Shown piece after piece: positions 1 through 64,000 of a stretch of 64,000 nucleotides of DNA; position 1 is the stretch's first letter, and every line of letters starts with the position of its first letter. The notes beneath the pieces are model-generated. The model saw only the letters and a program-made list of their open reading frames with translations, made no database searches and had not been told where the DNA came from. The stretch is from Flavobacteriales bacterium (GTDB taxonomy: Bacteria; Bacteroidota; Bacteroidia; Flavobacteriales; Schleiferiaceae), in contig CP051243.1 in the NCBI GenBank assembly GCA_017795025.1, forward strand, positions 496,001 through 560,000. The letters run 5' to 3'. Both the position numbers and the translations under genes were made by a program.

Positions 1-77
1 TCGAAGAATTGGTCGCTAATCCATTCAATCTTAGCTTCTTTGCTTAATTTGGAAAAGCCTTTTATTTTTTGGGGCAT
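1..77 (-). CDS. Hydroxymethylglutaryl-CoA reductase, N-terminus only (partial)
   Basis: Only the first 25 or so residues are present, running off the left edge. The peptide begins MPQKIKGFSKLSKEAKIEW, which matches the characteristic start of class II (degradative-type) HMG-CoA reductases of Bacteroidota (a GFSKLSKE-K-I-W pattern). That enzyme interconverts HMG-CoA and mevalonate. The start is the ATG at 77-75. The call rests on a short N-terminal motif and none of the catalytic domain can be seen, so confidence is moderate. Confidence 0.6.
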   Translation of the reverse strand, partial: MPQKIKGFSKLSKEAKIEWISDQFF

Positions 78-160
78 GCGGATAAATTAATTTTCAAATA
101 TACGAGCTCAGTCCTAACCGTTCTTTCGTTTCTTTGTTGTAATTATTAGCTTAAAATCTT

Positions 161-430
161 GTGAAAGAAACAAAATGCGAGCATTGTGGCTTTTGGACCA
201 ATGGCAAATTGGACAATTGCAATTATTGTGGCAAGCGACTTAATGATCGTCACTTAAACGAGATTGAAGAGCGAGAGTCCATAGAACTAAAGGGATTACC
301 GCTATTAAAGGTTCCCGAGGAAGCGCCCTTTTACACCAAAGGCTTTTTATACGTTTTGCGTTTCATTCAGCTGATCTTCCTTAGTATAATTAGCATGGTA
401 GCGGCCATGGCGAGCAGCACCGTTCACTAA
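161..430 (+). CDS. Small zinc-ribbon protein with one membrane segment
   Basis: An 89-residue protein starting at a GTG codon. Residues 6-24 carry two C-x2-C pairs (CEHC and CNYC) that form a zinc ribbon, and the C-terminus (about residues 62-85) is one hydrophobic membrane segment. Its stop overlaps the start of the next gene (TAATG), so the two are translationally coupled. The function is unknown. A cytoplasmic zinc-ribbon head on a membrane anchor is what the sequence shows directly. Confidence 0.7.
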   Translation: MKETKCEHCGFWTNGKLDNCNYCGKRLNDRHLNEIEERESIELKGLPLLKVPEEAPFYTKGFLYVLRFIQLIFLSIISMVAAMASSTVH

Positions 431-798
431 TGCTGTTTAAGGCTTTTAGTAAGCTCTTTTGGATATCCTCCATTTTATTCACGCTGCACCAGTTAATAGA
501 ACTGCGCTGGTCCATTCCCTTTATTCATGCCTATCTGGATGATTTTTTAGCACCTTCGATTGTCCTAGGACTAGCGCTTAGTTTTTTCCAAAACATCTTT
601 CCAGCAGATCCGAACTTTAAACTTTCAACCCTGATGGTCTTTGGCTTTGTACTTTGGTACGCCTTACTTTTCGAATGGGTTTTTCCTTACTACGATGAGC
701 GTCACTTTGCCGATCTTTGGGATGTGCTGGCTTACTTTTTGGGCGGACTCCTTTTCTTAAAATGGGGCAATGAACCTCTGCCTAAAAAAATGCGTTAA
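430..798 (+). CDS. Small VanZ-like four-helix membrane protein
   Basis: A 122-residue protein with about four hydrophobic segments and little soluble sequence. The spacing of helices and the C-terminal D-x-WDVLAYFLGG-like stretch resemble small VanZ-like/teicoplanin-resistance-family proteins, and similar short proteins in Bacteroidota are often annotated as integral membrane proteins of unknown role. The start overlaps the upstream stop by one base and the next gene begins 19 bases after the stop, so these genes form one operon. Function is not assigned. Confidence 0.7.
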   Translation: MLFKAFSKLFWISSILFTLHQLIELRWSIPFIHAYLDDFLAPSIVLGLALSFFQNIFPADPNFKLSTLMVFGFVLWYALLFEWVFPYYDERHFADLWDVLAYFLGGLLFLKWGNEPLPKKMR

Positions 799-817
799 GA
801 GAAAAAGGTTCAAAAAA

Positions 818-1162
818 ATGCAGTGGAGACAAGGGGATGTTTTGATTGAGCGAATTGACGATTGGGTCTCAGACCTCAAACCTACCGCAGAACGCCTTTT
901 AGTGCGAGGGGAGGGAAGGTTTCATGGCCATTTTATTGAAGGCGAAGTAGAGGTTTATGAGAATCCTACCTTCGAAGCCGAGAATCCTATTAGTCACTAT
1001 TTAAAGCTGCTAGGTCCAGCGGAGCTCAGACATTTACACACCGAAAGTTTGCAGGAAACGGGGGAGCATGACACCTTAAAATTAGCGCCGGGACGGTATC
1101 GAGTGGTTCGCCAAAGGGAATACAATCCCTATGCAAAGGTGATCTCCATTATTAAGGATTAA
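818..1162 (+). CDS. Conserved hypothetical protein, companion of the DUF6745 gene
   Basis: The protein starts at the ATG at 818 (MQWRQGDVLIERI). A longer reading from 770 would overlap the previous gene and add a lysine/arginine-rich stretch unlikely to be translated. The R-QGDVL start, the central H-GH region and the C-terminal YRVVRQREY motif match a small family usually found directly upstream of DUF6745 genes, and a DUF6745 gene follows here with a TAATG overlap. Biochemical function is unknown. The conserved pairing suggests that the two proteins act together (inference). Confidence 0.7.
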   Translation: MQWRQGDVLIERIDDWVSDLKPTAERLLVRGEGRFHGHFIEGEVEVYENPTFEAENPISHYLKLLGPAELRHLHTESLQETGEHDTLKLAPGRYRVVRQREYNPYAKVISIIKD

Positions 1163-2232
1163 TGCTAAGCTATCAAGATCTGCAAGAAGTAATCGTTCGT
1201 CCCGCCAATTTTAATAAGGCGGAGCGCGTTCAGGTGCAATTAGCTTTTGAGAAGCTTTACCAAGCGCTGGGTTTCGAGAATCCTAGGGTAATTTGTGTTT
1301 CGAGTCCCTTGGAATTGCAAATGGCTATTAAACGCGGCCTCCATAAACCGATACCCTTTTTTCCAGATTCCAAGGCCTTTTCCGCACTGGAGCGGCAACT
1401 GCGTGAAAGCCCTAAGTTAATACCCATTAATGGCAAGCTTTGGGATCTGGTCTCCAATCAAATCGCCCGACCATTATGTTTAGCCTTTGGGGACGAAAAT
1501 GGTTTAGAAGCTCATATGAGCAGTTTGAATCCGGTTTTTCAGGAGTTAAATGTGACCCTGAGTAGGGCTATCAAAACTCGCTTGGAGGCAGATGGTCTTT
1601 CGCCCGAACCTCTGGCTCATCATCCTAACTGGTTCGATTTAAAGTGGCTGAGCTATTATAAGGCCAAATTAGATCAAATCCCCTTGGCCCAAGAATTAGG
1701 GAAGATTTTAGATATGGGCTTAATGCAGGCCTATTGTTTCGATAAGCTAGTACTATGGACACCAAAACCAAGCTATATAGCGACAGAGGATAATAAGCTC
1801 CACGGCGAAAACCATCCTTCTATTTATTGGAACGAGAATTTCAAATTGTACCACTGGAATGGAGTCCCCGTTCCAGCCAAGCTTATTGAAAGTCCTCAAG
1901 AAATTAGGAAGGAGGACATCGAGCCTATCAGAAATGCAGAAGTACGGAGAAGCTTTTTAGAGAAACTTGGTGCGGAGCGCTTTTCAAGCTTATTTGATTT
2001 GCAATTGGTGGATTCTGATATCGACCTTAGAGGTAATCGTCAATCGCTTTACCGCAGTCGGGAGATAGACCCTGTGGCTAAGGAACATTTGCAATTTGCC
2101 CAAGTAATTTGCCCTACCACCCAAAGGGTCTACTTTTTAACGGTACCTCCACATTTACAGAATGTTTGGGAAGCGGTTTCCTGGACCTTTGGGAAAAGTT
2201 CCGACGAATACCAGCCTGAGCGAGAGGTATGA
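1162..2232 (+). CDS. DUF6745-like protein
   Basis: A 356-residue soluble protein with no signal peptide. The C-terminal half has the features I associate with DUF6745: a W-x-LYHWNGVPVPAKLIE motif near residue 230, an I-N-AEVRRSFLEKLGAERF block near residue 255, and a terminal YFLTVPP...EAVSWTFG block. It is coupled to the preceding small protein. The family is widespread but its activity is not known. The next gene converges and starts only one base beyond the stop. Confidence 0.65.
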   Translation: MLSYQDLQEVIVRPANFNKAERVQVQLAFEKLYQALGFENPRVICVSSPLELQMAIKRGLHKPIPFFPDSKAFSALERQLRESPKLIPINGKLWDLVSNQIARPLCLAFGDENGLEAHMSSLNPVFQELNVTLSRAIKTRLEADGLSPEPLAHHPNWFDLKWLSYYKAKLDQIPLAQELGKILDMGLMQAYCFDKLVLWTPKPSYIATEDNKLHGENHPSIYWNENFKLYHWNGVPVPAKLIESPQEIRKEDIEPIRNAEVRRSFLEKLGAERFSSLFDLQLVDSDIDLRGNRQSLYRSREIDPVAKEHLQFAQVICPTTQRVYFLTVPPHLQNVWEAVSWTFGKSSDEYQPEREV

Positions 2233-2233
2233 T

Positions 2234-2875
2234 CTATCTTAAAAGATTTGCTAGTTCATCCATATGCTGAAATGGAAGGGCTCCTAAAGCGGCAAACTCT
2301 TCTTTTCTGCTTTCTAGACAAAAACCGTAAACCGTGAATCCACCCTTAATACCTGCTTGTATTCCAGATACACTGTCTTCGATTACCGCGCAATCTTGAG
2401 GATCCACCTGAAGTTTTTGGGCAGCATGCCAATATAAATCGGGAAGGGGTTTCCATTTCTGAAGATCATAGGCGCTGTAAATATGCGGTCCAAAATAACC
2501 TTGTAAACCGGTTATTCCCAGGGTGAGTTCCATCTTAAATCGAGGCCCATTGGAGGCCACGGCCATCGGTACATCCACTTGGTTTAAGAGTTCTTTTACG
2601 CCCGCAATAGGACTTAATTTAGCTTCGAAAGCTTCGAAACTGCGGCGCCGAAATTCCGATTCAAAATTGTGGGGTAGTTTTTGGGCCCCTTGCTTCTCTA
2701 AATCGGCAAAGACCTCCGCAAGCGCTTTCACAATATAGTTTTGACGGGCATACTCCAGGCTAATAGGGATATCTTGCTCGAGCGCCATTTTATGCAAGGT
2801 GCCAATACTAAGCGGTTCGGTATCTACCAGCACACCATCACAGTCGAAAAGGAGAGCTTTGTATTTTGTTTTCAC
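2234..2875 (-). CDS. HAD-superfamily phosphatase / beta-phosphoglucomutase-like hydrolase
   Basis: 213 residues with all HAD motifs. Motif I is FDCDGVLVDTE (residues 10-20) with nucleophile and acid/base Asp, motif II is near VASNGP, the lysine region is KWKPLPDLY, and motif III is AVIEDSVSGIQAG. The D-GVLVDTEP start places it in the subfamily with phosphoglycolate phosphatase, beta-phosphoglucomutase and sugar-phosphate phosphatases. The substrate cannot be told from sequence. It converges with the DUF6745 gene and is separated from katG by a terminator. Confidence 0.85.
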   Translation of the reverse strand: MKTKYKALLFDCDGVLVDTEPLSIGTLHKMALEQDIPISLEYARQNYIVKALAEVFADLEKQGAQKLPHNFESEFRRRSFEAFEAKLSPIAGVKELLNQVDVPMAVASNGPRFKMELTLGITGLQGYFGPHIYSAYDLQKWKPLPDLYWHAAQKLQVDPQDCAVIEDSVSGIQAGIKGGFTVYGFCLESRKEEFAALGALPFQHMDELANLLR

Positions 2876-2910
2876 TTAACAGCGTTTTCAATCGCGGTAC
2901 AAGATGGCAT

Positions 2911-2938
2911 AAAAAAAGCCGGAAATTATCCCGGCTTT
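2911..2938 (-). terminator. Rho-independent terminator of katG
   Basis: The arms AAAGCCGG (2915-2922) and CCGGCTTT (2931-2938) pair around an 8-base loop. Read on the minus strand, the stem is followed by a run of seven T (2917-2911). It lies 29 bases past the katG stop and before the HAD gene start. Confidence 0.75.
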
Positions 2939-2966
2939 AATTTTTAAGCTAAGTGCTATTTATTGA

Positions 2967-5252
<2,286 letters not shown>

Positions 5253-5302
5253 TTATTGGTTAAACTCGATTTTCAAAGCCCAATTTTAAGAAGTTTTTCC
5301 TC

Positions 5303-5355
5303 TAAATATAGGATTGAGTGATTAGCTCAATAATCTTATTGGTTTAACTAATAAG
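5303..5355 (-). promoter_or_regulatory. Putative katG promoter and palindromic operator
   Basis: Bases 5335-5355 form a 21-bp near-perfect inverted repeat (CTTATTGGTT-T-AACTAATAAG, 9 of 10 pairs). A second, shorter repeat ATTGAG/CTCAAT lies at 5313-5331. On the minus strand a TATATTTA box (5310-5303) resembles the Bacteroidota -7 element, so the palindrome would sit just upstream of the -33 region. The symmetric form recalls Fur/PerR-type operators, but the regulator is not identified. Confidence 0.4.
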
Positions 5356-5396
5356 TCAGGAGATTGTTTAGCAGGCAGCTTGTAGGGGAGCTTTGT

Positions 5397-6017
5397 TTAG
5401 GACCTGCGATAACCTTCAGCATAGTCGTGCAACTTATCGTTGTAAGCCTCCACCATTTGCGCTTTCGAGCGCTCTACGAGTCCAAAGAAAACATAGCGGC
5501 GTTCGAAATAGGGTAGGGGTTCTTTATAACTGAGTAATTGATGATCCATAATGATAAGACCGTCAATTCCGAGGGCATCGGTTTCTGAAAATTCGGCGGT
5601 AAAAACCTTTTGGTCAGGACTTAAGGTCACCAAATTGAAATTGGCATCAAATACCTTATTTAAATAATCACCCCTGCGAATGGCTTCACTGTCCTTGGCG
5701 TAAAAGAAATATACCGGACAAAAGTCGAAGGTCTTACCAAAGGAGAGAATGGTTTCGCGATTCTCCCTTCTTTGGGCTGCTCTAATTTGCTCGGCCTCCT
5801 CATGCAGTCCTTTCGCTTCCAGTTTTTCGATACTAAGCTGACGGTCCTGTAAGCGCACTAATAATACCGCTTGTTGAAAATCGGTAATAAAGGCTTTACG
5901 GTCGTATTTTTCGGGACTATGATTAGGCTCCACCTGAGCTTTCAAAGTAAAAGTGCTCCAAAAAAGAACCACTAAAAGCAAGGGGCAGCGGTAGGGTTTA
6001 AAAAAGGAGGTTTTCAT
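5397..6017 (-). CDS. Exported protein of unknown function
   Basis: 206 residues with a signal peptide (hydrophobic core about residues 11-25, ending LKAQ). The mature part is charged and helical in the middle (about residues 45-90, many E, Q and R) and then mixed. I recognise no family motif. It diverges from the formate-THF ligase gene across a 75-base gap that must hold both promoters. It is probably periplasmic. Confidence 0.65.
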   Translation of the reverse strand: MKTSFFKPYRCPLLLVVLFWSTFTLKAQVEPNHSPEKYDRKAFITDFQQAVLLVRLQDRQLSIEKLEAKGLHEEAEQIRAAQRRENRETILSFGKTFDFCPVYFFYAKDSEAIRRGDYLNKVFDANFNLVTLSPDQKVFTAEFSETDALGIDGLIIMDHQLLSYKEPLPYFERRYVFFGLVERSKAQMVEAYNDKLHDYAEGYRRS

Positions 6018-6092
6018 CGAGGGAATCTAGAATCTAGGTTTTAACTTGCAGGGAAAAGGTACAGTCTTTTTACCAAACCAATCACCTCTCAA

Positions 6093-7751
6093 ATGACTGA
6101 TTTAGATATTGCTCGGCAGTACGAGCCTGAAACCATTGACCAAATTGCGGCCAAACTCAATCTCAAAGCCGAAGATTTAGAATTTTACGGAAAGTACAAA
6201 GCGAAACTTCCCTTGGATACCGCCCGGGAGGCCAAGCAAGGCAAATTAATTTTGGTTTCGGCCATTTCACCAACTCCGGCTGGAGAGGGAAAAACCACTA
6301 TGAGTATTGGTTTGCATGATGCCCTATCTAAAAAAGGGAAGCAGTCTCTGGCAGTTTTACGGGAACCTTCTTTGGGTCCTGTTTTCGGAATTAAAGGTGG
6401 AGCCACCGGAGGCGGTCATGTTCAGGTAGTGCCCATGGAGGATATTAACCTTCATTTTACCGGTGATTTTGCGGCGATAGAATCAGCCCATAATCTGCTT
6501 TCCGCAATGATTGACAATCACCTTCATTTCAATTTGGAACCCCGTCTTGATCCACGCACCATCCTTTGGAAAAGAGCGATGGATCTTAATGATCGCGCCT
6601 TGCGGAATATCAATGTAGGTCTGGGGGGCAGAATGCATGGTATGCCGCGCGAAACAGGTTTTGATATTACGGCGGCCTCCGAAATTATGGCCATCTTATG
6701 CATGGCTTTAGACCGGAATGATTTAAAGAAAAGATTAGGAAACATCTTAGTGGGTTATTCCTTCGAGCGTAAGCCGGTATTTGCGAAAGACCTTAAGGCG
6801 AACGGAGCCATGGCGGCTTTACTTAAAGATGCTATTAAACCCAATTTGGTGCAAACCTTAGAAGGAAACCCGGTTCTGATGCACGGTGGCCCTTTTGCCA
6901 ATATTGCCCAAGGGACCAACACGATTATCGCCACACAGATGGGCTTGCGCTTAGCTGATTATGTGGTTACCGAGGCTGGATTTGGCTTTGATTTAGGTGG
7001 AGAGAAGTTCCTCGACCTAAAATGCCGCGCTGCAGCCTTGGCGCCCGAATTAGTGGTTTTAGTAGCCACGGTACGGGCCCTGAAATATCATGGGGAGCAG
7101 GATTTAAAGGAATTGCAAACCGAGAATATCGCAGCCTTAAAAGCCGGGATGTCCAATTTAGAGAAGCATCTCGATAATGTGAAGAAATTTGGCTTACCGG
7201 CGGTGGTAGTACTCAATCGCTTTCCTACCGATACCGAGGCTGAGGTGGAAGCAGTTATTGCCCATTGCGAAAGCCTAGGCGTGCGGGCCGTTACCAGTAC
7301 CGCTTGGGCGGATGGAGGCGCGGGTTCCCTAGATTTAGCCCAGGCCGTGCTCGATACCATTGAGGAGCGCAATAATGATTTTAGCTTTTTGTATAACCTC
7401 GACCTTCCGGTAAAAGATAAAATTGAGCTTATCGCCAAGGAGTTTTATGGGGCCGAAAAAGTGGCCTATGGGGGCACGGCGGCCCGGGACTTAAAGCGTA
7501 TTGCCGAGCTTGGAATGGACAAAGCCCCCATCTGTATTGCGAAAACTCAAAAGTCTTTGAGCGATAATCCTAGTTTAAAGGGGCGTCCCGAAGGATTTAC
7601 CTTTCATGTGCGAGGCATCGAGATTGCTGCTGGAGCGGGTTTTGTAATTCCACTTTCGGGCGACTTAATGCGCATGCCAGGCTTACCTAAGGCCCCAGCA
7701 GCCCAAAAAATTGACATCGATTCGGATGGAAACATAAGCGGCTTGTTTTAG
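6093..7751 (+). CDS. fhs: Formate--tetrahydrofolate ligase
   Basis: 552 residues, typical length. The ATP-binding loop TPAGEGKTT is at residues 61-69, followed by the diagnostic LREPSLGPVFGIKGGATGGG block near residue 90. The conserved C-terminal VRGIEIAAGAGFVIPL-GDLMRMPGLP region is intact. The enzyme makes 10-formyl-THF from formate, ATP and THF and feeds purine synthesis and one-carbon metabolism. The TrmH gene starts two bases after its stop, indicating co-transcription. Confidence 0.97.
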   Translation: MTDLDIARQYEPETIDQIAAKLNLKAEDLEFYGKYKAKLPLDTAREAKQGKLILVSAISPTPAGEGKTTMSIGLHDALSKKGKQSLAVLREPSLGPVFGIKGGATGGGHVQVVPMEDINLHFTGDFAAIESAHNLLSAMIDNHLHFNLEPRLDPRTILWKRAMDLNDRALRNINVGLGGRMHGMPRETGFDITAASEIMAILCMALDRNDLKKRLGNILVGYSFERKPVFAKDLKANGAMAALLKDAIKPNLVQTLEGNPVLMHGGPFANIAQGTNTIIATQMGLRLADYVVTEAGFGFDLGGEKFLDLKCRAAALAPELVVLVATVRALKYHGEQDLKELQTENIAALKAGMSNLEKHLDNVKKFGLPAVVVLNRFPTDTEAEVEAVIAHCESLGVRAVTSTAWADGGAGSLDLAQAVLDTIEERNNDFSFLYNLDLPVKDKIELIAKEFYGAEKVAYGGTAARDLKRIAELGMDKAPICIAKTQKSLSDNPSLKGRPEGFTFHVRGIEIAAGAGFVIPLSGDLMRMPGLPKAPAAQKIDIDSDGNISGLF

Positions 7752-7753
7752 GA

Positions 7754-8443
7754 TTGATACCCATTGATTATCTACTTGAGGAGCTCAAGAAGCATTTAAC
7801 GCCAGAGCGCAAACAGCGCATCGAGGAGGTCGCTGCCCAGCGCACGCGAAAACTCAGTCTGGTTCTTGAAGATATTCGCCAAGAACATAACATTGGCGCA
7901 TTATTGCGCACCGCAGATATTCTTGGCGTTCAGGATGTGCACCTAGTGAGTCAGAAGTATGAAGCTAAACTTGCCAAGGCCATCGCTAAGGGCTCGGATA
8001 AATGGATAAGCCTAAAGCGCTATCAATCGCGGGAAAGCAACAATTTTGAGCTTTGCTTGCAAGCCTTAAAGGCAGATGGTTATGACCTAGTGGTGGCCGA
8101 TCCGGAAGGAGAAACTGAATTGGCCGATCTGAAGTATAGCGGCAAGCCCCTGGCGGTTTTAATGGGCTCCGAATGGGAAGGAGTATCGGAAGCGTCTAGT
8201 GCAGCAGCCCAACACCGGGTACGCATTCCACAGTTTGGATTTACTGAGAGTTTTAATGTTTCGGTAGCGGCAGCACTAATCCTGCAGCAGTTGAGCAACG
8301 ACCTGCGACGCTCCTCTTACCCTTGGCAACTAAGTGAGATGGAGCGTATGGAAATTGAATTGGATTGGACCATGAAACGCCTCGGAAATTCGGCCTGGCC
8401 CCTAAGGGATAAAATAGAACAAGAATGGCGCGAAGCGCAGTAA
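7754..8443 (+). CDS. SpoU/TrmH-family RNA 2'-O-methyltransferase
   Basis: 229 residues starting at a TTG codon two bases after the fhs stop. No ATG is available near the conserved N-terminus. The SPOUT-fold motifs are all visible: N-I-GALLRTADILG (motif 1, near residue 45), LMGSEWEGVSE (motif 2, near residue 136) and IPQFGFTESFNVSVAAALIL (motif 3, near residue 157). The short helical flanks match TrmH, which methylates the 2'-OH of G18 in tRNA. The substrate assignment is by family resemblance. Confidence 0.85.
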   Translation: MIPIDYLLEELKKHLTPERKQRIEEVAAQRTRKLSLVLEDIRQEHNIGALLRTADILGVQDVHLVSQKYEAKLAKAIAKGSDKWISLKRYQSRESNNFELCLQALKADGYDLVVADPEGETELADLKYSGKPLAVLMGSEWEGVSEASSAAAQHRVRIPQFGFTESFNVSVAAALILQQLSNDLRRSSYPWQLSEMERMEIELDWTMKRLGNSAWPLRDKIEQEWREAQ

Positions 8444-8452
8444 AGTGATACG

Positions 8453-8812
8453 ATGAAAAAACTCTTCTACCTAGATACATGCGATACCTGTAAACGATTG
8501 ATGGCTGCTTGGAATATCCCGCACCAAGTGGAATTAAGAGAGATTAAGTCTCAAGCCCTTTCGGAGCAGGAATTGGAAGAAATGCAGCGCCTAGCGGGTT
8601 CCTATGAAGCCTTATTCAGCAAAAGAGCGCAGCTTTATAAATCACGAGGTTTGGGGCAGCAGGATTTAAAGGAAGCCGATTACCGCGACCTTCTGCTGGA
8701 GCACTATACCTTTCTCAAGCGACCTGTCTTGGTGTATGAGGACCATATTTTTATTGGCAATGCGAAAAAGACAGCTGCAGCGGTACAAGCTTTCCTCGCA
8801 GAATTAAACTAA
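8453..8812 (+). CDS. ArsC/Spx-family thioredoxin-fold protein
   Basis: 119 residues. A CDTC motif sits directly after the first beta strand (residues 10-13), and the helical middle section and KRPVLVYEDHIFIGN segment near residue 88 are typical of the ArsC/Spx/YffB group. True arsenate reductases need further residues that I cannot confirm, so a general glutaredoxin-like reductase is the safe call. The gene starts nine bases after the methyltransferase stop and ends the operon at a hairpin. Confidence 0.75.
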   Translation: MKKLFYLDTCDTCKRLMAAWNIPHQVELREIKSQALSEQELEEMQRLAGSYEALFSKRAQLYKSRGLGQQDLKEADYRDLLLEHYTFLKRPVLVYEDHIFIGNAKKTAAAVQAFLAELN

Positions 8813-8836
8813 AGAAGAGGCCCTAGGACCTCTTCT
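8813..8836 (+). terminator. Hairpin after the fhs-trmH-arsC-like operon
   Basis: AGAAGAGG (8813-8820) pairs perfectly with CCTCTTCT (8829-8836) around eight bases, starting just after the stop codon. No strong T run follows, so it may act as a weak terminator or a 3'-end stabiliser. Confidence 0.5.
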
Positions 8837-8994
8837 CTAATCAACCATTACTCAATATAGGACGACTAAACCTGTATGCTCCGCTTTAAAAGCGAAGGCT
8901 TTCTAACTAATGGACTTTTTTATTGACAAAGCTAAATTAGGACTCAGCGGCTTCATGTTTAGTGACCTATATGACCGCTAAAAAGTTTTCGCTC

Positions 8995-9028
8995 TTTGTT
9001 AGGCTATTTATTTTTCTAAATATCTTTC
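8995..9028 (+). promoter_or_regulatory. Possible promoter of the DUF389 gene
   Basis: TTTG at 8995-8998 and TATCTTTC at 9021-9028 resemble the Bacteroidota -33 and -7 boxes with a 22-base spacer, ending 16 bases before the start codon. The 200 bases upstream hold no gene that I can see. Confidence 0.35.
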
Positions 9029-9044
9029 CTCTTCAAAATTTAAG

Positions 9045-10520
9045 ATGTCAACAGAACCTTCTGCTCCAAAACCGCCAGAAAAGAATACGACCGAAAACCC
9101 AGAAGCGGTCCAGCATAGTTACCTCTCCCAAGCCTTTAGTAACCTGCGCAATTTCTTAAATGAAACCTTGCGTATTGAGGGGAATGCGCATCCTGAGGAA
9201 ACCATCGAATCCATCAAGGCCGATATCGATTTTAAGGGCTATAATGTTTGGATTCTCATCTTTAGTATTCTCATTGCTTCCATTGGCTTAAATGTAAACT
9301 CTGGTGCGGTAGTCATTGGAGCGATGCTTATTAGCCCCTTAATGGGACCGATTTTGGGGGTAGGAATGAGTATGGGGATCAACGATTGGGTGACCCTCAA
9401 ACGCTCCTTCCGCAATTTTGCCATTATGTTTACGGTGAGTATCATCACCAGTACCCTATACTTTTCTTTAACCCCGCTTGTAGATGCCCAGTCGGAGTTA
9501 TTAGCCCGCATTCGCCCCACTTTACTCGATGTGTTTGTGGCCTTCATTGGGGGCTTAGCGGGGATTTTGGCAGCCAACCGTCGCATTAAAAATAATGTAG
9601 TTCCGGGAGTAGCAATCGCCACCGCTTTAATGCCACCCTTATGTACCGCAGGTTATGGAGTCGCCACAGGACAGTGGGACTTTTTGTTTGGGGCCTTTTA
9701 TCTATTCTTAATCAATTCCATATTTATTAGTCTGGCCACCTTCGTTACCGTGCGCTTTCTCAATTTTCCGGTTAAAGAATTTGTAGATCAGGCTCGGGCA
9801 CGCAAAGCCCGAAATTATATGGCTATAGTCCTCATCTTAATTGTGGGTCCTAGTGCCTACACCTTTTACAATGTGGTAACGGAGTCCATTTTTAATCGTC
9901 GGGTAGATTCCTTTATTACCGAGAATGTTTTTTACGAAGGGGCGGAGTTAGTAAAGAATGAGGTGGTATTTAGTGATGAAGGGCCTCCCTTAATTTCACT
10001 TTCCTTTTTTGGTCAGCCGGTGCCCGAAAGTTTAATAAACTCTTGGCGTGCCAAACTAGGTAACTATGGCCTAGATGGTTCGGAGATTCGCGTTTTTCAG
10101 GGCAGCTCGGTGGAGCAGATGAATTCGGAGGAAGTAAGCAAATTGGTGGATGTGTATACCGAATCGCAGAAGCAAATTCAATCTAAGGACGAAACGATTG
10201 CCCGCTTGCGGCTGGCTTTAGAGAAATCCCGGGAAGGACAAATTCCGATTGAACAGATAAGCAAGGAATTATCGAGCATGTACGATGGCTTGTATAGTTT
10301 GTCCTTGGCGCGCATGGTCGAATACCGCTCGGGAGTGATGGATACCCTTTTAATGGCGGAACTTAAGTGGCAATTAGAGGATACCACTGGTTTAAATAAG
10401 TCTTGCCAAAAGATAGGTTCCTTCCTAACCCAGCGCTTAGGGGTAGATTCGGTTGTTGTTCAGCGGAAGCAAGTACCCATGCCTGAGCCGGAAGAAGCTT
10501 CAAAAGAAGAAGCAGACTAG
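9045..10520 (+). CDS. DUF389 (TIGR00341-type) membrane protein
   Basis: 491 residues. After a soluble N-terminus (about 60 residues) come several membrane helices containing the family block GAVVIGAMLISPLMGPILG (near residue 87) and the repeat GVAIATALMPPLCTAGYG (near residue 190). The C-terminal 170 residues are soluble and include a coiled-coil-like segment (about residues 365-395). DUF389 proteins are widespread and their transport or signalling role is unproven. It converges with the YopX-like gene, with a four-base overlap of the 3' ends. Confidence 0.88.
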   Translation: MSTEPSAPKPPEKNTTENPEAVQHSYLSQAFSNLRNFLNETLRIEGNAHPEETIESIKADIDFKGYNVWILIFSILIASIGLNVNSGAVVIGAMLISPLMGPILGVGMSMGINDWVTLKRSFRNFAIMFTVSIITSTLYFSLTPLVDAQSELLARIRPTLLDVFVAFIGGLAGILAANRRIKNNVVPGVAIATALMPPLCTAGYGVATGQWDFLFGAFYLFLINSIFISLATFVTVRFLNFPVKEFVDQARARKARNYMAIVLILIVGPSAYTFYNVVTESIFNRRVDSFITENVFYEGAELVKNEVVFSDEGPPLISLSFFGQPVPESLINSWRAKLGNYGLDGSEIRVFQGSSVEQMNSEEVSKLVDVYTESQKQIQSKDETIARLRLALEKSREGQIPIEQISKELSSMYDGLYSLSLARMVEYRSGVMDTLLMAELKWQLEDTTGLNKSCQKIGSFLTQRLGVDSVVVQRKQVPMPEPEEASKEEAD

Positions 10521-10933
10521 TCGCGAACGCCTAACCTATCTTTTAATTCCGGATTTAAGAAAAGGTGGGAAAACACTTTCAATTCGCGCGAATTAAACAT
10601 GGCGATGCCTTCAACAAAGAGGGGAATAAAGCTCCCTTGATTAATATCCTTAATGCCAAATACTTTTTGACGCCCCTCCCAAAGAACAACCCCCTTTTGG
10701 TAATCAGCATCTGGATCAATTTTGAACTCTAAGATATCCCACTCGTAGATGTAGCGATTGTTACGATCGCGGATGCCGGTATACTCATCCACCTCATTGT
10801 ATTCCGGTTTTAGGCCGCGCCACCAAAAGCCATCTATAGAATAGAGCACCATACGAGCACTTAATTTGCGCATATAGCCTACGATTTCGGCATCTTGCCG
10901 TAGTCTAAATCGACGTTCGGGGTTTTCTTCCAT
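10517..10933 (-). CDS. YopX-like domain protein
   Basis: 138 residues, no signal peptide. The segment DEYTGIRDRNNRYIYEWDIL (residues 48-67) closely follows the YopX pattern, in which YTG-KDKNG-IYEGDIV is typical. YopX proteins are best known from phages and mobile elements and their function is unknown. Here the gene sits in ordinary backbone next to uvrA, with no phage neighbours. Confidence covers the domain resemblance, not a function. Confidence 0.6.
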   Translation of the reverse strand: MEENPERRFRLRQDAEIVGYMRKLSARMVLYSIDGFWWRGLKPEYNEVDEYTGIRDRNNRYIYEWDILEFKIDPDADYQKGVVLWEGRQKVFGIKDINQGSFIPLFVEGIAMFNSRELKVFSHLFLNPELKDRLGVRD

Positions 10934-10956
10934 GTAGAGATAACCCCTAAATGGCT

Positions 10957-13740
10957 TTAGAGTTTATCGTGAAGGTATTTTGCGGTATGGGAATCTTTAA
11001 CTTCTAGCAGACCTTCGGTTGGACCTTGATAAACCAAGTCTCCACCAGCATCGCCACCCTCAGGGCCTAAATCAATAATCCAATCCGCACATTTCATAAT
11101 ATCCGGATGATGTTCAATAACGAGCAAGCTATGCCCATTTTGAAGCAGGGCATAGAAACTTTGCAAGAGTTTTTGAATATCGTGGAAGTGCAGGCCGGTG
11201 GTTGGTTCATCAAAAATGAATAACACCGGGGACTGACTTTGTCCTTTCCCTAAAAAGGTGGCCAATTTAATCCGTTGTGCTTCACCGCCTGAAAGGGTAG
11301 AGGAGCTTTGGCCTAAACTTACATAGCCCAAACCAACGTCTTGAAGCGGTTGAATTTTATCAGCAATCTTGGTTTGTCCATGATCCCGGAAGAAGGGAAT
11401 CGCTTCATCGACGGTAAGTTCGAGAATATCAAAAATCGATTTCCCCTCAAACTTAATATCCAGAATCTCTTTCTTAAACCGTTGGCCCTGGCATTCATCG
11501 CACTTCAGGTGCACATCGGCCATAAACTGCATTTCAATGGTGATTTCACCTTCACCCTGACATTTTTCACAACGACCTCCATCGATATTAAAGGAGAAGT
11601 AACCTGCTTTATACTTTCGGCTTTTGGCAAGAGGCTGACTCGCATAAAGGGCCCGAATATCATCGTAAGCCTTTAGATAGGTGACTGGATTGGAGCGCGA
11701 ACTTTTGCCAATGGGGTTTTGATCTACAAACTCCACATCTCCGATATCGGCTAAGGCTCCTCCCAAGCGACCAAATTTGCCGGTTTTATCGGCATAGGCA
11801 CCAAGGCGTTTCTTAAGGGCTGGATATAATATTTTGCGAACTAAGCTCGACTTGCCCGATCCGCTCACTCCAGTTACCACCGTAAAGCAATGCAGGGGAA
11901 TGCTTACTGAAATATTCTTAAGATTGTTTTCGCGCGCGCCCTCCAGTTCAATAAACTTTCGAGGTGTTTTTTTAGATGGGATTTCGATAAAGCTTTCGCC
12001 TCTGAGGTATTTGGCGGTATAACTTTGACCCTTCTCCATCAATGCCTTTGGCTCTCCGGCATAAAGTACTTCACCGCCGTGAATACCGGCATCCGGACCA
12101 ATATCCACCAAATAGTCGGCCGCTCGCATCATTTCTTCATCATGCTCCACCACCACTACGGTATTCCCTAAATCCCGTAAGTTTTTAACCACTTGGATCA
12201 GTCGCTCTGTATCCCGCGGATGAAGTCCAATGCTCGGCTCATCTAAGATATAAGTAGATCCTACCAGAGCGCTTCCTAAACTTGTGGCCAGGTTAATGCG
12301 TTGCGATTCGCCTCCTGATAGGGTATTGGACACGCGGTTTAAGTTGAGGTAAGGGAGACCGACATCGCAGAGGTAGCGCAGTCGATTTCGAATTTCGATT
12401 AATAGGCGCTTGGCTATTTTCTCTTCTTCCTCGTCTAGTTCAATTTCGTCGAAATGTTGACGAAGGCGATCAATGGGCCAGGAAACTAAATCACTAATCG
12501 GATATCCCGACACCTTAACATAGTTGGCTTCCTTCCGCAGACGGGATCCTTTACAAGTGGTACAGCGTGTTTTTCCGCGGTACCGCGATAGCATTACCCG
12601 AAATTGAATTTTATAGGACTTGGATTCGAGGTATTGGAAGAATTCATTTAGGCCCTTAAAATGCTTAGTTCCTTCCCAAAGCATATCGTATTCGGCGCTA
12701 CTCAACTCAAAAATGGGACGATGAATAGGAAATCCACTTTGATCGGCCCCACTAATTAATTGCTGCTTCCATTCTTGCATCTTTTCACCACGCCAAGGGA
12801 AAATAGCATCTTCATAAACGGAAAGACTGGTATCGGGAATCACTAAATCTTCATCCACACCCATAATACTGCCAAAGCCTTCGCATTTAGGACAGGCTCC
12901 GTAAGGATTATTAAAGCTGAATAAATGGGGGGTAGGCACTTCGAAGTCCATGCCGTCCAAATCAAACTTATTGGAGAAGGCCCGCTCTTCACTTTTACCG
13001 AAAAGTTCGATATAGCAAAGGCCTCGACCCTCGAAGAAGGCGGTTTGCAAGGAGTCGGTCCAGCGGTTAAGCTGCTCGTCTGTACTTATATCTGCCGTAA
13101 GGCGATCTACCACAATTTTGAGGTCATCGGCATTTTTTACCTCGGCCGGATTTAAATCCTCAATCCGTAATACCTCCTCCTTAAACTGCAGTCGACTAAA
13201 TCCTTGCTGCTCCAGAATTTCCAGTTGCTGCTTTATACTGCGATCATGCAATACAAAAGGTGCCTTCAATAAAATTCGGGTTTCCGGAGCCAAGGTTTTG
13301 AGGTAGTCCAGTACATCTTCGATTTGATGCTTTTTTACCTCCTCACCGCTGATGGGCGAATAGGTACGTCCAATTCGGGCGTATAATACTTTGAGGTAAT
13401 CGTAAATCTCAGTGCTCGTTCCTACGGTAGAGCGCGGATTTCGGGAAATCACTTTTTGCTCGATGGCAACCGCAGGGGAAATTCCCTTAATGTGGTCAAC
13501 CTCGGGTTTATCCAAGCGCCCGAGGAACTGACGTGCATAGGAAGAAAGACTTTCTACATAGCGACGTTGCCCCTCCGCATAAAGGGTGTCGAAGGCTAGG
13601 GAAGATTTTCCCGAACCCGAAAGCCCCGTAATTACACTTAGCTTTCCATGGGGAATCCGAAGGTCTATATTCTTCAAATTGTGAACCTTAGCTCCCTTTA
13701 TTTCAATCCAATCTTTGGAAGATGGAGAATTTTTACTCAT
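10957..13740 (-). CDS. uvrA: UvrABC excinuclease subunit A
   Basis: 927 residues from the ATG at 13740 (MSKNSPSSKDW). A longer reading from 13761 adds seven residues and would run into the probable promoter. Two ABC ATPase halves are present, with Walker A GLSGSGKSS near the start and TGVSGSGKSS near residue 650, and signature motifs NTLSGGESQRI and STLSGGEAQRI. Zinc-binding C-x2-C pairs are complete (CPKC, CTTC, CEKC...CDEC). UvrA is the damage-recognition ATPase of nucleotide excision repair. It diverges from the sigma-factor gene. Confidence 0.97.
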   Translation of the reverse strand: MSKNSPSSKDWIEIKGAKVHNLKNIDLRIPHGKLSVITGLSGSGKSSLAFDTLYAEGQRRYVESLSSYARQFLGRLDKPEVDHIKGISPAVAIEQKVISRNPRSTVGTSTEIYDYLKVLYARIGRTYSPISGEEVKKHQIEDVLDYLKTLAPETRILLKAPFVLHDRSIKQQLEILEQQGFSRLQFKEEVLRIEDLNPAEVKNADDLKIVVDRLTADISTDEQLNRWTDSLQTAFFEGRGLCYIELFGKSEERAFSNKFDLDGMDFEVPTPHLFSFNNPYGACPKCEGFGSIMGVDEDLVIPDTSLSVYEDAIFPWRGEKMQEWKQQLISGADQSGFPIHRPIFELSSAEYDMLWEGTKHFKGLNEFFQYLESKSYKIQFRVMLSRYRGKTRCTTCKGSRLRKEANYVKVSGYPISDLVSWPIDRLRQHFDEIELDEEEEKIAKRLLIEIRNRLRYLCDVGLPYLNLNRVSNTLSGGESQRINLATSLGSALVGSTYILDEPSIGLHPRDTERLIQVVKNLRDLGNTVVVVEHDEEMMRAADYLVDIGPDAGIHGGEVLYAGEPKALMEKGQSYTAKYLRGESFIEIPSKKTPRKFIELEGARENNLKNISVSIPLHCFTVVTGVSGSGKSSLVRKILYPALKKRLGAYADKTGKFGRLGGALADIGDVEFVDQNPIGKSSRSNPVTYLKAYDDIRALYASQPLAKSRKYKAGYFSFNIDGGRCEKCQGEGEITIEMQFMADVHLKCDECQGQRFKKEILDIKFEGKSIFDILELTVDEAIPFFRDHGQTKIADKIQPLQDVGLGYVSLGQSSSTLSGGEAQRIKLATFLGKGQSQSPVLFIFDEPTTGLHFHDIQKLLQSFYALLQNGHSLLVIEHHPDIMKCADWIIDLGPEGGDAGGDLVYQGPTEGLLEVKDSHTAKYLHDKL

Positions 13741-13765
13741 ACCAAACGTTAAAAAAAGCAAAAAG

Positions 13766-13773
13766 CAAAAGTA
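13766..13773 (-). promoter_or_regulatory. Possible uvrA -7 element
   Basis: On the minus strand this reads TACTTTTG, matching the Bacteroidota -7 consensus TAnnTTTG, 25 bases upstream of the uvrA start codon. No clear -33 box was found. Confidence 0.4.
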
Positions 13774-13788
13774 CCAAACCGTTTAGCC

Positions 13789-13821
13789 ATTGCAGGTTTG
13801 AAAACAAAAATTATATATTTG
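13789..13821 (+). promoter_or_regulatory. Promoter of the sigma-factor gene
   Basis: A perfect Bacteroidota -7 box TATATTTG (13814-13821) is preceded by ATTG (13789-13792) at a 21-base spacing. It leaves a 5' untranslated region of about 115 bases before the sigma gene, in which I see no obvious riboswitch. Confidence 0.5.
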
Positions 13822-13943
13822 TTCAACACGCGAGCCAACCATTAGTTGAGTTCGACGTCTAATTAAAAAGAGCATTGCCTATAGATACATAGTTACTTGA
13901 TTGAATTTTTTGGATTGATTTACTAACCCCAATCATGTGAACT

Positions 13944-14531
13944 ATGGATTACAATGCGATGAAGGATGCTGAGCTAATCAAGCTCTACATCAACGGAGAC
14001 GAAAAAGCCCTGTCATTATTAATCAACAAACACGAGCAACGGATTTTCTCATACATCTTGAGTAAAATTCAAAATCGTGATTTAGCGAACGATGTCTTTC
14101 AAGACACTTTCGTGAAGATTATCAAAACCTTCCGACAAGGCAAGTACAATGAAGAAGGAAAGTTTTTAAACTGGGCATTGCGAATCGCTCACAATTTGGT
14201 GATTGATCATTTCCGTCGTCAGAAGAGAATTCCCACCATTAGTCCCAATGATGATTACGACATCTTCAAAATCATTAAGGATGGATCGGAAGACGCCGAA
14301 ACCGGTATGATCCGGGAGCAAATAGAGAAAGACTTACATCGTTTAATTTTACAATTGCCCCCCGAGCAATTAGAAGTTCTGCGATTGCGTCACTTTAGCG
14401 GCTTAAGTTTTAAAGATATTGCCGAGCAAACAGATGTATCGATCAATACCGCTTTAGGAAGAATGCGCTATGCCCTCATTAACCTGCGGAAATTGATGGA
14501 AGAACACAAGGTTAGTTTAAGTCTTTCCTAA
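13944..14531 (+). CDS. ECF-type RNA polymerase sigma factor
   Basis: 195 residues with the two expected domains. Sigma region 2 (about residues 25-95) has DVFQDTFVKI and NWALRIAHNLVIDHFRRQKR. Region 4 (about 135-185) is a helix-turn-helix in the order LPPEQLEVLRLRHFSGLSFK then VSINTALGRMRYAL. No membrane anti-sigma factor follows. Instead, a 48-residue protein and a terminator come next, an arrangement I recognise from other Flavobacteriales. The regulon is unknown. It diverges from uvrA. Confidence 0.9.
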   Translation: MDYNAMKDAELIKLYINGDEKALSLLINKHEQRIFSYILSKIQNRDLANDVFQDTFVKIIKTFRQGKYNEEGKFLNWALRIAHNLVIDHFRRQKRIPTISPNDDYDIFKIIKDGSEDAETGMIREQIEKDLHRLILQLPPEQLEVLRLRHFSGLSFKDIAEQTDVSINTALGRMRYALINLRKLMEEHKVSLSLS

Positions 14532-14624
14532 AACAGAAATCGGTGTCAGGAAAAAAATTTTACAGATGAAATAATAAGCGCTATAAAGTTGCCGTTTACC
14601 CTAGGTCTATTTTAAACAAGGTAC

Positions 14625-14771
14625 ATGGATAAAACAACTACGCTTAGAAATGATCATCAAGTAAACGCAAGGCCTGACCGTCAGACTGTCGCAAACATTT
14701 TAAACTTTTCAAAAGCTTACAGCTACCAAAAAACAAGCGATGGTTTGGAACTTGAAATGATCCAAAATTGA
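14625..14771 (+). CDS. Conserved 48-residue protein downstream of the sigma factor
   Basis: The frame starts at the ATG at 14625 and encodes MDKTTTLRNDHQVNARPDR and onward to a TGA at 14769-14771. A central RPDRQTVANILNFSKAY segment resembles a short conserved protein found near this sigma gene in other Bacteroidota (a P-x3-T-x-NIL-FSKA pattern). It lies 93 bases after the sigma stop and directly before a strong terminator, so both are probably on one transcript. Function is unknown. A small regulator of the sigma factor is only a guess. Confidence 0.6.
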   Translation: MDKTTTLRNDHQVNARPDRQTVANILNFSKAYSYQKTSDGLELEMIQN

Positions 14772-14773
14772 AC

Positions 14774-14798
14774 AAAAAGCTCCTTCGGGAGCTTTTTT
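14774..14798 (+). terminator. Rho-independent terminator with TTCG tetraloop
   Basis: AAAAAGCTCC (14774-14783) and GGAGCTTTTT (14788-14797) pair perfectly around a TTCG loop and are followed by further T. It ends the sigma factor/small-protein transcript. Confidence 0.9.
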
Positions 14799-14816
14799 CT
14801 TTTTAAAGCTATTGTA

Positions 14817-15101
14817 ATGAAAGCATATTGGAAAGAGCAGCTGATTGCCGAAAGCGAGGAGACGGACTTAGTTGAAGGGAATTATTATTTCCCAGCCGAA
14901 AGTGTGAAGTCCGAATTTTTGCAGGATTCAGATCACCATAGCCATTGTCCTTGGAAGGGAGAAGCGAGTTACTATCATATAACCGTAGATGGTGATCGAA
15001 ACGAAAATGCCGCTTGGTACTACCCGCAAACTAAACCTCTGGCCAACCATATTCGCGGCAAAGTCGCCTTTTGGAAAGGGGTTGAAGTACGGGAGAATTA
15101 G
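14817..15101 (+). CDS. DUF427 domain protein
   Basis: 94 residues covering one DUF427 domain. The family features visible are the E-NYYFP start, the CPWKGEASYYHI motif (residues 44-55), and the AAWYYPQTKPLA...I-GKVAFWKGVEV ending. DUF427 has a small beta-barrel fold and no proven activity. It stands alone after a terminator and converges with rodA, with a four-base overlap of the 3' ends. Confidence 0.85.
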   Translation: MKAYWKEQLIAESEETDLVEGNYYFPAESVKSEFLQDSDHHSHCPWKGEASYYHITVDGDRNENAAWYYPQTKPLANHIRGKVAFWKGVEVREN

Positions 15102-16357
15102 AGCGTTTGCCAGCGGAAAGAGTCGAGCTTAATCAAAATAAAAAGTAAGAAGGTAAAACCCCAAAGGGAAGATCCCCCGTAACTAAAGAAGGGCAGGGGA
15201 ATACCAATCACAGGGGCCAAGCCGATGGTCATGGCGATATTAATGCTAAAGTGAAAGAAGAGAATACTCACTACCGCATAAGCATAGGTCCTTGCAAAAC
15301 GGGTTTTTTGCCTTTCGGCGAGATGCACCAACCTAAAGAAGAGAATGGAGAATAGGATAACCAAAGCACTACTGCCTAGGAAACCCCATTCTTCCCCCAC
15401 GGTACAAAAAATGAAGTCGGTACTTTGCTCAGGTACAAAGTCAAATTTAGTTTGTGTTCCTTCCAAATAGCCTTTTCCATCCCAACCTCCAGAGCCAATA
15501 GCAATCATCGACTGAGCGGTATTATACCCGATACCCTTGGGGTCATGGGCCTTGCCTAATAAGATGTTAATCCGGTTTCGATGCCGATCCTCCAAGATGT
15601 TATTGAAGGCATAGTCCACACTGTTTACCAAAACTAAACTTAGGGCCAAAAGACCTACCACCCGCAACCAAAATCCTCTAATCTTTCGTCCAATAAAAAT
15701 GATCAGTCCCGCCACAGCGGCCAAGCCAATTTGCAGGTATAAAAGGGGTATAATTAGGCTCAGTAAAAAGAGAATGGCCATGCCAATGCCCACCATAATA
15801 TAGGAACTTGATAGTCCTTCTCGATAGAGCACTAATACCAAGGCCAGGTAAACCAAGCCTGAGCCGGGATCTGGCTGAGGAATAATTAAGGCGGCAGGAA
15901 GTAGAATAATGGCAAAGGCGATAATCTTATTCCGCCACAAACTCAGATCTCGCTCGGTATTTCCTAAAAAGGCCGCCAGAGCTAAGGCAGTAGCGAACTT
16001 GGCAAACTCAGAAGGCTGGAGGCTAAAACCACCCAAAACAAACCAGGACCTTGCTCCGGCAATCTCTTTTCCAAAAAAGAGTACTGCCAAAAGGGAGAGC
16101 ATGCTCAATCCATAAATAGGATAGGCCAAGGTTTGAAAGATATTACCATCAAGCAATAGCAAGAAAATGATAATCAACACCGAAGTGCCAATCCATAGAA
16201 GCTGCTTGCCGTATCGCTGACTGAAGTCCAATAAACTGGCATGATCCTGATCGTAAACAGCTGCATAGATATTAAGCCATCCCAAGAGCGCTAAACCAAA
16301 ATAAAGGAGCACGGTAAGCCAGTCTATTTTTCCTACTTCGATACTACTGCGCCTCAT
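15098..16357 (-). CDS. rodA: Rod-shape peptidoglycan polymerase RodA (SEDS family)
   Basis: About 419 residues from the ATG at 16357, giving a 14-base overlap with mrdA. A longer start at 16396 is possible but would overlap more. It has about ten membrane helices with SEDS motifs, including QPSEFAK in the middle and the C-terminal GIPLPFFSYGGSS-L block. RodA polymerises glycan strands together with PBP2. It is the last gene of the mre operon. A periplasmic loop with NRINILLGKAHDPKGIGYN is also typical of this family. Confidence 0.95.
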   Translation of the reverse strand: MRRSSIEVGKIDWLTVLLYFGLALLGWLNIYAAVYDQDHASLLDFSQRYGKQLLWIGTSVLIIIFLLLLDGNIFQTLAYPIYGLSMLSLLAVLFFGKEIAGARSWFVLGGFSLQPSEFAKFATALALAAFLGNTERDLSLWRNKIIAFAIILLPAALIIPQPDPGSGLVYLALVLVLYREGLSSSYIMVGIGMAILFLLSLIIPLLYLQIGLAAVAGLIIFIGRKIRGFWLRVVGLLALSLVLVNSVDYAFNNILEDRHRNRINILLGKAHDPKGIGYNTAQSMIAIGSGGWDGKGYLEGTQTKFDFVPEQSTDFIFCTVGEEWGFLGSSALVILFSILFFRLVHLAERQKTRFARTYAYAVVSILFFHFSINIAMTIGLAPVIGIPLPFFSYGGSSLWGFTFLLFILIKLDSFRWQTL

Positions 16358-18209
16358 GCTGGGTACTGTCTGTTGGGCTTTCGCCGTATTTTTCAATCAA
16401 CTGCTTAGCATATTCCTCACTAAGGTCACCTTGCAGCATCCGTTTCTCCATTTCGGGTCGACTAATTTCTCCATTGAGGTATAATTCAATCAGCAAACTG
16501 GCAATGGGTGCTGCCCACCGACTTCCCCAATAACCGTTTTCAACAATAATGGAAATGGCAATTTTAGGATCATCTTTGGGAGCAAAGGCCACAAATATGG
16601 AGTGATCCTGACCATGGGGGTTTTCGGCGGTTCCCGTTTTTCCGCACATCGTGATACTTTCTAAGCGAGAACCACGGGCAGTTCCGGTTTCAAAAACATC
16701 GAACATACCATCAATAACCACCGGAAAATGACTGCTGTCGATGGTAGTGTATTTGGGCTCGGTATATTGTGGGTTATCAATGGGTTTTCCACCAATACCT
16801 TTAACGATATGCGGGGTATAATAATAGCCGCGATTGGCAATTGCCGCGGTCATATTAGCCATCTGGATAGGCGTGAGCAACATTTCACCCTGACCAATAG
16901 CTAAGCTAATGGTGCTCACCGCTTTCCAACCTGTATAGCCAAAAGCGCGATCGTAATAATCCGCCGTAGGAACAAAGCCCCTACGTCCGGTGGGTAAATC
17001 GTTATTTAAGAAACGGCCAATATTAAAACTCTGCACATGCGCACTCCAAGCGTCCATACCTTCTTGAGCCGTGGGGTATTTTTCGATGATCGACTTGAAA
17101 GTTTGGCAGAAATAATTGTTACAACTTTTAGAAATTCCGGTCCGTAAGGCGATAGGGTAGTTGGTGCCGCAATGGCAAGCTACGTGCAAACGCCCAAAGT
17201 GAAAGCCATGGTGACAGGTATAGGAAGTGCTTGGTTTTAAGGTGCCTTCCTGCAAACCGATGAGGGCATTAACCACTTTAAAAGGGGATCCTGGGGGGTA
17301 CTCGGCTAAAAGCCCTCGGTCATATAAAGGTTTATCGATGCTATCGCGGTAAAGGCGCGTGTAGTTTAAGGAGCGACGGCGACCTACCAATAATTCGGGG
17401 TCGTAGGAAGGACTGGTTACTAAAGCTAAAATTTCGCCTGTAGCCGGTTCAATGGCTACGATAGAACCGCGTTTCCCCTGCATTAACTTTTCTCCGTACT
17501 CTTGCAAAATGATATCGATGGTGCTTTGTAGGTCAAGGCCCGGTTCGGGTAGGGTATCGTAAGCACCATTTTGATAGGGCCCCATAATTCGGTTATGGAC
17601 ATCTTTTAGGCGATAGTTTACGCCTACCTTACCCTTTAAGATATCCTCATAACTTTTTTCAATTCCGGTTTTCCCGATGAGGTCTCCCAATTCATATTCG
17701 GGATGCTCCTTAATATACCGCTCATTAGTTTCGCCAATAAAGCCCAGCACATTAGCAGCCGAATGCGTCATATAATCGCGAAGAATACGCTTTTGCGGAT
17801 AAAAGCCGGGAAATTGATGTAACTGCTCCTGGATTAAAGCAAAGTCTCCTTTGGAAATTTGCTTCATAAAGATAGAGGGTTTTAAGTAAGAATAGCGTTT
17901 GGCCTTGCTTAGCCTTTCGATATAATCCTCCTTATTTATTCCGAGCAGCTCACAAAAGCCGAGGGTATCGTTAATCCTAACCTGAGCGGGGATAACCATT
18001 AAATCATAGGCACTTTGATTGCCCACCAACAACTTTTGATTGCGGTCGTAAATTAAGCCGCGACCGGGATATACCTTTTCTACCCGAACAACATTATTAA
18101 GGGCCGAAAGCTTATAGTCTTCCTTTAGCACCTGAATGTAGAAAAGTCGCCCAATAAAGGTGAGGGCAATACTTACGAAGAAAAAGTAAAATAGATATTT
18201 CCGCTGCAT
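16344..18209 (-). CDS. mrdA: Penicillin-binding protein 2 (peptidoglycan transpeptidase)
   Basis: 621 residues with one N-terminal membrane anchor (about residues 6-24), a dimerisation/pedestal region, and a transpeptidase domain. The catalytic motifs are SPFK at 308-311 (active-site Ser308), SCN at 362-364 and KTG at 524-526. The cysteine-rich stretch before the SxN motif (CHHGFHFGRLHVACHCG) is characteristic of PBP2. It is the transpeptidase partner of RodA. It begins directly after mreD without a gap. Confidence 0.95.
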   Translation of the reverse strand: MQRKYLFYFFFVSIALTFIGRLFYIQVLKEDYKLSALNNVVRVEKVYPGRGLIYDRNQKLLVGNQSAYDLMVIPAQVRINDTLGFCELLGINKEDYIERLSKAKRYSYLKPSIFMKQISKGDFALIQEQLHQFPGFYPQKRILRDYMTHSAANVLGFIGETNERYIKEHPEYELGDLIGKTGIEKSYEDILKGKVGVNYRLKDVHNRIMGPYQNGAYDTLPEPGLDLQSTIDIILQEYGEKLMQGKRGSIVAIEPATGEILALVTSPSYDPELLVGRRRSLNYTRLYRDSIDKPLYDRGLLAEYPPGSPFKVVNALIGLQEGTLKPSTSYTCHHGFHFGRLHVACHCGTNYPIALRTGISKSCNNYFCQTFKSIIEKYPTAQEGMDAWSAHVQSFNIGRFLNNDLPTGRRGFVPTADYYDRAFGYTGWKAVSTISLAIGQGEMLLTPIQMANMTAAIANRGYYYTPHIVKGIGGKPIDNPQYTEPKYTTIDSSHFPVVIDGMFDVFETGTARGSRLESITMCGKTGTAENPHGQDHSIFVAFAPKDDPKIAISIIVENGYWGSRWAAPIASLLIELYLNGEISRPEMEKRMLQGDLSEEYAKQLIEKYGESPTDSTQHEAQ

Positions 18210-18707
18210 TTAGCGTCTTGCGTTCCAGAGTTGATACAATAGCACAAAGATAAAGGAGAAGAGGCTACTGTATAAACTGCGTTTCAATAAGCTCAACCAG
18301 GCGTCACTCGAAAAGTTCTCGAGGGCAAAAAGGGCAAAGTGATGAATGAAAAATCCAATTAAGAGCAGGCCTAACTTTCGCTCTAAACTTAAACTTTGAA
18401 AACCACTAATGTCTTGATTATCATCGCGGTTATTTTTAAATAGCCCGTATAAGAAAGGGAGGATGAAAGCTAAGAAAACACTTGCGGCGCTGTGCATTCC
18501 GCCACTACCTTCCAATAAATCTACTGAGGCTCCCAAGGCAAATGCAACTAATAGCTGCAGGCCACGCTGGTAACCAAGCACAATGCTAAATAAGGGGTAG
18601 ATATACAAGTAGGGGTTAAGGTAACGAAAGAAGAGGAACTCGTTTAAGAGATACACCTGTATCAACACCATGCCGAGCAGGATAGCTATGTCTCTAATAA
18701 TCCTCAT
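18210..18707 (-). CDS. mreD: Rod-shape-determining membrane protein MreD
   Basis: 165 residues with about five hydrophobic helices and few soluble stretches, as is normal for MreD. Sequence conservation in MreD is low, so the call depends mainly on its position between mreC and mrdA and on its topology. It overlaps the mreC stop by four bases (ATGA). It is a membrane component of the elongasome. Confidence 0.85.
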   Translation of the reverse strand: MRIIRDIAILLGMVLIQVYLLNEFLFFRYLNPYLYIYPLFSIVLGYQRGLQLLVAFALGASVDLLEGSGGMHSAASVFLAFILPFLYGLFKNNRDDNQDISGFQSLSLERKLGLLLIGFFIHHFALFALENFSSDAWLSLLKRSLYSSLFSFIFVLLYQLWNARR

Positions 18708-19531
18708 GGTCCCACTTGATTAATGAGTGAATCCCGTTCGGCCTTAAAAACGTCCTTAACGATATAGACTTCCTTAATATTTGCAAAGTCGGTGCTTAGC
18801 GCTATCTCCAAGCTAAAGAAGTTTTGGTCGGCTTGTAGTTCTTTATTTAAAACGGTACCAATAGGAATTCCTTCCGGGAAGTAGCGCGAACGACCATCGC
18901 TGATGAGGCTATCGCCGGTTTCAATTTGGGCGTAGCGCGGAATATCCGAAACCTGACTCTTTTGATAGTCTTTCCCCGGCCATTTTAAAGGACCAAAATA
19001 ACCGTCCTTTTTTAAGGCTGCACTTATGGTTAAACTGTTGTTGATGAGTGGAATAACCCGAGCGAAATTGGCACTTACCGAGGCCACAACGCCCACTGCA
19101 CCTTGCGGGCCAATCACCCCCATATTACGGGCAATGCCGCTGCGTCGGCCTTTATCAATTACTAAATAGTTATTCGCTTTGAGGTGACTGCTATGCACAA
19201 CTTTAGCAGGGATGTAAGTATAGCGTTGTTGTAAAACACTATCGGCAATGGTATCCGCCCCATAGTTTTGCACCATGAGGGAGCTGTTCAATTGCTGCCT
19301 TAGCTTTTTATTTTCCTGAGCCAGGTAATCATTTTCAACTCGTAAGTTGAGGTAGGATTGCCATTGGTTGCTCCAGGAACTTATCTGACCGTTTATTTCG
19401 GTATTAACGCTGCGGAATTGAGCGCGGGGGTAGCTTTTACTTTGCACCACCCAATTCAATGCGATAGCTTCCAATACCAAGAACAGGATGAGGATCCGGC
19501 TCCGCTTAAGCAGTAAGAGGAAGTAACGCAT
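18704..19531 (-). CDS. mreC: Rod-shape-determining protein MreC
   Basis: 275 residues: one N-terminal membrane helix (about residues 12-28), a coiled-coil segment (about 60-85, ENDYLAQENKKLRQQLN), and the beta-barrel periplasmic domain with VIDKGRRSGIARNMGVIGPQG near residue 125. MreC links MreB in the cytoplasm to PBP2 in the periplasm. It lies seven bases after mreB. Confidence 0.93.
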   Translation of the reverse strand: MRYFLLLLKRSRILILFLVLEAIALNWVVQSKSYPRAQFRSVNTEINGQISSWSNQWQSYLNLRVENDYLAQENKKLRQQLNSSLMVQNYGADTIADSVLQQRYTYIPAKVVHSSHLKANNYLVIDKGRRSGIARNMGVIGPQGAVGVVASVSANFARVIPLINNSLTISAALKKDGYFGPLKWPGKDYQKSQVSDIPRYAQIETGDSLISDGRSRYFPEGIPIGTVLNKELQADQNFFSLEIALSTDFANIKEVYIVKDVFKAERDSLINQVGP

Positions 19532-19538
19532 GGTGTTT

Positions 19539-20564
19539 TTAGCTCATCAAGAAGTTGTACTTGCCAATATTTTTAAGGGCAATTCCGGTTCCACGTACTA
19601 CCGCACGAAGAGGATCTTCGGCCACATAAACCGGTAAATCTGTTTTCATGCTGATCCGCTTGTCTAAACCACGCAGCATAGAACCACCACCGGCCATATA
19701 TATACCGCTATTGTAGATATCCGCTGCCAGCTCGGGAGGAGTCATAGACAGGGCTTCCATAATGGCGTCTTCAATACGGATAATGGACTTATCCAAGGCC
19801 TTGGCAATCTCCTTATAGGTGATAATTAACTGCTTGGGTTTACCGGTAAGTAAATCACGTCCTTGCACCGGCATATCTTCGGGTGGGTTTTCTAACTCAT
19901 CGAGGGCCGAACCAATTTTAATCTTGATTTCCTCGGAGCTGCGTTCCCCAATAAACAAATTGTGATGGGTGCGCATGTAATAGGCAATGTCGTTGGTAAA
20001 CACATCACCGGCCACCTTAATGCTCTTATCGGCCACAATTCCGCCCAAAGCCAGTACGGCAATTTCGGTGGTACCCCCGCCGATATCAATAATCATGTTT
20101 CCTTTAGGCTCTTGAACATCCACACCGGTACCAATCGCTGCCGCCATGGGTTCGTGAATAAGGTATACTTCGCGCGCTCCGGCATGTTGGGCCGAATCTT
20201 TTACCGCACGTTTCTCCACTTCCGTAATTCCGGAAGGAATACAAATTACCATCCGCAAGGCCGGTGGAATCATGCGCTTTTGAAGGGCCGGAATACTCTT
20301 GATCATTTCACGGATCATAGCCTCCGAAGCTTCAAAGTCGGCAATTACCCCGTCTTTTAGCGGACGAATGGTTTTAATGTCTTCGTGGGTTTTGCCATGC
20401 ATCTGTCGAGCGGTTTGACCTACAGCAATAATCTTATTGCTAATGCGGTCTTTGGCTACAATTGATGGGGCATCAACCACTACTTTATCGTTATGGATGA
20501 TTAAGGTGTTCGCCGTTCCAAGATCGATAGCGATGTCTTCCCTTAAAAAATCAAAAAGTCCCAA
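19539..20564 (-). CDS. mreB: Actin-like cell-shape protein MreB
   Basis: 341 residues, full length. Nucleotide-binding motifs of the actin fold are present: DLGTANTLI near residue 15, IDIGGGTTEIAVLALGG near residue 165, and MAGGGSMLRGLD near residue 292. MreB filaments direct lateral wall synthesis. The gene follows purH with only a four-base gap, so the shape operon is probably transcribed from the purH promoter. Confidence 0.97.
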   Translation of the reverse strand: MGLFDFLREDIAIDLGTANTLIIHNDKVVVDAPSIVAKDRISNKIIAVGQTARQMHGKTHEDIKTIRPLKDGVIADFEASEAMIREMIKSIPALQKRMIPPALRMVICIPSGITEVEKRAVKDSAQHAGAREVYLIHEPMAAAIGTGVDVQEPKGNMIIDIGGGTTEIAVLALGGIVADKSIKVAGDVFTNDIAYYMRTHHNLFIGERSSEEIKIKIGSALDELENPPEDMPVQGRDLLTGKPKQLIITYKEIAKALDKSIIRIEDAIMEALSMTPPELAADIYNSGIYMAGGGSMLRGLDKRISMKTDLPVYVAEDPLRAVVRGTGIALKNIGKYNFLMS

Positions 20565-20568
20565 TTTC

Positions 20569-22077
20569 TTAGTGTTTAAAGTGTCGTATTCCGGTGAATA
20601 CCATTGTCATTCCTTCCTGGTCACAATAGTCAATCGAAAGCTGGTCTTTAATCGAACCCCCTGGTTGAATAACCGATTTTATGCCTTCTGCATTCGCGAT
20701 TTCCACACAATCGGGGAAAGGGAAAAATGCATCTGAGGCCATTACGGCGCCCTCTAACTCAAATTTAAAGGCTTGGGCTTTCACGATGGCTTGCTTAAGC
20801 GCATCTACACGTGAAGTTTGACCAGTACCTCCAGCGATTAACTGTTTGTTCTTCGCTAAGATAATGGTATTTGACTTGGTATGCTTACATATTTTAGAAG
20901 CAAAAAGTAAGTCTTCAATTTGAGCCTCGGTAGGCGCTACTTTGGTAACGGTTTTAAGGTCATCAGCGCTATCGGTGTGGTGGTCTTTCTCTTGAGCTAG
21001 GATGCCATTCAATAAGCTGCGGTATTGCATCTTGGGCATTTCAAAGTCCTTGAGCACCACAATAATGCGGTTTTTCTTCTGCTTTAAAATTTCCAAGGCC
21101 TCGGCAGAGTAGGATGGAGCAATTACAATTTCGAAGAAGATTTTATGCATATCCTCCGCTGTAGCGGCATCAATCTCGCGGTTAGCGATTAATACGCCAC
21201 CAAAAGCCGAAACCGGGTCACCCGCCAGGGCGTCTTTCCAACTTTCCAATACGCTTTCGCGCGATGCAATACCACAAGCATTGTTATGCTTTAGAACCGC
21301 CACGGTTGTTTCGTCGAACTCCCGAATCAAATTAACAGCGGCATCAGCATCCAAAAGGTTATTGTAGGAGAGGGCCTTGCCGTGTAATTGCTCAAATACC
21401 TCTTCCATCTTACCAAAGAAGCTTCCTTTTTGATGCGGGTTTTCCCCGTAACGTAAAGTATGCTCTTCGCCTAAAATAAGGTTTTGATAATTCCCGCTTA
21501 AGTAAGCTTGAATATGTGTATCGTAAGCAGATGAAATACGGAAAGCCGCGGCTGCAAATTCCTTGCGAACCTCAGTATTCAGGTTATTGGCTTTTAGCAC
21601 TTCGATGGCTCGACTGTAAAAATCTCGGGAAGGAATAATCCAAGTATCTTGGAAATTCTTTGCCGCTGCGCGGATTAGGGAGATACCACCGATGTCAATC
21701 TTCTCGATGATAGAAGCGTGATCTGCCCCTAAGGCTAAAGTTTCTTCGAAGGGGTAAAGATCTACCACCACCACGTCGATGGAAGGTAATCCAAACTCCT
21801 TCATTTGCTCCAGGTCGGAGTCTAAATTTCGTCTACCTAAAATACCACCGAATACTTTTGGGTGTAAGGTTTTTACCCGACCACCTAAGATAGAAGGGTA
21901 GCTGGTTAAATCTTCCACCGCCAAAACCTCGTGACCAAGGTCTTCTAAAAACTTGCGGGTTCCCCCGGTAGAAAGCAATTGATAACCTTTATCGACTAAG
22001 CTTTGGGCCAATACATCGAGGCCATCTTTGTAAAAAACAGAAATAAGTGCGGTGGGATTCCCGGAGTTTGTAGACAT
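20569..22077 (-). CDS. purH: Bifunctional AICAR transformylase / IMP cyclohydrolase
   Basis: 502 residues. The N-terminal IMP cyclohydrolase domain has LLSTGGTRKFLEDLG and ILGGRVKTLHPKVFGGIL. The AICAR transformylase domain has LRYGENPHQKGSF, VLKHNNACG and the C-terminal PGGSIKDQLSIDYCDQ block ending TGIRHFKH. It catalyses the last two steps of IMP synthesis and uses 10-formyl-THF, the product of the fhs enzyme encoded at 6.1 kb. It is the first gene of the purH-mreBCD-mrdA-rodA cluster. Confidence 0.97.
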   Translation of the reverse strand: MSTNSGNPTALISVFYKDGLDVLAQSLVDKGYQLLSTGGTRKFLEDLGHEVLAVEDLTSYPSILGGRVKTLHPKVFGGILGRRNLDSDLEQMKEFGLPSIDVVVVDLYPFEETLALGADHASIIEKIDIGGISLIRAAAKNFQDTWIIPSRDFYSRAIEVLKANNLNTEVRKEFAAAAFRISSAYDTHIQAYLSGNYQNLILGEEHTLRYGENPHQKGSFFGKMEEVFEQLHGKALSYNNLLDADAAVNLIREFDETTVAVLKHNNACGIASRESVLESWKDALAGDPVSAFGGVLIANREIDAATAEDMHKIFFEIVIAPSYSAEALEILKQKKNRIIVVLKDFEMPKMQYRSLLNGILAQEKDHHTDSADDLKTVTKVAPTEAQIEDLLFASKICKHTKSNTIILAKNKQLIAGGTGQTSRVDALKQAIVKAQAFKFELEGAVMASDAFFPFPDCVEIANAEGIKSVIQPGGSIKDQLSIDYCDQEGMTMVFTGIRHFKH

Positions 22078-22094
22078 GCTAAAAAATTAAAGCG

Positions 22095-22152
22095 CAAAAT
22101 TAGGGCTTTTTAAGCGCATGGAAAGGCCTTGCGTAAAATTCGTTTACCTTTG
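22095..22152. promoter_or_regulatory. Divergent -7 elements for purH and the ABC permease
   Basis: CAAAATTA at 22095-22102 reads TAATTTTG on the minus strand, 18 bases before the purH start. TACCTTTG at 22145-22152 on the plus strand lies 18 bases before the permease start. Both match the Bacteroidota -7 consensus TAnnTTTG exactly. -33 boxes are not clear. Confidence 0.5.
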
Positions 22153-22169
22153 AAAAGCAATTCCCAATC

Positions 22170-23426
22170 ATGGTATTTCTGCGCATCTTAAATGAGAGTT
22201 TTCGCTTCGCTTTGCATGCATTGCGTGTAAATCGATTGCGTACCTTTTTATCCCTCTTGGGGGTAACCATTGGTATACTAACCATTGTAGCCGTTTTTAC
22301 CATTGTTGATTCCTTGGAGCGCACCATCCGCGACAGCGTAGAAAGCCTTGGCAGCAATGTGGTTTATGTGCAAAAATGGCCTTGGGGTGGAGGCGGCGGT
22401 GAATATAAGTGGTGGCAATACTACCAGCGTCCGGAGCCCGATTATTATGAGATGGAAAAACTCCAAGAGCGCCTAAGTACGGTGCAGGAGTTGGCCTATG
22501 CCTTTGGCGTAAATCAAACTTTAAAGTTTGGACTCAATTCGGTAGAGCGCGTTAATGTGATGTGCGTTTCGCACGACTACAATGAAATTTGGAAATTCAA
22601 TATTGTTAAAGGCCGTTACTTCTCCGAAATGGAATCCCGAAAGGGGAGTGCCATTGCCATCTTAGGGCATGATGTGGCCGAAGGCTTATACGGAAATGCC
22701 GATCCAATTGGTCGGGAGTTTAGCGTTTTAGGGCGTAAGATTCGCGTGATTGGGGTTTTAGAAAAGCAAGGCTCCAGCCTGGTCGGTCAGGATATGGATG
22801 GTTCCATTTTAATCCCCATCACCTATGTGGGAAATTTAATGAGCCTCAAAAACCAAAACGGCGGAACCATAATGGCCATGGCCAAAGAAGGGGTGGAGCT
22901 GGCCGCCATGAAGGATGAGATTATCGGCAATATGCGGGCCATTCGTCGCTTAAAACCGCGGGCCGATGATAACTTTTCCCTCAATGAAATTTCGATGATT
23001 TCCAGTGGAATTGATGCGCTCTTTGGAGTGATTAGCATTGCTGGCTGGGTGATAGGCGGCTTCAGTATTTTGGTGGGCGGATTTGGGATTGCCAATATTA
23101 TGTTTGTAAGTGTGCGGGAGCGGACCAATCAGATTGGTATCCAAATGAGTTTAGGCGCCAAGCGTAGTTTTATCTTAAGTCAGTTTTTACTGGAGGCCGT
23201 TATTCTTTGCTTAATCGGCGGAGCCATTGGCATCGGACTGGTGTATTTAGGGCAATTGAGCTTACCTTATATTATTACCGATCTCGATTTTAAAATTGAG
23301 GTAAGCCTGATGAATGTTATTCAAGGACTCACTATTTCAGTGATCATTGGATTAATCTCCGGAATAGTTCCCGCCTTAAGTGCTTCCCGCTTAAATCCGG
23401 TAGATGCGATTCGCAGTGGGCAGTAA
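22170..23426 (+). CDS. MacB-like ABC transporter permease
   Basis: 418 residues. The N-terminal helix (about residues 22-45, with TFLSLLGVTIGILTI) is followed by a periplasmic MacB-type core domain and three C-terminal FtsX helices (about 280-410), ending with the family tail SASRLNPVDAIRSGQ. No ATPase gene is adjacent, so the partner must be encoded elsewhere. The family exports lipoproteins, peptides or antimicrobials. The substrate is unknown. Confidence 0.9.
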   Translation: MVFLRILNESFRFALHALRVNRLRTFLSLLGVTIGILTIVAVFTIVDSLERTIRDSVESLGSNVVYVQKWPWGGGGGEYKWWQYYQRPEPDYYEMEKLQERLSTVQELAYAFGVNQTLKFGLNSVERVNVMCVSHDYNEIWKFNIVKGRYFSEMESRKGSAIAILGHDVAEGLYGNADPIGREFSVLGRKIRVIGVLEKQGSSLVGQDMDGSILIPITYVGNLMSLKNQNGGTIMAMAKEGVELAAMKDEIIGNMRAIRRLKPRADDNFSLNEISMISSGIDALFGVISIAGWVIGGFSILVGGFGIANIMFVSVRERTNQIGIQMSLGAKRSFILSQFLLEAVILCLIGGAIGIGLVYLGQLSLPYIITDLDFKIEVSLMNVIQGLTISVIIGLISGIVPALSASRLNPVDAIRSGQ

Positions 23427-23432
23427 GAAGCA

Positions 23433-23921
23433 TTACTTCACCAAGGTCTGGATATAATCTTCGATACCATCAAGCTGCTCCACGATAAGCTGATTTACCT
23501 CTTTTAAAAAGGCCTCGTCTTCCTGCCCAAAGCGATCTACCTGATGGCTGTCAATATCGATCTGACCGATTAGTTGATCCCCTTTAAACATCGGCACCAC
23601 AATTTCGGAGCGCACATTAATACTGCAAGCGATGTAATTGCTCTCGGCATTCACATCAGCAGCAAGGTAAGTTTCGCCACTTAGGGCTACTTGTCCACAA
23701 ATACCCTTACCAAAATCAATCACCGTATGATCGGTAGGATCGCCTACATAAGGACCTAAATGCAGTTTTTGCGTGACATGATTCATAAAGTAGAAGCCCA
23801 CCCAGTCGTAGGCCTTTAAATTCTCGGCGATGGTGGCACAGCACTGATGTAGGGCTAATGACACTTCCTTTTCTTTCGCTAAAACGCTCGCTATTTTTTG
23901 AAAGAGGGCTTGATGATTCAT
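23433..23921 (-). CDS. GAF-domain protein related to free methionine-R-sulfoxide reductase
   Basis: 162 residues from the ATG at 23921 (MNHQALFQK). The ORF continues upstream, but that part overlaps the neighbouring gene. The core YDWVGFYFM, DFGKGICGQVA, YIACSINVRSEIVVPMF and IGQIDIDSHQ is the fRMsr-type GAF fold. Two of the three family cysteines are present (in GICG and IAC, 24 residues apart, equivalent to E. coli C94 and C118), but the position of the third (C84) is His. It follows the upstream gene by 19 bases. Enzyme activity is likely but not certain. Confidence 0.8.
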   Translation of the reverse strand: MNHQALFQKIASVLAKEKEVSLALHQCCATIAENLKAYDWVGFYFMNHVTQKLHLGPYVGDPTDHTVIDFGKGICGQVALSGETYLAADVNAESNYIACSINVRSEIVVPMFKGDQLIGQIDIDSHQVDRFGQEDEAFLKEVNQLIVEQLDGIEDYIQTLVK

Positions 23922-23940
23922 AAAAGACAATACCTCAAAT

Positions 23941-24915
23941 TTATTTAAAGGTTCGAAGCTTTTCTTGGCTCGATTGCAATTTGTTTTTCCGGCCCAAGCC
24001 ATAACCAGTGGTGATGCGAAGAATGAAGGCTCCGTTATCGCTAAGTAAGGGGTAATAGCCTAAAGATATACTGCTGCTGTTTATGATTTTGAGACCGATG
24101 GAATTCATTTCCAATTCATAGGAAACTCCAATTCCGCGCAGGAGGTCCTCCGCAATACTCACATTGGAGCTTTCACCAGGCGTTATGCCAGCCGTCGTGC
24201 TATCATTATAGTTGTAATACAGTAGGTAATTTCGACTAAGCGGTAAATGGAATTTTAAGCTGTTGCGGATAAAGGCTAAATACCGGTATTCTTTCTTGTC
24301 GACCGTATATACGAAGTCACGCTGACGAAACATGGCAATTCCGAAATCGAGCATATAGCTTCCCATATAGCCTTCGTAAGGATCGAAATAGCTAAATTGA
24401 GTTTGCTCCTCAAAAGTCATTTGACTGGAATATTCGTAATCTAAACCATAACCCATATAGCTGGCTCCTAGGTAAGCTTGCCAAACTTGGCTGCGGAGCG
24501 TGGGGAGATTTACGACGTATTTGGTGATTACATTTCCAGACTTGGAATATTTTACCTGTAGCTTCAAATTCTTTCGCTGCAGCTTAGAGCTGATATTATA
24601 ATAAGCACCCAAGGAATACTGCGAATTACTGAGGTCTAAAAGATTTAGATGGCTGCTTAATTGTGCTTGTAAATTATCGCTAAGCTGATAGGCACTATTA
24701 AACTTTAATTGGAAGAAAAGGTCATCTTGATAGCCAATGCCGGCATCGATGTAGGTATAATGTTTAAATCCTCGATCCGGATTGTCGTTGCTAATATCAA
24801 CCGTTAGGGTAGTGCCATCTTCAAAGGTGACTTTATTACTCTGCGCCTGAAGGGAAGCGCTGCTAATAATAATGCCCAGGACTAAGGTCCCTGCAGCAAG
24901 CGAAAGCGATTTCAT
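23941..24915 (-). CDS. Exported outer-membrane-type protein, unknown
   Basis: 324 residues with a signal peptide (ends SLQAQ). The mature sequence has alternating aromatic and polar residues in many short strands (for example GYGLDYEYSSQMTF and YRYLAFIRNSLKF), suggesting a beta-barrel of the outer membrane. No family was recognised. It is upstream of the GAF gene and probably in the same transcript. Confidence 0.65.
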   Translation of the reverse strand: MKSLSLAAGTLVLGIIISSASLQAQSNKVTFEDGTTLTVDISNDNPDRGFKHYTYIDAGIGYQDDLFFQLKFNSAYQLSDNLQAQLSSHLNLLDLSNSQYSLGAYYNISSKLQRKNLKLQVKYSKSGNVITKYVVNLPTLRSQVWQAYLGASYMGYGLDYEYSSQMTFEEQTQFSYFDPYEGYMGSYMLDFGIAMFRQRDFVYTVDKKEYRYLAFIRNSLKFHLPLSRNYLLYYNYNDSTTAGITPGESSNVSIAEDLLRGIGVSYELEMNSIGLKIINSSSISLGYYPLLSDNGAFILRITTGYGLGRKNKLQSSQEKLRTFK

Positions 24916-25002
24916 GATGATTGGTTTTAATAAGAATCCAAAATTAGAATCTTATTTACAATAGGAGGGCTCTGGGAAAATTAAAACCAAAACAACTTTG
25001 GC

Positions 25003-25365
25003 TTAGGCCATTAAATAAGGTTTAAAAACAAGAATCGCCATAATTATTGAACCAATTGCGGCAATTAACACCGCTCCAGCCGCAGTATCCTTTGCCTTCT
25101 TTACCAAAGGGTGTTGCTCAGGATGCAGGAGGTCCAAGCTATATTCGAGGGCCGAGTTTAGCGCTTCTAATCCTAAAACCAGTATAAAGCAGAGGAGGAG
25201 CGGCCTCCAATCTTGCCAATCAATATTTAAATAAAGGCCAGCTGCGGTGACCACTATAATGGCTAAAGCATGAATTTTTGCATGTGCACTTTCCTTAAAC
25301 AAAAGTGCAATTCCATTAAATGCATAGCCAAAGGCTTTAAGTCGCTTAGAGAGATACCCCACCAT
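25003..25365 (-). CDS. Diacylglycerol kinase family protein (DgkA type)
   Basis: 120 residues with three membrane helices. The DgkA signature EALNSALEYSLDLLHPEQHP followed by KKAKDTAAGAVLIAA (about residues 70-105) is intact. The enzyme phosphorylates diacylglycerol or undecaprenol in the inner membrane. Which lipid is used in this group is not clear from sequence. It is monocistronic. Confidence 0.92.
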   Translation of the reverse strand: MVGYLSKRLKAFGYAFNGIALLFKESAHAKIHALAIIVVTAAGLYLNIDWQDWRPLLLCFILVLGLEALNSALEYSLDLLHPEQHPLVKKAKDTAAGAVLIAAIGSIIMAILVFKPYLMA

Positions 25366-25509
25366 TTGCTGTTTTTATTCGTATGAAGTTAAGTAGCAGT
25401 TATATCGCGGTAAAGGTCGTTAACTAAATTGTCAATATCCTTGCTCATTTTAGTCTTGCCTGTGCGAGAATAGCTGTAAATTGCCAATATTTTGCAAACA
25501 ATCCTAATT

Positions 25510-28467
25510 ATGAAGAAGAACCTGTTCAAGCTCTCCGGTTTATGGAGCTTGCTGTTCCTGTTGCCTACCTTGGGGATGGCACAAGTAGCGGTCGGCGACA
25601 TTGACCTACAGCTGGTAAGTAACAACCCGAATAACCCTACTGGTATCTGTCAGTGTGATACGATTACCGTTCGGTACGAAATCAAAGCTGGCTCCAGTTT
25701 TTCCAGTACTTCCGATTTCCGTTACGAATTAACCAACTCGGTTAACCCACCAGCATGGGGCGCGGCCATCAACCTCAGTTTAGTAGAATTATGGACCAAT
25801 AATAACCCGGTTACCCAAGCCACTTCGGTATTGGATACCTTCGGCCCCGGTTTAAAGTGGGCGGTATTAGCCATCCCTTGTGGGGCTAATTTATTTGGTT
25901 CTAGTCTGCGAATCACCAACCGTGATGGAGTGGGTAATATCACCGCTAACGGTGCTTCCGATACCGCTTACTACAATATCAACCGAATTCCAACCATCGC
26001 TCAAATTGACTCCATCGCTTTGATTCGTAATCAATCGCGCATGGATACCTTTGATAATAAGTATACCACCTCGGTAATTGATGTTGGTTTCTGTAAGCGC
26101 GATACGGTTTTCTTACGGGTGGCGAATGATGGTAACTCTTATCAATGGTGGAATGGCCCGGCACAAATTCCTGGGGCCACGGATGATTCTTTAATGGTAG
26201 TTTCTTCTGGAGTTTACTACTGTGAGGTCATCGACGGACCCTGTTCGATATTCTCGGATACGGTCACGGTTAATCAATTGAACACGCCAACCTCGGTCAC
26301 CTTTAATGGTTCCAATCCCTCCAATGCGAATGCCTACCGAGTGGATTTCCCGAACAACAACAACTCTCCGCGTGACTCGATCGAACTCTGCGAAAATCAA
26401 ATTGCGCTTTTAGACGGACCCCTACCGAGTCCGGCCACCGGTTTAACCTTTACCTACCAATGGTTAACCGACTCTCTAAATACGGTAACCTTACAGCGCG
26501 ACTGGTATGCTCTTAGCACACCAACCGCCACTCAAAGAACTTTACAAATCAACCAGAACAGCTCTGTTCCCGGCTGGAACCGTTACCGCTTAGTGGTTAA
26601 CGATGGTTTTTGTCAGGATACCACGCCAATTGGCAATATGTTCTGGGTTAATATCGATACCGTACCTCAAGCCGATGTAGTGGGAGTACCTTTCCCAGGT
26701 TTTGTAGGCCCCACCGTATTTAACGAAATCTGTATGAAGGATTCGGTTCTTTTAACCACCCTTCCCACAGTAGCCGATCCGGCCTGGAAATACGAATGGC
26801 AATGGTATGATCCTTCGGTACCTGCGGGTGCAAATCCTTGGAAAAGTGTTTCCGGTGGACCTTTATCATTCGATACCCTACCCGAAATTACCATCGATAC
26901 AAGCTTAAGCGATCCGGGGCAGCCTTACGCACAAACTCCCAAACCCGAGATTCGTTATTTCCGGGTACGCATTTCTACGCGTACTACTTTCACCAATATT
27001 GAAACCTGTTTCTTCGAATCGGATAGTGTAGCGGTTCGTTGGTTCCCAGAGTATGATATCACCGTAGTTAATTCCCCCAATGCCTTTATCATCGGTCAGG
27101 ATTCGGTGAACTTCTGCGAAACAGACTCGGCCTTCTTGCGCGCTCCGGCGACGCCTGCTAGTCTGATCAATTTTGGTTACAATTATACCTATCAATGGAT
27201 TAGCGATTCGCTCGATCAAAACCTTGGTCAGAGGGTGAAGTATGATCTCAATGGCGAAACTAATAGAGATTTGAAGGTCTTTGAAACGGGTAATTATTGG
27301 GTTATTATTAATGATGGTATTTGTGTGGACACTTCCGATCGCTACCGCGTATTTGTGGATACGCTTCCATCAACCATGATCCAAGAGATTGAATACCCCG
27401 GAACCAGCAATGGGCTTACCGGCTTAAACCTCTGTTTATACGATTCGGCTATGGTTTCGGCCACCGACACCGTTTTAGGTTTAACCCCTTGGAATTATCA
27501 GTGGCAACAGTGGAACCCACAAACTAATTTGTGGATGAACCTAGCCAATGACACCTTGGTAACCTTAAAAATTGATACCGGTAAAAAGCGCATTAATGAA
27601 GATACCGCTTGGTTCCGTTTATCAACTACCTATTTTAACCGCTTTGGCTTGCAAACCTGTGCGACGACTACCGACAGCTTGCAGGTAATATTCTACGATT
27701 CCCCAACCTTATCGTTCTTCCCAGGCGACTCGGTAGGCCTTTGTCCTGGAGATAGTATTCTCTTCGTAGCGCAGGGTAATTTTAATACCGTAAGTTGGAA
27801 TAACGGTCAGGTGCTAGGAGCAACCCGTTACATTAAGATACCTGGTGATTATCCCGTAAGAGCAGTTGGTATTAACAATTGTGTAACCCGCGATACAGTA
27901 GTGGTTTATCCATTAGTGGTAAATGCTTCGGCGGGTCCAGATCAAACCATTAAATCGGGTGAGATAGCAACGCTTAGTGCCTTTGGTGGAACCAATTACC
28001 GTTGGTACGCTTCTAAGCCGGTTGAGTTTAGCGACTTCTTAAGTCAAACCATCCAGGTAACCAAAGTTTTAGAGGATGGTGTATTGGCCGATACTGTTAC
28101 CATTTATGTTGAGGTAACCAACTCTCGTGGTTGTGTGGGTATCGACTCACTTACGCTATACATCCAAAGCAATATTCCTGACAATATTAGCGCGGTGAAC
28201 CAATCCTTTAACATCTTCACTCCTAATGGTGATGGCTTAAATGATCTTTGGGATATCCGCGAATTGATTGCCGGTGATAATTGTGCGATCGTGATTATGA
28301 ACCGTTGGGGTTCGGTGGTATATGAAGATGAGACCTTCCCCGGAACATGGAACGGCCAGGATAATGGCGGTAATGATCTTCCCGACGGAACTTACTACTA
28401 TATACTTGATTGTGGCGGAACGATTCGTATGCAAAACGCCATCACTATAATCCGCAACCAACAATAA
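25510..28467 (+). CDS. Large T9SS-secreted adhesin-like protein, type B sorting domain
   Basis: 985 residues from the ATG at 25510 (MKKNLFKL). An in-frame start at 25492 adds six residues ahead of the signal peptide. The signal peptide ends GMAQ. The body has several Ig-like repeats of about 150-180 residues with paired cysteines and YQW motifs, such as SYQWWNG, FTYQWL and YTYQWI. The last 85 residues are the gliding-motility-type C-terminal domain (FTPNGDGLNDLWDI, MNRWGSVVYED, GTYYYILDCGG), which directs type IX secretion. The PorP/SprF gene follows after one base, the usual partner arrangement. Confidence 0.92.
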   Translation: MKKNLFKLSGLWSLLFLLPTLGMAQVAVGDIDLQLVSNNPNNPTGICQCDTITVRYEIKAGSSFSSTSDFRYELTNSVNPPAWGAAINLSLVELWTNNNPVTQATSVLDTFGPGLKWAVLAIPCGANLFGSSLRITNRDGVGNITANGASDTAYYNINRIPTIAQIDSIALIRNQSRMDTFDNKYTTSVIDVGFCKRDTVFLRVANDGNSYQWWNGPAQIPGATDDSLMVVSSGVYYCEVIDGPCSIFSDTVTVNQLNTPTSVTFNGSNPSNANAYRVDFPNNNNSPRDSIELCENQIALLDGPLPSPATGLTFTYQWLTDSLNTVTLQRDWYALSTPTATQRTLQINQNSSVPGWNRYRLVVNDGFCQDTTPIGNMFWVNIDTVPQADVVGVPFPGFVGPTVFNEICMKDSVLLTTLPTVADPAWKYEWQWYDPSVPAGANPWKSVSGGPLSFDTLPEITIDTSLSDPGQPYAQTPKPEIRYFRVRISTRTTFTNIETCFFESDSVAVRWFPEYDITVVNSPNAFIIGQDSVNFCETDSAFLRAPATPASLINFGYNYTYQWISDSLDQNLGQRVKYDLNGETNRDLKVFETGNYWVIINDGICVDTSDRYRVFVDTLPSTMIQEIEYPGTSNGLTGLNLCLYDSAMVSATDTVLGLTPWNYQWQQWNPQTNLWMNLANDTLVTLKIDTGKKRINEDTAWFRLSTTYFNRFGLQTCATTTDSLQVIFYDSPTLSFFPGDSVGLCPGDSILFVAQGNFNTVSWNNGQVLGATRYIKIPGDYPVRAVGINNCVTRDTVVVYPLVVNASAGPDQTIKSGEIATLSAFGGTNYRWYASKPVEFSDFLSQTIQVTKVLEDGVLADTVTIYVEVTNSRGCVGIDSLTLYIQSNIPDNISAVNQSFNIFTPNGDGLNDLWDIRELIAGDNCAIVIMNRWGSVVYEDETFPGTWNGQDNGGNDLPDGTYYYILDCGGTIRMQNAITIIRNQQ

Positions 28468-28468
28468 G

Positions 28469-30028
28469 ATGAAGACCATGAAGAAATTAATCCTTTTGCT
28501 TGGCCTGGGACTGATGGCGACGTATTCGCAGGCACAACAAATTCCACTTTACAGTAATTACTTCTTTACGCCTTATATCTACAATCCGGCTCAGTCGGGG
28601 AGTTCAGGCGTAACAGAAGCCACTATCTTACACCGTCGTCAGTGGTCCGGTATTCAAGGTTCTCCAGAAACATCTGCTTTAGGTGTTAATGGCTCCTTAA
28701 ATGACGGTGCCGTAGGATGGAGTGTTTATGGATTTTCGGACAAAACCGATATCCTAAACCGCGTTGGTATTTATGGTAACTACGCTTATCGGGTGCAGCT
28801 GACCAAGGAAATCAGTTTAGCGGGTGGTATTGGTGCCGGATACGTTAACCAGAGTATTGATCAGAGTGGTACCCGTGCCCGTGATGCTGGTGATATCTTC
28901 ACCATCGTAGCACCTAACCGCGGTACTTTCGACCTCAATATTGGTTTAAGCTTAATGGTGAGCGACTTCACCTTAGGTTTTGCCGCTCCTCAGCTATTAA
29001 GTCAGAATGTAGTGTATGCCACCAACCCTAGTGAGATCAATTACAACTTGATTCGTCACTATGTGGCTTCGGCACAATACGACTTTAAATTCGCTGGCGA
29101 TAAGCAGGTTTTAAGTCCGATCGTGATGGTTCGTGCGGCCGAGACCGTGCCTTTCCAAATCGACGCCGGACTACTTTACAATATGGTAGAATACGGTTAT
29201 GTAGGGGCGATGTTCCGTTCCAATTACGGGGTAACGGCCAATGTAGGGGTTAACCTAAGTGAGACTTTAACCTTGGGTTATGCTTACGATTTCTCTACCA
29301 ATACTTATGGCAGTAGCTTTGGCGCGAGTCACGAGTTTATGTTGACTTACCGCTTTGGTAGCAACAAAGAGAATGAGCGTTTACAAAACGAAATGAAGCG
29401 CTTGAAGTTGGAGCAACGTCGTAGTCGTGAGCAAAACGAAGAGTTAGTTGACGAGAAACTAAAAGAGTTTAAAGACAACTACAAAGCTGAGATGGCCAAA
29501 GCCCTTGAGGAAGAGAAGCAGAAGATGCAAGCCGAATTAGAGCGCTTACGCAAGCAAGCAGAAGAGGCGGCTAATAACAATCAGGGCAATATGAACAACC
29601 GCAATATGAATAACCCCAATACCAATGGAGGTAATCAAGGCGGTGGAACCATGCAAGATCTCACCAATCAGCGCGACAACAACCTGAATAATAATAATCC
29701 TAACACCGGTAACCAAGGTGGTCAGATGAACACGAATAACCCCAACCAAGGTGGTTATAACAGTGCGAATATGGCTTCTAATGTTACTCCCGGTTCTCCA
29801 GGATATTATGTTACCGCTGGGGTATTTGGCGAACAAGCAAATGCGACTCGCTTAATGAACCGCTTGGCCAGTCAAGGTTTAGATGCGCGCATCTTCCAAG
29901 ACCCAAGCAATAACTTCTACTATGTATACTTATTGAAGTTCAATTCGTATCAAGAAGCAGATCAAGCGAAGACCAGCAATCTTAACGGACGCTATACGGG
30001 CGACCTATGGATTAAGATTGTGAAGTAA
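28469..30028 (+). CDS. PorP/SprF-family protein fused to a SPOR domain
   Basis: 519 residues. The signal peptide ends SQAQ. Residues 20-310 form the PorP/SprF barrel (QIPLYSNYFFTPYIYNPAQSG, HRRQWSGIQGSP). A charged coiled-coil of about 60 residues (NEMKRLKLEQRRSREQNEEL and onward) comes next, followed by an Asn/Gly-rich linker of about 75 residues. The C-terminal 75 residues (PGYYVTAGVFGEQANATRLM and onward) look like a SPOR peptidoglycan-binding domain. PorP/SprF proteins help T9SS cargo with type B domains to reach the surface. The fusion could tether this barrel to the cell wall (inference). A start nine bases downstream is also possible. Confidence 0.9.
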   Translation: MKTMKKLILLLGLGLMATYSQAQQIPLYSNYFFTPYIYNPAQSGSSGVTEATILHRRQWSGIQGSPETSALGVNGSLNDGAVGWSVYGFSDKTDILNRVGIYGNYAYRVQLTKEISLAGGIGAGYVNQSIDQSGTRARDAGDIFTIVAPNRGTFDLNIGLSLMVSDFTLGFAAPQLLSQNVVYATNPSEINYNLIRHYVASAQYDFKFAGDKQVLSPIVMVRAAETVPFQIDAGLLYNMVEYGYVGAMFRSNYGVTANVGVNLSETLTLGYAYDFSTNTYGSSFGASHEFMLTYRFGSNKENERLQNEMKRLKLEQRRSREQNEELVDEKLKEFKDNYKAEMAKALEEEKQKMQAELERLRKQAEEAANNNQGNMNNRNMNNPNTNGGNQGGGTMQDLTNQRDNNLNNNNPNTGNQGGQMNTNNPNQGGYNSANMASNVTPGSPGYYVTAGVFGEQANATRLMNRLASQGLDARIFQDPSNNFYYVYLLKFNSYQEADQAKTSNLNGRYTGDLWIKIVK

Positions 30029-30050
30029 TCTTTGCAATAGAATAATTCGA

Positions 30051-30080
30051 AAGCCACCCTGTGAGGGGTGGCTTTTTTTT
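30051..30080 (+). terminator. Rho-independent terminator of the T9SS adhesin operon
   Basis: AAGCCACCC (30051-30059) and GGGTGGCTT (30066-30074) pair perfectly around six bases, followed by a run of T to 30080. It lies 22 bases after the PorP/SprF stop. Confidence 0.9.
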
Positions 30081-30293
30081 GTGCTTGTTTAGGGCGTGAG
30101 GGAATTGGTGGAGTGGTGGAAAGGTGGAGTGGTGTATTAGTAGAATGGTAGATTGGTGGATTGGTGGAGAGGGCGCGCCACTAAACTTTAGGGCAAGTGA
30201 TCGTGTGTTTTGCCTGTTCTTTATCTCTGTTTATGCCTATGAAGGGCGTGCTGAAAGCGGAGGTATTGGTACCAAGCAGCGGAACATGCTATT

Positions 30294-30378
30294 AAAACCT
30301 CTTGAGGAAATTTAAAAAGCTCAAGGGCTTTTCAAAAAAAGCTCCTGTGGTTTTCTGTAAAAGCTCAGGAGGTTTTTT
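30294..30378 (+). terminator. Nested hairpin with T run inside repeat copy 1
   Basis: AAAACCTCTTGAG (30294-30306) pairs with CTCAGGAGGTTTT (30364-30376, one mismatch) around a loop that itself contains smaller AAAAGCTC-type stems, and a T run follows. It could be a terminator or an RNA structure. It is not found in the other repeat copies. Confidence 0.4.
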
Positions 30379-30865
30379 CTTAATCATACGGTCGAAGCAG
30401 CATTTTTTACCGGATGGAGGAGTGGTTTCTTCCTTTAGAGCTGAGCTAGGGTAGGAGAGAGAGATGAGATTTTAGATAGGAAGGGGTGCTTTATTTTAGA
30501 GCCTAGAACCTAGAGCCTAGAGCCTAGACCGGTCGCGGTGCTCCCTGTTAGACTATTATTGTCTTTGGCACTATTATCTTTCTTTCAATGGAAGATTTAT
30601 TGTTCTGGAGACCATCCCCTTCGTGCAACGAAGGGGTGGATTCCGACGCAGGTCGGAAGACAGTCCCTTCATTGCATTACGGGCTGTAAAACGGGGTAGA
30701 ATTAACTTTTCAAACGTCAAAAACAACCTGGTTTTTCGAATTTGGCGACCTGATTATAGGGTCCTCAACATTTATTTTCTTTCATTTTTGCTTGATCAAC
30801 CGAGAGCTCTGCTCGAGCTCACGGATTCCATTGAAAATAAGAGTGACATCCGTAACATCGAAATT

Positions 30866-31015
30866 CGCCTTCGCTAAAGCTATAGCGAATTAATCCCGCC
30901 GATGCTAAAGCTATGTCTAATACAATCCGCCGCCGCTAAAACTCTGGCGAATACTACCCGTCGCTGCATAAAGCTATGGCAAATACATCCCGCCGCCGCT
31001 AAAGCTTTGGCGGGC
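30866..31015 (+). repeat. Imperfect ~32-bp tandem repeat with hairpin units
   Basis: About five units of roughly 32 bases. Each contains a variant of CCGCCGCTAAAGCTTTGGCGG, in which CCGCC and GGCGG can pair around an AAAGCTTT core. A shorter version with about three units lies at 42888-42975 in copy 3, so unit number varies between copies. Confidence 0.7.
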
Positions 31016-32309
31016 GAGGAAATCAAGGCTTGGAAGCTTCGCCTCAAAAATGATTGTAGTCTCCTGCTTCGGTGCACGAGTTAGATTACTTTTTTGGTAA
31101 GCTAATATTGTTCTCTTTAACAGTTCTTTTCTTTCATTTTTTCTTGATAAACCGAGAGCTCTGCTCGAGCTCACGGATACCATTGAAAATTAAAGCGACA
31201 TCCGTAAAAACGAAACATCCGCCAGAGGCGGACAAGAATAATCAAGGGCCCTGAAAGGCAATTTCGCGAAGCAGCCTACGGCGTGCTCCGCAAACCGCCG
31301 ACTCTTGGGCTGGGCCAGCACGATGAAACATTTTACTTAATTCAGAGATTTTCGCCTGTGGCTTTATCGAGTCCTCCATACTGCCCTTCGAGCGGACTAT
31401 TGCTGCTCAGGTCCCATTCTCCTCCGAACAAGGACTGCATGCAGGAAACGTTTATCCCCATTTTTTAATCCTTAAACATGTTCTTAGGTTCCAAACCCAC
31501 CTATGGAAGCATTCGGGCTTTCCCCAGTGATCGTGAGGATCTGAGCAGCTTGTCCGCCTCGGGAGGATAATTGCGTCCGCCTAGGGCGGAAGAAGCATGG
31601 AGCGATTAGGGCCGAACAGTTTTGCGGACGCAAGGGAGCAAAAATCACCTAGGGAAAGGCCTAGCCTTTTCCGCCTGCCAAAGCTTTATCGTCGGACAGC
31701 TTGGATACTTTTTACAAACGTATCTGTTATTTATAAGGTGTTTGTGAGCTCGGCCAAGGCCTTTGGTTTGGCAATGAAAAAAGTATCGTAAAAACTCAGC
31801 TAGTCGTCTACTTCCATTTTCTCGGCTACCCTTCCTAGGCCGCATCACCTCCTCACTTAGAACTGGTTCTAGTAGAATAATTTTTAAAATCTAGTGCATC
31901 TATCGTGTATCGTACCATTACTAGTTAACCTATCTACTAATACACCAATTCACCAACATCTAAGTCTGCCAAAGCTTTAGCGGCGGACAGCTTGGATACT
32001 TTTTACAAACGTATCTGCTATTTATAAGGTGTTTGTGAGCTCGGCCAAGGCCTTCGGTTTAGAAATGAAAAAAGGATCGTAGAAACTCAGCTAGTTCGCT
32101 ACTTTCATTTTTTCGTCTGCCCTTCCTAGGCCGGGTACGTCCACACAGAATTTTAGATTCAAAGGAAAACCCTTGGAATTCTAGTGCATCTGTCGTGTGT
32201 CGTCCAATTACCAGTCAACCAGTCAACCAATCCACCAATCCTCCAATCCCCCCATTAAGAATAAACACCAAACCTCAATTCAAACAAAAAGAATCGGTAA
32301 TTTCAAACC

Positions 32310-33137
32310 ATGAATGTCAAGAGCATCCTCTCCACCTTACTCATCGCTTTTACCTTGCATGCCTGTGGACAAAAGATTGATGGAACCTTAACCAGTACTC
32401 ATTGGAGCCCTGATTCCTCTTATTTTTTAGAAGTGTATAAACAGAAGCTATCTTTTGCCTTACCGGGGCAAGGGAGTGATCATATGGCTATTATGGCTTT
32501 AAGGAGAAGCACGGGTGAGCTAGTTCATCTTGTCGACAGTAACTCTCCCTACCAAATTTTACATCGCAGCTTCAATAGCGTAAAATGGGAAGTAGGACAG
32601 AACATCTTGAGCTACGCTCCAGGTCGATATATCGAATGGGTAGATGAGGACCAATTGGATATGGAGCTTATTAGGGCCAAGGTAAGCACTTATTTAGGTT
32701 ATGAGGATTGGACCTATTTTAAAACACCAGAGATTTTCGGGGACCGTTACTTTGTAGTAGGAGAGTTTTTTAATGACTCAAAACACGATTATACCCTAGA
32801 TTTAGCAATACTTCTTAAAGATTCAACTGAATCCATAAAACTGTTGGTCTATGAAGCTTATAATTATAACCACCCCAATGAAGGGATAAGTCAAATTGAT
32901 CTAAAGGATGATTACAGTTGGGTAGGGAATTTTAAGTTGGTTAAAGCCGGAGACCCTATTTGGTCTAACTGGGTAGAAGGCAAGGGCGATGCGGGTAGGA
33001 GGGACCTCGACCAAACCCCCGAAAGCGAAATTACTTATCTGCCCTATGAGGCCCTATATCTTCATGCCGGCGAATCCTGTGGAGGGGGTTTTATTTATTG
33101 GGAAAATGATAGCTGGAACTGGAGACAACAGGAGTAA
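32310..33137 (+). CDS. Lipoprotein of unknown function
   Basis: 275 residues. The N-terminus is a lipoprotein signal with a lipobox ending HAC (Cys19). The mature part is rich in aromatic residues and acidic groups. A C-terminal SCGGGFIYWENDSWNW stretch is distinctive, but I do not know the family. The gene is isolated between repeat copies 1 and 2. It has no cassette boundary boxes, so it is not part of the integron-like arrays. Confidence 0.65.
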   Translation: MNVKSILSTLLIAFTLHACGQKIDGTLTSTHWSPDSSYFLEVYKQKLSFALPGQGSDHMAIMALRRSTGELVHLVDSNSPYQILHRSFNSVKWEVGQNILSYAPGRYIEWVDEDQLDMELIRAKVSTYLGYEDWTYFKTPEIFGDRYFVVGEFFNDSKHDYTLDLAILLKDSTESIKLLVYEAYNYNHPNEGISQIDLKDDYSWVGNFKLVKAGDPIWSNWVEGKGDAGRRDLDQTPESEITYLPYEALYLHAGESCGGGFIYWENDSWNWRQQE

Positions 33138-33189
33138 TAAAACCGATAAATAGGATAACTCTGCTGCCCGCTAAGAAAATCTGGTTTTA

Positions 33190-33958
33190 ACCTGCGGCTG
33201 CGCCTTCGGCTGAACTTAGACCAGTCGCTGCGCTCCTTGTTAGAGCTTAGACCGGTCGCTGGCCTGCGGCAGATCCTAGACCAGTCGCTGCGCTCCTTCT
33301 TAGAACTTAGACCGGTCGCGGTGCTCCCTGTTAGACTATTCTTTTCTTGAATACTATTATTTTACTTCCAATGGATAATCCATGTTGCGGAGACCATCCC
33401 CTTTGCGGGGCGAAGGGGTGGATTCCGACGTAGGTCGGAAGACAGTCCCTTTATGGCATTTTTTTCGTCTACCCTTCCTAGGCCGGATACGTCCGCACAG
33501 AATTTTAGATTCAAAGTAAAACCCTTGGAATTCTAGTGCATCTATCGTGTATCGTACCAATACTAGTTAACCTATCTACTAATACACCAATTCACCAACA
33601 TCTAAGTCTGCCAAAGCTTTATCGTCGGACAGCTTGGATACTTTTTACAAACGTATCTGTTATTTATAAGGTGTTTGTGAGCTCGGCCAAGGCCTTCGGT
33701 TTGGCAATGAAAAAAGTACCGTAAAACTCAGCTAGTCGTCTACTTCCATTTTCTTGGCTACCCTTCCTAGGCCGAATGCCTCCTCACAGAATTTTAGATT
33801 CAAAGTAAACCCTTGGAATTCGAGTGCATCTATCGTGTATCGCCTAGATACCAGTCAACCAATCCACCAATCAACCAATCGACTAATCAACCAATCGACC
33901 GATCTACCATTCCACCAATTCCCCAATCCACCAAACCACCAATCCCCCAATTCCCCAA
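33190..33958 (+). repeat. Composite non-coding repeat, copy 2 (lacks module B)
   Basis: It starts with a tandem array of about 45-base units carrying CTTAGACCAGTCGCTGCGCTCC (33210-33340), then the rest of module C (to 33460). A partial module A (33466-33605), a full module A (33608-33850) and a CCAATCCACC-type array (33851-33958) follow. Module B, present in copies 1, 3 and 4, is absent. No gene is visible. It runs directly into the attI-like segment. Confidence 0.8.
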
Positions 33959-34095
33959 CCCTAGGAACTCTCCTCCGAAAAACCCAGCTTTAAGGGCGCT
34001 TAAACCTGATATATACCTTAATTACAACCGCTGCTTAAACACTCCTCTGGTTGATGTTACTACTTAATAAAGGTTAGGATATAAACAAGTTGGGC
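33959..34095 (+). other. attI-like platform 1
   Basis: A 133-bp segment nearly identical to 43668-43800 (about seven differences by eye). It ends ATAAACAAGTT, and the sequence continues as box GTTGGGC (34089-34095, consensus GTTRRRY). The two loci diverge completely after GTT, the position where cassette integration would cut. Known attI sites also end in an AACAAAGTT-type core followed by the first cassette. Without an integrase or a test of activity this is an inference, but the breakpoint is seen directly. Confidence 0.6.
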
Positions 34096-34104
34096 AACAT
34101 TTGA

Positions 34105-34767
34105 ATGAAATACATCTCCATCATACTGACATTAACCTTTTTCCTGACTGGTGAACCTGGTTATGGACAAGAACTACATTTTGGATATCATCTGGTAAAT
34201 GAAGACAGTACACTTTCTCGGAACAACATAAAATCCTTGACTGTAAAGAATTGTATTGGGAGTAGTTGCATGGAAGTCAATTACGAATTTAATTCTCTAG
34301 GACTTATCACTAAACTTGCTCCAGCTATCATCAATCCCTATTCGACATGGGAATATTACCCAGACGGTAGAATAAAAGCTAAATACAGCAAGAATCACTG
34401 TTGTGATTCAGACACGATTTTTTCCTCGACACATTATGAGTATGGGATCAATAATAACCTTAAATATTTGATCTATCGATCTTACGAAAATGGTATGGTG
34501 ATTAGGGAAGACACCTTAGACAAGGAAAAAGAAGTTGACTTGAAAAACTATCCAACCATTCGAAACGAAATAGGTCAAGTTATCGAACAGGCCTTAACCA
34601 ACTTATACTATCCATGTGGTATCGTATTTAAAGGAACTCATAGAATTAGGTACCACTATTTGGACAATGGACTTATCGATTATGGAAAAATCTACAACGA
34701 CCAAGGTGAATTGATTGTAGACTTGAAATATGAATATGAAATAAGAACGTTGCCCAACAAGGGCTAA
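34105..34767 (+). CDS. Cassette gene 1: exported protein of unknown function
   Basis: 220 residues with a signal peptide (ends GYGQ). The mature part has repeating short blocks such as YEFNSLGLITKLA, YYPDGRIKAKY and YHYLDNGLIDYGKI, similar in rhythm to YD/RHS-type or MORN-like strand repeats. It starts 16 bases after the GTTGGGC box and its last codons (PNKG) lie inside the attC site, as in compact gene cassettes. It has no promoter box of its own and would depend on upstream transcription. Confidence 0.75.
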   Translation: MKYISIILTLTFFLTGEPGYGQELHFGYHLVNEDSTLSRNNIKSLTVKNCIGSSCMEVNYEFNSLGLITKLAPAIINPYSTWEYYPDGRIKAKYSKNHCCDSDTIFSSTHYEYGINNNLKYLIYRSYENGMVIREDTLDKEKEVDLKNYPTIRNEIGQVIEQALTNLYYPCGIVFKGTHRIRYHYLDNGLIDYGKIYNDQGELIVDLKYEYEIRTLPNKG

Positions 34768-34880
34768 GACTAATGCGGTTGAAACGTAAACAATAAATTA
34801 ACCGTTCTAAACTAAAATCCGTTTCGGTCGACGCTATCTCAGGTTCTAATCCCGCACTAGCTTTAGCCGAGCCGTTGGCG
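34752..34880 (+). other. attC-like site 1 (129 bp)
   Basis: R'' box GCCCAAC (34752-34758) and R' box GTTGGCG (34874-34880) flank a long stem. Bases 34762-34778 pair with 34852-34868 with 14 Watson-Crick pairs, one G-T pair and two mismatches. The loop of about 70 bases contains a further GAAACG/CGTTTC stem. R'' is the exact reverse complement of GTTGGGC at the start of the same cassette (34089-34095), the pattern expected of an excised circular cassette. Confidence 0.8.
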
Positions 34881-34890
34881 TGCATGTAAA

Positions 34891-35301
34891 ATGAAGAAAC
34901 CAGGAGATACGATAACAGCAACGGACCTAGAATCAAGTTGGGCGGAGATACTTTCAACTTTCGATAGGTTTATTGAAGGTGGGCATAAAGTTAGACCGAT
35001 TCGATTTTTAATTAGGCACATAATCGAGAAAGGATATTCGAGTAGGCTGTATGCAGGAAGTTCACTTTGGTCTTTATTGATATCTATGCCAACTGACATG
35101 ACAAGAACTCTAAAAGTGGAAGTTGACCAATTGACTTCTTCTGTACAGTTCTCGTATAAGAATCAGCTACCTCGACCAGTTGAACCCTTGTGGACAGAAA
35201 CTTGTCAGCTAACTGAAGCTATTGACACTTTTGAACACTTCCTCGAGAATCATGAGGATTGGAAAGAAATAAAAAACACGACACGCCAACAAGGTGTATA
35301 G
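34891..35301 (+). CDS. Cassette gene 2: hypothetical protein
   Basis: 136 residues, no signal peptide, mostly helical. Visible features include WAEILSTFDRFIEGGHK near the start and TEAIDTFEHFLENHEDWKEI near the end. I do not recognise the family. It begins 17 bases after the GTTGGCG box and its stop codon lies inside attC site 2. The gene is visibly richer in A+T than the backbone operons, in line with horizontal origin. Confidence 0.7.
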   Translation: MKKPGDTITATDLESSWAEILSTFDRFIEGGHKVRPIRFLIRHIIEKGYSSRLYAGSSLWSLLISMPTDMTRTLKVEVDQLTSSVQFSYKNQLPRPVEPLWTETCQLTEAIDTFEHFLENHEDWKEIKNTTRQQGV

Positions 35302-35343
35302 TGCATACCCTGCAGGATACGCACCATACACAGAACGTTAGCG
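35284..35343 (+). other. attC-like site 2 (60 bp)
   Basis: R'' CGCCAAC (35284-35290) and R' GTTAGCG (35337-35343) flank a stem of about 16 pairs between 35294-35309 and 35315-35331, with two mismatches, one unpaired A at 35317 and a five-base loop. An extrahelical base is typical of attC. R'' is the exact reverse complement of GTTGGCG at the start of this cassette (34874-34880). Confidence 0.85.
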
Positions 35344-35363
35344 ACCAAAATCAGATGCATTAA

Positions 35364-35921
35364 ATGGTTGAGAACATATTTGAACAAATATCGAGATCAA
35401 AAAAAGGAAGACTCCAAGCATCAAACGAAGAATGGGACGGGATAATAGAAACTTTTAATCGAGATATTGTTCAGCTGAAGGATTCCTATAAGAATTGGAA
35501 AGTTGAGCTAGAAGGAACGCATTCTACTGCAGATTTGAGCCGACCTTCTTCCTTACCTTTTGGTGAAAAAATTGATTGGATGTCTGTAAATATTCGTGGT
35601 ACGCATCCAAATAAATTAGACAATGAATATTTTGAGGTAACTCAAGAAAAAACCTTCTTTAAGCTTAAGTCAAAATTTCTCGTAAAATCAAAGAGCGCAA
35701 GTCTAAGAAACCGATTATATAAATCACAAACATTATTAAAATTCTACAGTCTCCCATTTACCACAAATCCTAAAATTATTGGAAAGACCATAGGGAATTT
35801 GTTCGTCGTGGAATCGCAAATTTTTGCTGATTCAAATCAAAAAGAGTTAGTGAAGGCATTCATTAATGCACTTGAAGAAGTTATGGACATTTTAGAATTA
35901 TCTTATGGTTCAAGTCAATAA
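35364..35921 (+). CDS. Cassette gene 3: hypothetical protein
   Basis: 185 residues, no signal peptide, lysine- and serine-rich, A+T-rich codons. No family was recognised. It starts 27 bases after box GTTAGCG (35337). The expected matching R'' box CGCTAAC and an attC stem are absent between its stop and the next gene at 36052, so the cassette appears to have lost its 3' end, and the array ends here. Confidence 0.7.
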   Translation: MVENIFEQISRSKKGRLQASNEEWDGIIETFNRDIVQLKDSYKNWKVELEGTHSTADLSRPSSLPFGEKIDWMSVNIRGTHPNKLDNEYFEVTQEKTFFKLKSKFLVKSKSASLRNRLYKSQTLLKFYSLPFTTNPKIIGKTIGNLFVVESQIFADSNQKELVKAFINALEEVMDILELSYGSSQ

Positions 35922-36051
35922 CACTAAAAGAAAAAAGTAACCTTATGAAGATTAAGGGTATTTAAAGCCCAATTAACTGTGAATGAAAATCTTGCGGCCT
36001 CCAATTCCGAAACTCCCTAATAACAATCCAAACTTTGATCGAGAATTTTGA

Positions 36052-36747
36052 ATGAAATCATCGCTTCTAAGTCTGTTTCTTCTTCTGATTTTTAATAGCC
36101 TAAAAGCACAGGTCTATTCGCTAGAGCATACCTATTTCTTAATTGATTACTTGGAAGTAAAGCAAGATTCGTTTGTCTTTGTTTGTACGACGGACTTTAG
36201 CCTGACCGAATATTTAGTCGAGGGACCTTTAAGAAGAAGGGGGGACACAATAGTACTTAATCCTGGTGTTACTGCCTCACCATTAGGTCTGCTAACCGAA
36301 AAGGTGAACATTGACGATACTTCTAAATGCATATTTCGAGTCTTGGATAGCTTAGGGAACCCAATTCAATTTTACGAAAGCTGGACCAACGATTCTGCGG
36401 ATTATTGCTGTATACTAGATGAAAATGGAGCTTTGGTTTTATATCAAAGTCCAAATTATTCCAAAGCCTGGCTTAATCCATTTTGGAGCCGGCGTTATGG
36501 TGTGGAACTTCCAATCCAAAACGACTTCGAACTGGGATATGAAATAGTTTACACCATACTTGAACCTGATCGGTTTTACCTATTCACAGAGGATGAGACG
36601 TCATTTTTAAAGGAGGGTAATAAATTAATCCTTTTGAAAGCTAATGGGGATCAATCTGATTATATCATGAAGAGAAGCTTTTTCGGCAAATGGAAAATAA
36701 TTAAGGAAATAGAGAGATTAAAAAAGTCAGTATATAGCCCAGAATAG
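36052..36747 (+). CDS. Exported protein of unknown function
   Basis: 231 residues with a signal peptide (ends LKAQ). The mature part has acidic and aromatic residues, a DYCCILDENG motif near residue 120, and no family that I recognise. It is not bordered by cassette boxes. The 130 bases upstream (35922-36051) contain no GTT core site and no recognisable gene. Confidence 0.65.
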   Translation: MKSSLLSLFLLLIFNSLKAQVYSLEHTYFLIDYLEVKQDSFVFVCTTDFSLTEYLVEGPLRRRGDTIVLNPGVTASPLGLLTEKVNIDDTSKCIFRVLDSLGNPIQFYESWTNDSADYCCILDENGALVLYQSPNYSKAWLNPFWSRRYGVELPIQNDFELGYEIVYTILEPDRFYLFTEDETSFLKEGNKLILLKANGDQSDYIMKRSFFGKWKIIKEIERLKKSVYSPE

Positions 36748-36792
36748 GGCAGTCCTAGTTTTACAAGCATGGAAGTCCACCTTTACTAATGA

Positions 36793-37179
36793 ATGAAAGC
36801 GAACTTAAAAGCATCTTATCTTCTGCAAACTGCATTAGTCAGCACGCTGGCCTTTATCGTGTTCGAGAGCTTAAGGCGAATGCCATTTTCAAATGTGTGG
36901 AAGGAACTTGGAAAGTCTGGAATGGGCATTAGTTTCTTTGTGGCAGTAGAATTCGCGCTCTTGAACTTGCTCATCCATGGGCTTAATTTTGTTTTCTTGA
37001 AAAAGGGCAATACCAAAGTTGCTTTTGATTTACCTTCTATCCTTTGGTTGATCTTAGGTACGGTTTACCTGCTTTTGATTTATCAAAGTGGGACAAAATT
37101 ACTCCTAGAATACCTCCCGATTATCTTATTCCTAGAGCCCATTCTGTACAATCAAGGACTAAAGCGTTGGCTCAACTAA
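36793..37179 (+). CDS. Small four-helix membrane protein
   Basis: 128 residues with about four hydrophobic segments (near residues 10-22, 45-68, 78-96 and 103-118) and a basic C-terminus. No family was recognised. It follows the previous gene by 45 bases and may be co-transcribed with it. Confidence 0.6.
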   Translation: MKANLKASYLLQTALVSTLAFIVFESLRRMPFSNVWKELGKSGMGISFFVAVEFALLNLLIHGLNFVFLKKGNTKVAFDLPSILWLILGTVYLLLIYQSGTKLLLEYLPIILFLEPILYNQGLKRWLN

Positions 37180-37237
37180 GAAAGAACTAAAGTGCATTTT
37201 TCCTAACCCACCACCAATTACCCACTCCACCGCACCC

Positions 37238-37259
37238 TTACCAATTTTTGGTAACTTTG
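37238..37259 (+). promoter_or_regulatory. parDE promoter with overlapping operator
   Basis: TTACCAA-TTT-TTGGTAA (37238-37254) is a perfect 7-3-7 palindrome. It overlaps a perfect Bacteroidota -7 box TAACTTTG (37252-37259), which is 16 bases before the parD start. ParD-type antitoxins usually repress their own promoter, so this is the likely ParD or ParDE binding site (inference). Confidence 0.6.
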
Positions 37260-37275
37260 TTTAAAACCGTCTAAA

Positions 37276-37518
37276 ATGAAAAATACCTCCGTATCTCTTG
37301 GAAGTTACTTTGATGAATTTGTACAGAGTCAGGTAGCCGCCGGTCGCTATAAGAATGTGAGTGAAGTGATTCGTGCGGGGCTAAGGTTATTGGAAAACGA
37401 AGAAAGCAAAGTGATTGTCTTGCGGAATGCCATTCAAGCGGGAATAGATAGCGGCATTGCGACTGACTTTAATCGAGATGACTTCCTTAGTGAATTGAAG
37501 CAATCGGTTAACAAGTGA
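37276..37518 (+). CDS. parD: ParD-family antitoxin
   Basis: 80 residues. The N-terminal ribbon-helix-helix (NTSVSLGSYFDEFVQSQVAAG, then the NVSEVIRAGLRLLE block) binds DNA, and the C-terminal tail (about 45-80, with GIDSGIATDFNRDDFL) binds and neutralises ParE. It is followed by the toxin gene with a one-base gap. The length and order are those of a normal parDE module. Confidence 0.92.
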   Translation: MKNTSVSLGSYFDEFVQSQVAAGRYKNVSEVIRAGLRLLENEESKVIVLRNAIQAGIDSGIATDFNRDDFLSELKQSVNK

Positions 37519-37519
37519 G

Positions 37520-37783
37520 ATGGCAGACTTCCAATTAACCAAACAAGCCGTTTCCGACTTAGCCAGCATTTGGAATTATACCGTTTTGGAGTGGTCGGAG
37601 TCACAAGCAGAAAAGTATTACAATCTTCTTTTGGATACCTGTGCCAGTATTTCCGAGAATCCTAAGCTTGGTAAAAGCTACGAAGGAATTGCAAATAACC
37701 TTTTAGGCCTTAGAATTCAAAAACACATCATCTTTTATCGGGTGCTTCCCAATAAACCTCTAGAAATAACCAGAATACTATAG
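37520..37783 (+). CDS. parE: ParE-family toxin, C-terminus cut by a stop codon
   Basis: 87 residues with the ParE/RelE fold pattern: L-KQAVSDLASIWNYTVLEWSE, NPKLGKSYEGI, GLRIQKHIIFYRVL and ITRIL. ParE toxins normally continue after RIL with a histidine and an MD-x-x-x-x helix. Here the RIL codons are followed by TAG, and the same frame then continues with AQMDLKKRLNKFH, the expected tail, to a TAA at 37855. The toxin therefore looks shortened by about 25 residues through a nonsense change. ParE acts on DNA gyrase. Activity of the short form is uncertain. Confidence 0.85.
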   Translation: MADFQLTKQAVSDLASIWNYTVLEWSESQAEKYYNLLLDTCASISENPKLGKSYEGIANNLLGLRIQKHIIFYRVLPNKPLEITRIL

Positions 37784-37867
37784 GCTCAAATGGACCTTAA
37801 AAAGAGATTAAATAAATTCCATAGTCTAGCCTTTATCCAAGACCTAAACCCTTAACTGATTCCGCAA

Positions 37868-38908
37868 ATGAAGCTCCGTCGAATCTTAATCTTCCTCAGC
37901 ACCCTGCTTTTCGTGCTTATCACTTGGCTGTTCTTTATTCCCAGATCTTATGATGTGCAAGCCTTTGTTAAAAGGGAAGGGACGCAATACTGGGATCTCC
38001 GCACGGGTTCGAGGATTGGCTACTATAAGGTGGAAGCCCATTCAGTAGCCCGAAAATACCCTATTATTTACCTGCATGGCGGACCCGGGGGGCGGATCAA
38101 AAATGAATTAATCGAAGTGTTAAGACCTTTAGCTGCATTGGGTCACGATTTATACTTCTACGATCAAATTGGTAGTGGGCATTCGGCGAGGTTGGAGGAT
38201 ATTCAGGAATATACGGTACAAAGGCATGTCGCTGACTTAAAAGAAATAATTGAGCGTATAGGCTCCGAGAAGGTAATTATCATCGCTCATTCCTGGGGTT
38301 GTATGTTGGCGGCAAATTACCTCCAGGATCAGCCAAATAGAGTAGCGAAAATGGTTCTTGAGGGCCCCGGTCCGATCTTACCCATTAGGAGGAGCTTAAT
38401 GGAGCTAAGTCCGCCGGATAGTTTACAACTCAGAAAACCGGAATTCACCAATGCCGAAGGAAATCGGAAGGCCAATAATTGGCGGACTTGGTTAATACGG
38501 AAGTGGGCTTATCGAACCCATAAGAAGCTGGCATCCGATCAAGAGGCGGACGACTTTTTCACTTACCTCAATCAGGAATTGAGTAAATCAACTTATTGCC
38601 AATACGATCAAGAAATTCCGGTCGAAGGGGGAGGAGGGTACTATGCCCATATCATGACGGTTAAAAGCTTTGATCAGGTAGAGGACAAGCGGGAACAATT
38701 AGCGAAGATTGACCTTCCGGTTCTCCTCCTTAAAGGGCAATGCGATAATCAGGCCTGGGGATTCACTCAAGAATATTTGGAGCTCTTCCCCAATTCCCAG
38801 TTAATGCTAATGGAAAACGCTGGGCATAATTTGATCCGGGAGAGTGAGGGGAAGTATTATACATTGATTAGTGATTTTGTTTTGAGGGAAGGGGATGTCG
38901 CGAAATAA
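37868..38908 (+). CDS. Alpha/beta hydrolase, prolyl-aminopeptidase-like, membrane anchored
   Basis: 346 residues. An N-terminal hydrophobic segment (about residues 6-23) anchors or exports the protein. The oxyanion motif HGGPGG is at 70-75 and the nucleophile elbow AHSWGC at 140-145 (Ser142). A late Asp in GQCDNQAWG and His in AGHNLI complete the triad. The HGGPG motif and lid region suggest proline iminopeptidase-like enzymes. The substrate is not known. No cassette sites border it. Confidence 0.88.
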   Translation: MKLRRILIFLSTLLFVLITWLFFIPRSYDVQAFVKREGTQYWDLRTGSRIGYYKVEAHSVARKYPIIYLHGGPGGRIKNELIEVLRPLAALGHDLYFYDQIGSGHSARLEDIQEYTVQRHVADLKEIIERIGSEKVIIIAHSWGCMLAANYLQDQPNRVAKMVLEGPGPILPIRRSLMELSPPDSLQLRKPEFTNAEGNRKANNWRTWLIRKWAYRTHKKLASDQEADDFFTYLNQELSKSTYCQYDQEIPVEGGGGYYAHIMTVKSFDQVEDKREQLAKIDLPVLLLKGQCDNQAWGFTQEYLELFPNSQLMLMENAGHNLIRESEGKYYTLISDFVLREGDVAK

Positions 38909-39010
38909 CGCTAATCCGATTTAGATTGCATCTTGAGAAGCACAGGTTCGTAAATTTGATCATAACACTCTCAAAAAGTATTAACTAGTTCATCCGCAAG
39001 CAAAGCCAAA

Positions 39011-39520
39011 ATGGGGTTTTTCAATAATCATAAGCATTTCTTACGGCAACACCTATCATTTCTGGAATCTACTGGGCTGGAGGGGAAAGAAGGTGGCTTT
39101 ACCAGTTATTTGCGAGAAATTGGAATTAATGCATTCGGCAAATATTGGAATCAAGATCACTCAACTATTGATTGGGGTGAAATCGAGAATCACTATCAAT
39201 TCTTTTTCGATTATGAAGGCAATCAAAATGAAATCAAAGAATGGCTTAAAGGAAGTCCAATTTACAACTATGACACTTTAGTGACTTGGCTATCGTGGGA
39301 CGACCCAATAATTCGTATCAAGACGAAAGAATTCATAGAAAATTGGGAGAAGTTCAATATTGCCAGTGCTTGGGAAGGGATTATCTTGACAACAGAAGAC
39401 GGAAAGTACTTTTTGGAGTTCACGGACGATTGGAAATATCACTTGAACAGTAACTTTGAGATAAAACCAGGAACGAAAAAAGAAAAAAAGGCAGCAGCTA
39501 ACAAAACCTTTAAGCAATAG
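39011..39520 (+). CDS. Cassette-type gene: hypothetical protein
   Basis: 169 residues, rich in aromatic residues (YWNQD, YQFFFDYEG, WLSWDD). No family was recognised. Its last eight codons and stop lie within an attC-like site whose R'' box (AGCTAAC) and following bases (AAAACC) equal those of the SUMF1 cassette. The matching start box GTTAGCT is missing upstream, so the left cassette boundary has been lost or replaced. Confidence 0.65.
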   Translation: MGFFNNHKHFLRQHLSFLESTGLEGKEGGFTSYLREIGINAFGKYWNQDHSTIDWGEIENHYQFFFDYEGNQNEIKEWLKGSPIYNYDTLVTWLSWDDPIIRIKTKEFIENWEKFNIASAWEGIILTTEDGKYFLEFTDDWKYHLNSNFEIKPGTKKEKKAAANKTFKQ

Positions 39521-39561
39521 CGCCCTGTGGGATGCTACTGCTCATAGTTAAACCGTTCGAA
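39496..39561 (+). other. attC-like site 3 (66 bp)
   Basis: R'' AGCTAAC (39496-39502) and a GTT core at 39555 (GTTCGAA, a poor match to GTTRRRY) flank a stem of about 11 pairs between 39508-39521 and 39534-39547, with AATAGC/GCTACT at its tip and three mismatches. It is weaker than sites 1, 2 and 4 but lies in the same position relative to the gene. Confidence 0.55.
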
Positions 39562-39590
39562 GCAGCAATACATGAACGACCTAAACTTAA

Positions 39591-40058
39591 TTGAATACAG
39601 AATTGAAACATAAAGAACCCGATTTATTGAAACCTACTCTGATTTTTTCAGCAGTTGGACTTTTTATACCAGGGTTTACTGCGATTGGAATTCTCGGTTT
39701 TCAAATGCTGCTCTCTTCTTTCGGACTTGAATGCCCTATTGCTTGGACAGTTCTTTGGTTGATTACAACTATAGGCGGACTGATTCTACCCATACTTTTC
39801 TTCCTGTACCTAAAGACTTTTACAGAAAATAAACAAGCGTATATAAAAACTAGACTGACTTTCTTTAATCTAATTGAATACACATTCCTTCAAGCTAGTT
39901 TAGCTCGATTCTTTACGAGTGGGCAAACTCTTTGCTATCAATCGGACGGGCAAATCGGAATTGAATTAGTACTTTCAGCTTGGCTCGCACTTCCTATTTT
40001 AATAGGACTTAGTGTTCTTTTCGGACAGATGTCGGGAACTAGATATGAGAAAGAATGA
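39591..40058 (+). CDS. Cassette-type gene: small membrane protein
   Basis: 155 residues with about four hydrophobic helices (near residues 18-40, 50-72, 88-105 and 125-147). The start is taken as TTG at 39591, because the nearby ATG at 39572 opens a different frame that stops after 13 codons. It lies 36 bases after the GTT core of attC-like site 3. No attC follows it, so its 3' boundary is unclear. No family was recognised. Confidence 0.55.
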   Translation: MNTELKHKEPDLLKPTLIFSAVGLFIPGFTAIGILGFQMLLSSFGLECPIAWTVLWLITTIGGLILPILFFLYLKTFTENKQAYIKTRLTFFNLIEYTFLQASLARFFTSGQTLCYQSDGQIGIELVLSAWLALPILIGLSVLFGQMSGTRYEKE

Positions 40059-40349
40059 AAACCTATACTACCGAAAATGATGGCCCTTGCACAACTCTTC
40101 CAAAACCATAAAAAGAGAGCCTATTAAGGCCTTTCTAAGTACCATTAGATCACCTCTATTTTCAGGAACGCAAATCGGCTGAGAAAGACTACATACCTTT
40201 CGAATGCCCATAGACTGCGTAAGTTTTATGATCTACCATTTAAACGGCAGTGGCCAATTAGGCTAAAAAAAAGTATAAGTACAAATTGTATTAGTTTGGA
40301 GGTGCAAAGCTTCGAATGAAATTCGGCTTTAAAATATTGAGTCTAATAA
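40059..40349 (+). other. Spacer without a convincing gene
   Basis: Two short stretches look protein-like: LDHLYFQERKSAEKDYIPF at about 40150-40205, followed in another frame by RLRKFYDLPFKRQWPIRLKK at about 40210-40270. They may be one frameshifted gene remnant. Neither has a start codon in frame and no homologue is recognised. No RNA gene or repeat is visible. Confidence 0.25.
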
Positions 40350-41093
40350 GTGATAAAAGCTTCTAATCCGTTTAGTTTAAGCAATGCCTCCTTGCTGTGG
40401 ATCGCCCTTAGCGTGGGGTTTACCCTTTTCATTTTTGTCCTTTTACCTTGGATCAAGAGGAGAAAGGATAGGAAGCTGTTTCAATCGGTTAGTTCCCTAA
40501 AGCGCGGCACTCCTTCCGAAAGAGATTTGGTCCTCAGTCTCTTAAAAATGGGCGTGCCAGCTAGTACCATATTCCATGATTTGTATCTCCCTAAAGGCCA
40601 GCGAAAATACGCTCAACTTGATGTAGTAGTCCCCAGAGCAGAAGGCGTAATCGTAATAGAGGTAAAGGATTGGAGTGGTTGGATCTACGGAAATGGAAGA
40701 AGCTCCCATTGGACGCAAGTGCTAGCTTACGGCAATCGAAAGTATCGACATTATAATCCTATTCAGCAGAATCTCAATCACATTTCGGCACTTAAAAGTC
40801 GGTTAAAGCAATTCCAAGAAATCCCCTTCTTTTCCATTGTTGTGTTTTATGGAGATTGTGAACTAAAGGAAATAAACTATGTACCCAAAGGAACCTACCT
40901 TGTAAAACCTAACCGATTAAAGGAGGTGTTGCAAGAGATTAAAGAAAATCATGAACCGGCGCCCTACACGGATAAGCGGGAAGTATTACGGTTCTTAGCC
41001 AAAGCGGTTGAAAATGGTGATAACATGGAAATTCAACAGCAACACTTAGCAAATATTAAAGATTTAATCGGTAAGCATCGAATTTATGACTAG
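40350..41093 (+). CDS. NERD-domain protein with N-terminal membrane helix
   Basis: 247 residues starting at GTG. One membrane helix (about residues 13-33) is followed by a NERD (nuclease-related) domain. The pattern SERDLVLSLLKMG, then QLDVVVPRAEGVIVIEVKDW with the D...E-x-K active-site-like residues (about residues 88-107), is typical. A YNPIQQNLNHISALKSRL block follows. NERD proteins are linked to DNA processing, sometimes to defence, but the role here is unknown. Confidence 0.85.
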   Translation: MIKASNPFSLSNASLLWIALSVGFTLFIFVLLPWIKRRKDRKLFQSVSSLKRGTPSERDLVLSLLKMGVPASTIFHDLYLPKGQRKYAQLDVVVPRAEGVIVIEVKDWSGWIYGNGRSSHWTQVLAYGNRKYRHYNPIQQNLNHISALKSRLKQFQEIPFFSIVVFYGDCELKEINYVPKGTYLVKPNRLKEVLQEIKENHEPAPYTDKREVLRFLAKAVENGDNMEIQQQHLANIKDLIGKHRIYD

Positions 41094-41189
41094 GACCTTG
41101 TAGCATCACCCCAAACCGTCCTTTTCCATCACTGCTATCAGAGACCAGAAAATCCTATCTTTCTCTTGGTTTTTATTACTTGAAATCCA

Positions 41190-41753
41190 GTGGTAGCAAA
41201 AGAGAAACTTGTCCTCGTCAACCTAAGAACCGACCACCTACCATTCTTGGTAGACTATTGGTTGGGCTCTGATGCGGAGTATCTCATTGGGATGGGGGTC
41301 GACCTGCAAAAACTGCCCAAAGAGGAGGATTTGCTGGGCATGTTAAAGTCTCAAATCGACAAGCCGGATGCAGAAAAAACTTCCCTAGCCTTTATTTTAG
41401 AGCTGGAGGGCAGGCCCATTGGTCATTGCAATGTGAATGAGATTGAATTCAAGCATCAGGCGAAAATGCATTTGCATATATGGCCTTCCGATCAGCGGCA
41501 AAAAGGCATAGGGACCAAAATGCTGCGCATGGCCATTCCTCAATTTTTTAGTCGACTGCACCTGCAAAGTCTTTATTGCGAGCCCTATGCGGCGAATCCC
41601 GCCCCTCAAAAAACCTTGGAAGGCTTGGGCTTCGAATGCCTCAAGCGCTACCGTACCGTGCCCGGTTCTTTAAACTTTGAGCAGGAAGTCCTGCAATACT
41701 GCATGACGAAACCCCTCTATGAAGAGTTAAAGGCTAAAGGGTATTGGGCTTAA
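41190..41753 (+). CDS. GNAT-family N-acetyltransferase (RimJ/RimL type)
   Basis: 187 residues starting at GTG. The acetyl-CoA binding region shows as HLHIWPSDQRQKGIGTKML (about residues 92-110), followed by LYCEPYAANPAPQKTLEGLGFE, typical of RimJ/RimL-type enzymes that acetylate N-terminal amines or small molecules. The substrate is unknown. The next gene starts 21 bases after the stop, so they may be co-transcribed. Confidence 0.85.
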   Translation: MVAKEKLVLVNLRTDHLPFLVDYWLGSDAEYLIGMGVDLQKLPKEEDLLGMLKSQIDKPDAEKTSLAFILELEGRPIGHCNVNEIEFKHQAKMHLHIWPSDQRQKGIGTKMLRMAIPQFFSRLHLQSLYCEPYAANPAPQKTLEGLGFECLKRYRTVPGSLNFEQEVLQYCMTKPLYEELKAKGYWA

Positions 41754-41774
41754 ACCCCATCTATAAATCGAAGC

Positions 41775-42506
41775 ATGAAGAAAGTACTCCTGGTTCTATT
41801 GTCATTAAATTTAAGCGTTTCCACTTTGAGCGCGCAATCTCAAGCCAGCTATTCCGATCAATACCTCAGTCGCTCCTTCAAAGTATTCCAAATGGCTGAT
41901 TTTCAAATGGCCTATCATATCTTACCTTTTCTCCGGGCGCGATTTAAACAGGAACTGGCCGATACTTCCAGTTTCCGCAATCCTTTTGATAGTCTCTCTA
42001 AATACATGGACATTCGGTGGAGCTCCGATAGCCTGGTAAAAACCTATTGCTGGAATGAGCACAATGGTAGCTGCTGCTATACTTCAGCCAATTTTGTCCA
42101 ATTTAGAACGCCAAGGGGTCAGATTAAAATGCTCGATTTAGAAAGTCCCGATGACGAAGGAGCCGAGTATTTTATTAGTGATCTTCAGCGCCTCGAAAAG
42201 GAGGGCCAGGCTTATTACTTACTACTAGGTTGGGGATCCTGCTGCGGCGGGAAGCATTATCAAGTGGCTAAGCTTTATCAAATTACGGAGGCGACTTTTA
42301 TTCTGGTACAAAATGCTTTCGCCGATGCGCAAAGCTTGTTCATTGAGGCCAATCGCTCCCAGGAAATAGCCCTTCAGTATTCCCCAGAAACCCAAATCCT
42401 ATCCTATAACCGTTACACCTACAATGAAGAAACGGGCTTTTACCAGAATGAAAAAATTCCCATGCAATGGCAATGGGGGAAGAAGGGGTTTCAAGTTTTG
42501 CAGTAA
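41775..42506 (+). CDS. Exported protein of unknown function
   Basis: 243 residues with a signal peptide (ends LSAQ). Cysteine pairs in NEHNGSCCYTS and GWGSCCGGKHYQ are conspicuous and could bind metal or form disulfides. No family was recognised. It is the last gene before repeat copy 3 and is followed by a weak terminator. Confidence 0.65.
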   Translation: MKKVLLVLLSLNLSVSTLSAQSQASYSDQYLSRSFKVFQMADFQMAYHILPFLRARFKQELADTSSFRNPFDSLSKYMDIRWSSDSLVKTYCWNEHNGSCCYTSANFVQFRTPRGQIKMLDLESPDDEGAEYFISDLQRLEKEGQAYYLLLGWGSCCGGKHYQVAKLYQITEATFILVQNAFADAQSLFIEANRSQEIALQYSPETQILSYNRYTYNEETGFYQNEKIPMQWQWGKKGFQVLQ

Positions 42507-42562
42507 GGTCAGTTTTTTTTTATTGTTTAATATCAACTGAGTGCTTTACTATAGATCGCGAG

Positions 42563-42590
42563 CGTCATTACAATAAACATGACGTTTTTC
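42563..42590 (+). terminator. Weak terminator-like hairpin
   Basis: CGTCAT (42563-42568) pairs with ATGACG (42579-42584), followed by TTTTTC. A near-direct repeat of CTGAGTRCTT flanks it at about 42538 and 42592. The stem is short, so it is only a possible terminator. Confidence 0.35.
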
Positions 42591-42639
42591 ACCTGAGTAC
42601 TTAACTGTCAAGGTCCCACACGGCAAGGAAACCAGATTC

Positions 42640-43667
42640 ACCAATTTCCCAATCCACCTATTATTGACCTCGGAGGACCATCCCCTTCATTGCATTACGG
42701 GCTGTAAAACGGGGTAGAATTAACTTTTCAAATGTCAAAAACAACCTGGTTTTTCGAATTTGGCGACCTGATTATAGGGTCCTCAACATTTATTTTCTTT
42801 CATTTTTTCTTGATAAACCGAGAGCTTTGCTCGAGCTCACGGATACCATTGAAAATTAAAGCGACATCCGTAACAACGAAATTCGCCGCCGCTAAAGCTA
42901 TGGCGAATCAAACCCGCCCACTTGTAGGCTATGGCAAATACTACCCGCTGCCGCTAAAGCTTTGGCGGGCGAAGAAATCAAGGCTTGGAAGCTCCGACTC
43001 TAAAATGTTCATAGACTCCTGCTTCGGTGCACGAGATAGATTGCTTTTTTGGTAAGCTGTTATCATTCTCTTTAACAGTTTTTGTCTTTCATTTTTTCTT
43101 GATAAAAAACGAAACAAAAAATCAAGGCTTGGAAGGTTCGCCTCTAAAATGATTGTAGTCTCCTGCTTTGGTGGGCGAGCTCCTGTTGTCGCTTCCCATC
43201 TCAGCTAGTCGTCTACTTCCATTTTCTCGGCTACCCTTCCTAGGCCGCATCACCTCCTCACTTAGAACTGGTTCTAGTAGAATAATTTTTAAAATCTAGT
43301 GCATCTATCGTGTATCGTACCATTACTAGTTAACCTATCTACTAATACACCAATTCACCAACATCCAAGTCTGCCAAAGCTTTAGCGGCGGACAGGTTGG
43401 ATACTTTTTACAAACGTATCTGCTATTTATAAGGTGTTTGTGAGCTCGGCCAAGGCCTTCGGTTTAGCAATGAAAAAAGTATCGTAAAAACTCAGCTAGT
43501 TCGCTACTTTCATTTTTTCGTCTACCCTTCCTAGGCCGAATGCCTCCTCACAGAATTTTAGATTCAAAGTAAAACCCTTGGAATTCGAGTGCATCTATCG
43601 TGAATCGCCTTGATACCAGTCAACCAATCCACCAATCCACCAATTCCCCAATCCACCAATTCCCCAA
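42640..43667 (+). repeat. Composite non-coding repeat, copy 3
   Basis: Order: a short CCAATCCACC stretch (42640-42662), the end of module C (42665-42720), module B (42715-43030), a shortened second B (43037-43190), partial module A (43198-43366), full module A (43369-43612) and a CCAATCCACC array (43613-43667). It is closely similar to copy 1 over B and to copy 2 over A. No gene is visible, and open frames such as 42732-43055 are chance translations of the repeat. Confidence 0.85.
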
Positions 43668-43804
43668 CCCTAGGAACTCTCCTCCGAAAAACCTAGCTTT
43701 AAGGGCGCTTAAACCTGATTTATACCTTAATTACAACTGCTGCTTTAACACTCCTCTGGTTGTTGTTAGTACTTAATAAAGGTTAGGATATAAACAAGTT
43801 AGCT
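43668..43804 (+). other. attI-like platform 2
   Basis: The second copy of the 133-bp segment at 33959-34091, again directly after a repeat copy and again ending AAACAAGTT. The continuing box is GTTAGCT (43798-43804), different from GTTGGGC at platform 1, and everything downstream is unrelated. The sequence contains CTCTGGTTG and GGTTAGG motifs that could serve as additional integrase-binding direct repeats (inference). Confidence 0.6.
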
Positions 43805-43822
43805 GTTATTTAAAAAAACAAC

Positions 43823-44536
43823 ATGGAGACAATAAAGGGGGAAATAAATAGAGAAGTAATTGACGAGTTGTTTGTGACCATTCCGACAGGAACTGTACAT
43901 ATGAGAGACGATCGAACAAAAGAAACTTGGTCGGTTAACATATATTCTTTTGAACTCTGTAAATTCCCAATAAGCCAAGAATTTTACAAAGTCGTAACTG
44001 ACAAGAATCCCTCGACTTTTAAAGGTGACAGGTTACCAGTTGAAACAGTTTCTTGGATTGATGCTGTGAATTTTTGCAATGAACTATCTAACTCATTGGG
44101 AAAAGACAAATGCTATACAATTGACTCAGCAACTGAAAAAGTAACACTGAATTCAAGAGCAAATGGATTTAGATTACCAACTGAAGCTGAATGGCAATAT
44201 GCTTGTCAAGCCGGAACTAAAGACATTCGGTACGGAGAGTTGAATGAAGTTGCGTGGTTTAAAGAGAACTCGAATAACCAAACCCGAGAAGTTGGACAAA
44301 AAAAGCCTAACGAATGGGGACTTTACGATATGTTGGGAAATGTTTGGGAGTGGTGTTCGGACATTTATGACGAAACTGTTTACGGAACATATCGCGTTTT
44401 CCGTGGTGGGGGATGGTGCGACCAAGAAAGGAGTGTAATGGCGACAACTCGAAGAAGAAGTCACCCCTTTTCGTTCAAAATTGATGACTTGGGATTTAGA
44501 ATTGCAACTAACTCGAAAAATAAAAACAACAGCTAA
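43823..44536 (+). CDS. Cassette gene: formylglycine-generating-enzyme (SUMF1)-like protein
   Basis: 237 residues, one FGE/SUMF1 domain with no signal peptide. The motifs are ELCKFPISQEFYKVV, PVETVSWIDAVNFCNELS, GFRLPTEAEWQYACQAG (near residue 117), LYDMLGNVWEWCSD and RVFRGGGW. Such proteins oxidise a cysteine to formylglycine or bind other ligands, as in DGR-diversified targets. The copper-binding cysteine pair of true FGEs was not evident, so catalysis is doubtful. It starts 25 bases after box GTTAGCT and ends in attC site 4. Confidence 0.9.
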   Translation: METIKGEINREVIDELFVTIPTGTVHMRDDRTKETWSVNIYSFELCKFPISQEFYKVVTDKNPSTFKGDRLPVETVSWIDAVNFCNELSNSLGKDKCYTIDSATEKVTLNSRANGFRLPTEAEWQYACQAGTKDIRYGELNEVAWFKENSNNQTREVGQKKPNEWGLYDMLGNVWEWCSDIYDETVYGTYRVFRGGGWCDQERSVMATTRRRSHPFSFKIDDLGFRIATNSKNKNNS

Positions 44537-44590
44537 CAAAACCTATACGCAATGCCCTTCGGGACACTGCGCATAGCTAAAACGTTGTCA
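44531..44590 (+). other. attC-like site 4 (60 bp)
   Basis: R'' AGCTAAC (44531-44537) is the exact reverse complement of GTTAGCT at the start of this cassette (43798-43804). R' is GTTGTCA (44584-44590). CTATACGCA (44543-44551) pairs with TGCGCATAG (44568-44576) with one mismatch, around a loop containing a TGCCC/GGGACA mini-stem. Confidence 0.8.
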
Positions 44591-44600
44591 CAAATGCAGA

Positions 44601-44981
44601 ATGATAGCTTGGACAATCATATTATTCCCCCCATCCCTTGCCTGCGACGTGATGGTTCAGCTAAAACAGATAGCTCATCTTAGCACAGAAAAATTAAGAA
44701 TGACCGGTGAGACAATTCCCTTTGACTTTGATATTCACGGTAAAATCGATACAATTCTGCTGAAAAATCTGCCTTTTATCGAAGACCCTGGCGAATTTGA
44801 GTCCATAAAAATTGAACTCTCAAACGGTCAAACATTTAAACAAGCCAGCAAGGAAGTTTGGGATTCCGTTGACATAAGTGCAACAAAAGGGCTCATCAAT
44901 AATCTAAGATCAGACAGGGTTATCTGCCTAATCCAGAACATACAGAACTTCATTTTTGTATTTTCACATTCTTATGCCTAG
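44601..44981 (+). CDS. Cassette gene, probably 3'-truncated: hypothetical protein
   Basis: 126 residues from the ATG at 44601, 17 bases after the GTTGTCA box. ATG codons at 44652 and 44700 are alternatives, and the more protein-like part starts around the latter (MTGETIPFDFDIHG). No family was recognised. Its end overlaps the next gene by eight bases, and no TGACAAC box or attC stem follows, so the cassette seems to have been cut at its right end by the flanking sequence. Confidence 0.5.
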   Translation: MIAWTIILFPPSLACDVMVQLKQIAHLSTEKLRMTGETIPFDFDIHGKIDTILLKNLPFIEDPGEFESIKIELSNGQTFKQASKEVWDSVDISATKGLINNLRSDRVICLIQNIQNFIFVFSHSYA

Positions 44982-45312
44982 CAAACAATCCCTTTTAAAC
45001 TATGCCATCAAGATGCGTGAGCGCGGCGACGGCTATCGCTCCATCTTAAGCTATTTGGAAAATCAAACCACCGATGCGGAGCTCAGGAAAGCAGTGATTC
45101 GGGAATTGGATGAATTAGAGAAGAATGCTCAGCTTCAATTGACCAAGGAAAGTTCGCCGAAGATTTTCAGCATGGGGGTGGTAATCGGGGTGGTGCTCTT
45201 GGGTTTGGGTTCAGCCTTAATGGTACATCTTTGGAACCAAGGCTGGATTTCCACTTTGCCCTTGGTGATTGTCGGCGCCGGCTTTCTGGGATTGACCAAA
45301 TCCATTCGGTAA
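44974..45312 (+). CDS. Small membrane protein
   Basis: 112 residues from the ATG at 44974 (MPSKQSL). A start at 44956 is less likely. The N-terminal half is a charged helical domain (AIKMRERGDGYRSILSYL and onward) and the C-terminal half has two membrane helices. No family was recognised. Its codon usage resembles the backbone, so it probably marks the right border of the accessory region. It converges with the next gene. Confidence 0.65.
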   Translation: MPSKQSLLNYAIKMRERGDGYRSILSYLENQTTDAELRKAVIRELDELEKNAQLQLTKESSPKIFSMGVVIGVVLLGLGSALMVHLWNQGWISTLPLVIVGAGFLGLTKSIR

Positions 45313-45332
45313 GACTTAGCCCCTTGTTATAC

Positions 45333-45956
45333 CTAGCCTTTCCGCTCTAAGTTTAAATCCAGTTCTTCTCGCCAGTCTTGCACGAGGCTGTAACAGAATT
45401 CTACCCGCTCTTCGCGGTAAAAGAACCACAGTCGGAAGAAGAAAATAGCGATGGGAAGGGGTAGGAAATCAAGGTTTTGAGTAACTAGCAAAATGGCAAT
45501 CCCATACACCCATATGAATCGAACTAGGGCTGCGCGAACACCGCCCATACGACCTAGGAAACGACGGTGGTAAAACCGGTCATGCGACTGAACAAGGTCA
45601 TCAAAGATGAATTGTAAGGCTAAGCTCCCAAGGATAATATTAAACCAAGCCACTCTTAAAAAAGCACGCAACTGCAGTTCCCGGTTTAGCGGCCGATCAT
45701 TGGTCTTAATAGCTTCGATTTTCTTGAGTTGTAAATCGAGCGCCCCTTGTACCCGCTTCGACAAGGCTTTACCCTGCAGCTGGTGATCGTAGTACTTCTT
45801 TAAGGGCGGGTGCGCAAATACGTGCATGGCCGCATAAACATCAGGATTTATCGCATGCTGATCCGCTGCTTGGTCAATCACCCGCCAGAGCTTTGCCACC
45901 GCTCGAGACTCCTTGGCTCCTGTTTTTAAATTGAATAGTTTGTAGTAATTCTTCAT
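45333..45956 (-). CDS. Membrane protein with a possible degenerate J-like N-terminus
   Basis: About 207 residues from the ATG at 45956 (MKNYYKLFNL). The first 65 residues resemble a shortened DnaJ-like domain (YYKLFNL, then HPPLKKYYDHQL), but the HPD motif is missing. Two or three membrane helices follow (about 105-120 and 145-180), and the tail is acidic. Function is unknown. Confidence 0.6.
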   Translation of the reverse strand: MKNYYKLFNLKTGAKESRAVAKLWRVIDQAADQHAINPDVYAAMHVFAHPPLKKYYDHQLQGKALSKRVQGALDLQLKKIEAIKTNDRPLNRELQLRAFLRVAWFNIILGSLALQFIFDDLVQSHDRFYHRRFLGRMGGVRAALVRFIWVYGIAILLVTQNLDFLPLPIAIFFFRLWFFYREERVEFCYSLVQDWREELDLNLERKG

Positions 45957-45997
45957 GCGCTGCAACATCTTAATTGACCTAGATTAGAGATAGAGCA

Positions 45998-46036
45998 GAA
46001 TACCAACAACCAATCCACCAACAACCAATCCACCAG
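45998..46036 (-). repeat. CCAATCCACC-type repeat at a gene 3' end
   Basis: A short run of CCAACAACCAATCCACC-type units ends five bases before the stop codon of the DinB gene, without the rest of the composite repeat. In the sense of that gene it reads GGTGGATTGG after the stop. Confidence 0.6.
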
Positions 46037-46041
46037 CACCC

Positions 46042-46611
46042 CTAAGCCTCCACAATCCGCTTCGCTTGCGCTAAATGCCGCAACTCATGCTCCAGCAAAA
46101 CAAAGGGCACATCAGCTCCATTTACCTTTAGGATAGGGAAGAGGCTAGCGACTTTATGTTTCTCTAAGTTTTTATGGTCCAGTACTTCGATATAGGACTT
46201 AATGCTTTCCAAGTCCTGAAGGATTTCCCGAAAGATCACCTTCTCCACTGCGGCATGACCCCGTGCTTGGGCCTTAATGGGATCGGAAACGGAAGGGGTC
46301 TTCATCTTAAAGCGCATTCCACCATTGGGCTTTAAAGCCATGCTGCGCTCAATCTGTTTGCCTAAAAAACTGCGCTTTAATTCACGATCGGCGCTTGCCG
46401 CTGATAAAGCATCCAAAGAGGGCATATTTTTAAGGTAGGCGCCATTCACCAAATTGATGTGAAAGAGCACCTCCGTAACCGACCACTGACCTTTGCCTGG
46501 CAAGCGTTTTTTAAGGTCTTCCTCCTCCGCATAGTAAAACAAATTATCCAATTGCTTGCGGCATTCCTGCCAGCGCCCCAGTAGATGTTCTTTGGCTTCC
46601 GCTGCCTTCAT
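46042..46611 (-). CDS. DinB-superfamily protein
   Basis: 189 residues, helical. The family features are KGQWSVTEVLFHINLVNGAY near residue 40 and LLEHELRHLAQAKRI near the C-terminus, whose histidines would form the metal site of the DinB/YfiT-like four-helix bundle. Members act as thiol S-transferases or have unknown roles. It diverges from the M3 peptidase gene. Confidence 0.82.
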   Translation of the reverse strand: MKAAEAKEHLLGRWQECRKQLDNLFYYAEEEDLKKRLPGKGQWSVTEVLFHINLVNGAYLKNMPSLDALSAASADRELKRSFLGKQIERSMALKPNGGMRFKMKTPSVSDPIKAQARGHAAVEKVIFREILQDLESIKSYIEVLDHKNLEKHKVASLFPILKVNGADVPFVLLEHELRHLAQAKRIVEA

Positions 46612-46625
46612 TCCTCCAATTTTGA

Positions 46626-46706
46626 CAAAGGTAGCGCTACAAATATCAAATTCATCAATGCCTTCATTTTAGGTTCTGATGGTCCAAGGTGCTTAATGTA
46701 CCTTTG
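46626..46706. promoter_or_regulatory. Divergent -7 elements for the DinB and peptidase genes
   Basis: CAAAGGTA at 46626-46633 reads TACCTTTG on the minus strand, 15 bases before the DinB start. TACCTTTG at 46699-46706 on the plus strand lies 15 bases before the peptidase start. Both match TAnnTTTG, and both use the same octamer. Confidence 0.55.
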
Positions 46707-46720
46707 CGAAAAAGCATTTA

Positions 46721-48751
46721 ATGAACACCAATCCCTTATTAAAGGAATTCAATACCGTATTGGGCACGGTCCCCTTCGAAGAGATAAAAACCGAACATTA
46801 TTTACCCGCTTTAAAATCAGCTATTACCGAAGGTTTAGCGGAAGTACAGGCCATCTGCAATCAGCCCGAAGCGCCTAGCTTTAGCAATACCATTTTGGCC
46901 TTGGAGAATAGCGGTCAGCGCGTAAGCACCATTGCCGAGGTTTTCTTTAACCTCAATTCGGCCGAAACCAATGAAGAGATTCAGATGTTGGCCCGCGATT
47001 TTTCACCTTTATTAAGTGAATACCGCAACGACATCATCTTAAACCCCACCTTGTTTGAGCGCGTAAAAAGCGTTTATGCTGCGGCTGATGCACTGGACCT
47101 CGATCAGGAAGATCGAATGCTCCTCGATAAAACCTACCGTTCCTTCGAACGCAACGGTGCCCTTTTAGATAGCGAGGCCCAAAAACGATTGCGTAACCTT
47201 GATCAGCAGTTAGCCCAACTGAGTTTACAGTTTGGCGAAAATGTATTGGCCGAAACCAATCGCTATGAGCTCTTCTTAAACGAAGAGGAAGTGGCCGGTT
47301 TGCCCGATTACGCCAAGGAAGCTGCCGCGGAAGAGGCCAAAGCGAAAGGTCAGGATGGAAAGTACTTTATTGGCCTGCAGGCCCCCAGCTATATTCCCTT
47401 TATGACTTATGCGCAAAATCGAGATTTGCGTAAGAAACTTCTCTTGGCCTACGGCAGTAAGGCCTTTAAGGGTGATGAATACGACAATCAGGAAACCATT
47501 CAAAATATCGTAAAGCTCCGTTACGAAAGAGCCAACTTGTTGGGTTATAAGAGTCATGCCGACTATGTTCTTTCCGAACGAATGGCACGCAGTCCCCAGG
47601 AAGTATGGGATTTCCTCGCCAAATTAGAAGAGGTGGCCCTACCCGCGGCCCAAAAGGAACTCAATGAGCTGGAAGCTTATGCTCAAGCGAAGGATAGCAT
47701 CGACAAACTACAACGTTGGGATTTAAGCTATTATCAGGAACAACTAAAGCAGGAGCGCTACGAGATTGATGATACCAAGTTGAAGCCCTACTTTGAGTTG
47801 AACCGCGTAATTGACGGTGCATTCGCAGTTGCCCAAAAATTATACGGCATCCGCTTTGAAGAGCGCAAAGACATTCAGAAGTACCATCCCGATGTAATTA
47901 CCTACGAAGTGAAGAATGCCGATGGGAGTCACCTCGCGGTATTTTATGCCGATTTCTTCCCTCGGGAAGGCAAACGCAATGGGGCCTGGATGACTTCCTA
48001 TCGCAGTCAGAAAATGACGGAAAAGGGCGACCAGCGACCCCATGTGAGCATTGTCTGCAACTTCACCAAGCCCGGTAAAAGCACGCCTTCGCTTTTAACC
48101 TTTAACGAGGTACTTACCCTCTTCCACGAGTTTGGGCATAGCCTACATGGCATCTTGGCCCAAGGCAAATATGCCAGTTTAAGTGGCACCAATGTGTATT
48201 GGGATTTTGTAGAGTTGCCTTCTCAGATTATGGAGAACTGGTGCTACCAAAAAGAATGCTTGGACCTATTTGCGGATCATTACCAAAACGGAAGTGCCCT
48301 GCCTAGCGAATGGGTCGAAAAGCTCAAAGCCTCGGCGACCTTTATGGAAGGCTATGCCACCGTACGTCAGTTAAGCTTTGCCAAATTGGATATGGCTTGG
48401 CACGATGGCCTACCCAGTCATGATACTGTTTCCGAACAAGAGGAAGCCGTTTTTGCCTCAACCGCCTTGTTCCCCGCTCAGGAAGAAACCAATATGAGCT
48501 GTAGTTTTAGTCATATCTTCCAAGGAGGTTATTCGGCTGGATATTACAGTTATAAATGGGCCGAAGTTTTGGATGCGGATGCTTTTGAACTCTTTTTAGA
48601 GAAAGGTCTTTTTGACCCCGAAACGGCTACCAAATTTAGAGCCTTGTTGGCCGCCGGAGGTTCCGAGCATCCCGCGGTTATTTACAAACGCTTCCGCGGA
48701 AAGGATCCCGATCCGAAGGCATTACTGCGCCGAGCAGGTTTATTAGGTTAA
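46721..48751 (+). CDS. M3-family metallopeptidase (peptidyl-dipeptidase Dcp-like)
   Basis: 676 residues, the usual length for Dcp/oligopeptidase A. The zinc site is LFHEFGHSLHG (near residue 470), with the third ligand Glu downstream. The C-terminal QGGYSAGYYSYKWAEVLDAD block that shapes the substrate site is intact. No signal peptide is present, so it is cytoplasmic and degrades oligopeptides. rsmA begins one base after its stop. Confidence 0.94.
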   Translation: MNTNPLLKEFNTVLGTVPFEEIKTEHYLPALKSAITEGLAEVQAICNQPEAPSFSNTILALENSGQRVSTIAEVFFNLNSAETNEEIQMLARDFSPLLSEYRNDIILNPTLFERVKSVYAAADALDLDQEDRMLLDKTYRSFERNGALLDSEAQKRLRNLDQQLAQLSLQFGENVLAETNRYELFLNEEEVAGLPDYAKEAAAEEAKAKGQDGKYFIGLQAPSYIPFMTYAQNRDLRKKLLLAYGSKAFKGDEYDNQETIQNIVKLRYERANLLGYKSHADYVLSERMARSPQEVWDFLAKLEEVALPAAQKELNELEAYAQAKDSIDKLQRWDLSYYQEQLKQERYEIDDTKLKPYFELNRVIDGAFAVAQKLYGIRFEERKDIQKYHPDVITYEVKNADGSHLAVFYADFFPREGKRNGAWMTSYRSQKMTEKGDQRPHVSIVCNFTKPGKSTPSLLTFNEVLTLFHEFGHSLHGILAQGKYASLSGTNVYWDFVELPSQIMENWCYQKECLDLFADHYQNGSALPSEWVEKLKASATFMEGYATVRQLSFAKLDMAWHDGLPSHDTVSEQEEAVFASTALFPAQEETNMSCSFSHIFQGGYSAGYYSYKWAEVLDADAFELFLEKGLFDPETATKFRALLAAGGSEHPAVIYKRFRGKDPDPKALLRRAGLLG

Positions 48752-48752
48752 A

Positions 48753-49514
48753 ATGGTAAGGGCAAAAAAACATCTTGGTCAACACTTTTTAAAGAACCCC
48801 GACACGGCGGCACGCATCGCGGAGCACCTCAGTGGCGAAGGTTATCAAAAGGTATTGGAAATCGGTCCCGGTATGGGGGTCCTTACCCAGCATCTGCTGC
48901 AAAGCGAAAAGGAGGTATTTGTAGTGGAGATTGATACCGAATCGGTGCTTTACCTCGAAGAACATTATCCAAAGCTCGACCAGCACATTATTCCCGGCGA
49001 TTTCCTCCAGCTCGATTTACGTGCTTTAATGGGGGAGCCTTTTGCCCTCACCGGCAATTACCCCTATAATATTAGCAGTCAGATCATTTTTAAGATGCTG
49101 GAGTATCCCGATTTAATTCCTGAAATGACGGGGATGTTTCAAAAGGAAGTAGCCGATCGGCTTACCGCCGAACCGGGCTCCAAAACCTATGGCATCTTAT
49201 CGGTACTTTCGGCCGTGTTTTACGATCGCGAATATCTCTTTACGGTAGAGCCCGAAGAGTTTAGTCCGCCTCCCAAGGTGCGCTCCGGCGTGATTCGCTT
49301 TAAACGCAAGGACAATTGGCAACCAGAAGTGCCCATTCGGGTTTTAAGTAAAATTGTGAAAGCCGCTTTTAATCAGCGACGCAAAACCCTGCGTAATGCT
49401 TTGAAACCTTTAAATTTACCCCTCGAGTCCATCGAGCCGGAAATCCTGCAAAAGCGGGCCGAACAGCTATCTTGGCAAGAGTTTGTTGACCTTAGTAAAA
49501 AGCTATCCGCATGA
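48753..49514 (+). CDS. rsmA: 16S rRNA dimethyladenosine transferase
   Basis: 253 residues with the KsgA/RsmA pattern: KKHLGQHFLKNP at the N-terminus, the SAM site VLEIGPGMGVLTQHLL (near residue 35), and the catalytic NYPYNISSQIIFK motif (NLPY type, near residue 100). The C-terminal helical domain has VKAAFNQRRKTLRNALK. It dimethylates A1518 and A1519 of 16S rRNA. It overlaps mgtE by four bases (ATGA). Confidence 0.97.
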   Translation: MVRAKKHLGQHFLKNPDTAARIAEHLSGEGYQKVLEIGPGMGVLTQHLLQSEKEVFVVEIDTESVLYLEEHYPKLDQHIIPGDFLQLDLRALMGEPFALTGNYPYNISSQIIFKMLEYPDLIPEMTGMFQKEVADRLTAEPGSKTYGILSVLSAVFYDREYLFTVEPEEFSPPPKVRSGVIRFKRKDNWQPEVPIRVLSKIVKAAFNQRRKTLRNALKPLNLPLESIEPEILQKRAEQLSWQEFVDLSKKLSA

Positions 49515-50866
49515 GCGTAGACCTTAGCAAAGACTTCCTGGAGCAATTGGAAATTGATTTAGCCCAAAGGCAGTTTACCGCCTATGAGGAGTTATTGCAT
49601 GAAGGTCATCCCGCCGATTTAGCGGAAATCATGGAGCGCCTCGACTTTGATTTAGCCTTGGTGCTTTACGAGCAGCTTGACGATGAGGTAGGGGCAGAGG
49701 TTTTAATGGAGCTCGACGAGGAGATGCGCTCCAAAATTTTGGTCGACTATAGCGGTCAGGAAATTGCTACCGAGCTTATTGATAACCTCGATTCGGATGA
49801 TGCTGCCGACTTGATTAATGAGCTCGACGAAACGCAACGTCGGGAGGTACTCGAAAATATTGAAGATCAGAAGCAGGCGATGGACATTGCCCGCCTCTTG
49901 ATTTATCCGGAAGGCACCGCAGGCTCCCTCATGGGGACCGAAATGATTAAGGTGAAGGACCATTGGAAAGTTTTGGAATGCGTGCGGGAAATGCGCAAGC
50001 AGGCCGAGGAAATAGAAACGGTTCACGCAATCTACGTAGTAAATGAGGCCAATAAACTATTGGGTACCCTCAGTTTAAAGAAGTTACTTACCACCTCTAC
50101 CCGCACCCCCATTAGTGAGGTGTACTCCCAAAAAGTGGAGTTTGTAGAGGTAAGCACCGAAGCCGAGGAAGTTGCCAATGTGATGCAGAAATACGATTTG
50201 GTCGTTATGCCGGTCGTGGATCCCATCGGTCATTTAGTAGGGCGCATTACGATTGACGATGTAATCGACTTTATTCGCGATGAGGCCAAGGAAGATTATA
50301 ACCTGGCCAGTGGTCTTACCGAGGAGGTGGAGGCCCATGATTCGATTTTATCCATCACCCGGGCACGCTTGCCCTGGCTCTTAATTGGGCTTTTCGGCGG
50401 ATTATTAGCGGCATCGGTGATTGGTCGCTACGATACCGATATTGGCGCCATTCCCCAATTGGCCTTTTTTATTCCGCTGATTGCCGCGATGGGCGGAAAT
50501 GTAGGGGTGCAGTCCTCCGCGATTATTGTGCAGGGTTTGGCGAGTCAGGCCCTAGCCGAAAATACCACCATTAATCGCCTGGTTAAAGAATTGGGAGTGG
50601 CCCTGGTTAACGGTGCCATTCTTAGCGTTTTAATTGTTGGGGCCAGCCTCTTTTTAGGATATGGCATGCCCTTGGCCTTAACGGTTAGTGTTTCGCTTTT
50701 CGCCGTAATTGTAGTGGCCGCCTTAATTGGCACCTTTGTGCCCTTAGTTTTAGATAAGTATAAAATTGACCCCGCCTTAGCCACCGGGCCCTTTATCACC
50801 ACCTTAAATGATATTCTAGGGCTTTTCTTATATTTTCAAATCGGACGATTGATCTTAGGAATATGA
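49511..50866 (+). CDS. mgtE: Magnesium transporter MgtE
   Basis: 451 residues with the three MgtE parts. The N-domain has HPADLAEIMERLDF and LDSDDAADLINEL. Paired CBS domains occupy about 130-255 (LIYPEGTAGSLMGTEM, DDVIDFIRDEAKED). Five C-terminal membrane helices include the family pore block PLIAAMGGNVGVQSSAI. It is a gated Mg2+ channel of the inner membrane. It overlaps both neighbours by four bases. Confidence 0.96.
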   Translation: MSVDLSKDFLEQLEIDLAQRQFTAYEELLHEGHPADLAEIMERLDFDLALVLYEQLDDEVGAEVLMELDEEMRSKILVDYSGQEIATELIDNLDSDDAADLINELDETQRREVLENIEDQKQAMDIARLLIYPEGTAGSLMGTEMIKVKDHWKVLECVREMRKQAEEIETVHAIYVVNEANKLLGTLSLKKLLTTSTRTPISEVYSQKVEFVEVSTEAEEVANVMQKYDLVVMPVVDPIGHLVGRITIDDVIDFIRDEAKEDYNLASGLTEEVEAHDSILSITRARLPWLLIGLFGGLLAASVIGRYDTDIGAIPQLAFFIPLIAAMGGNVGVQSSAIIVQGLASQALAENTTINRLVKELGVALVNGAILSVLIVGASLFLGYGMPLALTVSVSLFAVIVVAALIGTFVPLVLDKYKIDPALATGPFITTLNDILGLFLYFQIGRLILGI

Positions 50867-51618
50867 AGTTACGCTTAATATTAACCCTGTGGCTTACGGG
50901 CGCTGCGCTATTGGCTCAGGAAGAAGAAAAACCCGCTTTTAGTAGTGATCGACCCGGACAAAGTTTTTCGTCGGTCATTCTCCCCCAAGGTTCCGTGCTT
51001 TGGCAGCAAGGTTTTGAATGGACCGATTTTTACATTGGTGGAGGAGAGGAGCTCATCTTCGTAACGCAGCGAAACCTGGCCTCCCAAACTGGGGTGCGTG
51101 TAGGATTGGGCTATAATATAGAAGCGGGCTTGGCCTATAATCTCGAGGGCATTAACAACCCTACTTTTAACGATGAGTATGTATGGACGGGTAGCAATCC
51201 GGCCCTGATGCTACGCTATCAATTACCCAGTGGCCAAGATTATTTCACCTGGGCTTTTATTGTTCAAAGTTCCTTCGATAACCTCGATTACCGCCTTTCG
51301 GCCAGCTTACAAGATGGACCTTGGTCGGTAGGAGGAAACCTCGGTTTTGCGCATGATGAGGTTGAGTCCTTTAAGGCACAATGGACCGTTATTTTAGGCT
51401 ATTCTAAGGAATGGTATTCCGCTTTCGCAGAAGTATATGGCTTGAGTCTTAGTTCCGCTAATCGCGATTTCCTGGCTTTTGATGCCGGTTTCGCTTTTCT
51501 AATCAATCCCGATTTTCAATGGGAAATTTATGCTGGCAATCGACTATCGGTAGGACCGGCGGTAGGACTAAATAAAAACTACTTCTTAAACACCGGATTT
51601 ACCTGGCGCTTACGATGA
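50863..51618 (+). CDS. Outer-membrane transporter-like protein
   Basis: 251 residues with a signal peptide (ends LLAQ). The mature start FSSDRPGQSFSSVILPQGS is typical of the Bacteroidota proteins called transporter (the MetA/phenol-degradation-like outer-membrane group), and the rest shows alternating beta strands ending in an aromatic/basic FTWRLR tail. Substrate unknown. ATGA overlaps on both sides suggest coupled expression with mgtE. Confidence 0.78.
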   Translation: MKLRLILTLWLTGAALLAQEEEKPAFSSDRPGQSFSSVILPQGSVLWQQGFEWTDFYIGGGEELIFVTQRNLASQTGVRVGLGYNIEAGLAYNLEGINNPTFNDEYVWTGSNPALMLRYQLPSGQDYFTWAFIVQSSFDNLDYRLSASLQDGPWSVGGNLGFAHDEVESFKAQWTVILGYSKEWYSAFAEVYGLSLSSANRDFLAFDAGFAFLINPDFQWEIYAGNRLSVGPAVGLNKNYFLNTGFTWRLR

Positions 51619-52550
51619 AAAAGGTATTGATCATCGACCGGGTGCATCCCTTGTTTGCCGAGCGCTTAAGCGCGATGGACTTTAGCGTTATTGAGGAATA
51701 TGAAGCTTCCGCTGCCGAAATTAACTGGGCCGACTATGTAGGATTAATCCTTCGCAGCCGGATGCCCATTAATGAGGCCATTTTAAGTCAAGCTCAAAAT
51801 TTAAAGTTCATTGCTCGGGTAGGCGCGGGATTAGAGAATATCGACTTGGCGGCCGCCGAAAAGCAAGCGGTGGCGGTTTTAGCCGCTCCCGAGGGGAATC
51901 GCAATGCGGTAGGCGAGCAAGCCTTAGGCATGTTACTCAGTCTGTTTAACCGCCTAATTACGGCCGATCAGGAAGTGCGTAAAGGCATGTGGCTGCGCGA
52001 AGAAAACCGCGGTTTGGAGCTGGCCGGAAAAACCGTCGGGATTATTGGCTATGGAAATATGGGTTCGGCCTTTGCGGCCAAACTCCGGGGCATGGACTGT
52101 AGGGTAGTGGCCTACGATAAGTATAAGATGGGATATGGCTCCTCGCAGGTGGAGGAGCTCAGCTTAGAGGAGCTGCAGGCCGAAGCCGATATCATCAGTT
52201 TACATCTGCCTCAAAATGAAGAAACCCTTTATTATGTGGATCAGGACTTTATCGCCTCCTGCGCCAAGGACTTTTTTCTAATCAATACCGCTCGGGGGAA
52301 ATTGGTGCGAACGGTTGCCTTAAAGGAAGCCCTGGAATCCGGGAAAATTCGCGGGGCTTGTCTCGATGTACTTGAATTTGAAAAAAGCAGTTTCGAAAAC
52401 TTGTATTCCGCTGGTAGTCCGGCCGAATTAGAATATTTACTGCAGAGCGATAAGGTGGTACTTAGTCCGCATATCGCTGGCTGGACGCACGAAAGTAAGC
52501 GCAAGATGGCCGAAGTACTCCTGCAAAAAATAGAAAAGCTCAACTTATGA
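51615..52550 (+). CDS. D-2-hydroxyacid dehydrogenase (phosphoglycerate dehydrogenase-like)
   Basis: 311 residues. The substrate-domain motif RVGAGLENIDL is near residue 74, and the NAD-binding motif VGIIGYGNMGSAFAAKL is near residue 139. The catalytic Arg and Glu region (NTARGKLV, then an acidic CLDVLEFE) and the catalytic His in LSPHIAGWT near the end are all intact. It lacks the ACT domain of classical SerA, so serine synthesis is possible but not proven. Confidence 0.88.
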   Translation: MKKVLIIDRVHPLFAERLSAMDFSVIEEYEASAAEINWADYVGLILRSRMPINEAILSQAQNLKFIARVGAGLENIDLAAAEKQAVAVLAAPEGNRNAVGEQALGMLLSLFNRLITADQEVRKGMWLREENRGLELAGKTVGIIGYGNMGSAFAAKLRGMDCRVVAYDKYKMGYGSSQVEELSLEELQAEADIISLHLPQNEETLYYVDQDFIASCAKDFFLINTARGKLVRTVALKEALESGKIRGACLDVLEFEKSSFENLYSAGSPAELEYLLQSDKVVLSPHIAGWTHESKRKMAEVLLQKIEKLNL

Positions 52551-52834
52551 TTACACGCACTTGGGAAGGCAGTGGAGAAGGTCGTTTTGAATACCGCAAA
52601 GAGGAAGGCGCTGCGGTGACCGCCTTTATGGATATTCTCCAAACCGATAGCAATATGCTGGTTATCAAACACACCGAGGTAGACCCCAGCTTGGGCGGAC
52701 AAGGAATAGGTAAGCAGTTAGTGAATGCCGCCGCTACTTATGCTCAAGAAAAGGCTTTAAAGATATTACCGGTTTGTCCCTTTGCTAAGAACATCATGTT
52801 CCGGGACTTAGAGAAGTATAAGGGGATCATGTAG
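52547..52834 (+). CDS. Small GNAT-like acetyltransferase (YjdJ type)
   Basis: 95 residues with the minimal acetyl-CoA fold: IKHTEVDPSLGGQGIGKQLV (about residues 45-64) is the pyrophosphate-binding loop, followed by a LKILPVCPFAKN segment with the family cysteine. This short type has no known substrate. It ends the chain of overlapping genes from rsmA. Confidence 0.88.
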   Translation: MITRTWEGSGEGRFEYRKEEGAAVTAFMDILQTDSNMLVIKHTEVDPSLGGQGIGKQLVNAAATYAQEKALKILPVCPFAKNIMFRDLEKYKGIM

Positions 52835-52869
52835 TTTTTTAGGATAGAATGTTCAGTTAATCTGAACTT

Positions 52870-53388
52870 CTAATCTAGAAAATAGCGGTAAACCTTTTCT
52901 TCTCCAAGGAACTTTGAATAAAATCTAGGTCTATAGGTAGAGATTATAGAAGTGCCATTTTCATAAAGCAGCTTATATAGTTTTAAGTCATTGGCTTTCA
53001 TGTAATCTCTTAGAATCAGGGATTCCCCTCTGATTTCCTTTTTTTCAACTAAAACAAAGACAGGCATTCCTCGAACTTCAAATTGTTTGTACACGCCATT
53101 CACGGTGTCCTTGATGTAGAAGGGAAGGTGATGAGCTAAGTAGTATTTTTCAATCGGATATAGCGTAATCCCTATTTTCCCCTCTTTCTCCAAAGTCCAA
53201 TAACATAGGATGAGTCCATTGTTCTTTATTATTATAGAATCTTGCGGCGAGGCAATTTCACTTTCTATAAGCCCCTTTGACTCTCTTAGCAACTCGCTTT
53301 CGTTCTTTTCAATAATGAACTCTTTTTTGTTGCTACCGTGAAAAAGGAACACATTAATCAACAAACTGCTTAATAATGAAAAAGTCAT
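52870..53388 (-). CDS. Hypothetical protein with N-terminal hydrophobic segment
   Basis: 172 residues. Residues 1-16 are hydrophobic and could be a signal or anchor. The rest is mixed alpha/beta with many charged residues. No family was recognised. A repeat-rich gap of about 210 bases separates it from the next gene. Confidence 0.55.
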   Translation of the reverse strand: MTFSLLSSLLINVFLFHGSNKKEFIIEKNESELLRESKGLIESEIASPQDSIIIKNNGLILCYWTLEKEGKIGITLYPIEKYYLAHHLPFYIKDTVNGVYKQFEVRGMPVFVLVEKKEIRGESLILRDYMKANDLKLYKLLYENGTSIISTYRPRFYSKFLGEEKVYRYFLD

Positions 53389-53526
53389 ATTCTAGATTCT
53401 AATCAACACTAATCCACGAAGGAATAATCCATAGCAGCTCTCTGCCTTCTCCTTTTTCGAGTATTCAAGAGCCAGCTAAACTCTGCGAAACTCTTTAACC
53501 TCTTTTAACTCTGCGTTAAAGCAAAC

Positions 53527-53612
53527 CCATTCCACCAATCCACGAATCCACCAATCTACCAATCCACGAATCCACCAATCACCAATCACCAATCCCCCAA
53601 TCACGAATCCCC
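53527..53612 (-). repeat. CCAATCCACC-type repeat reaching into a gene 3' end
   Basis: A run of CCACCAATC, CCACGAATC and CCCCCAATC units ending in the stop region of the DUF2007 gene, whose last codons (GDS) fall in the array. No composite repeat modules are attached. The rest of 53389-53526 holds no gene that I can see. Confidence 0.65.
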
Positions 53613-54056
53613 CATCTTAAAATCCCTCCCACAATCAAAGCAATGCGATTTTTTACTCGACCAAATAAAGGGAAAACCCAATAGGAGAATGCCTATGGCC
53701 ATGGCTTGTTGGGAGCGCTTGGGTTGCGCTATTTCGGTCGATTGGCAATAGGGGCATTGCGGTTTTTCGGTATCCTCGTTTTTGGACGCTGGAGTATCAT
53801 TAGCATCAACCTTAGCTTTTTGGCGGGCTTCTGGCGTAAAGCCTCCTTCATCCAGCAAGCGGTAAGCGGCCTCGGCATCCGATTCTCTTACCTGAAGCTT
53901 TACCCCACCTACGGCATTACTAAGGAGGTCATACGTTTGAACGGTAAACTCATCTTTTAGGTAGCAAGGCATGTCCTCCGATTCCAAATAGGTTTTGGCA
54001 ATTTGGGCTTCATGGGCATAGGTAAAGGTGAGTATGGTAATAAGCGAGTCCGACAT
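53601..54056 (-). CDS. DUF2007-like protein with zinc ribbon
   Basis: 151 residues. The N-terminal 70 residues (THEAQ-like YAHEAQIAKTYLESEDMPCYL and GGVKLQVRESDAEAAYRLLDE) are a DUF2007 signal-transducing-type domain. The C-terminus has CPYC and CFDC pairs of a zinc ribbon on either side of a short hydrophobic segment. Function is unknown. The next gene is three bases away. Confidence 0.75.
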   Translation of the reverse strand: MSDSLITILTFTYAHEAQIAKTYLESEDMPCYLKDEFTVQTYDLLSNAVGGVKLQVRESDAEAAYRLLDEGGFTPEARQKAKVDANDTPASKNEDTEKPQCPYCQSTEIAQPKRSQQAMAIGILLLGFPFIWSSKKSHCFDCGRDFKMGDS

Positions 54057-54059
54057 ATT

Positions 54060-54689
54060 TTAAGCAATGCGTTCCGGGTTCTCTTGCCCTTCGGCATACA
54101 GTTTATTCACCTTTGGTTGCAGGAACCACACGCCAATTGGGAAAAACCAAATAAGGAAGAATTCCCCAATAAAGTCGGAGGTTCGCAAGTGCATTTTTGT
54201 TTCAGCACTGCGAATAACTTTCGCGGTGAAGTAATAGGTATGGAGTATGCAGAAAATGGAGAATAAATGTAAAAGGACTACGAGGATAGCACCGACCACA
54301 ATCAGCCCCGTGGCGAATTGTGGCGGGTTTTCGAACCCACGGCTGGCATTAAGGCCAATCATTAAACCCACACTAATCAGAAAAATGTAGATCAATGGGA
54401 CCCAAAAGAAAACTTTGAAACGACCGAGCTTCAAATCCACTTCGCTAGGCACCAATGCTTTTAAGCCGTTTACCACCGACCAATACCAAGCAAATAAAGT
54501 TAGGGTAAAGCTTAGGATAACAATGGGCATTAAGGTGAAAATGTCGGCAAAAAACACGGGTTGAGGAACGCCACCAGCCTGTGCCATCTCAAACATATTG
54601 GAAATCATATAAACATAGAAGGCTATAACCGGTCCAAAAGTTAAAAGGAACAGTTGCCAGTGCTTCGCTTTAAGGAAAAAGGAAATCAT
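54060..54689 (-). CDS. Four-helix membrane protein of unknown function
   Basis: 209 residues with about four membrane helices (near 13-30, 50-72, 93-112 and 125-150) and a basic C-terminal segment (FLQPKVNKLYAEG). The pattern resembles DUF4328-type proteins, but I would not assign it. It lies between the Bax-inhibitor gene and the DUF2007 gene with tiny gaps, so the three form an operon. Confidence 0.65.
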   Translation of the reverse strand: MISFFLKAKHWQLFLLTFGPVIAFYVYMISNMFEMAQAGGVPQPVFFADIFTLMPIVILSFTLTLFAWYWSVVNGLKALVPSEVDLKLGRFKVFFWVPLIYIFLISVGLMIGLNASRGFENPPQFATGLIVVGAILVVLLHLFSIFCILHTYYFTAKVIRSAETKMHLRTSDFIGEFFLIWFFPIGVWFLQPKVNKLYAEGQENPERIA

Positions 54690-54698
54690 AGAAAATCT

Positions 54699-55448
54699 TT
54701 AATCGCGCAACTTAGAGAGCAGACGCAAGATTTCGATGTATAACCAAATAAGGGTAACCATTAAGCCAAAAGCTCCGTACCATTCCATGTACTTAGGTAC
54801 TTTATTCTCGGCGGCCTCCTCAATAAAATCGAAGTCCATCACTAAGTTTAAAGAAGCAATTGCCACCACTACTAGGGAGAAAATAATGCCAATCGTTCCC
54901 CCTTCATGAATCATCGGAATTTGAAAATCGAAAAAGCTCCCTACAAAGGAAACCAGGTAAACCAGGGCAATGCCCATGGTCGCTGAGGCCACCATTAATT
55001 TGAAGTTTTCGGTCACCTTAATAAGGCCCGCTCGATAAATGAACAGCAAGCCGAAGAGAATTCCCATGGTTAAAAGTATGGCTTGCAATACGATACCGGG
55101 AAAACGCAATTCCATTAAAACCGATAAGCCTCCTAAGGCTAAGCCTTCCAATACGGCATAAACCGGCGCTAGGTAGGGAGCCGTTTTTTTCTTGAAAATG
55201 ATCACTAAAGCCAAAACAAAACCACCAAGAAAACCACCACCCATAAAGAGTTCAATTCCTCGGAGCACTTCGGCATCAATGTATTGATACCAAACGAAGA
55301 GCGCTGCGGCAAATACCAGCACGCCCATTAAGGCCGTTTTTGCTACCGTCCCTTGGATGGTCATGGTTTGGTTAAGGTCGATTAAACTACTATCCGACTC
55401 AAAAGATTCGGTCTTTAGGGCGGGATTACTAGAGCGATAAAATGCCAT
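54699..55448 (-). CDS. Bax inhibitor-1/YccA family membrane protein
   Basis: 249 residues with seven membrane helices after a short soluble N-terminus (SSNPALKTESF). It shows the Bacteroidota BI-1-like pattern LNLVMDFDFIEEAAENKVPK and the ending EWYGAFGLMVTLIWLYIEIL. The family regulates membrane stress and calcium leak in eukaryotes. Its bacterial role is not established. It is the first gene of the minus-strand operon. Confidence 0.92.
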   Translation of the reverse strand: MAFYRSSNPALKTESFESDSSLIDLNQTMTIQGTVAKTALMGVLVFAAALFVWYQYIDAEVLRGIELFMGGGFLGGFVLALVIIFKKKTAPYLAPVYAVLEGLALGGLSVLMELRFPGIVLQAILLTMGILFGLLFIYRAGLIKVTENFKLMVASATMGIALVYLVSFVGSFFDFQIPMIHEGGTIGIIFSLVVVAIASLNLVMDFDFIEEAAENKVPKYMEWYGAFGLMVTLIWLYIEILRLLSKLRD

Positions 55449-55494
55449 AAGGTTTATTTAGATTTTGGAGGCGTGAAGATAGTGATTAGGGGGG

Positions 55495-56572
55495 AGTGGG
55501 GAAATGGTGGATTTGTGGATTTGTGGATTGGGGAATTGGTGAATCGGTAGATTGGTTGATTGGTTGACTGGTTGACTGGTGGATTGGTGGACTGGTGGAC
55601 TGGTTGAATGGTATCTGGACGCTACGATAGGTGCACTAGAATTCCAAGGTTTTTCCTTTGAATCTAAAATTTTGTGAGGTGGTATCCGGCCTAGGAAGGG
55701 TAGCTGAGAAAATGGAAGTAGGCGACTAGCTGAGTTTTTACGATACTTTTTTCATTGCCAAACCGAAGGCCTTGGCCGAGATCACAAACACCTTATAAAT
55801 AACAGATACGTTTGTAAAAAGTATCCAACCTGTCCGCCGCTAAAGCTTTGGCAGACTTGGATGTTGGTGAATTGGTGTTTTAGTAGATAGGTTAACTAGT
55901 TATGGTCCGATACACGATAGATGCACTAGAATTTAAAAATCATTCTACCATGACCAGTCTTAAGTCAGGGGGTGATGCGGCCTCGGAAGGGTAGCCAAGA
56001 AAATGGAAGTAGACGACTAGCTGAGTTGGGAAGCGACATCAGGAGCTCGCCCACCGAAGCAGGAGGCTACAAGCATTTTAGAGGCGTACCTTCCAAACCT
56101 TGATTTTTCTTGTCCGCCTCTGGCGGATGTTTCGTTTTTATGGATATCATGTTAATTTTCAATGGAATCCATGAGCTCGAGCAAAGCTCTCGGTTTATCA
56201 AGAAAAAATGAAAGGAAAGAGCTGTTGAGGAGTCAAAACTCAGGTTACCAAATTCGTAAGAACACCTTGCTTTTCGCATCTGAAAAGTAAAACCTACCCC
56301 GTTTTACACTCCGAAGCACGCAAAGGGGACGGTCTCCTCAACATAGGATTATCCTTTGAAAAAAAATGGAAGTTCTACAGAATGTTATAGTCTAAAAGGG
56401 AGCACCGCGACCGGTCTATATTCTAAGCTCTAACAAGGAGCGCAGCGACTGGTCTCAAATATATCCTCCCGTTCCTCTGCGTTGATGCAATCGCGCCACA
56501 GCCGAAAACCCAATCTACCAATCCACCACTTCACCAATTTCCCAATTCCCCAAAAACCAATTCACCAGCACC
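55495..56572 (-). repeat. Composite non-coding repeat, copy 4, inverted
   Basis: Reading on the minus strand, the order is a GGTGGATTGG-type array (56572-56509), module C (about 56455-56290), module B (about 56290-56040), partial module A (56035-55862), full module A (55858-55613), and a CCAATC-type array (55612-55495). The two ends are therefore inverted relative to each other, like copy 1. The last array abuts the DUF4249 stop codon. No gene is visible. Confidence 0.85.
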
Positions 56573-57436
56573 CTAATACTGCACCTTATACACCGTCGCT
56601 GCAGCACTGCTCATTACCCCATATCCATTTTCCACATTGGAGAAAATTTGAGTGGGCTCACTAAAAAAGCCATCGCTGTAATTATAGGCCGATTTAGTTA
56701 ACTCGTAACGGTATAAACTTTCGCTGATATGATGGAAACGCAATTCTACAAAAACGGCTGGCGTAGCACCTTCGGCCCGAACGGTGAACTCACGGTATTT
56801 GCCGTTAAAATTGGCATCACTCACAAAAGCCTTTAGGCCATAACGACGGCCTTCTAGGTCATCATCCCCAAAGAAATCTTCAAACTCAAAGAACTCCAAG
56901 TCCAGATCCACCGAAGAAATGGGTATATCGTCGGCCCCAAATTCATTCACGGTAATCATATAGTAATCCTCGCTGCGCACATCATCCCGCACCATAAAGG
57001 TGAACTCCTTAGTATCGCGGTTGTACTTGATGTTTTGAAAAGGAAGAGTATCCAGCACGCGTTCTTGAACCGTGGCTTGGGGAATTCCTGGCCCGGTGAC
57101 CACCAAGCGGTAATTTTGGTTTTGCTTGATATCGTAATTCAAACGGTAAACAAATTGGGGCTCAAAACCCACATTATAGGTTTGGGGAATCAGCTCAAAG
57201 GGACTGCCGGGATCATCGGTATAGAGTAGGGCAGTGAAATCAGCGCTGGTTTTCGGACGCTCGGCCGAAAGGGAATACACCGATTTACTGATAAAAGCCT
57301 CAATGCCTTCTCCAAAATTGAGCTGGGCGCTGATGACCGCTTTATCGCCCGGATCGGGAATTTCATAATCCAATTCTTTCTCACAAGACCACAGGCCGAG
57401 GGCCAATAGGGGAAGGATGTACAATGACTTATTCAT
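56573..57436 (-). CDS. DUF4249 lipoprotein, partner of the TonB receptor
   Basis: 287 residues with a lipobox ending SC (Cys18). The CEKELDYEIPDPGDKAVISA start and the domain of beta strands that follows are typical of DUF4249. These outer-membrane lipoproteins are encoded next to TonB-dependent receptors in Bacteroidota, as here, where the receptor ends two bases upstream. It probably caps or assists the receptor. Ligand unknown. Confidence 0.85.
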   Translation of the reverse strand: MNKSLYILPLLALGLWSCEKELDYEIPDPGDKAVISAQLNFGEGIEAFISKSVYSLSAERPKTSADFTALLYTDDPGSPFELIPQTYNVGFEPQFVYRLNYDIKQNQNYRLVVTGPGIPQATVQERVLDTLPFQNIKYNRDTKEFTFMVRDDVRSEDYYMITVNEFGADDIPISSVDLDLEFFEFEDFFGDDDLEGRRYGLKAFVSDANFNGKYREFTVRAEGATPAVFVELRFHHISESLYRYELTKSAYNYSDGFFSEPTQIFSNVENGYGVMSSAAATVYKVQY

Positions 57437-57438
57437 GA

Positions 57439-59769
57439 TTAAAACTTGAATTGGTAAGAAATGGAAGGAATAATAGGGAAGAGGCTCACCTGGTTAATTC
57501 GTCGTTGGCCAAGCTCATTTTGACTTAAATACAGGAAGAAAGGATTTTGACGAGAGTAGGCATTATACACGGAAATATTCCAAGTACGTTCGCCCCATTT
57601 GGTTTTCTTATGCCAGTTAAAGCCAATATCTAAACGATGATAGGCGGGCATCCTTAAACCATTACGATCACTAAAACGATCGAAGACATCAGCGCCACCC
57701 CATTCATTAGGTAGTAAAATTTGTGCTACTGGAGCGGTAAAGGAGTTCCCCGTTCCGTAAATCCAGGTTATTCCTAAATCGAATTTTTCGCTGAACTGGT
57801 GGTTGAGGACCACACTTATATCATGACGACGATCAAAGCGATAAGGGAACCAATCGCCATTGTTTAAATTGCTAAAGCGGCGATTACTCCAGGCTAGGGT
57901 ATAACCTACCCAACCGGTGGTTTTGCCTTTCTTACGGCGGAAAAGCAATTCCAAGCCATAGGCTTCCCCTTCGCCATCGGTTTCCACCGTCGACTGCCAA
58001 TCGGTATTGGAGAGGAAAGAAGCGCCCTCCTTGTACTCAATCAGGTTGTCCATGGTTTTGTAATAAGCCTCCGCACTAAATTCAAATTGCTTATTAAACA
58101 AACTGGTACTGCTACCGATGGCTATTTGCTGCGATAACTGGGGTTTTACCAGCTCAGTAGAACTTACCCAGAGGTCGGTTGGCAATCCAATGCCCGAGTT
58201 CGATAGCAAGTGCACATATTGATTCATCATGGCGTAGGAGGCCTTAAGCGACCATTCATCATTAACCAGATAGCGCGCCGATACCCGGGGTTGAAGGTTT
58301 TGATAAAAAGCACCATCGTTAGTGCTGTAGGCCGAATAATGCAAACCGTAGTTTACCCGCCATTTGTTGCTAAACTTCCAATCATCCTCGACGTAGGCAA
58401 AGAAGTCATTGGCAAAAATTTTCTTCGATAGATCGAGGATGGAGTCAATGCCCGCCCCATCAAAAGTTTCTTGAATTTGGGCCACCCCGGGACGGAAGGT
58501 GTGATTGGTAAAAGAAGCCCCAAAGCGCAGTTGATGCTCATTATTAAGGGCGTATTCCAAATCATAGCGCAGACCGTAATCACGAATCAGGGAGAAGTAC
58601 TCAAAACCACTGCGCTCCACCTCAAAACCATCATCGTACACACTTTCGAAGCCAATGGAAAAGCGATACTGGGTAAAGGTCGCGGTGAGGTTACTAAACA
58701 AACGATCGTTAAAGAGGTGGTTCCAGCGTAAAGAACCGGTGTGGTTTCCCCAGTTTAATCCCGATTCATCGTAACCTGAGCCCCCTCCAAAAAAGGGATC
58801 ATTACTGTATTCTTCGCGAAAGCCAAAATCGTCGATACCATTGTAATAGCTGAGGTATAGACGATCCTTACGGGAAAAAACGTGATTAATTTTGGCATTA
58901 AGGTCGGCAAAGTAATAGCCAAAGTCCTGCCCTTCGGGAATAAAAGGGGCCGCTAAAATATCGTAATAGGTACGTCTGCCACTTACAATAAAAGAAGTGC
59001 GGTCTTTCCAAATGGGACCCTCAATGGTAAGCTTGGAGCTGATGAGCCCTAAAGAACCCTCGCCGTGAAACTCCCGCATATTCCCTTCCTTCATATCAAT
59101 TTCCAAAACGGAGCTCAAACGTCCGCCAAACCGAGCGGGAAAACCGCCTTTGGTGAGGTTTACGTTTTTGATGGCATCGGCATTAAAGACCGAGAAAAAG
59201 CCAAAAAGGTGAGAGGCATTATAAACGGGAACTCCATCTAAAAGAATCAAGTTTTGATCCGGGCTTCCTCCGCGCACGTAAAAGCCGGTAGTACCTTCAT
59301 TACCACTTTGTACGCCTGGTAAAAGCTGGATTGCCCGAATGATATCCACTTCCCCTAAAAAAGCGGGAATTTTTTTAATCTCCGCAACGCTTAGTTGCAC
59401 CTGACTCATTTGCACTTGCTCTACCTGGGCTTCTTCGGCGGTTACCGTTACCTCGTCTAAGGTTTCGGAAGCCTCTTCCAGTTGGAAGTCCATTTTGAGG
59501 TTTTGGTTCTTAATGACAATCTTCTTTTTGATGCTTTCGTAACCGATAAAGGATACCACGAGCTCGTATTCACCCGGGCGAAGCGATAAGGAGTAAAAGC
59601 CATAAGTATTGGTGGTGGTGCCAATCGATAGGCCATCGAGGTAAACGTTTACCCCAATGATCCGCTCCCGAGATTGGGCGTCTTCCACATAGCCACTTAA
59701 GGTGTAGCTCTGGGCCTGGGAGGCGAAAAAAAGCAGGCTGAGGAAGCCGCTCCAAAACAGTTTTTGCAT
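57439..59769 (-). CDS. TonB-dependent outer-membrane receptor
   Basis: 776 residues. The signal peptide (ends SQAQ) is followed by a carboxypeptidase-regulatory-like domain (about residues 22-110, with GYVEDAQSRERIIGVNVYL). A plug comes next (about 120-230, with LPGVQSGNEGTTGFYVRGGS and LDGVPVYNASHLFGFF), then a 22-strand barrel ending in the aromatic tail SISYQFKF. It imports an unknown ligand using TonB energy. It is the first gene of a two-gene operon with the DUF4249 lipoprotein. Confidence 0.95.
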   Translation of the reverse strand: MQKLFWSGFLSLLFFASQAQSYTLSGYVEDAQSRERIIGVNVYLDGLSIGTTTNTYGFYSLSLRPGEYELVVSFIGYESIKKKIVIKNQNLKMDFQLEEASETLDEVTVTAEEAQVEQVQMSQVQLSVAEIKKIPAFLGEVDIIRAIQLLPGVQSGNEGTTGFYVRGGSPDQNLILLDGVPVYNASHLFGFFSVFNADAIKNVNLTKGGFPARFGGRLSSVLEIDMKEGNMREFHGEGSLGLISSKLTIEGPIWKDRTSFIVSGRRTYYDILAAPFIPEGQDFGYYFADLNAKINHVFSRKDRLYLSYYNGIDDFGFREEYSNDPFFGGGSGYDESGLNWGNHTGSLRWNHLFNDRLFSNLTATFTQYRFSIGFESVYDDGFEVERSGFEYFSLIRDYGLRYDLEYALNNEHQLRFGASFTNHTFRPGVAQIQETFDGAGIDSILDLSKKIFANDFFAYVEDDWKFSNKWRVNYGLHYSAYSTNDGAFYQNLQPRVSARYLVNDEWSLKASYAMMNQYVHLLSNSGIGLPTDLWVSSTELVKPQLSQQIAIGSSTSLFNKQFEFSAEAYYKTMDNLIEYKEGASFLSNTDWQSTVETDGEGEAYGLELLFRRKKGKTTGWVGYTLAWSNRRFSNLNNGDWFPYRFDRRHDISVVLNHQFSEKFDLGITWIYGTGNSFTAPVAQILLPNEWGGADVFDRFSDRNGLRMPAYHRLDIGFNWHKKTKWGERTWNISVYNAYSRQNPFFLYLSQNELGQRRINQVSLFPIIPSISYQFKF

Positions 59770-59931
59770 GATGTAGATTTGGTTCCGCTGGATAACGCCA
59801 GGGGCTCGTTTGCATTGTTGACGAATGTCGAGGGAATTTAGTTGGAAGGCGAATTTTAGCCTGACTTAATTTAGGGGAGTAGAGGCGAGAGATTCAGGAA
59901 AAACCTAGCTTTAAGGCTGTAAAATAAAGGC

Positions 59932-60825
59932 ATGAAAGGGTATTTGTTAATTCTTGCGATTTTGATCGGATTTAGCCTATCGGCTCAGATTGAGGCGCCA
60001 AAAGTGAAACGCATTCAGTCTTCGGAGGCCATTTTTCGGGGCATGATAGATACCCAAGCGGTGGAGTTTTACCTGGTTCAGGTTAGCGGTTCGAGTCGTT
60101 TTCAAGATTATGCCCACTTAGAAGGTTGGTACCGCTTTTATGGTGCTGATACGAGTAAGACGCCTGTTATGGGTATTGAGAGTGGAGGGGAGCTCTTGCT
60201 TTTTTCGGGGGCAGAGTACTGGGATACCCTCTATGGGATTATCGACCGGGGGGAGGCCGTGTATTACGAGGAAGCGCCTTTAGACGTTTGGGGCATTTTA
60301 TCGAATCCTGACTTCAGCCAATTTGAAGAGCGTTTTTGCTTGCAAGGCGGGGATCGGCACTGGCAAAAAGGGGATGAGAAGCGACCCTTTCAAGTCGATT
60401 TTAATGGAGCGAAGCTAAGGGTATATGAGGAATACCTCGATTTTAAATATCGCTCCGATTTAAACTTACTCGAACTGGGAATGTACCATAAGGGCTTTGA
60501 GGTATTGGCTTGGTCGGATCGAGAAGTCTTACTCAGTTACTTTTATGATTCCAATCCCTGGAATCCTATGGGACGCTGTGGCGCCGGTTTCGAAAGTGGC
60601 CTTTGCCGAATTTGGTTCGATGCCGATGGTGGCTACCAAGGCCATGAAACCTATTGGCTAGAGAGTTGCAATAGCGGCTATTATGCAGAGCTCGAATTAG
60701 AGGAGGAACAACTAATTATGAAAATTTTCGATGGGGAAGTGCAGGATAGCGTTCAATTAAACTTGGGAATCTACCAGCAGGCTCCAGCCGCCATATTAGA
60801 CTCGATTCGCAATATCACTTATTGA
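59932..60825 (+). CDS. Exported protein of unknown function
   Basis: 297 residues with a signal peptide (ends LSAQ). The mature part has aspartate/tyrosine-rich blocks, a WNPMGRCGAGFESGLCRIWF segment near residue 205 and a CNSGYYAELELEEEQL block that recall secreted proteins with disulfides. No family was recognised. Its 3' end overlaps that of the methyltransferase gene by seven bases. Upstream lies a 19-base match to the attI-like platform. Confidence 0.65.
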   Translation: MKGYLLILAILIGFSLSAQIEAPKVKRIQSSEAIFRGMIDTQAVEFYLVQVSGSSRFQDYAHLEGWYRFYGADTSKTPVMGIESGGELLLFSGAEYWDTLYGIIDRGEAVYYEEAPLDVWGILSNPDFSQFEERFCLQGGDRHWQKGDEKRPFQVDFNGAKLRVYEEYLDFKYRSDLNLLELGMYHKGFEVLAWSDREVLLSYFYDSNPWNPMGRCGAGFESGLCRIWFDADGGYQGHETYWLESCNSGYYAELELEEEQLIMKIFDGEVQDSVQLNLGIYQQAPAAILDSIRNITY

Positions 60826-61454
60826 TCAATTTCCCGGCTTCGAAAGAGCGCAAACAAAAACTCCTGACTGCTGCCGGAAGGGGTATGGTGGATGAGTCTT
60901 TCGGTTTCCAAAAGATCAAAATACTTTTCAAAAGTGCGCTTAATACTCGTCTCCGAATACTGCTGAATTTCCAAGCCGCTACATTTAGGAGGTCCATCGG
61001 TCGAAAAGCTACCGATCAGTAAATGTCCGCCAGGGAGAACGAATTGCGCGGCTTTCTGAACATAAGACTCGATATCCTCGGGACTGCGTAAAAAATGAAA
61101 GGCGGCCCGATCATGCCAAAGCGCTACCGCCTCTATTTCTTCCAAATCCAAAACATCGCTAACGATCCACTTTATTTTATCGGCATCTTCGCCCAAGCGT
61201 GTCTGCGCTTTTTCGAGGGCTTTCGCTGATATATCTAAAACCGTGATGGCTTGGTAACCCATCTGCAACAGCTGGTCGGGCAAGCGACTATCGCCCGCCC
61301 CAACATCTAAAATGGCCGCCTCTTTGCCTAGCTCAAGCTTAGCCATCCAGTCGAGCGAATGCTGAGGTATTTCCTGATACCAGCTCACTTGCTGGGTATC
61401 TTTTTCGGCATAAATCTTTTGCCAATGGGCTTTACGGTCCAATGTTTCCTTCAT
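60819..61454 (-). CDS. Class I SAM-dependent methyltransferase
   Basis: 211 residues from the ATG at 61454 (MKETLDRKAHW). A start at 61574 would add 40 residues across the probable promoter. The SAM-binding motif ILDVGAGDSRLPDQLL is near residue 48, followed by VLDISAKALEKAQTRLG and ALWHDRAAFHFL. The N-terminus HWQKIYAEKDTQQVSWYQE is common in small methyltransferases of the thiopurine/tellurite-resistance-like group. Substrate unknown. Confidence 0.88.
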   Translation of the reverse strand: MKETLDRKAHWQKIYAEKDTQQVSWYQEIPQHSLDWMAKLELGKEAAILDVGAGDSRLPDQLLQMGYQAITVLDISAKALEKAQTRLGEDADKIKWIVSDVLDLEEIEAVALWHDRAAFHFLRSPEDIESYVQKAAQFVLPGGHLLIGSFSTDGPPKCSGLEIQQYSETSIKRTFEKYFDLLETERLIHHTPSGSSQEFLFALFRSREIDQ

Positions 61455-61459
61455 AAGCA

Positions 61460-61467
61460 CAAAGATA
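61460..61467 (-). promoter_or_regulatory. -7 element of the methyltransferase gene, possibly leaderless
   Basis: On the minus strand it reads TATCTTTG, a perfect match to TAnnTTTG, ending only five bases before the ATG. Transcription would start at or beside the start codon. Confidence 0.5.
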
Positions 61468-61603
61468 CTTTTAGCCTGCTTTTCCTTGGTGATGAAAAAG
61501 ACTTTACCCTTAATCGAAAAATAAGGACCGTTTATCGAAAGGATTTTTCGATTTACGGAAAAAAGAATCCACAAGCTTATCTTTAAAGCTCATTTAAACC
61601 TTG

Positions 61604-62194
61604 ATGCGCACCCTTTACTTCGCCCTTAGTTTACTCCTTTTGCTTAGCTCCTGTTCCAAGGAGGAAGATAATGTGGACAACGATTCCTTTTTTCAATTTG
61701 CTAATGAGGAGCATCCCATCGTTGATTATCATATCGTATTAAATTATGGCTACCGAGCCAATAATGGGTCTATGGCCTACAATTATACGCTCCAGCTTTT
61801 TATGGATGATTTAAAACCGCTGTACGAATCAGATGGCAGTCTTTACCAAGTGCGTGGCAAGGGTTGGCAGTTGGATTTGAGCTTTTGGGATGCGGGCTAT
61901 CCTAATTTTGAGGGTGGGAATTATAAAACCACTGACCTTTTTACCCCCAGTTACTCGAACTGGGAACCCTTTATGGTGGGGCATTTTAATGTGAGAAGAT
62001 TTGAAAATGGAAAAGTAGTTGAAGGCTGGTGGGGGGAAAGCGCCTCCATTCATATTGCCAAGGAAAATGGACAGTTAAGGCTCTTTTCCGATACCATGTT
62101 GTTTAGCTACACCGAAAGCTGGGACCCCGAGGCATATCGACATGCCATCTTGGACTATACCGCCCCAGGAAAACCAAACCATATTCAGTTTTAA
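61604..62194 (+). CDS. Lipoprotein of unknown function
   Basis: About 196 residues from the ATG at 61604. A TTG three bases earlier is less likely. The N-terminus LLLLLSSCSKEEDN is a lipoprotein signal (Cys17) with an acidic following stretch, common in Bacteroidota surface lipoproteins. The rest is beta-rich with many aromatic residues (YGYRANNGSMAYNYTLQLF). No family was recognised. It overlaps the next gene by one base (TAATG). Confidence 0.7.
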   Translation: MRTLYFALSLLLLLSSCSKEEDNVDNDSFFQFANEEHPIVDYHIVLNYGYRANNGSMAYNYTLQLFMDDLKPLYESDGSLYQVRGKGWQLDLSFWDAGYPNFEGGNYKTTDLFTPSYSNWEPFMVGHFNVRRFENGKVVEGWWGESASIHIAKENGQLRLFSDTMLFSYTESWDPEAYRHAILDYTAPGKPNHIQF

Positions 62195-63762
62195 TGCGCT
62201 ACCGAATTGTCTTTTTGCTGCTGATGTTATCGTCAATCGCCTTGCCTGGGCAGGCCCCCATACCTTCGGATGTTTTGATTCCAAGATTATGGGGAACGGG
62301 TTTCACCTTTGCAAGGCCAGTTTTGTACGGCGTGCATTCGGCCGAGAATTTCCACTTTCTATTAAACGGCAGTAATTCGGATTACTATAAAGCTTTACCC
62401 CATACTCATCCGCTGGCCGCCACCGGTCGCTATTTTGTTGATTCATTTAGCTTCCCCTTGATTCAGCGCCAAGCCCCACCTCGGGACTATCCCTACATTC
62501 GTATTTCCCAAAACCCACAGGTGTTTCAAGGCAGTTCTTGGATCAGCTTGGTCACCCATACCTTCGGCAGCCGCCTGCATATTTTCAATTTTTATCAAAA
62601 TAGTTCCAGCTTTTTTCCTGAGCCTTACGCTTATAATCATTTACCTGCCTTATCGCAAAACCTAAATATTGATCAAGCCGGAGGTGTTTCCTTTTTAGCC
62701 ACTTCCGTAGATGGTTTGAGTACGGATACCAATCGCACCTACAATGAAAATGGGATGGATAACGACAGCCTGTTTTTACTCGCTCCTAATTATGCCAAAC
62801 GCGATTTTGATACCCTACGCATAATCCGTCATCCGGTGGAGGTCGACGCCCCCTTCACCAACTATTTGGGCCCCTTCGATTATAATCCAGATACAGAACA
62901 ACTGCGCTATTTTAGGCGCCAGGCCCTGCTTATTTACGAGCGCAATAGTGTATGGCCCGACACCATAATTGCCTGTCCTCCTCTTATTAAGCTTAATGAC
63001 CTCAAGCAAATGGAGCGCGATAACTATCAATTTATTCGCTTCCTTCAAGATTCTGCCGGCGCCCCTACGGCCATCCGACTTTTACATTGGCGCTTTCGAA
63101 ATAATGCTTTTGAGGTCGACAGTTTTGAGATTGCTTTGCCAACTGCGGAATTTTGGCCCGAGGAGGAGGATCCTGATTATTCTTGGTACCCGGATCGGAA
63201 TCCCTATATCGATTCGGTAGATCAAGACATGATTATTATGGCCCATCGATTGGTGATGTACGACACTATAGGCTTAAGCACCAGCTACCACATGGTAAAG
63301 CTGAATAAGGAAGGCGAACTGATTTGGACGCAGCGCTTTTCGGGGGCCGAATTTCCAGCAAGTATCCTAACCATGGAGGAAATAAACGACACCCTAATTT
63401 TTGGTGGTTCTTATTTCCCGCATTATCCATTCAATACCCAGGTGAGTCATCGCTGGCCTTATTTCCGTCGACTCGATCCCCAAGGCCGTATCCTCGAAAG
63501 GAACAGCCAAGTTTTAAGTCAGGAGCACTTAGAAATTTATCCCAATCCCTTCCGGGTGGATTTCCATTTAGAAGCCCTAGGACTACAAGAAATTGAGCTT
63601 TTGGATCAAAGTGGAAGGCTTATTCGACGGCAGGCCATCAGCGAAAGCGAGGCATTCCAACACTTTTATTGGCCCGATTTAGAAACCGGTACTTATTACC
63701 TGCGCCTGCATTATTTGGATGGTAGGCAAATTTGCCGACGCTTAATGAAATTGCCTTTTTAA
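62194..63762 (+). CDS. T9SS-secreted protein with type A sorting domain
   Basis: 522 residues with a signal peptide (ends LPGQ). The body is beta-rich, probably a beta-propeller-like surface protein (repeated D-S-L and YF-LAPNY blocks), with no catalytic motif seen. The C-terminal 80 residues (LEIYPNPFRVDFHL, IELLDQSGRLIRRQ, LETGTYYLRLHYLDGRQ) form the type A sorting domain cleaved during T9SS secretion. It is coupled to the preceding lipoprotein. Confidence 0.88.
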   Translation: MRYRIVFLLLMLSSIALPGQAPIPSDVLIPRLWGTGFTFARPVLYGVHSAENFHFLLNGSNSDYYKALPHTHPLAATGRYFVDSFSFPLIQRQAPPRDYPYIRISQNPQVFQGSSWISLVTHTFGSRLHIFNFYQNSSSFFPEPYAYNHLPALSQNLNIDQAGGVSFLATSVDGLSTDTNRTYNENGMDNDSLFLLAPNYAKRDFDTLRIIRHPVEVDAPFTNYLGPFDYNPDTEQLRYFRRQALLIYERNSVWPDTIIACPPLIKLNDLKQMERDNYQFIRFLQDSAGAPTAIRLLHWRFRNNAFEVDSFEIALPTAEFWPEEEDPDYSWYPDRNPYIDSVDQDMIIMAHRLVMYDTIGLSTSYHMVKLNKEGELIWTQRFSGAEFPASILTMEEINDTLIFGGSYFPHYPFNTQVSHRWPYFRRLDPQGRILERNSQVLSQEHLEIYPNPFRVDFHLEALGLQEIELLDQSGRLIRRQAISESEAFQHFYWPDLETGTYYLRLHYLDGRQICRRLMKLPF

Positions 63763-63778
63763 GAAGGTCTTCACTTTT

Positions 63779-64000
63779 TTACTCATTGAAAAAGGAATCG
63801 AGGATTTGCCATGTGGCTAAATAATCTTCCTGTTCCTGGGTCCGGTAGGCCTTATCACCAAGCTCTAAATAGCAAGTATTGAAGTAGTAATTCTGCACGG
63901 CGGAGCCTTTAATTATCTGGATTTTTTTAAGACGACAGGAAGATGCTGTTGGGTCAATTCCCTCTTTACTAAGGGCTTTCCCAATACCTTTTACCTGCAG
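63779..64000 (-). CDS. C-terminal part of a hypothetical protein (partial)
   Basis: 74 codons including the stop, entering from the right edge in one continuous frame. The piece has a CRLKKIQIIKGSAVQNYYFN segment and an acidic C-terminus ending FFNE. The start lies outside the window and no family was recognised. Confidence 0.55.
   Translation of the reverse strand: MQVKGIGKALSKEGIDPTASSCRLKKIQIIKGSAVQNYYFNTCYLELGDKAYRTQEQEDYLATWQILDSFFNE

Follow-up and report, generated by a model that had tools for sequence, protein, structure and literature searches.

Species-restricted G-rich octamer arrays at the ends of partly genus-shared intergenic repeat mosaics in a Flavobacteriales genome

The window analysed here, a stretch of 64,000 nucleotides (positions 496001-560000 of the 3,439,134-base contig that makes up the one-contig genome G000), contains four copies of a composite repeat with degenerate arrays of an 8-bp unit at one or both ends. 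With a probability of roughly 60%, these composites are non-coding mosaics of modules partly shared within the genus, to which this species has added private caps that grow by slippage, the arrays being G-rich bacterial tandem repeats of the type described by Rehm et al. 2015, a class that suits them better than transposon ends do. By this account the composite would be assembled from short intergenic modules, some of which are palindromes, into a mosaic of largely fixed order and polarity. Several modules would be common to the genus, and in this species the mosaic ends would often carry a private cap, consisting of an anchor and, outward of it, a degenerate (TGGTGGAT)n array that in many cases extends as far as the adjacent gene. 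Two such caps, facing outward to two genes, would give a composite its inverted look.

The features of the window are listed below in window positions; positions of six or seven digits in the text are those of the contig, unless another genome is named.

30096-32262, plus strand: copy 1 as a whole, a G-rich array, a core of about 2 kb and a C-rich array
30096..30178, plus strand: left array of copy 1, degenerate (TGGTGGAT)n, G-rich on the plus strand
30511..32203, plus strand: core of copy 1, modules A B C D E F D G H I J K L N, then K L M N
32204..32262, plus strand: right array of copy 1, (ACCAATCC)n, C-rich on the plus strand
33200..33839, plus strand: core of copy 2, modules P P A B L M N (short array) K L M N, without a left array
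33840..33964, plus strand: right array of copy 2, 125 bp
33968..34092, plus strand: attI-like segment after copy 2, with cassette-type genes next
42699..43605, plus strand: core of copy 3, modules C D E F F L N (short array) K L M N
43606..43673, plus strand: right array of copy 3, 68 bp
43677..43800, plus strand: second attI-like segment, after copy 3
46002..46037, plus strand: short C-rich array (ACCAACAACCAATCC)n at the right edge of an insertion of about 16 kb, missed by the array scan
53521..53590, minus strand: solo array between genes 52870-53388(-) and 53601-54056(-)
55488..55618, minus strand: right (distal) array of copy 4, C-rich on the composite strand and G-rich on the plus strand
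55619..56501, minus strand: core of copy 4, modules P A C D G F L (short array) N K L M N
56502..56554, minus strand: left array of copy 4, G-rich on the composite strand and C-rich on the plus strand

An earlier note on this DNA had described copy 1 as bounded by inverted arrays, and the anatomy bears this out: a G-rich array (30096-30178) enters the copy and a C-rich array (32204-32262) leaves it. The same inverted layout is found on the minus strand in copy 4 (56502-56554 and 55488-55618); copies 2 and 3 end, as had also been described, in the right-hand array followed by the attI-like segment, and all these ends are built of degenerate short tandem units, namely 8-bp arrays. The left array of copy 1 starts about 15-20 bp past the T-run of the terminator-like hairpin of a PorP/SprF-SPOR gene (28469-30028, hereafter the SPOR gene), and that of copy 4 lies 18 bp past the stop codon of gene 56573-57436(-); copy 3 is devoid of a left G-rich array and shows, by eye, a short C-oriented remnant at about 42637-42663. 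The core of copy 1 is a non-coding mosaic that includes palindromic modules, whose palindromic character was judged by eye except for module J, and a short internal array at about 31925-31956. In all four copies the tail is repeated in tandem at a spacing of 288-291 bp, the repeated unit running from module L to N and including an array; module K is found in the second unit and, in copy 1, also in the first. The segments that follow the right arrays of copies 2 and 3 are about 96% identical over 137 bp; despite this, the two arrays measure 125 and 68 bp, which points to length instability. A search of the window against Rfam gave no family at gathering scores, and the core of copy 1 found no match among plasmids and phages. 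Heptamer-type tandem units (TAGAGCC) are present at 30497-30528, at the left end of the copy 1 core, and in modules P/A (33200-33320); similar units are visible by eye after the SPOR gene in the congener G002.

Across the genome, arrays were searched with a 24-mer pattern allowing up to 3 mismatches, which gave 113 matches in G000 and 0 for the reversed control; positions are available for the first 100 of the 113 among the matches listed. Modules P and A to N, together with the attI-like segment T, were cut from copies 1 and 2 and mapped with the arrays onto stretches chosen around matches, the own-genome counts of arrays and composites thus deriving from about 419 kb of 3.44 Mb; genes were ORF picks of at least 90, 100 or 120 aa made by script, from which repeat-overlapping ORFs were dropped. 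The sampled sequence holds 59-62 arrays, as compared with 0 in one mononucleotide shuffle (against 59); an array at 2682-2747 lies outside the sampled stretches and enters no array count. Composites, defined as three or more modules, number 32, the tandem block at 1363171 being excluded. Of these, 23 carry a right array and 7 an inverted left one; 6 have both and 8 neither, so that the form bounded by inverted arrays is a minority. The module strand agrees with the composite strand in 292 of 294 cases, the two exceptions being J matches in stretches L010 and L023, and the canonical order is kept in 255 of 292 consecutive pairs. Solo arrays are frequent, since 20 of the 49 arrays of at least 44 bp lie in gaps without core modules, and a core without any array accounts for the 8 composites mentioned above. 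A 102-aa ORF located between two composites (2336835-2337143) looks nucleotidyltransferase-like by eye and has no match in the sampled stretches of G001, G004 and G005.

Many arrays are joined to one of two anchors. Read along the G-rich strand, 16 arrays are followed by a type I anchor, around GATTGCTTCAACGCAGAG, and 13 by a type II anchor, around ACGATAGATGCACTAG; 29 of the 49 arrays thus have an anchor on their inner side, whereas 4 of 49 show one, of type I, at the outer edge. Conversely, an array is present at 18 of 22 type I and at 22 of 29 type II anchors. In the proposed cap, type II would be the anchor of the right end and type I that of the other ends; neither anchor was recognised by pattern at 20 of the 49 arrays, which counts against the preferred reading. 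The description of the arrays as terminal units therefore stands insofar as they are outermost, inverted and in many cases (29 of 49 arrays of at least 44 bp) anchor-linked; their proposed function as transposon ends is a different matter, considered below.

Copies 1-3 and a set of integron-like cassettes are contained in an insertion of about 16 kb that is absent from four of the six congeners. In G001, G005, G004 and G006 the gene next after the SPOR gene is orthologous to 46042-46611(-), with stop-to-stop distances of 80, 79, 46 and 189 bp, respectively (other sequence follows in G003, and the contig ends in G002); as the two genes are adjacent in 4 of 6 congeners, the 16.0 kb found here are extra. 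The left edge of the insertion is the left array of copy 1, past the terminator-like hairpin, and the right edge is the short array at 46002-46037, which abuts gene 46042-46611(-) at its stop codon. The arrays might also be telomere-like junction fillers, laid down at breaks and marking insertions and rearrangements: the G strand leads away from the gene, an array 3' of XerD sits at a synteny jump relative to G005, and, apart from this case, in the four stretches for which synteny was tabulated the informative array or composite gaps were conserved in only 1 of 10 comparisons with G005 and 1 of 9 with G001 (9 and 8 not conserved). However, the excess disappears against control gaps of at least 20 bp without an array, of which 4 of 17 are conserved and 13 are not (p = 0.62 for G005 and 0.63 for G001); against all gaps, 15 of 33 are conserved in G005 and 18 are not (p = 0.06). 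In view of the missing excess over the control gaps of at least 20 bp, the arrays are not claimed as breakpoint markers, synteny-break marking was rejected, and an origin as junction fillers appears very improbable.

MITEs are characterised by terminal inverted repeats at both ends, a target-site duplication, a clean empty site and a cognate transposase. The suggestion that the arrays, possibly together with the anchors, serve as terminal inverted repeats for a transposase supplied in trans, with solo arrays as remnants, draws on the inverted outermost arrays of 6 of the 32 composites, on the recurrent anchors joined to arrays, and on a composite of about 0.6 kb (2339803-2340471) whose flanking genes are only 58 bp (G001) or 92 bp (G005) apart, as judged from tblastn extents. 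Such a function is not supported: 25 of 32 composites have no left array, arrays and core each occur alone, and array length and units vary between copies, leaving no fixed recognition sequence. For the island and the six composites with two arrays, the longest direct word shared by the outer flanks was 3-6 nt and never above shuffles, although degenerate array edges are fuzzy enough for short target-site duplications to be missed, and the edge at 737349 was placed 6 bp too far out. In the empty-site comparison recommended in the earlier note, the relatives' sites are diverged; at 2339803-2340471, the one site compared closely, the intergenic sequence of the relatives is replaced, not split. 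Concerning a transposase recognising the array, which the same note had anticipated, transposase-type searches of G000 covered the Y1 family (PF01797) and tyrosine recombinases; the RAYT/Y1 (REP-type) family gave 0 matches in G000, and matches were obtained in 2 of the 7 genus genomes. A MITE or Y1-transposase origin was rejected on the absence of PF01797 matches and of target-site duplications above shuffles, and a MITE-like nature of the composites is regarded as unlikely. MITEs, the subject of PMC10969869, and the composites have in common that they are non-coding and dispersed, with inverted ends in some copies; the composites differ in their variable end sequence, in showing no above-chance target-site duplication and in usually having one array-free end. 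The case is a warning against taking degenerate arrays for transposon ends merely because they flank a repeat in inverted orientation.

The distribution among species separates arrays from core. The array 24-mer, with its 113 matches in G000, has 0 in the 38 relatives searched, six of which are from the same genus, and TRF found no octamer arrays in 18 stretches of relatives. Conversely, core modules are clearly matched in G001, G003 and G005, with a single match in G002, and no arrays were found in the sampled stretches of these congeners, at least three of which share the core modules. In the stretches of relatives the L, F and J cores were counted 7, 6 and 15 times, as compared with 1, 0 and 0 for anchor I, anchor II and array; the corresponding values in G000 are 30, 21 and 13 for the cores and 31, 32 and 104 for anchors and array, and shuffled stretches gave 0 for cores, 2-3 for anchors and 0-1 for the array. 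Arrays and both anchors are therefore at or under the shuffled level in the relatives, while the L, F and J cores are present; since stretches were selected for matching, these counts indicate presence or absence, and densities are not comparable. Thus the arrays look recent, being found in one species only and missing from six congeners, at least three of which share the core repeats. Between species the arrays are independent of the central modules, the very finding that the earlier note had named as speaking against its reading; within G000 arrays and anchors are linked, so that a single element family with array ends is still conceivable. Clusters of core modules D, G, H and J without octamer arrays are found in G005 at 1010985-1034079 and 2883800-2890896.

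Mosaics of this sort are not without parallel. REP, BIME and REPIN sequences, which are associated with RAYT transposases (PMC2817692, PMC3116915, PMC3733652), are likewise many-copy intergenic mosaics with palindromic modules; the composites are distinguished by a size of 1-2 kb, up to more than ten modules, a largely fixed order and the lack of a Y1/RAYT match in G000. A literature search, judged by titles and the beginnings of abstracts, found no description of the octamer array or of the composite.

At gene edges the orientation of the arrays is strict. All 26 array edges lying within -30 to 60 bp of a gene have the G-rich strand starting at the gene: at stop codons 16 of 16 are G-rich on the gene strand, and at starts 10 of 10 are C-rich on the gene strand. 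The solo array at 53521-53590 is a case in point, being G-rich on the gene strand, 10 bp past a stop codon and followed by a type I anchor. Among the 49 arrays of at least 44 bp the nearer gene is on the 5' side of the G strand in 41 (p = 2e-6). In gaps without core modules the tendency is only 13 of 20 (p = 0.26), which counts against the preferred reading, and six of the seven misses belong to one tandem block. Much of the polarity rule is geometry, because a cap ending an intergenic element must face a gene. At 1363171-1364191 (stretch L015, 11172-12192), the site left out of the composites, seven tandem repeats of about 160 bp, each with an 8-bp array, form a block; by eye, it lies directly after a tRNA-gene-like sequence and has a hairpin with an A- or T-run between repeats.

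A similar polarity has been reported by Rehm et al. 2015 (PMC4692102). In that paper, G-rich heptamer repeats, GGGNATC, are described in Xanthomonas and Nostoc, preferentially within 50 bp of stop codons (sense) or starts (antisense) and nearer to the 5' ORF; convergent inverted pairs occur in xanthomonads, repeat length varies, Xac retains 83% of the Xcc repeats in an unchanged context, and a regulatory role could not be identified. The arrays described here share with these repeats the short G-rich tandem unit, the genome-wide intergenic location, the variable length, the polarity (sense strand after a stop, antisense before a start) and, with those of xanthomonads, the convergent inverted pairs. 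They differ in the unit, an octamer (TGGTGGAT) with GG instead of GGG tracts and very degenerate, in their restriction to a single one of the species searched, whereas the Xanthomonas repeats are kept in relatives, in adjoining anchors and kilobase composites, and in showing none of the higher local stability reported for the heptamers. In the preferred reading the arrays would accordingly be placed among the G-rich, potentially quadruplex-forming tandem repeats of that study, with a predicted potential that is weak; their length would change in both directions through replication slippage and gene conversion, and they may spread by recombination between dispersed copies, and are probably tolerated only between genes. 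It is improbable, and should be taken as speculation, that a general bacterial process builds or keeps G-rich arrays, with the G strand leading from the gene edge into intergenic space, independently and with different units in Xanthomonas, in Nostoc and here, where the array would serve as an end cap making genus-wide repeats dispersible. A third unrelated lineage, with a different unit and the polarity of Xanthomonas and Nostoc, would make the cause of this polarity testable.

Selection for a boundary function, either through a G-rich structure formed past stop codons in RNA or DNA or through an insulator antisense of starts, would suit the strict gene-edge polarity and its likeness in two unrelated bacterial groups (PMC4692102). 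Yet the arrays are missing from all 38 relatives searched, some array-bearing genes (the SPOR gene and gene 2340471, by eye) already possess a terminator-like hairpin, and Rehm et al. could identify no regulatory role. The predicted structure is also only weak: in an RNA model quadruplex potential was assigned to 25 of 45 arrays versus 15 of 45 singly shuffled ones, and the DNA fold of the copy 2 array has a z of -0.89. Arrays kept as functional boundary elements thus seem improbable. In the core, module J was aligned from 24 of 25 copies (from G000, G005 and G001; 23 distinct, trimmed; an L020 copy with an insertion was omitted). Three stems, in a structure picked from the alignment itself, pair in 95.9% of cells over the 23 distinct rows, and one of them shows a change from C-G to A-U on both sides between species. 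The 12 cells with a two-sided change are above all 500 shuffles; the pairs with a two-sided change, 2 versus 1.8 in shuffles, do not exceed them, and both are in one helix. These data favour some constraint on the predicted module J hairpins and fall short of showing an RNA.

The passage of copies 2 and 3 from the array straight into an attI-like segment and cassettes would suit a further possibility, that the arrays are part of an integron platform, as a recognition region beside attI. Against this, only these two arrays adjoin an attI-like segment, the closest array found is at a distance of 3.4 kb for a third segment (1948417) and of about 1.6 kb for a diverged fourth, and the stretch of an integron-integrase-like gene contains no array. 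An integron origin of the arrays was rejected on the array-free integrase stretch and on the two adjoining arrays alone, and it is the reading given least credence.

The integron-like features deserve description in their own right. The attI-like segment, ending in TTAATAAAGGTTAGGATATAAACAAGTT, occurs at three places, 33968-34092 and 43677-43800 in the window and 1948417-1948504 in G000 (stretch L020, 12418-12505); the diverged fourth is at about 420361 (stretch L010). At both window copies the first cassette starts, by eye, with the reverse complement of the R'' end of its attC, the pairs being GTTGGGC/GCCCAAC and GTTAGCTG/CAGCTAAC. The run at 34105-45312 consists of small, same-strand, cassette-like genes, including a ParDE pair, a hydrolase and NERD, GNAT and FGE-sulfatase domain proteins; one cassette region is 94% identical to G005 at 966440. 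When the bottom strand of attC-like sites was folded, two were clearly better than shuffles (z -3.4 and -2.5) and a third had a z of -0.8. Elsewhere in G000, at 1128026-1129126(-) (stretch L028, 8027-9127), a 366-aa tyrosine recombinase close to integron integrases is encoded, with 228 bits for NF040815, above the cut-off, and 201 bits for TIGR02249, below the cut-off of 265; downstream of it and in the same direction lie attC-like sites and cassette-like genes, and one of these sites, when folded, gave a z of -3.0.
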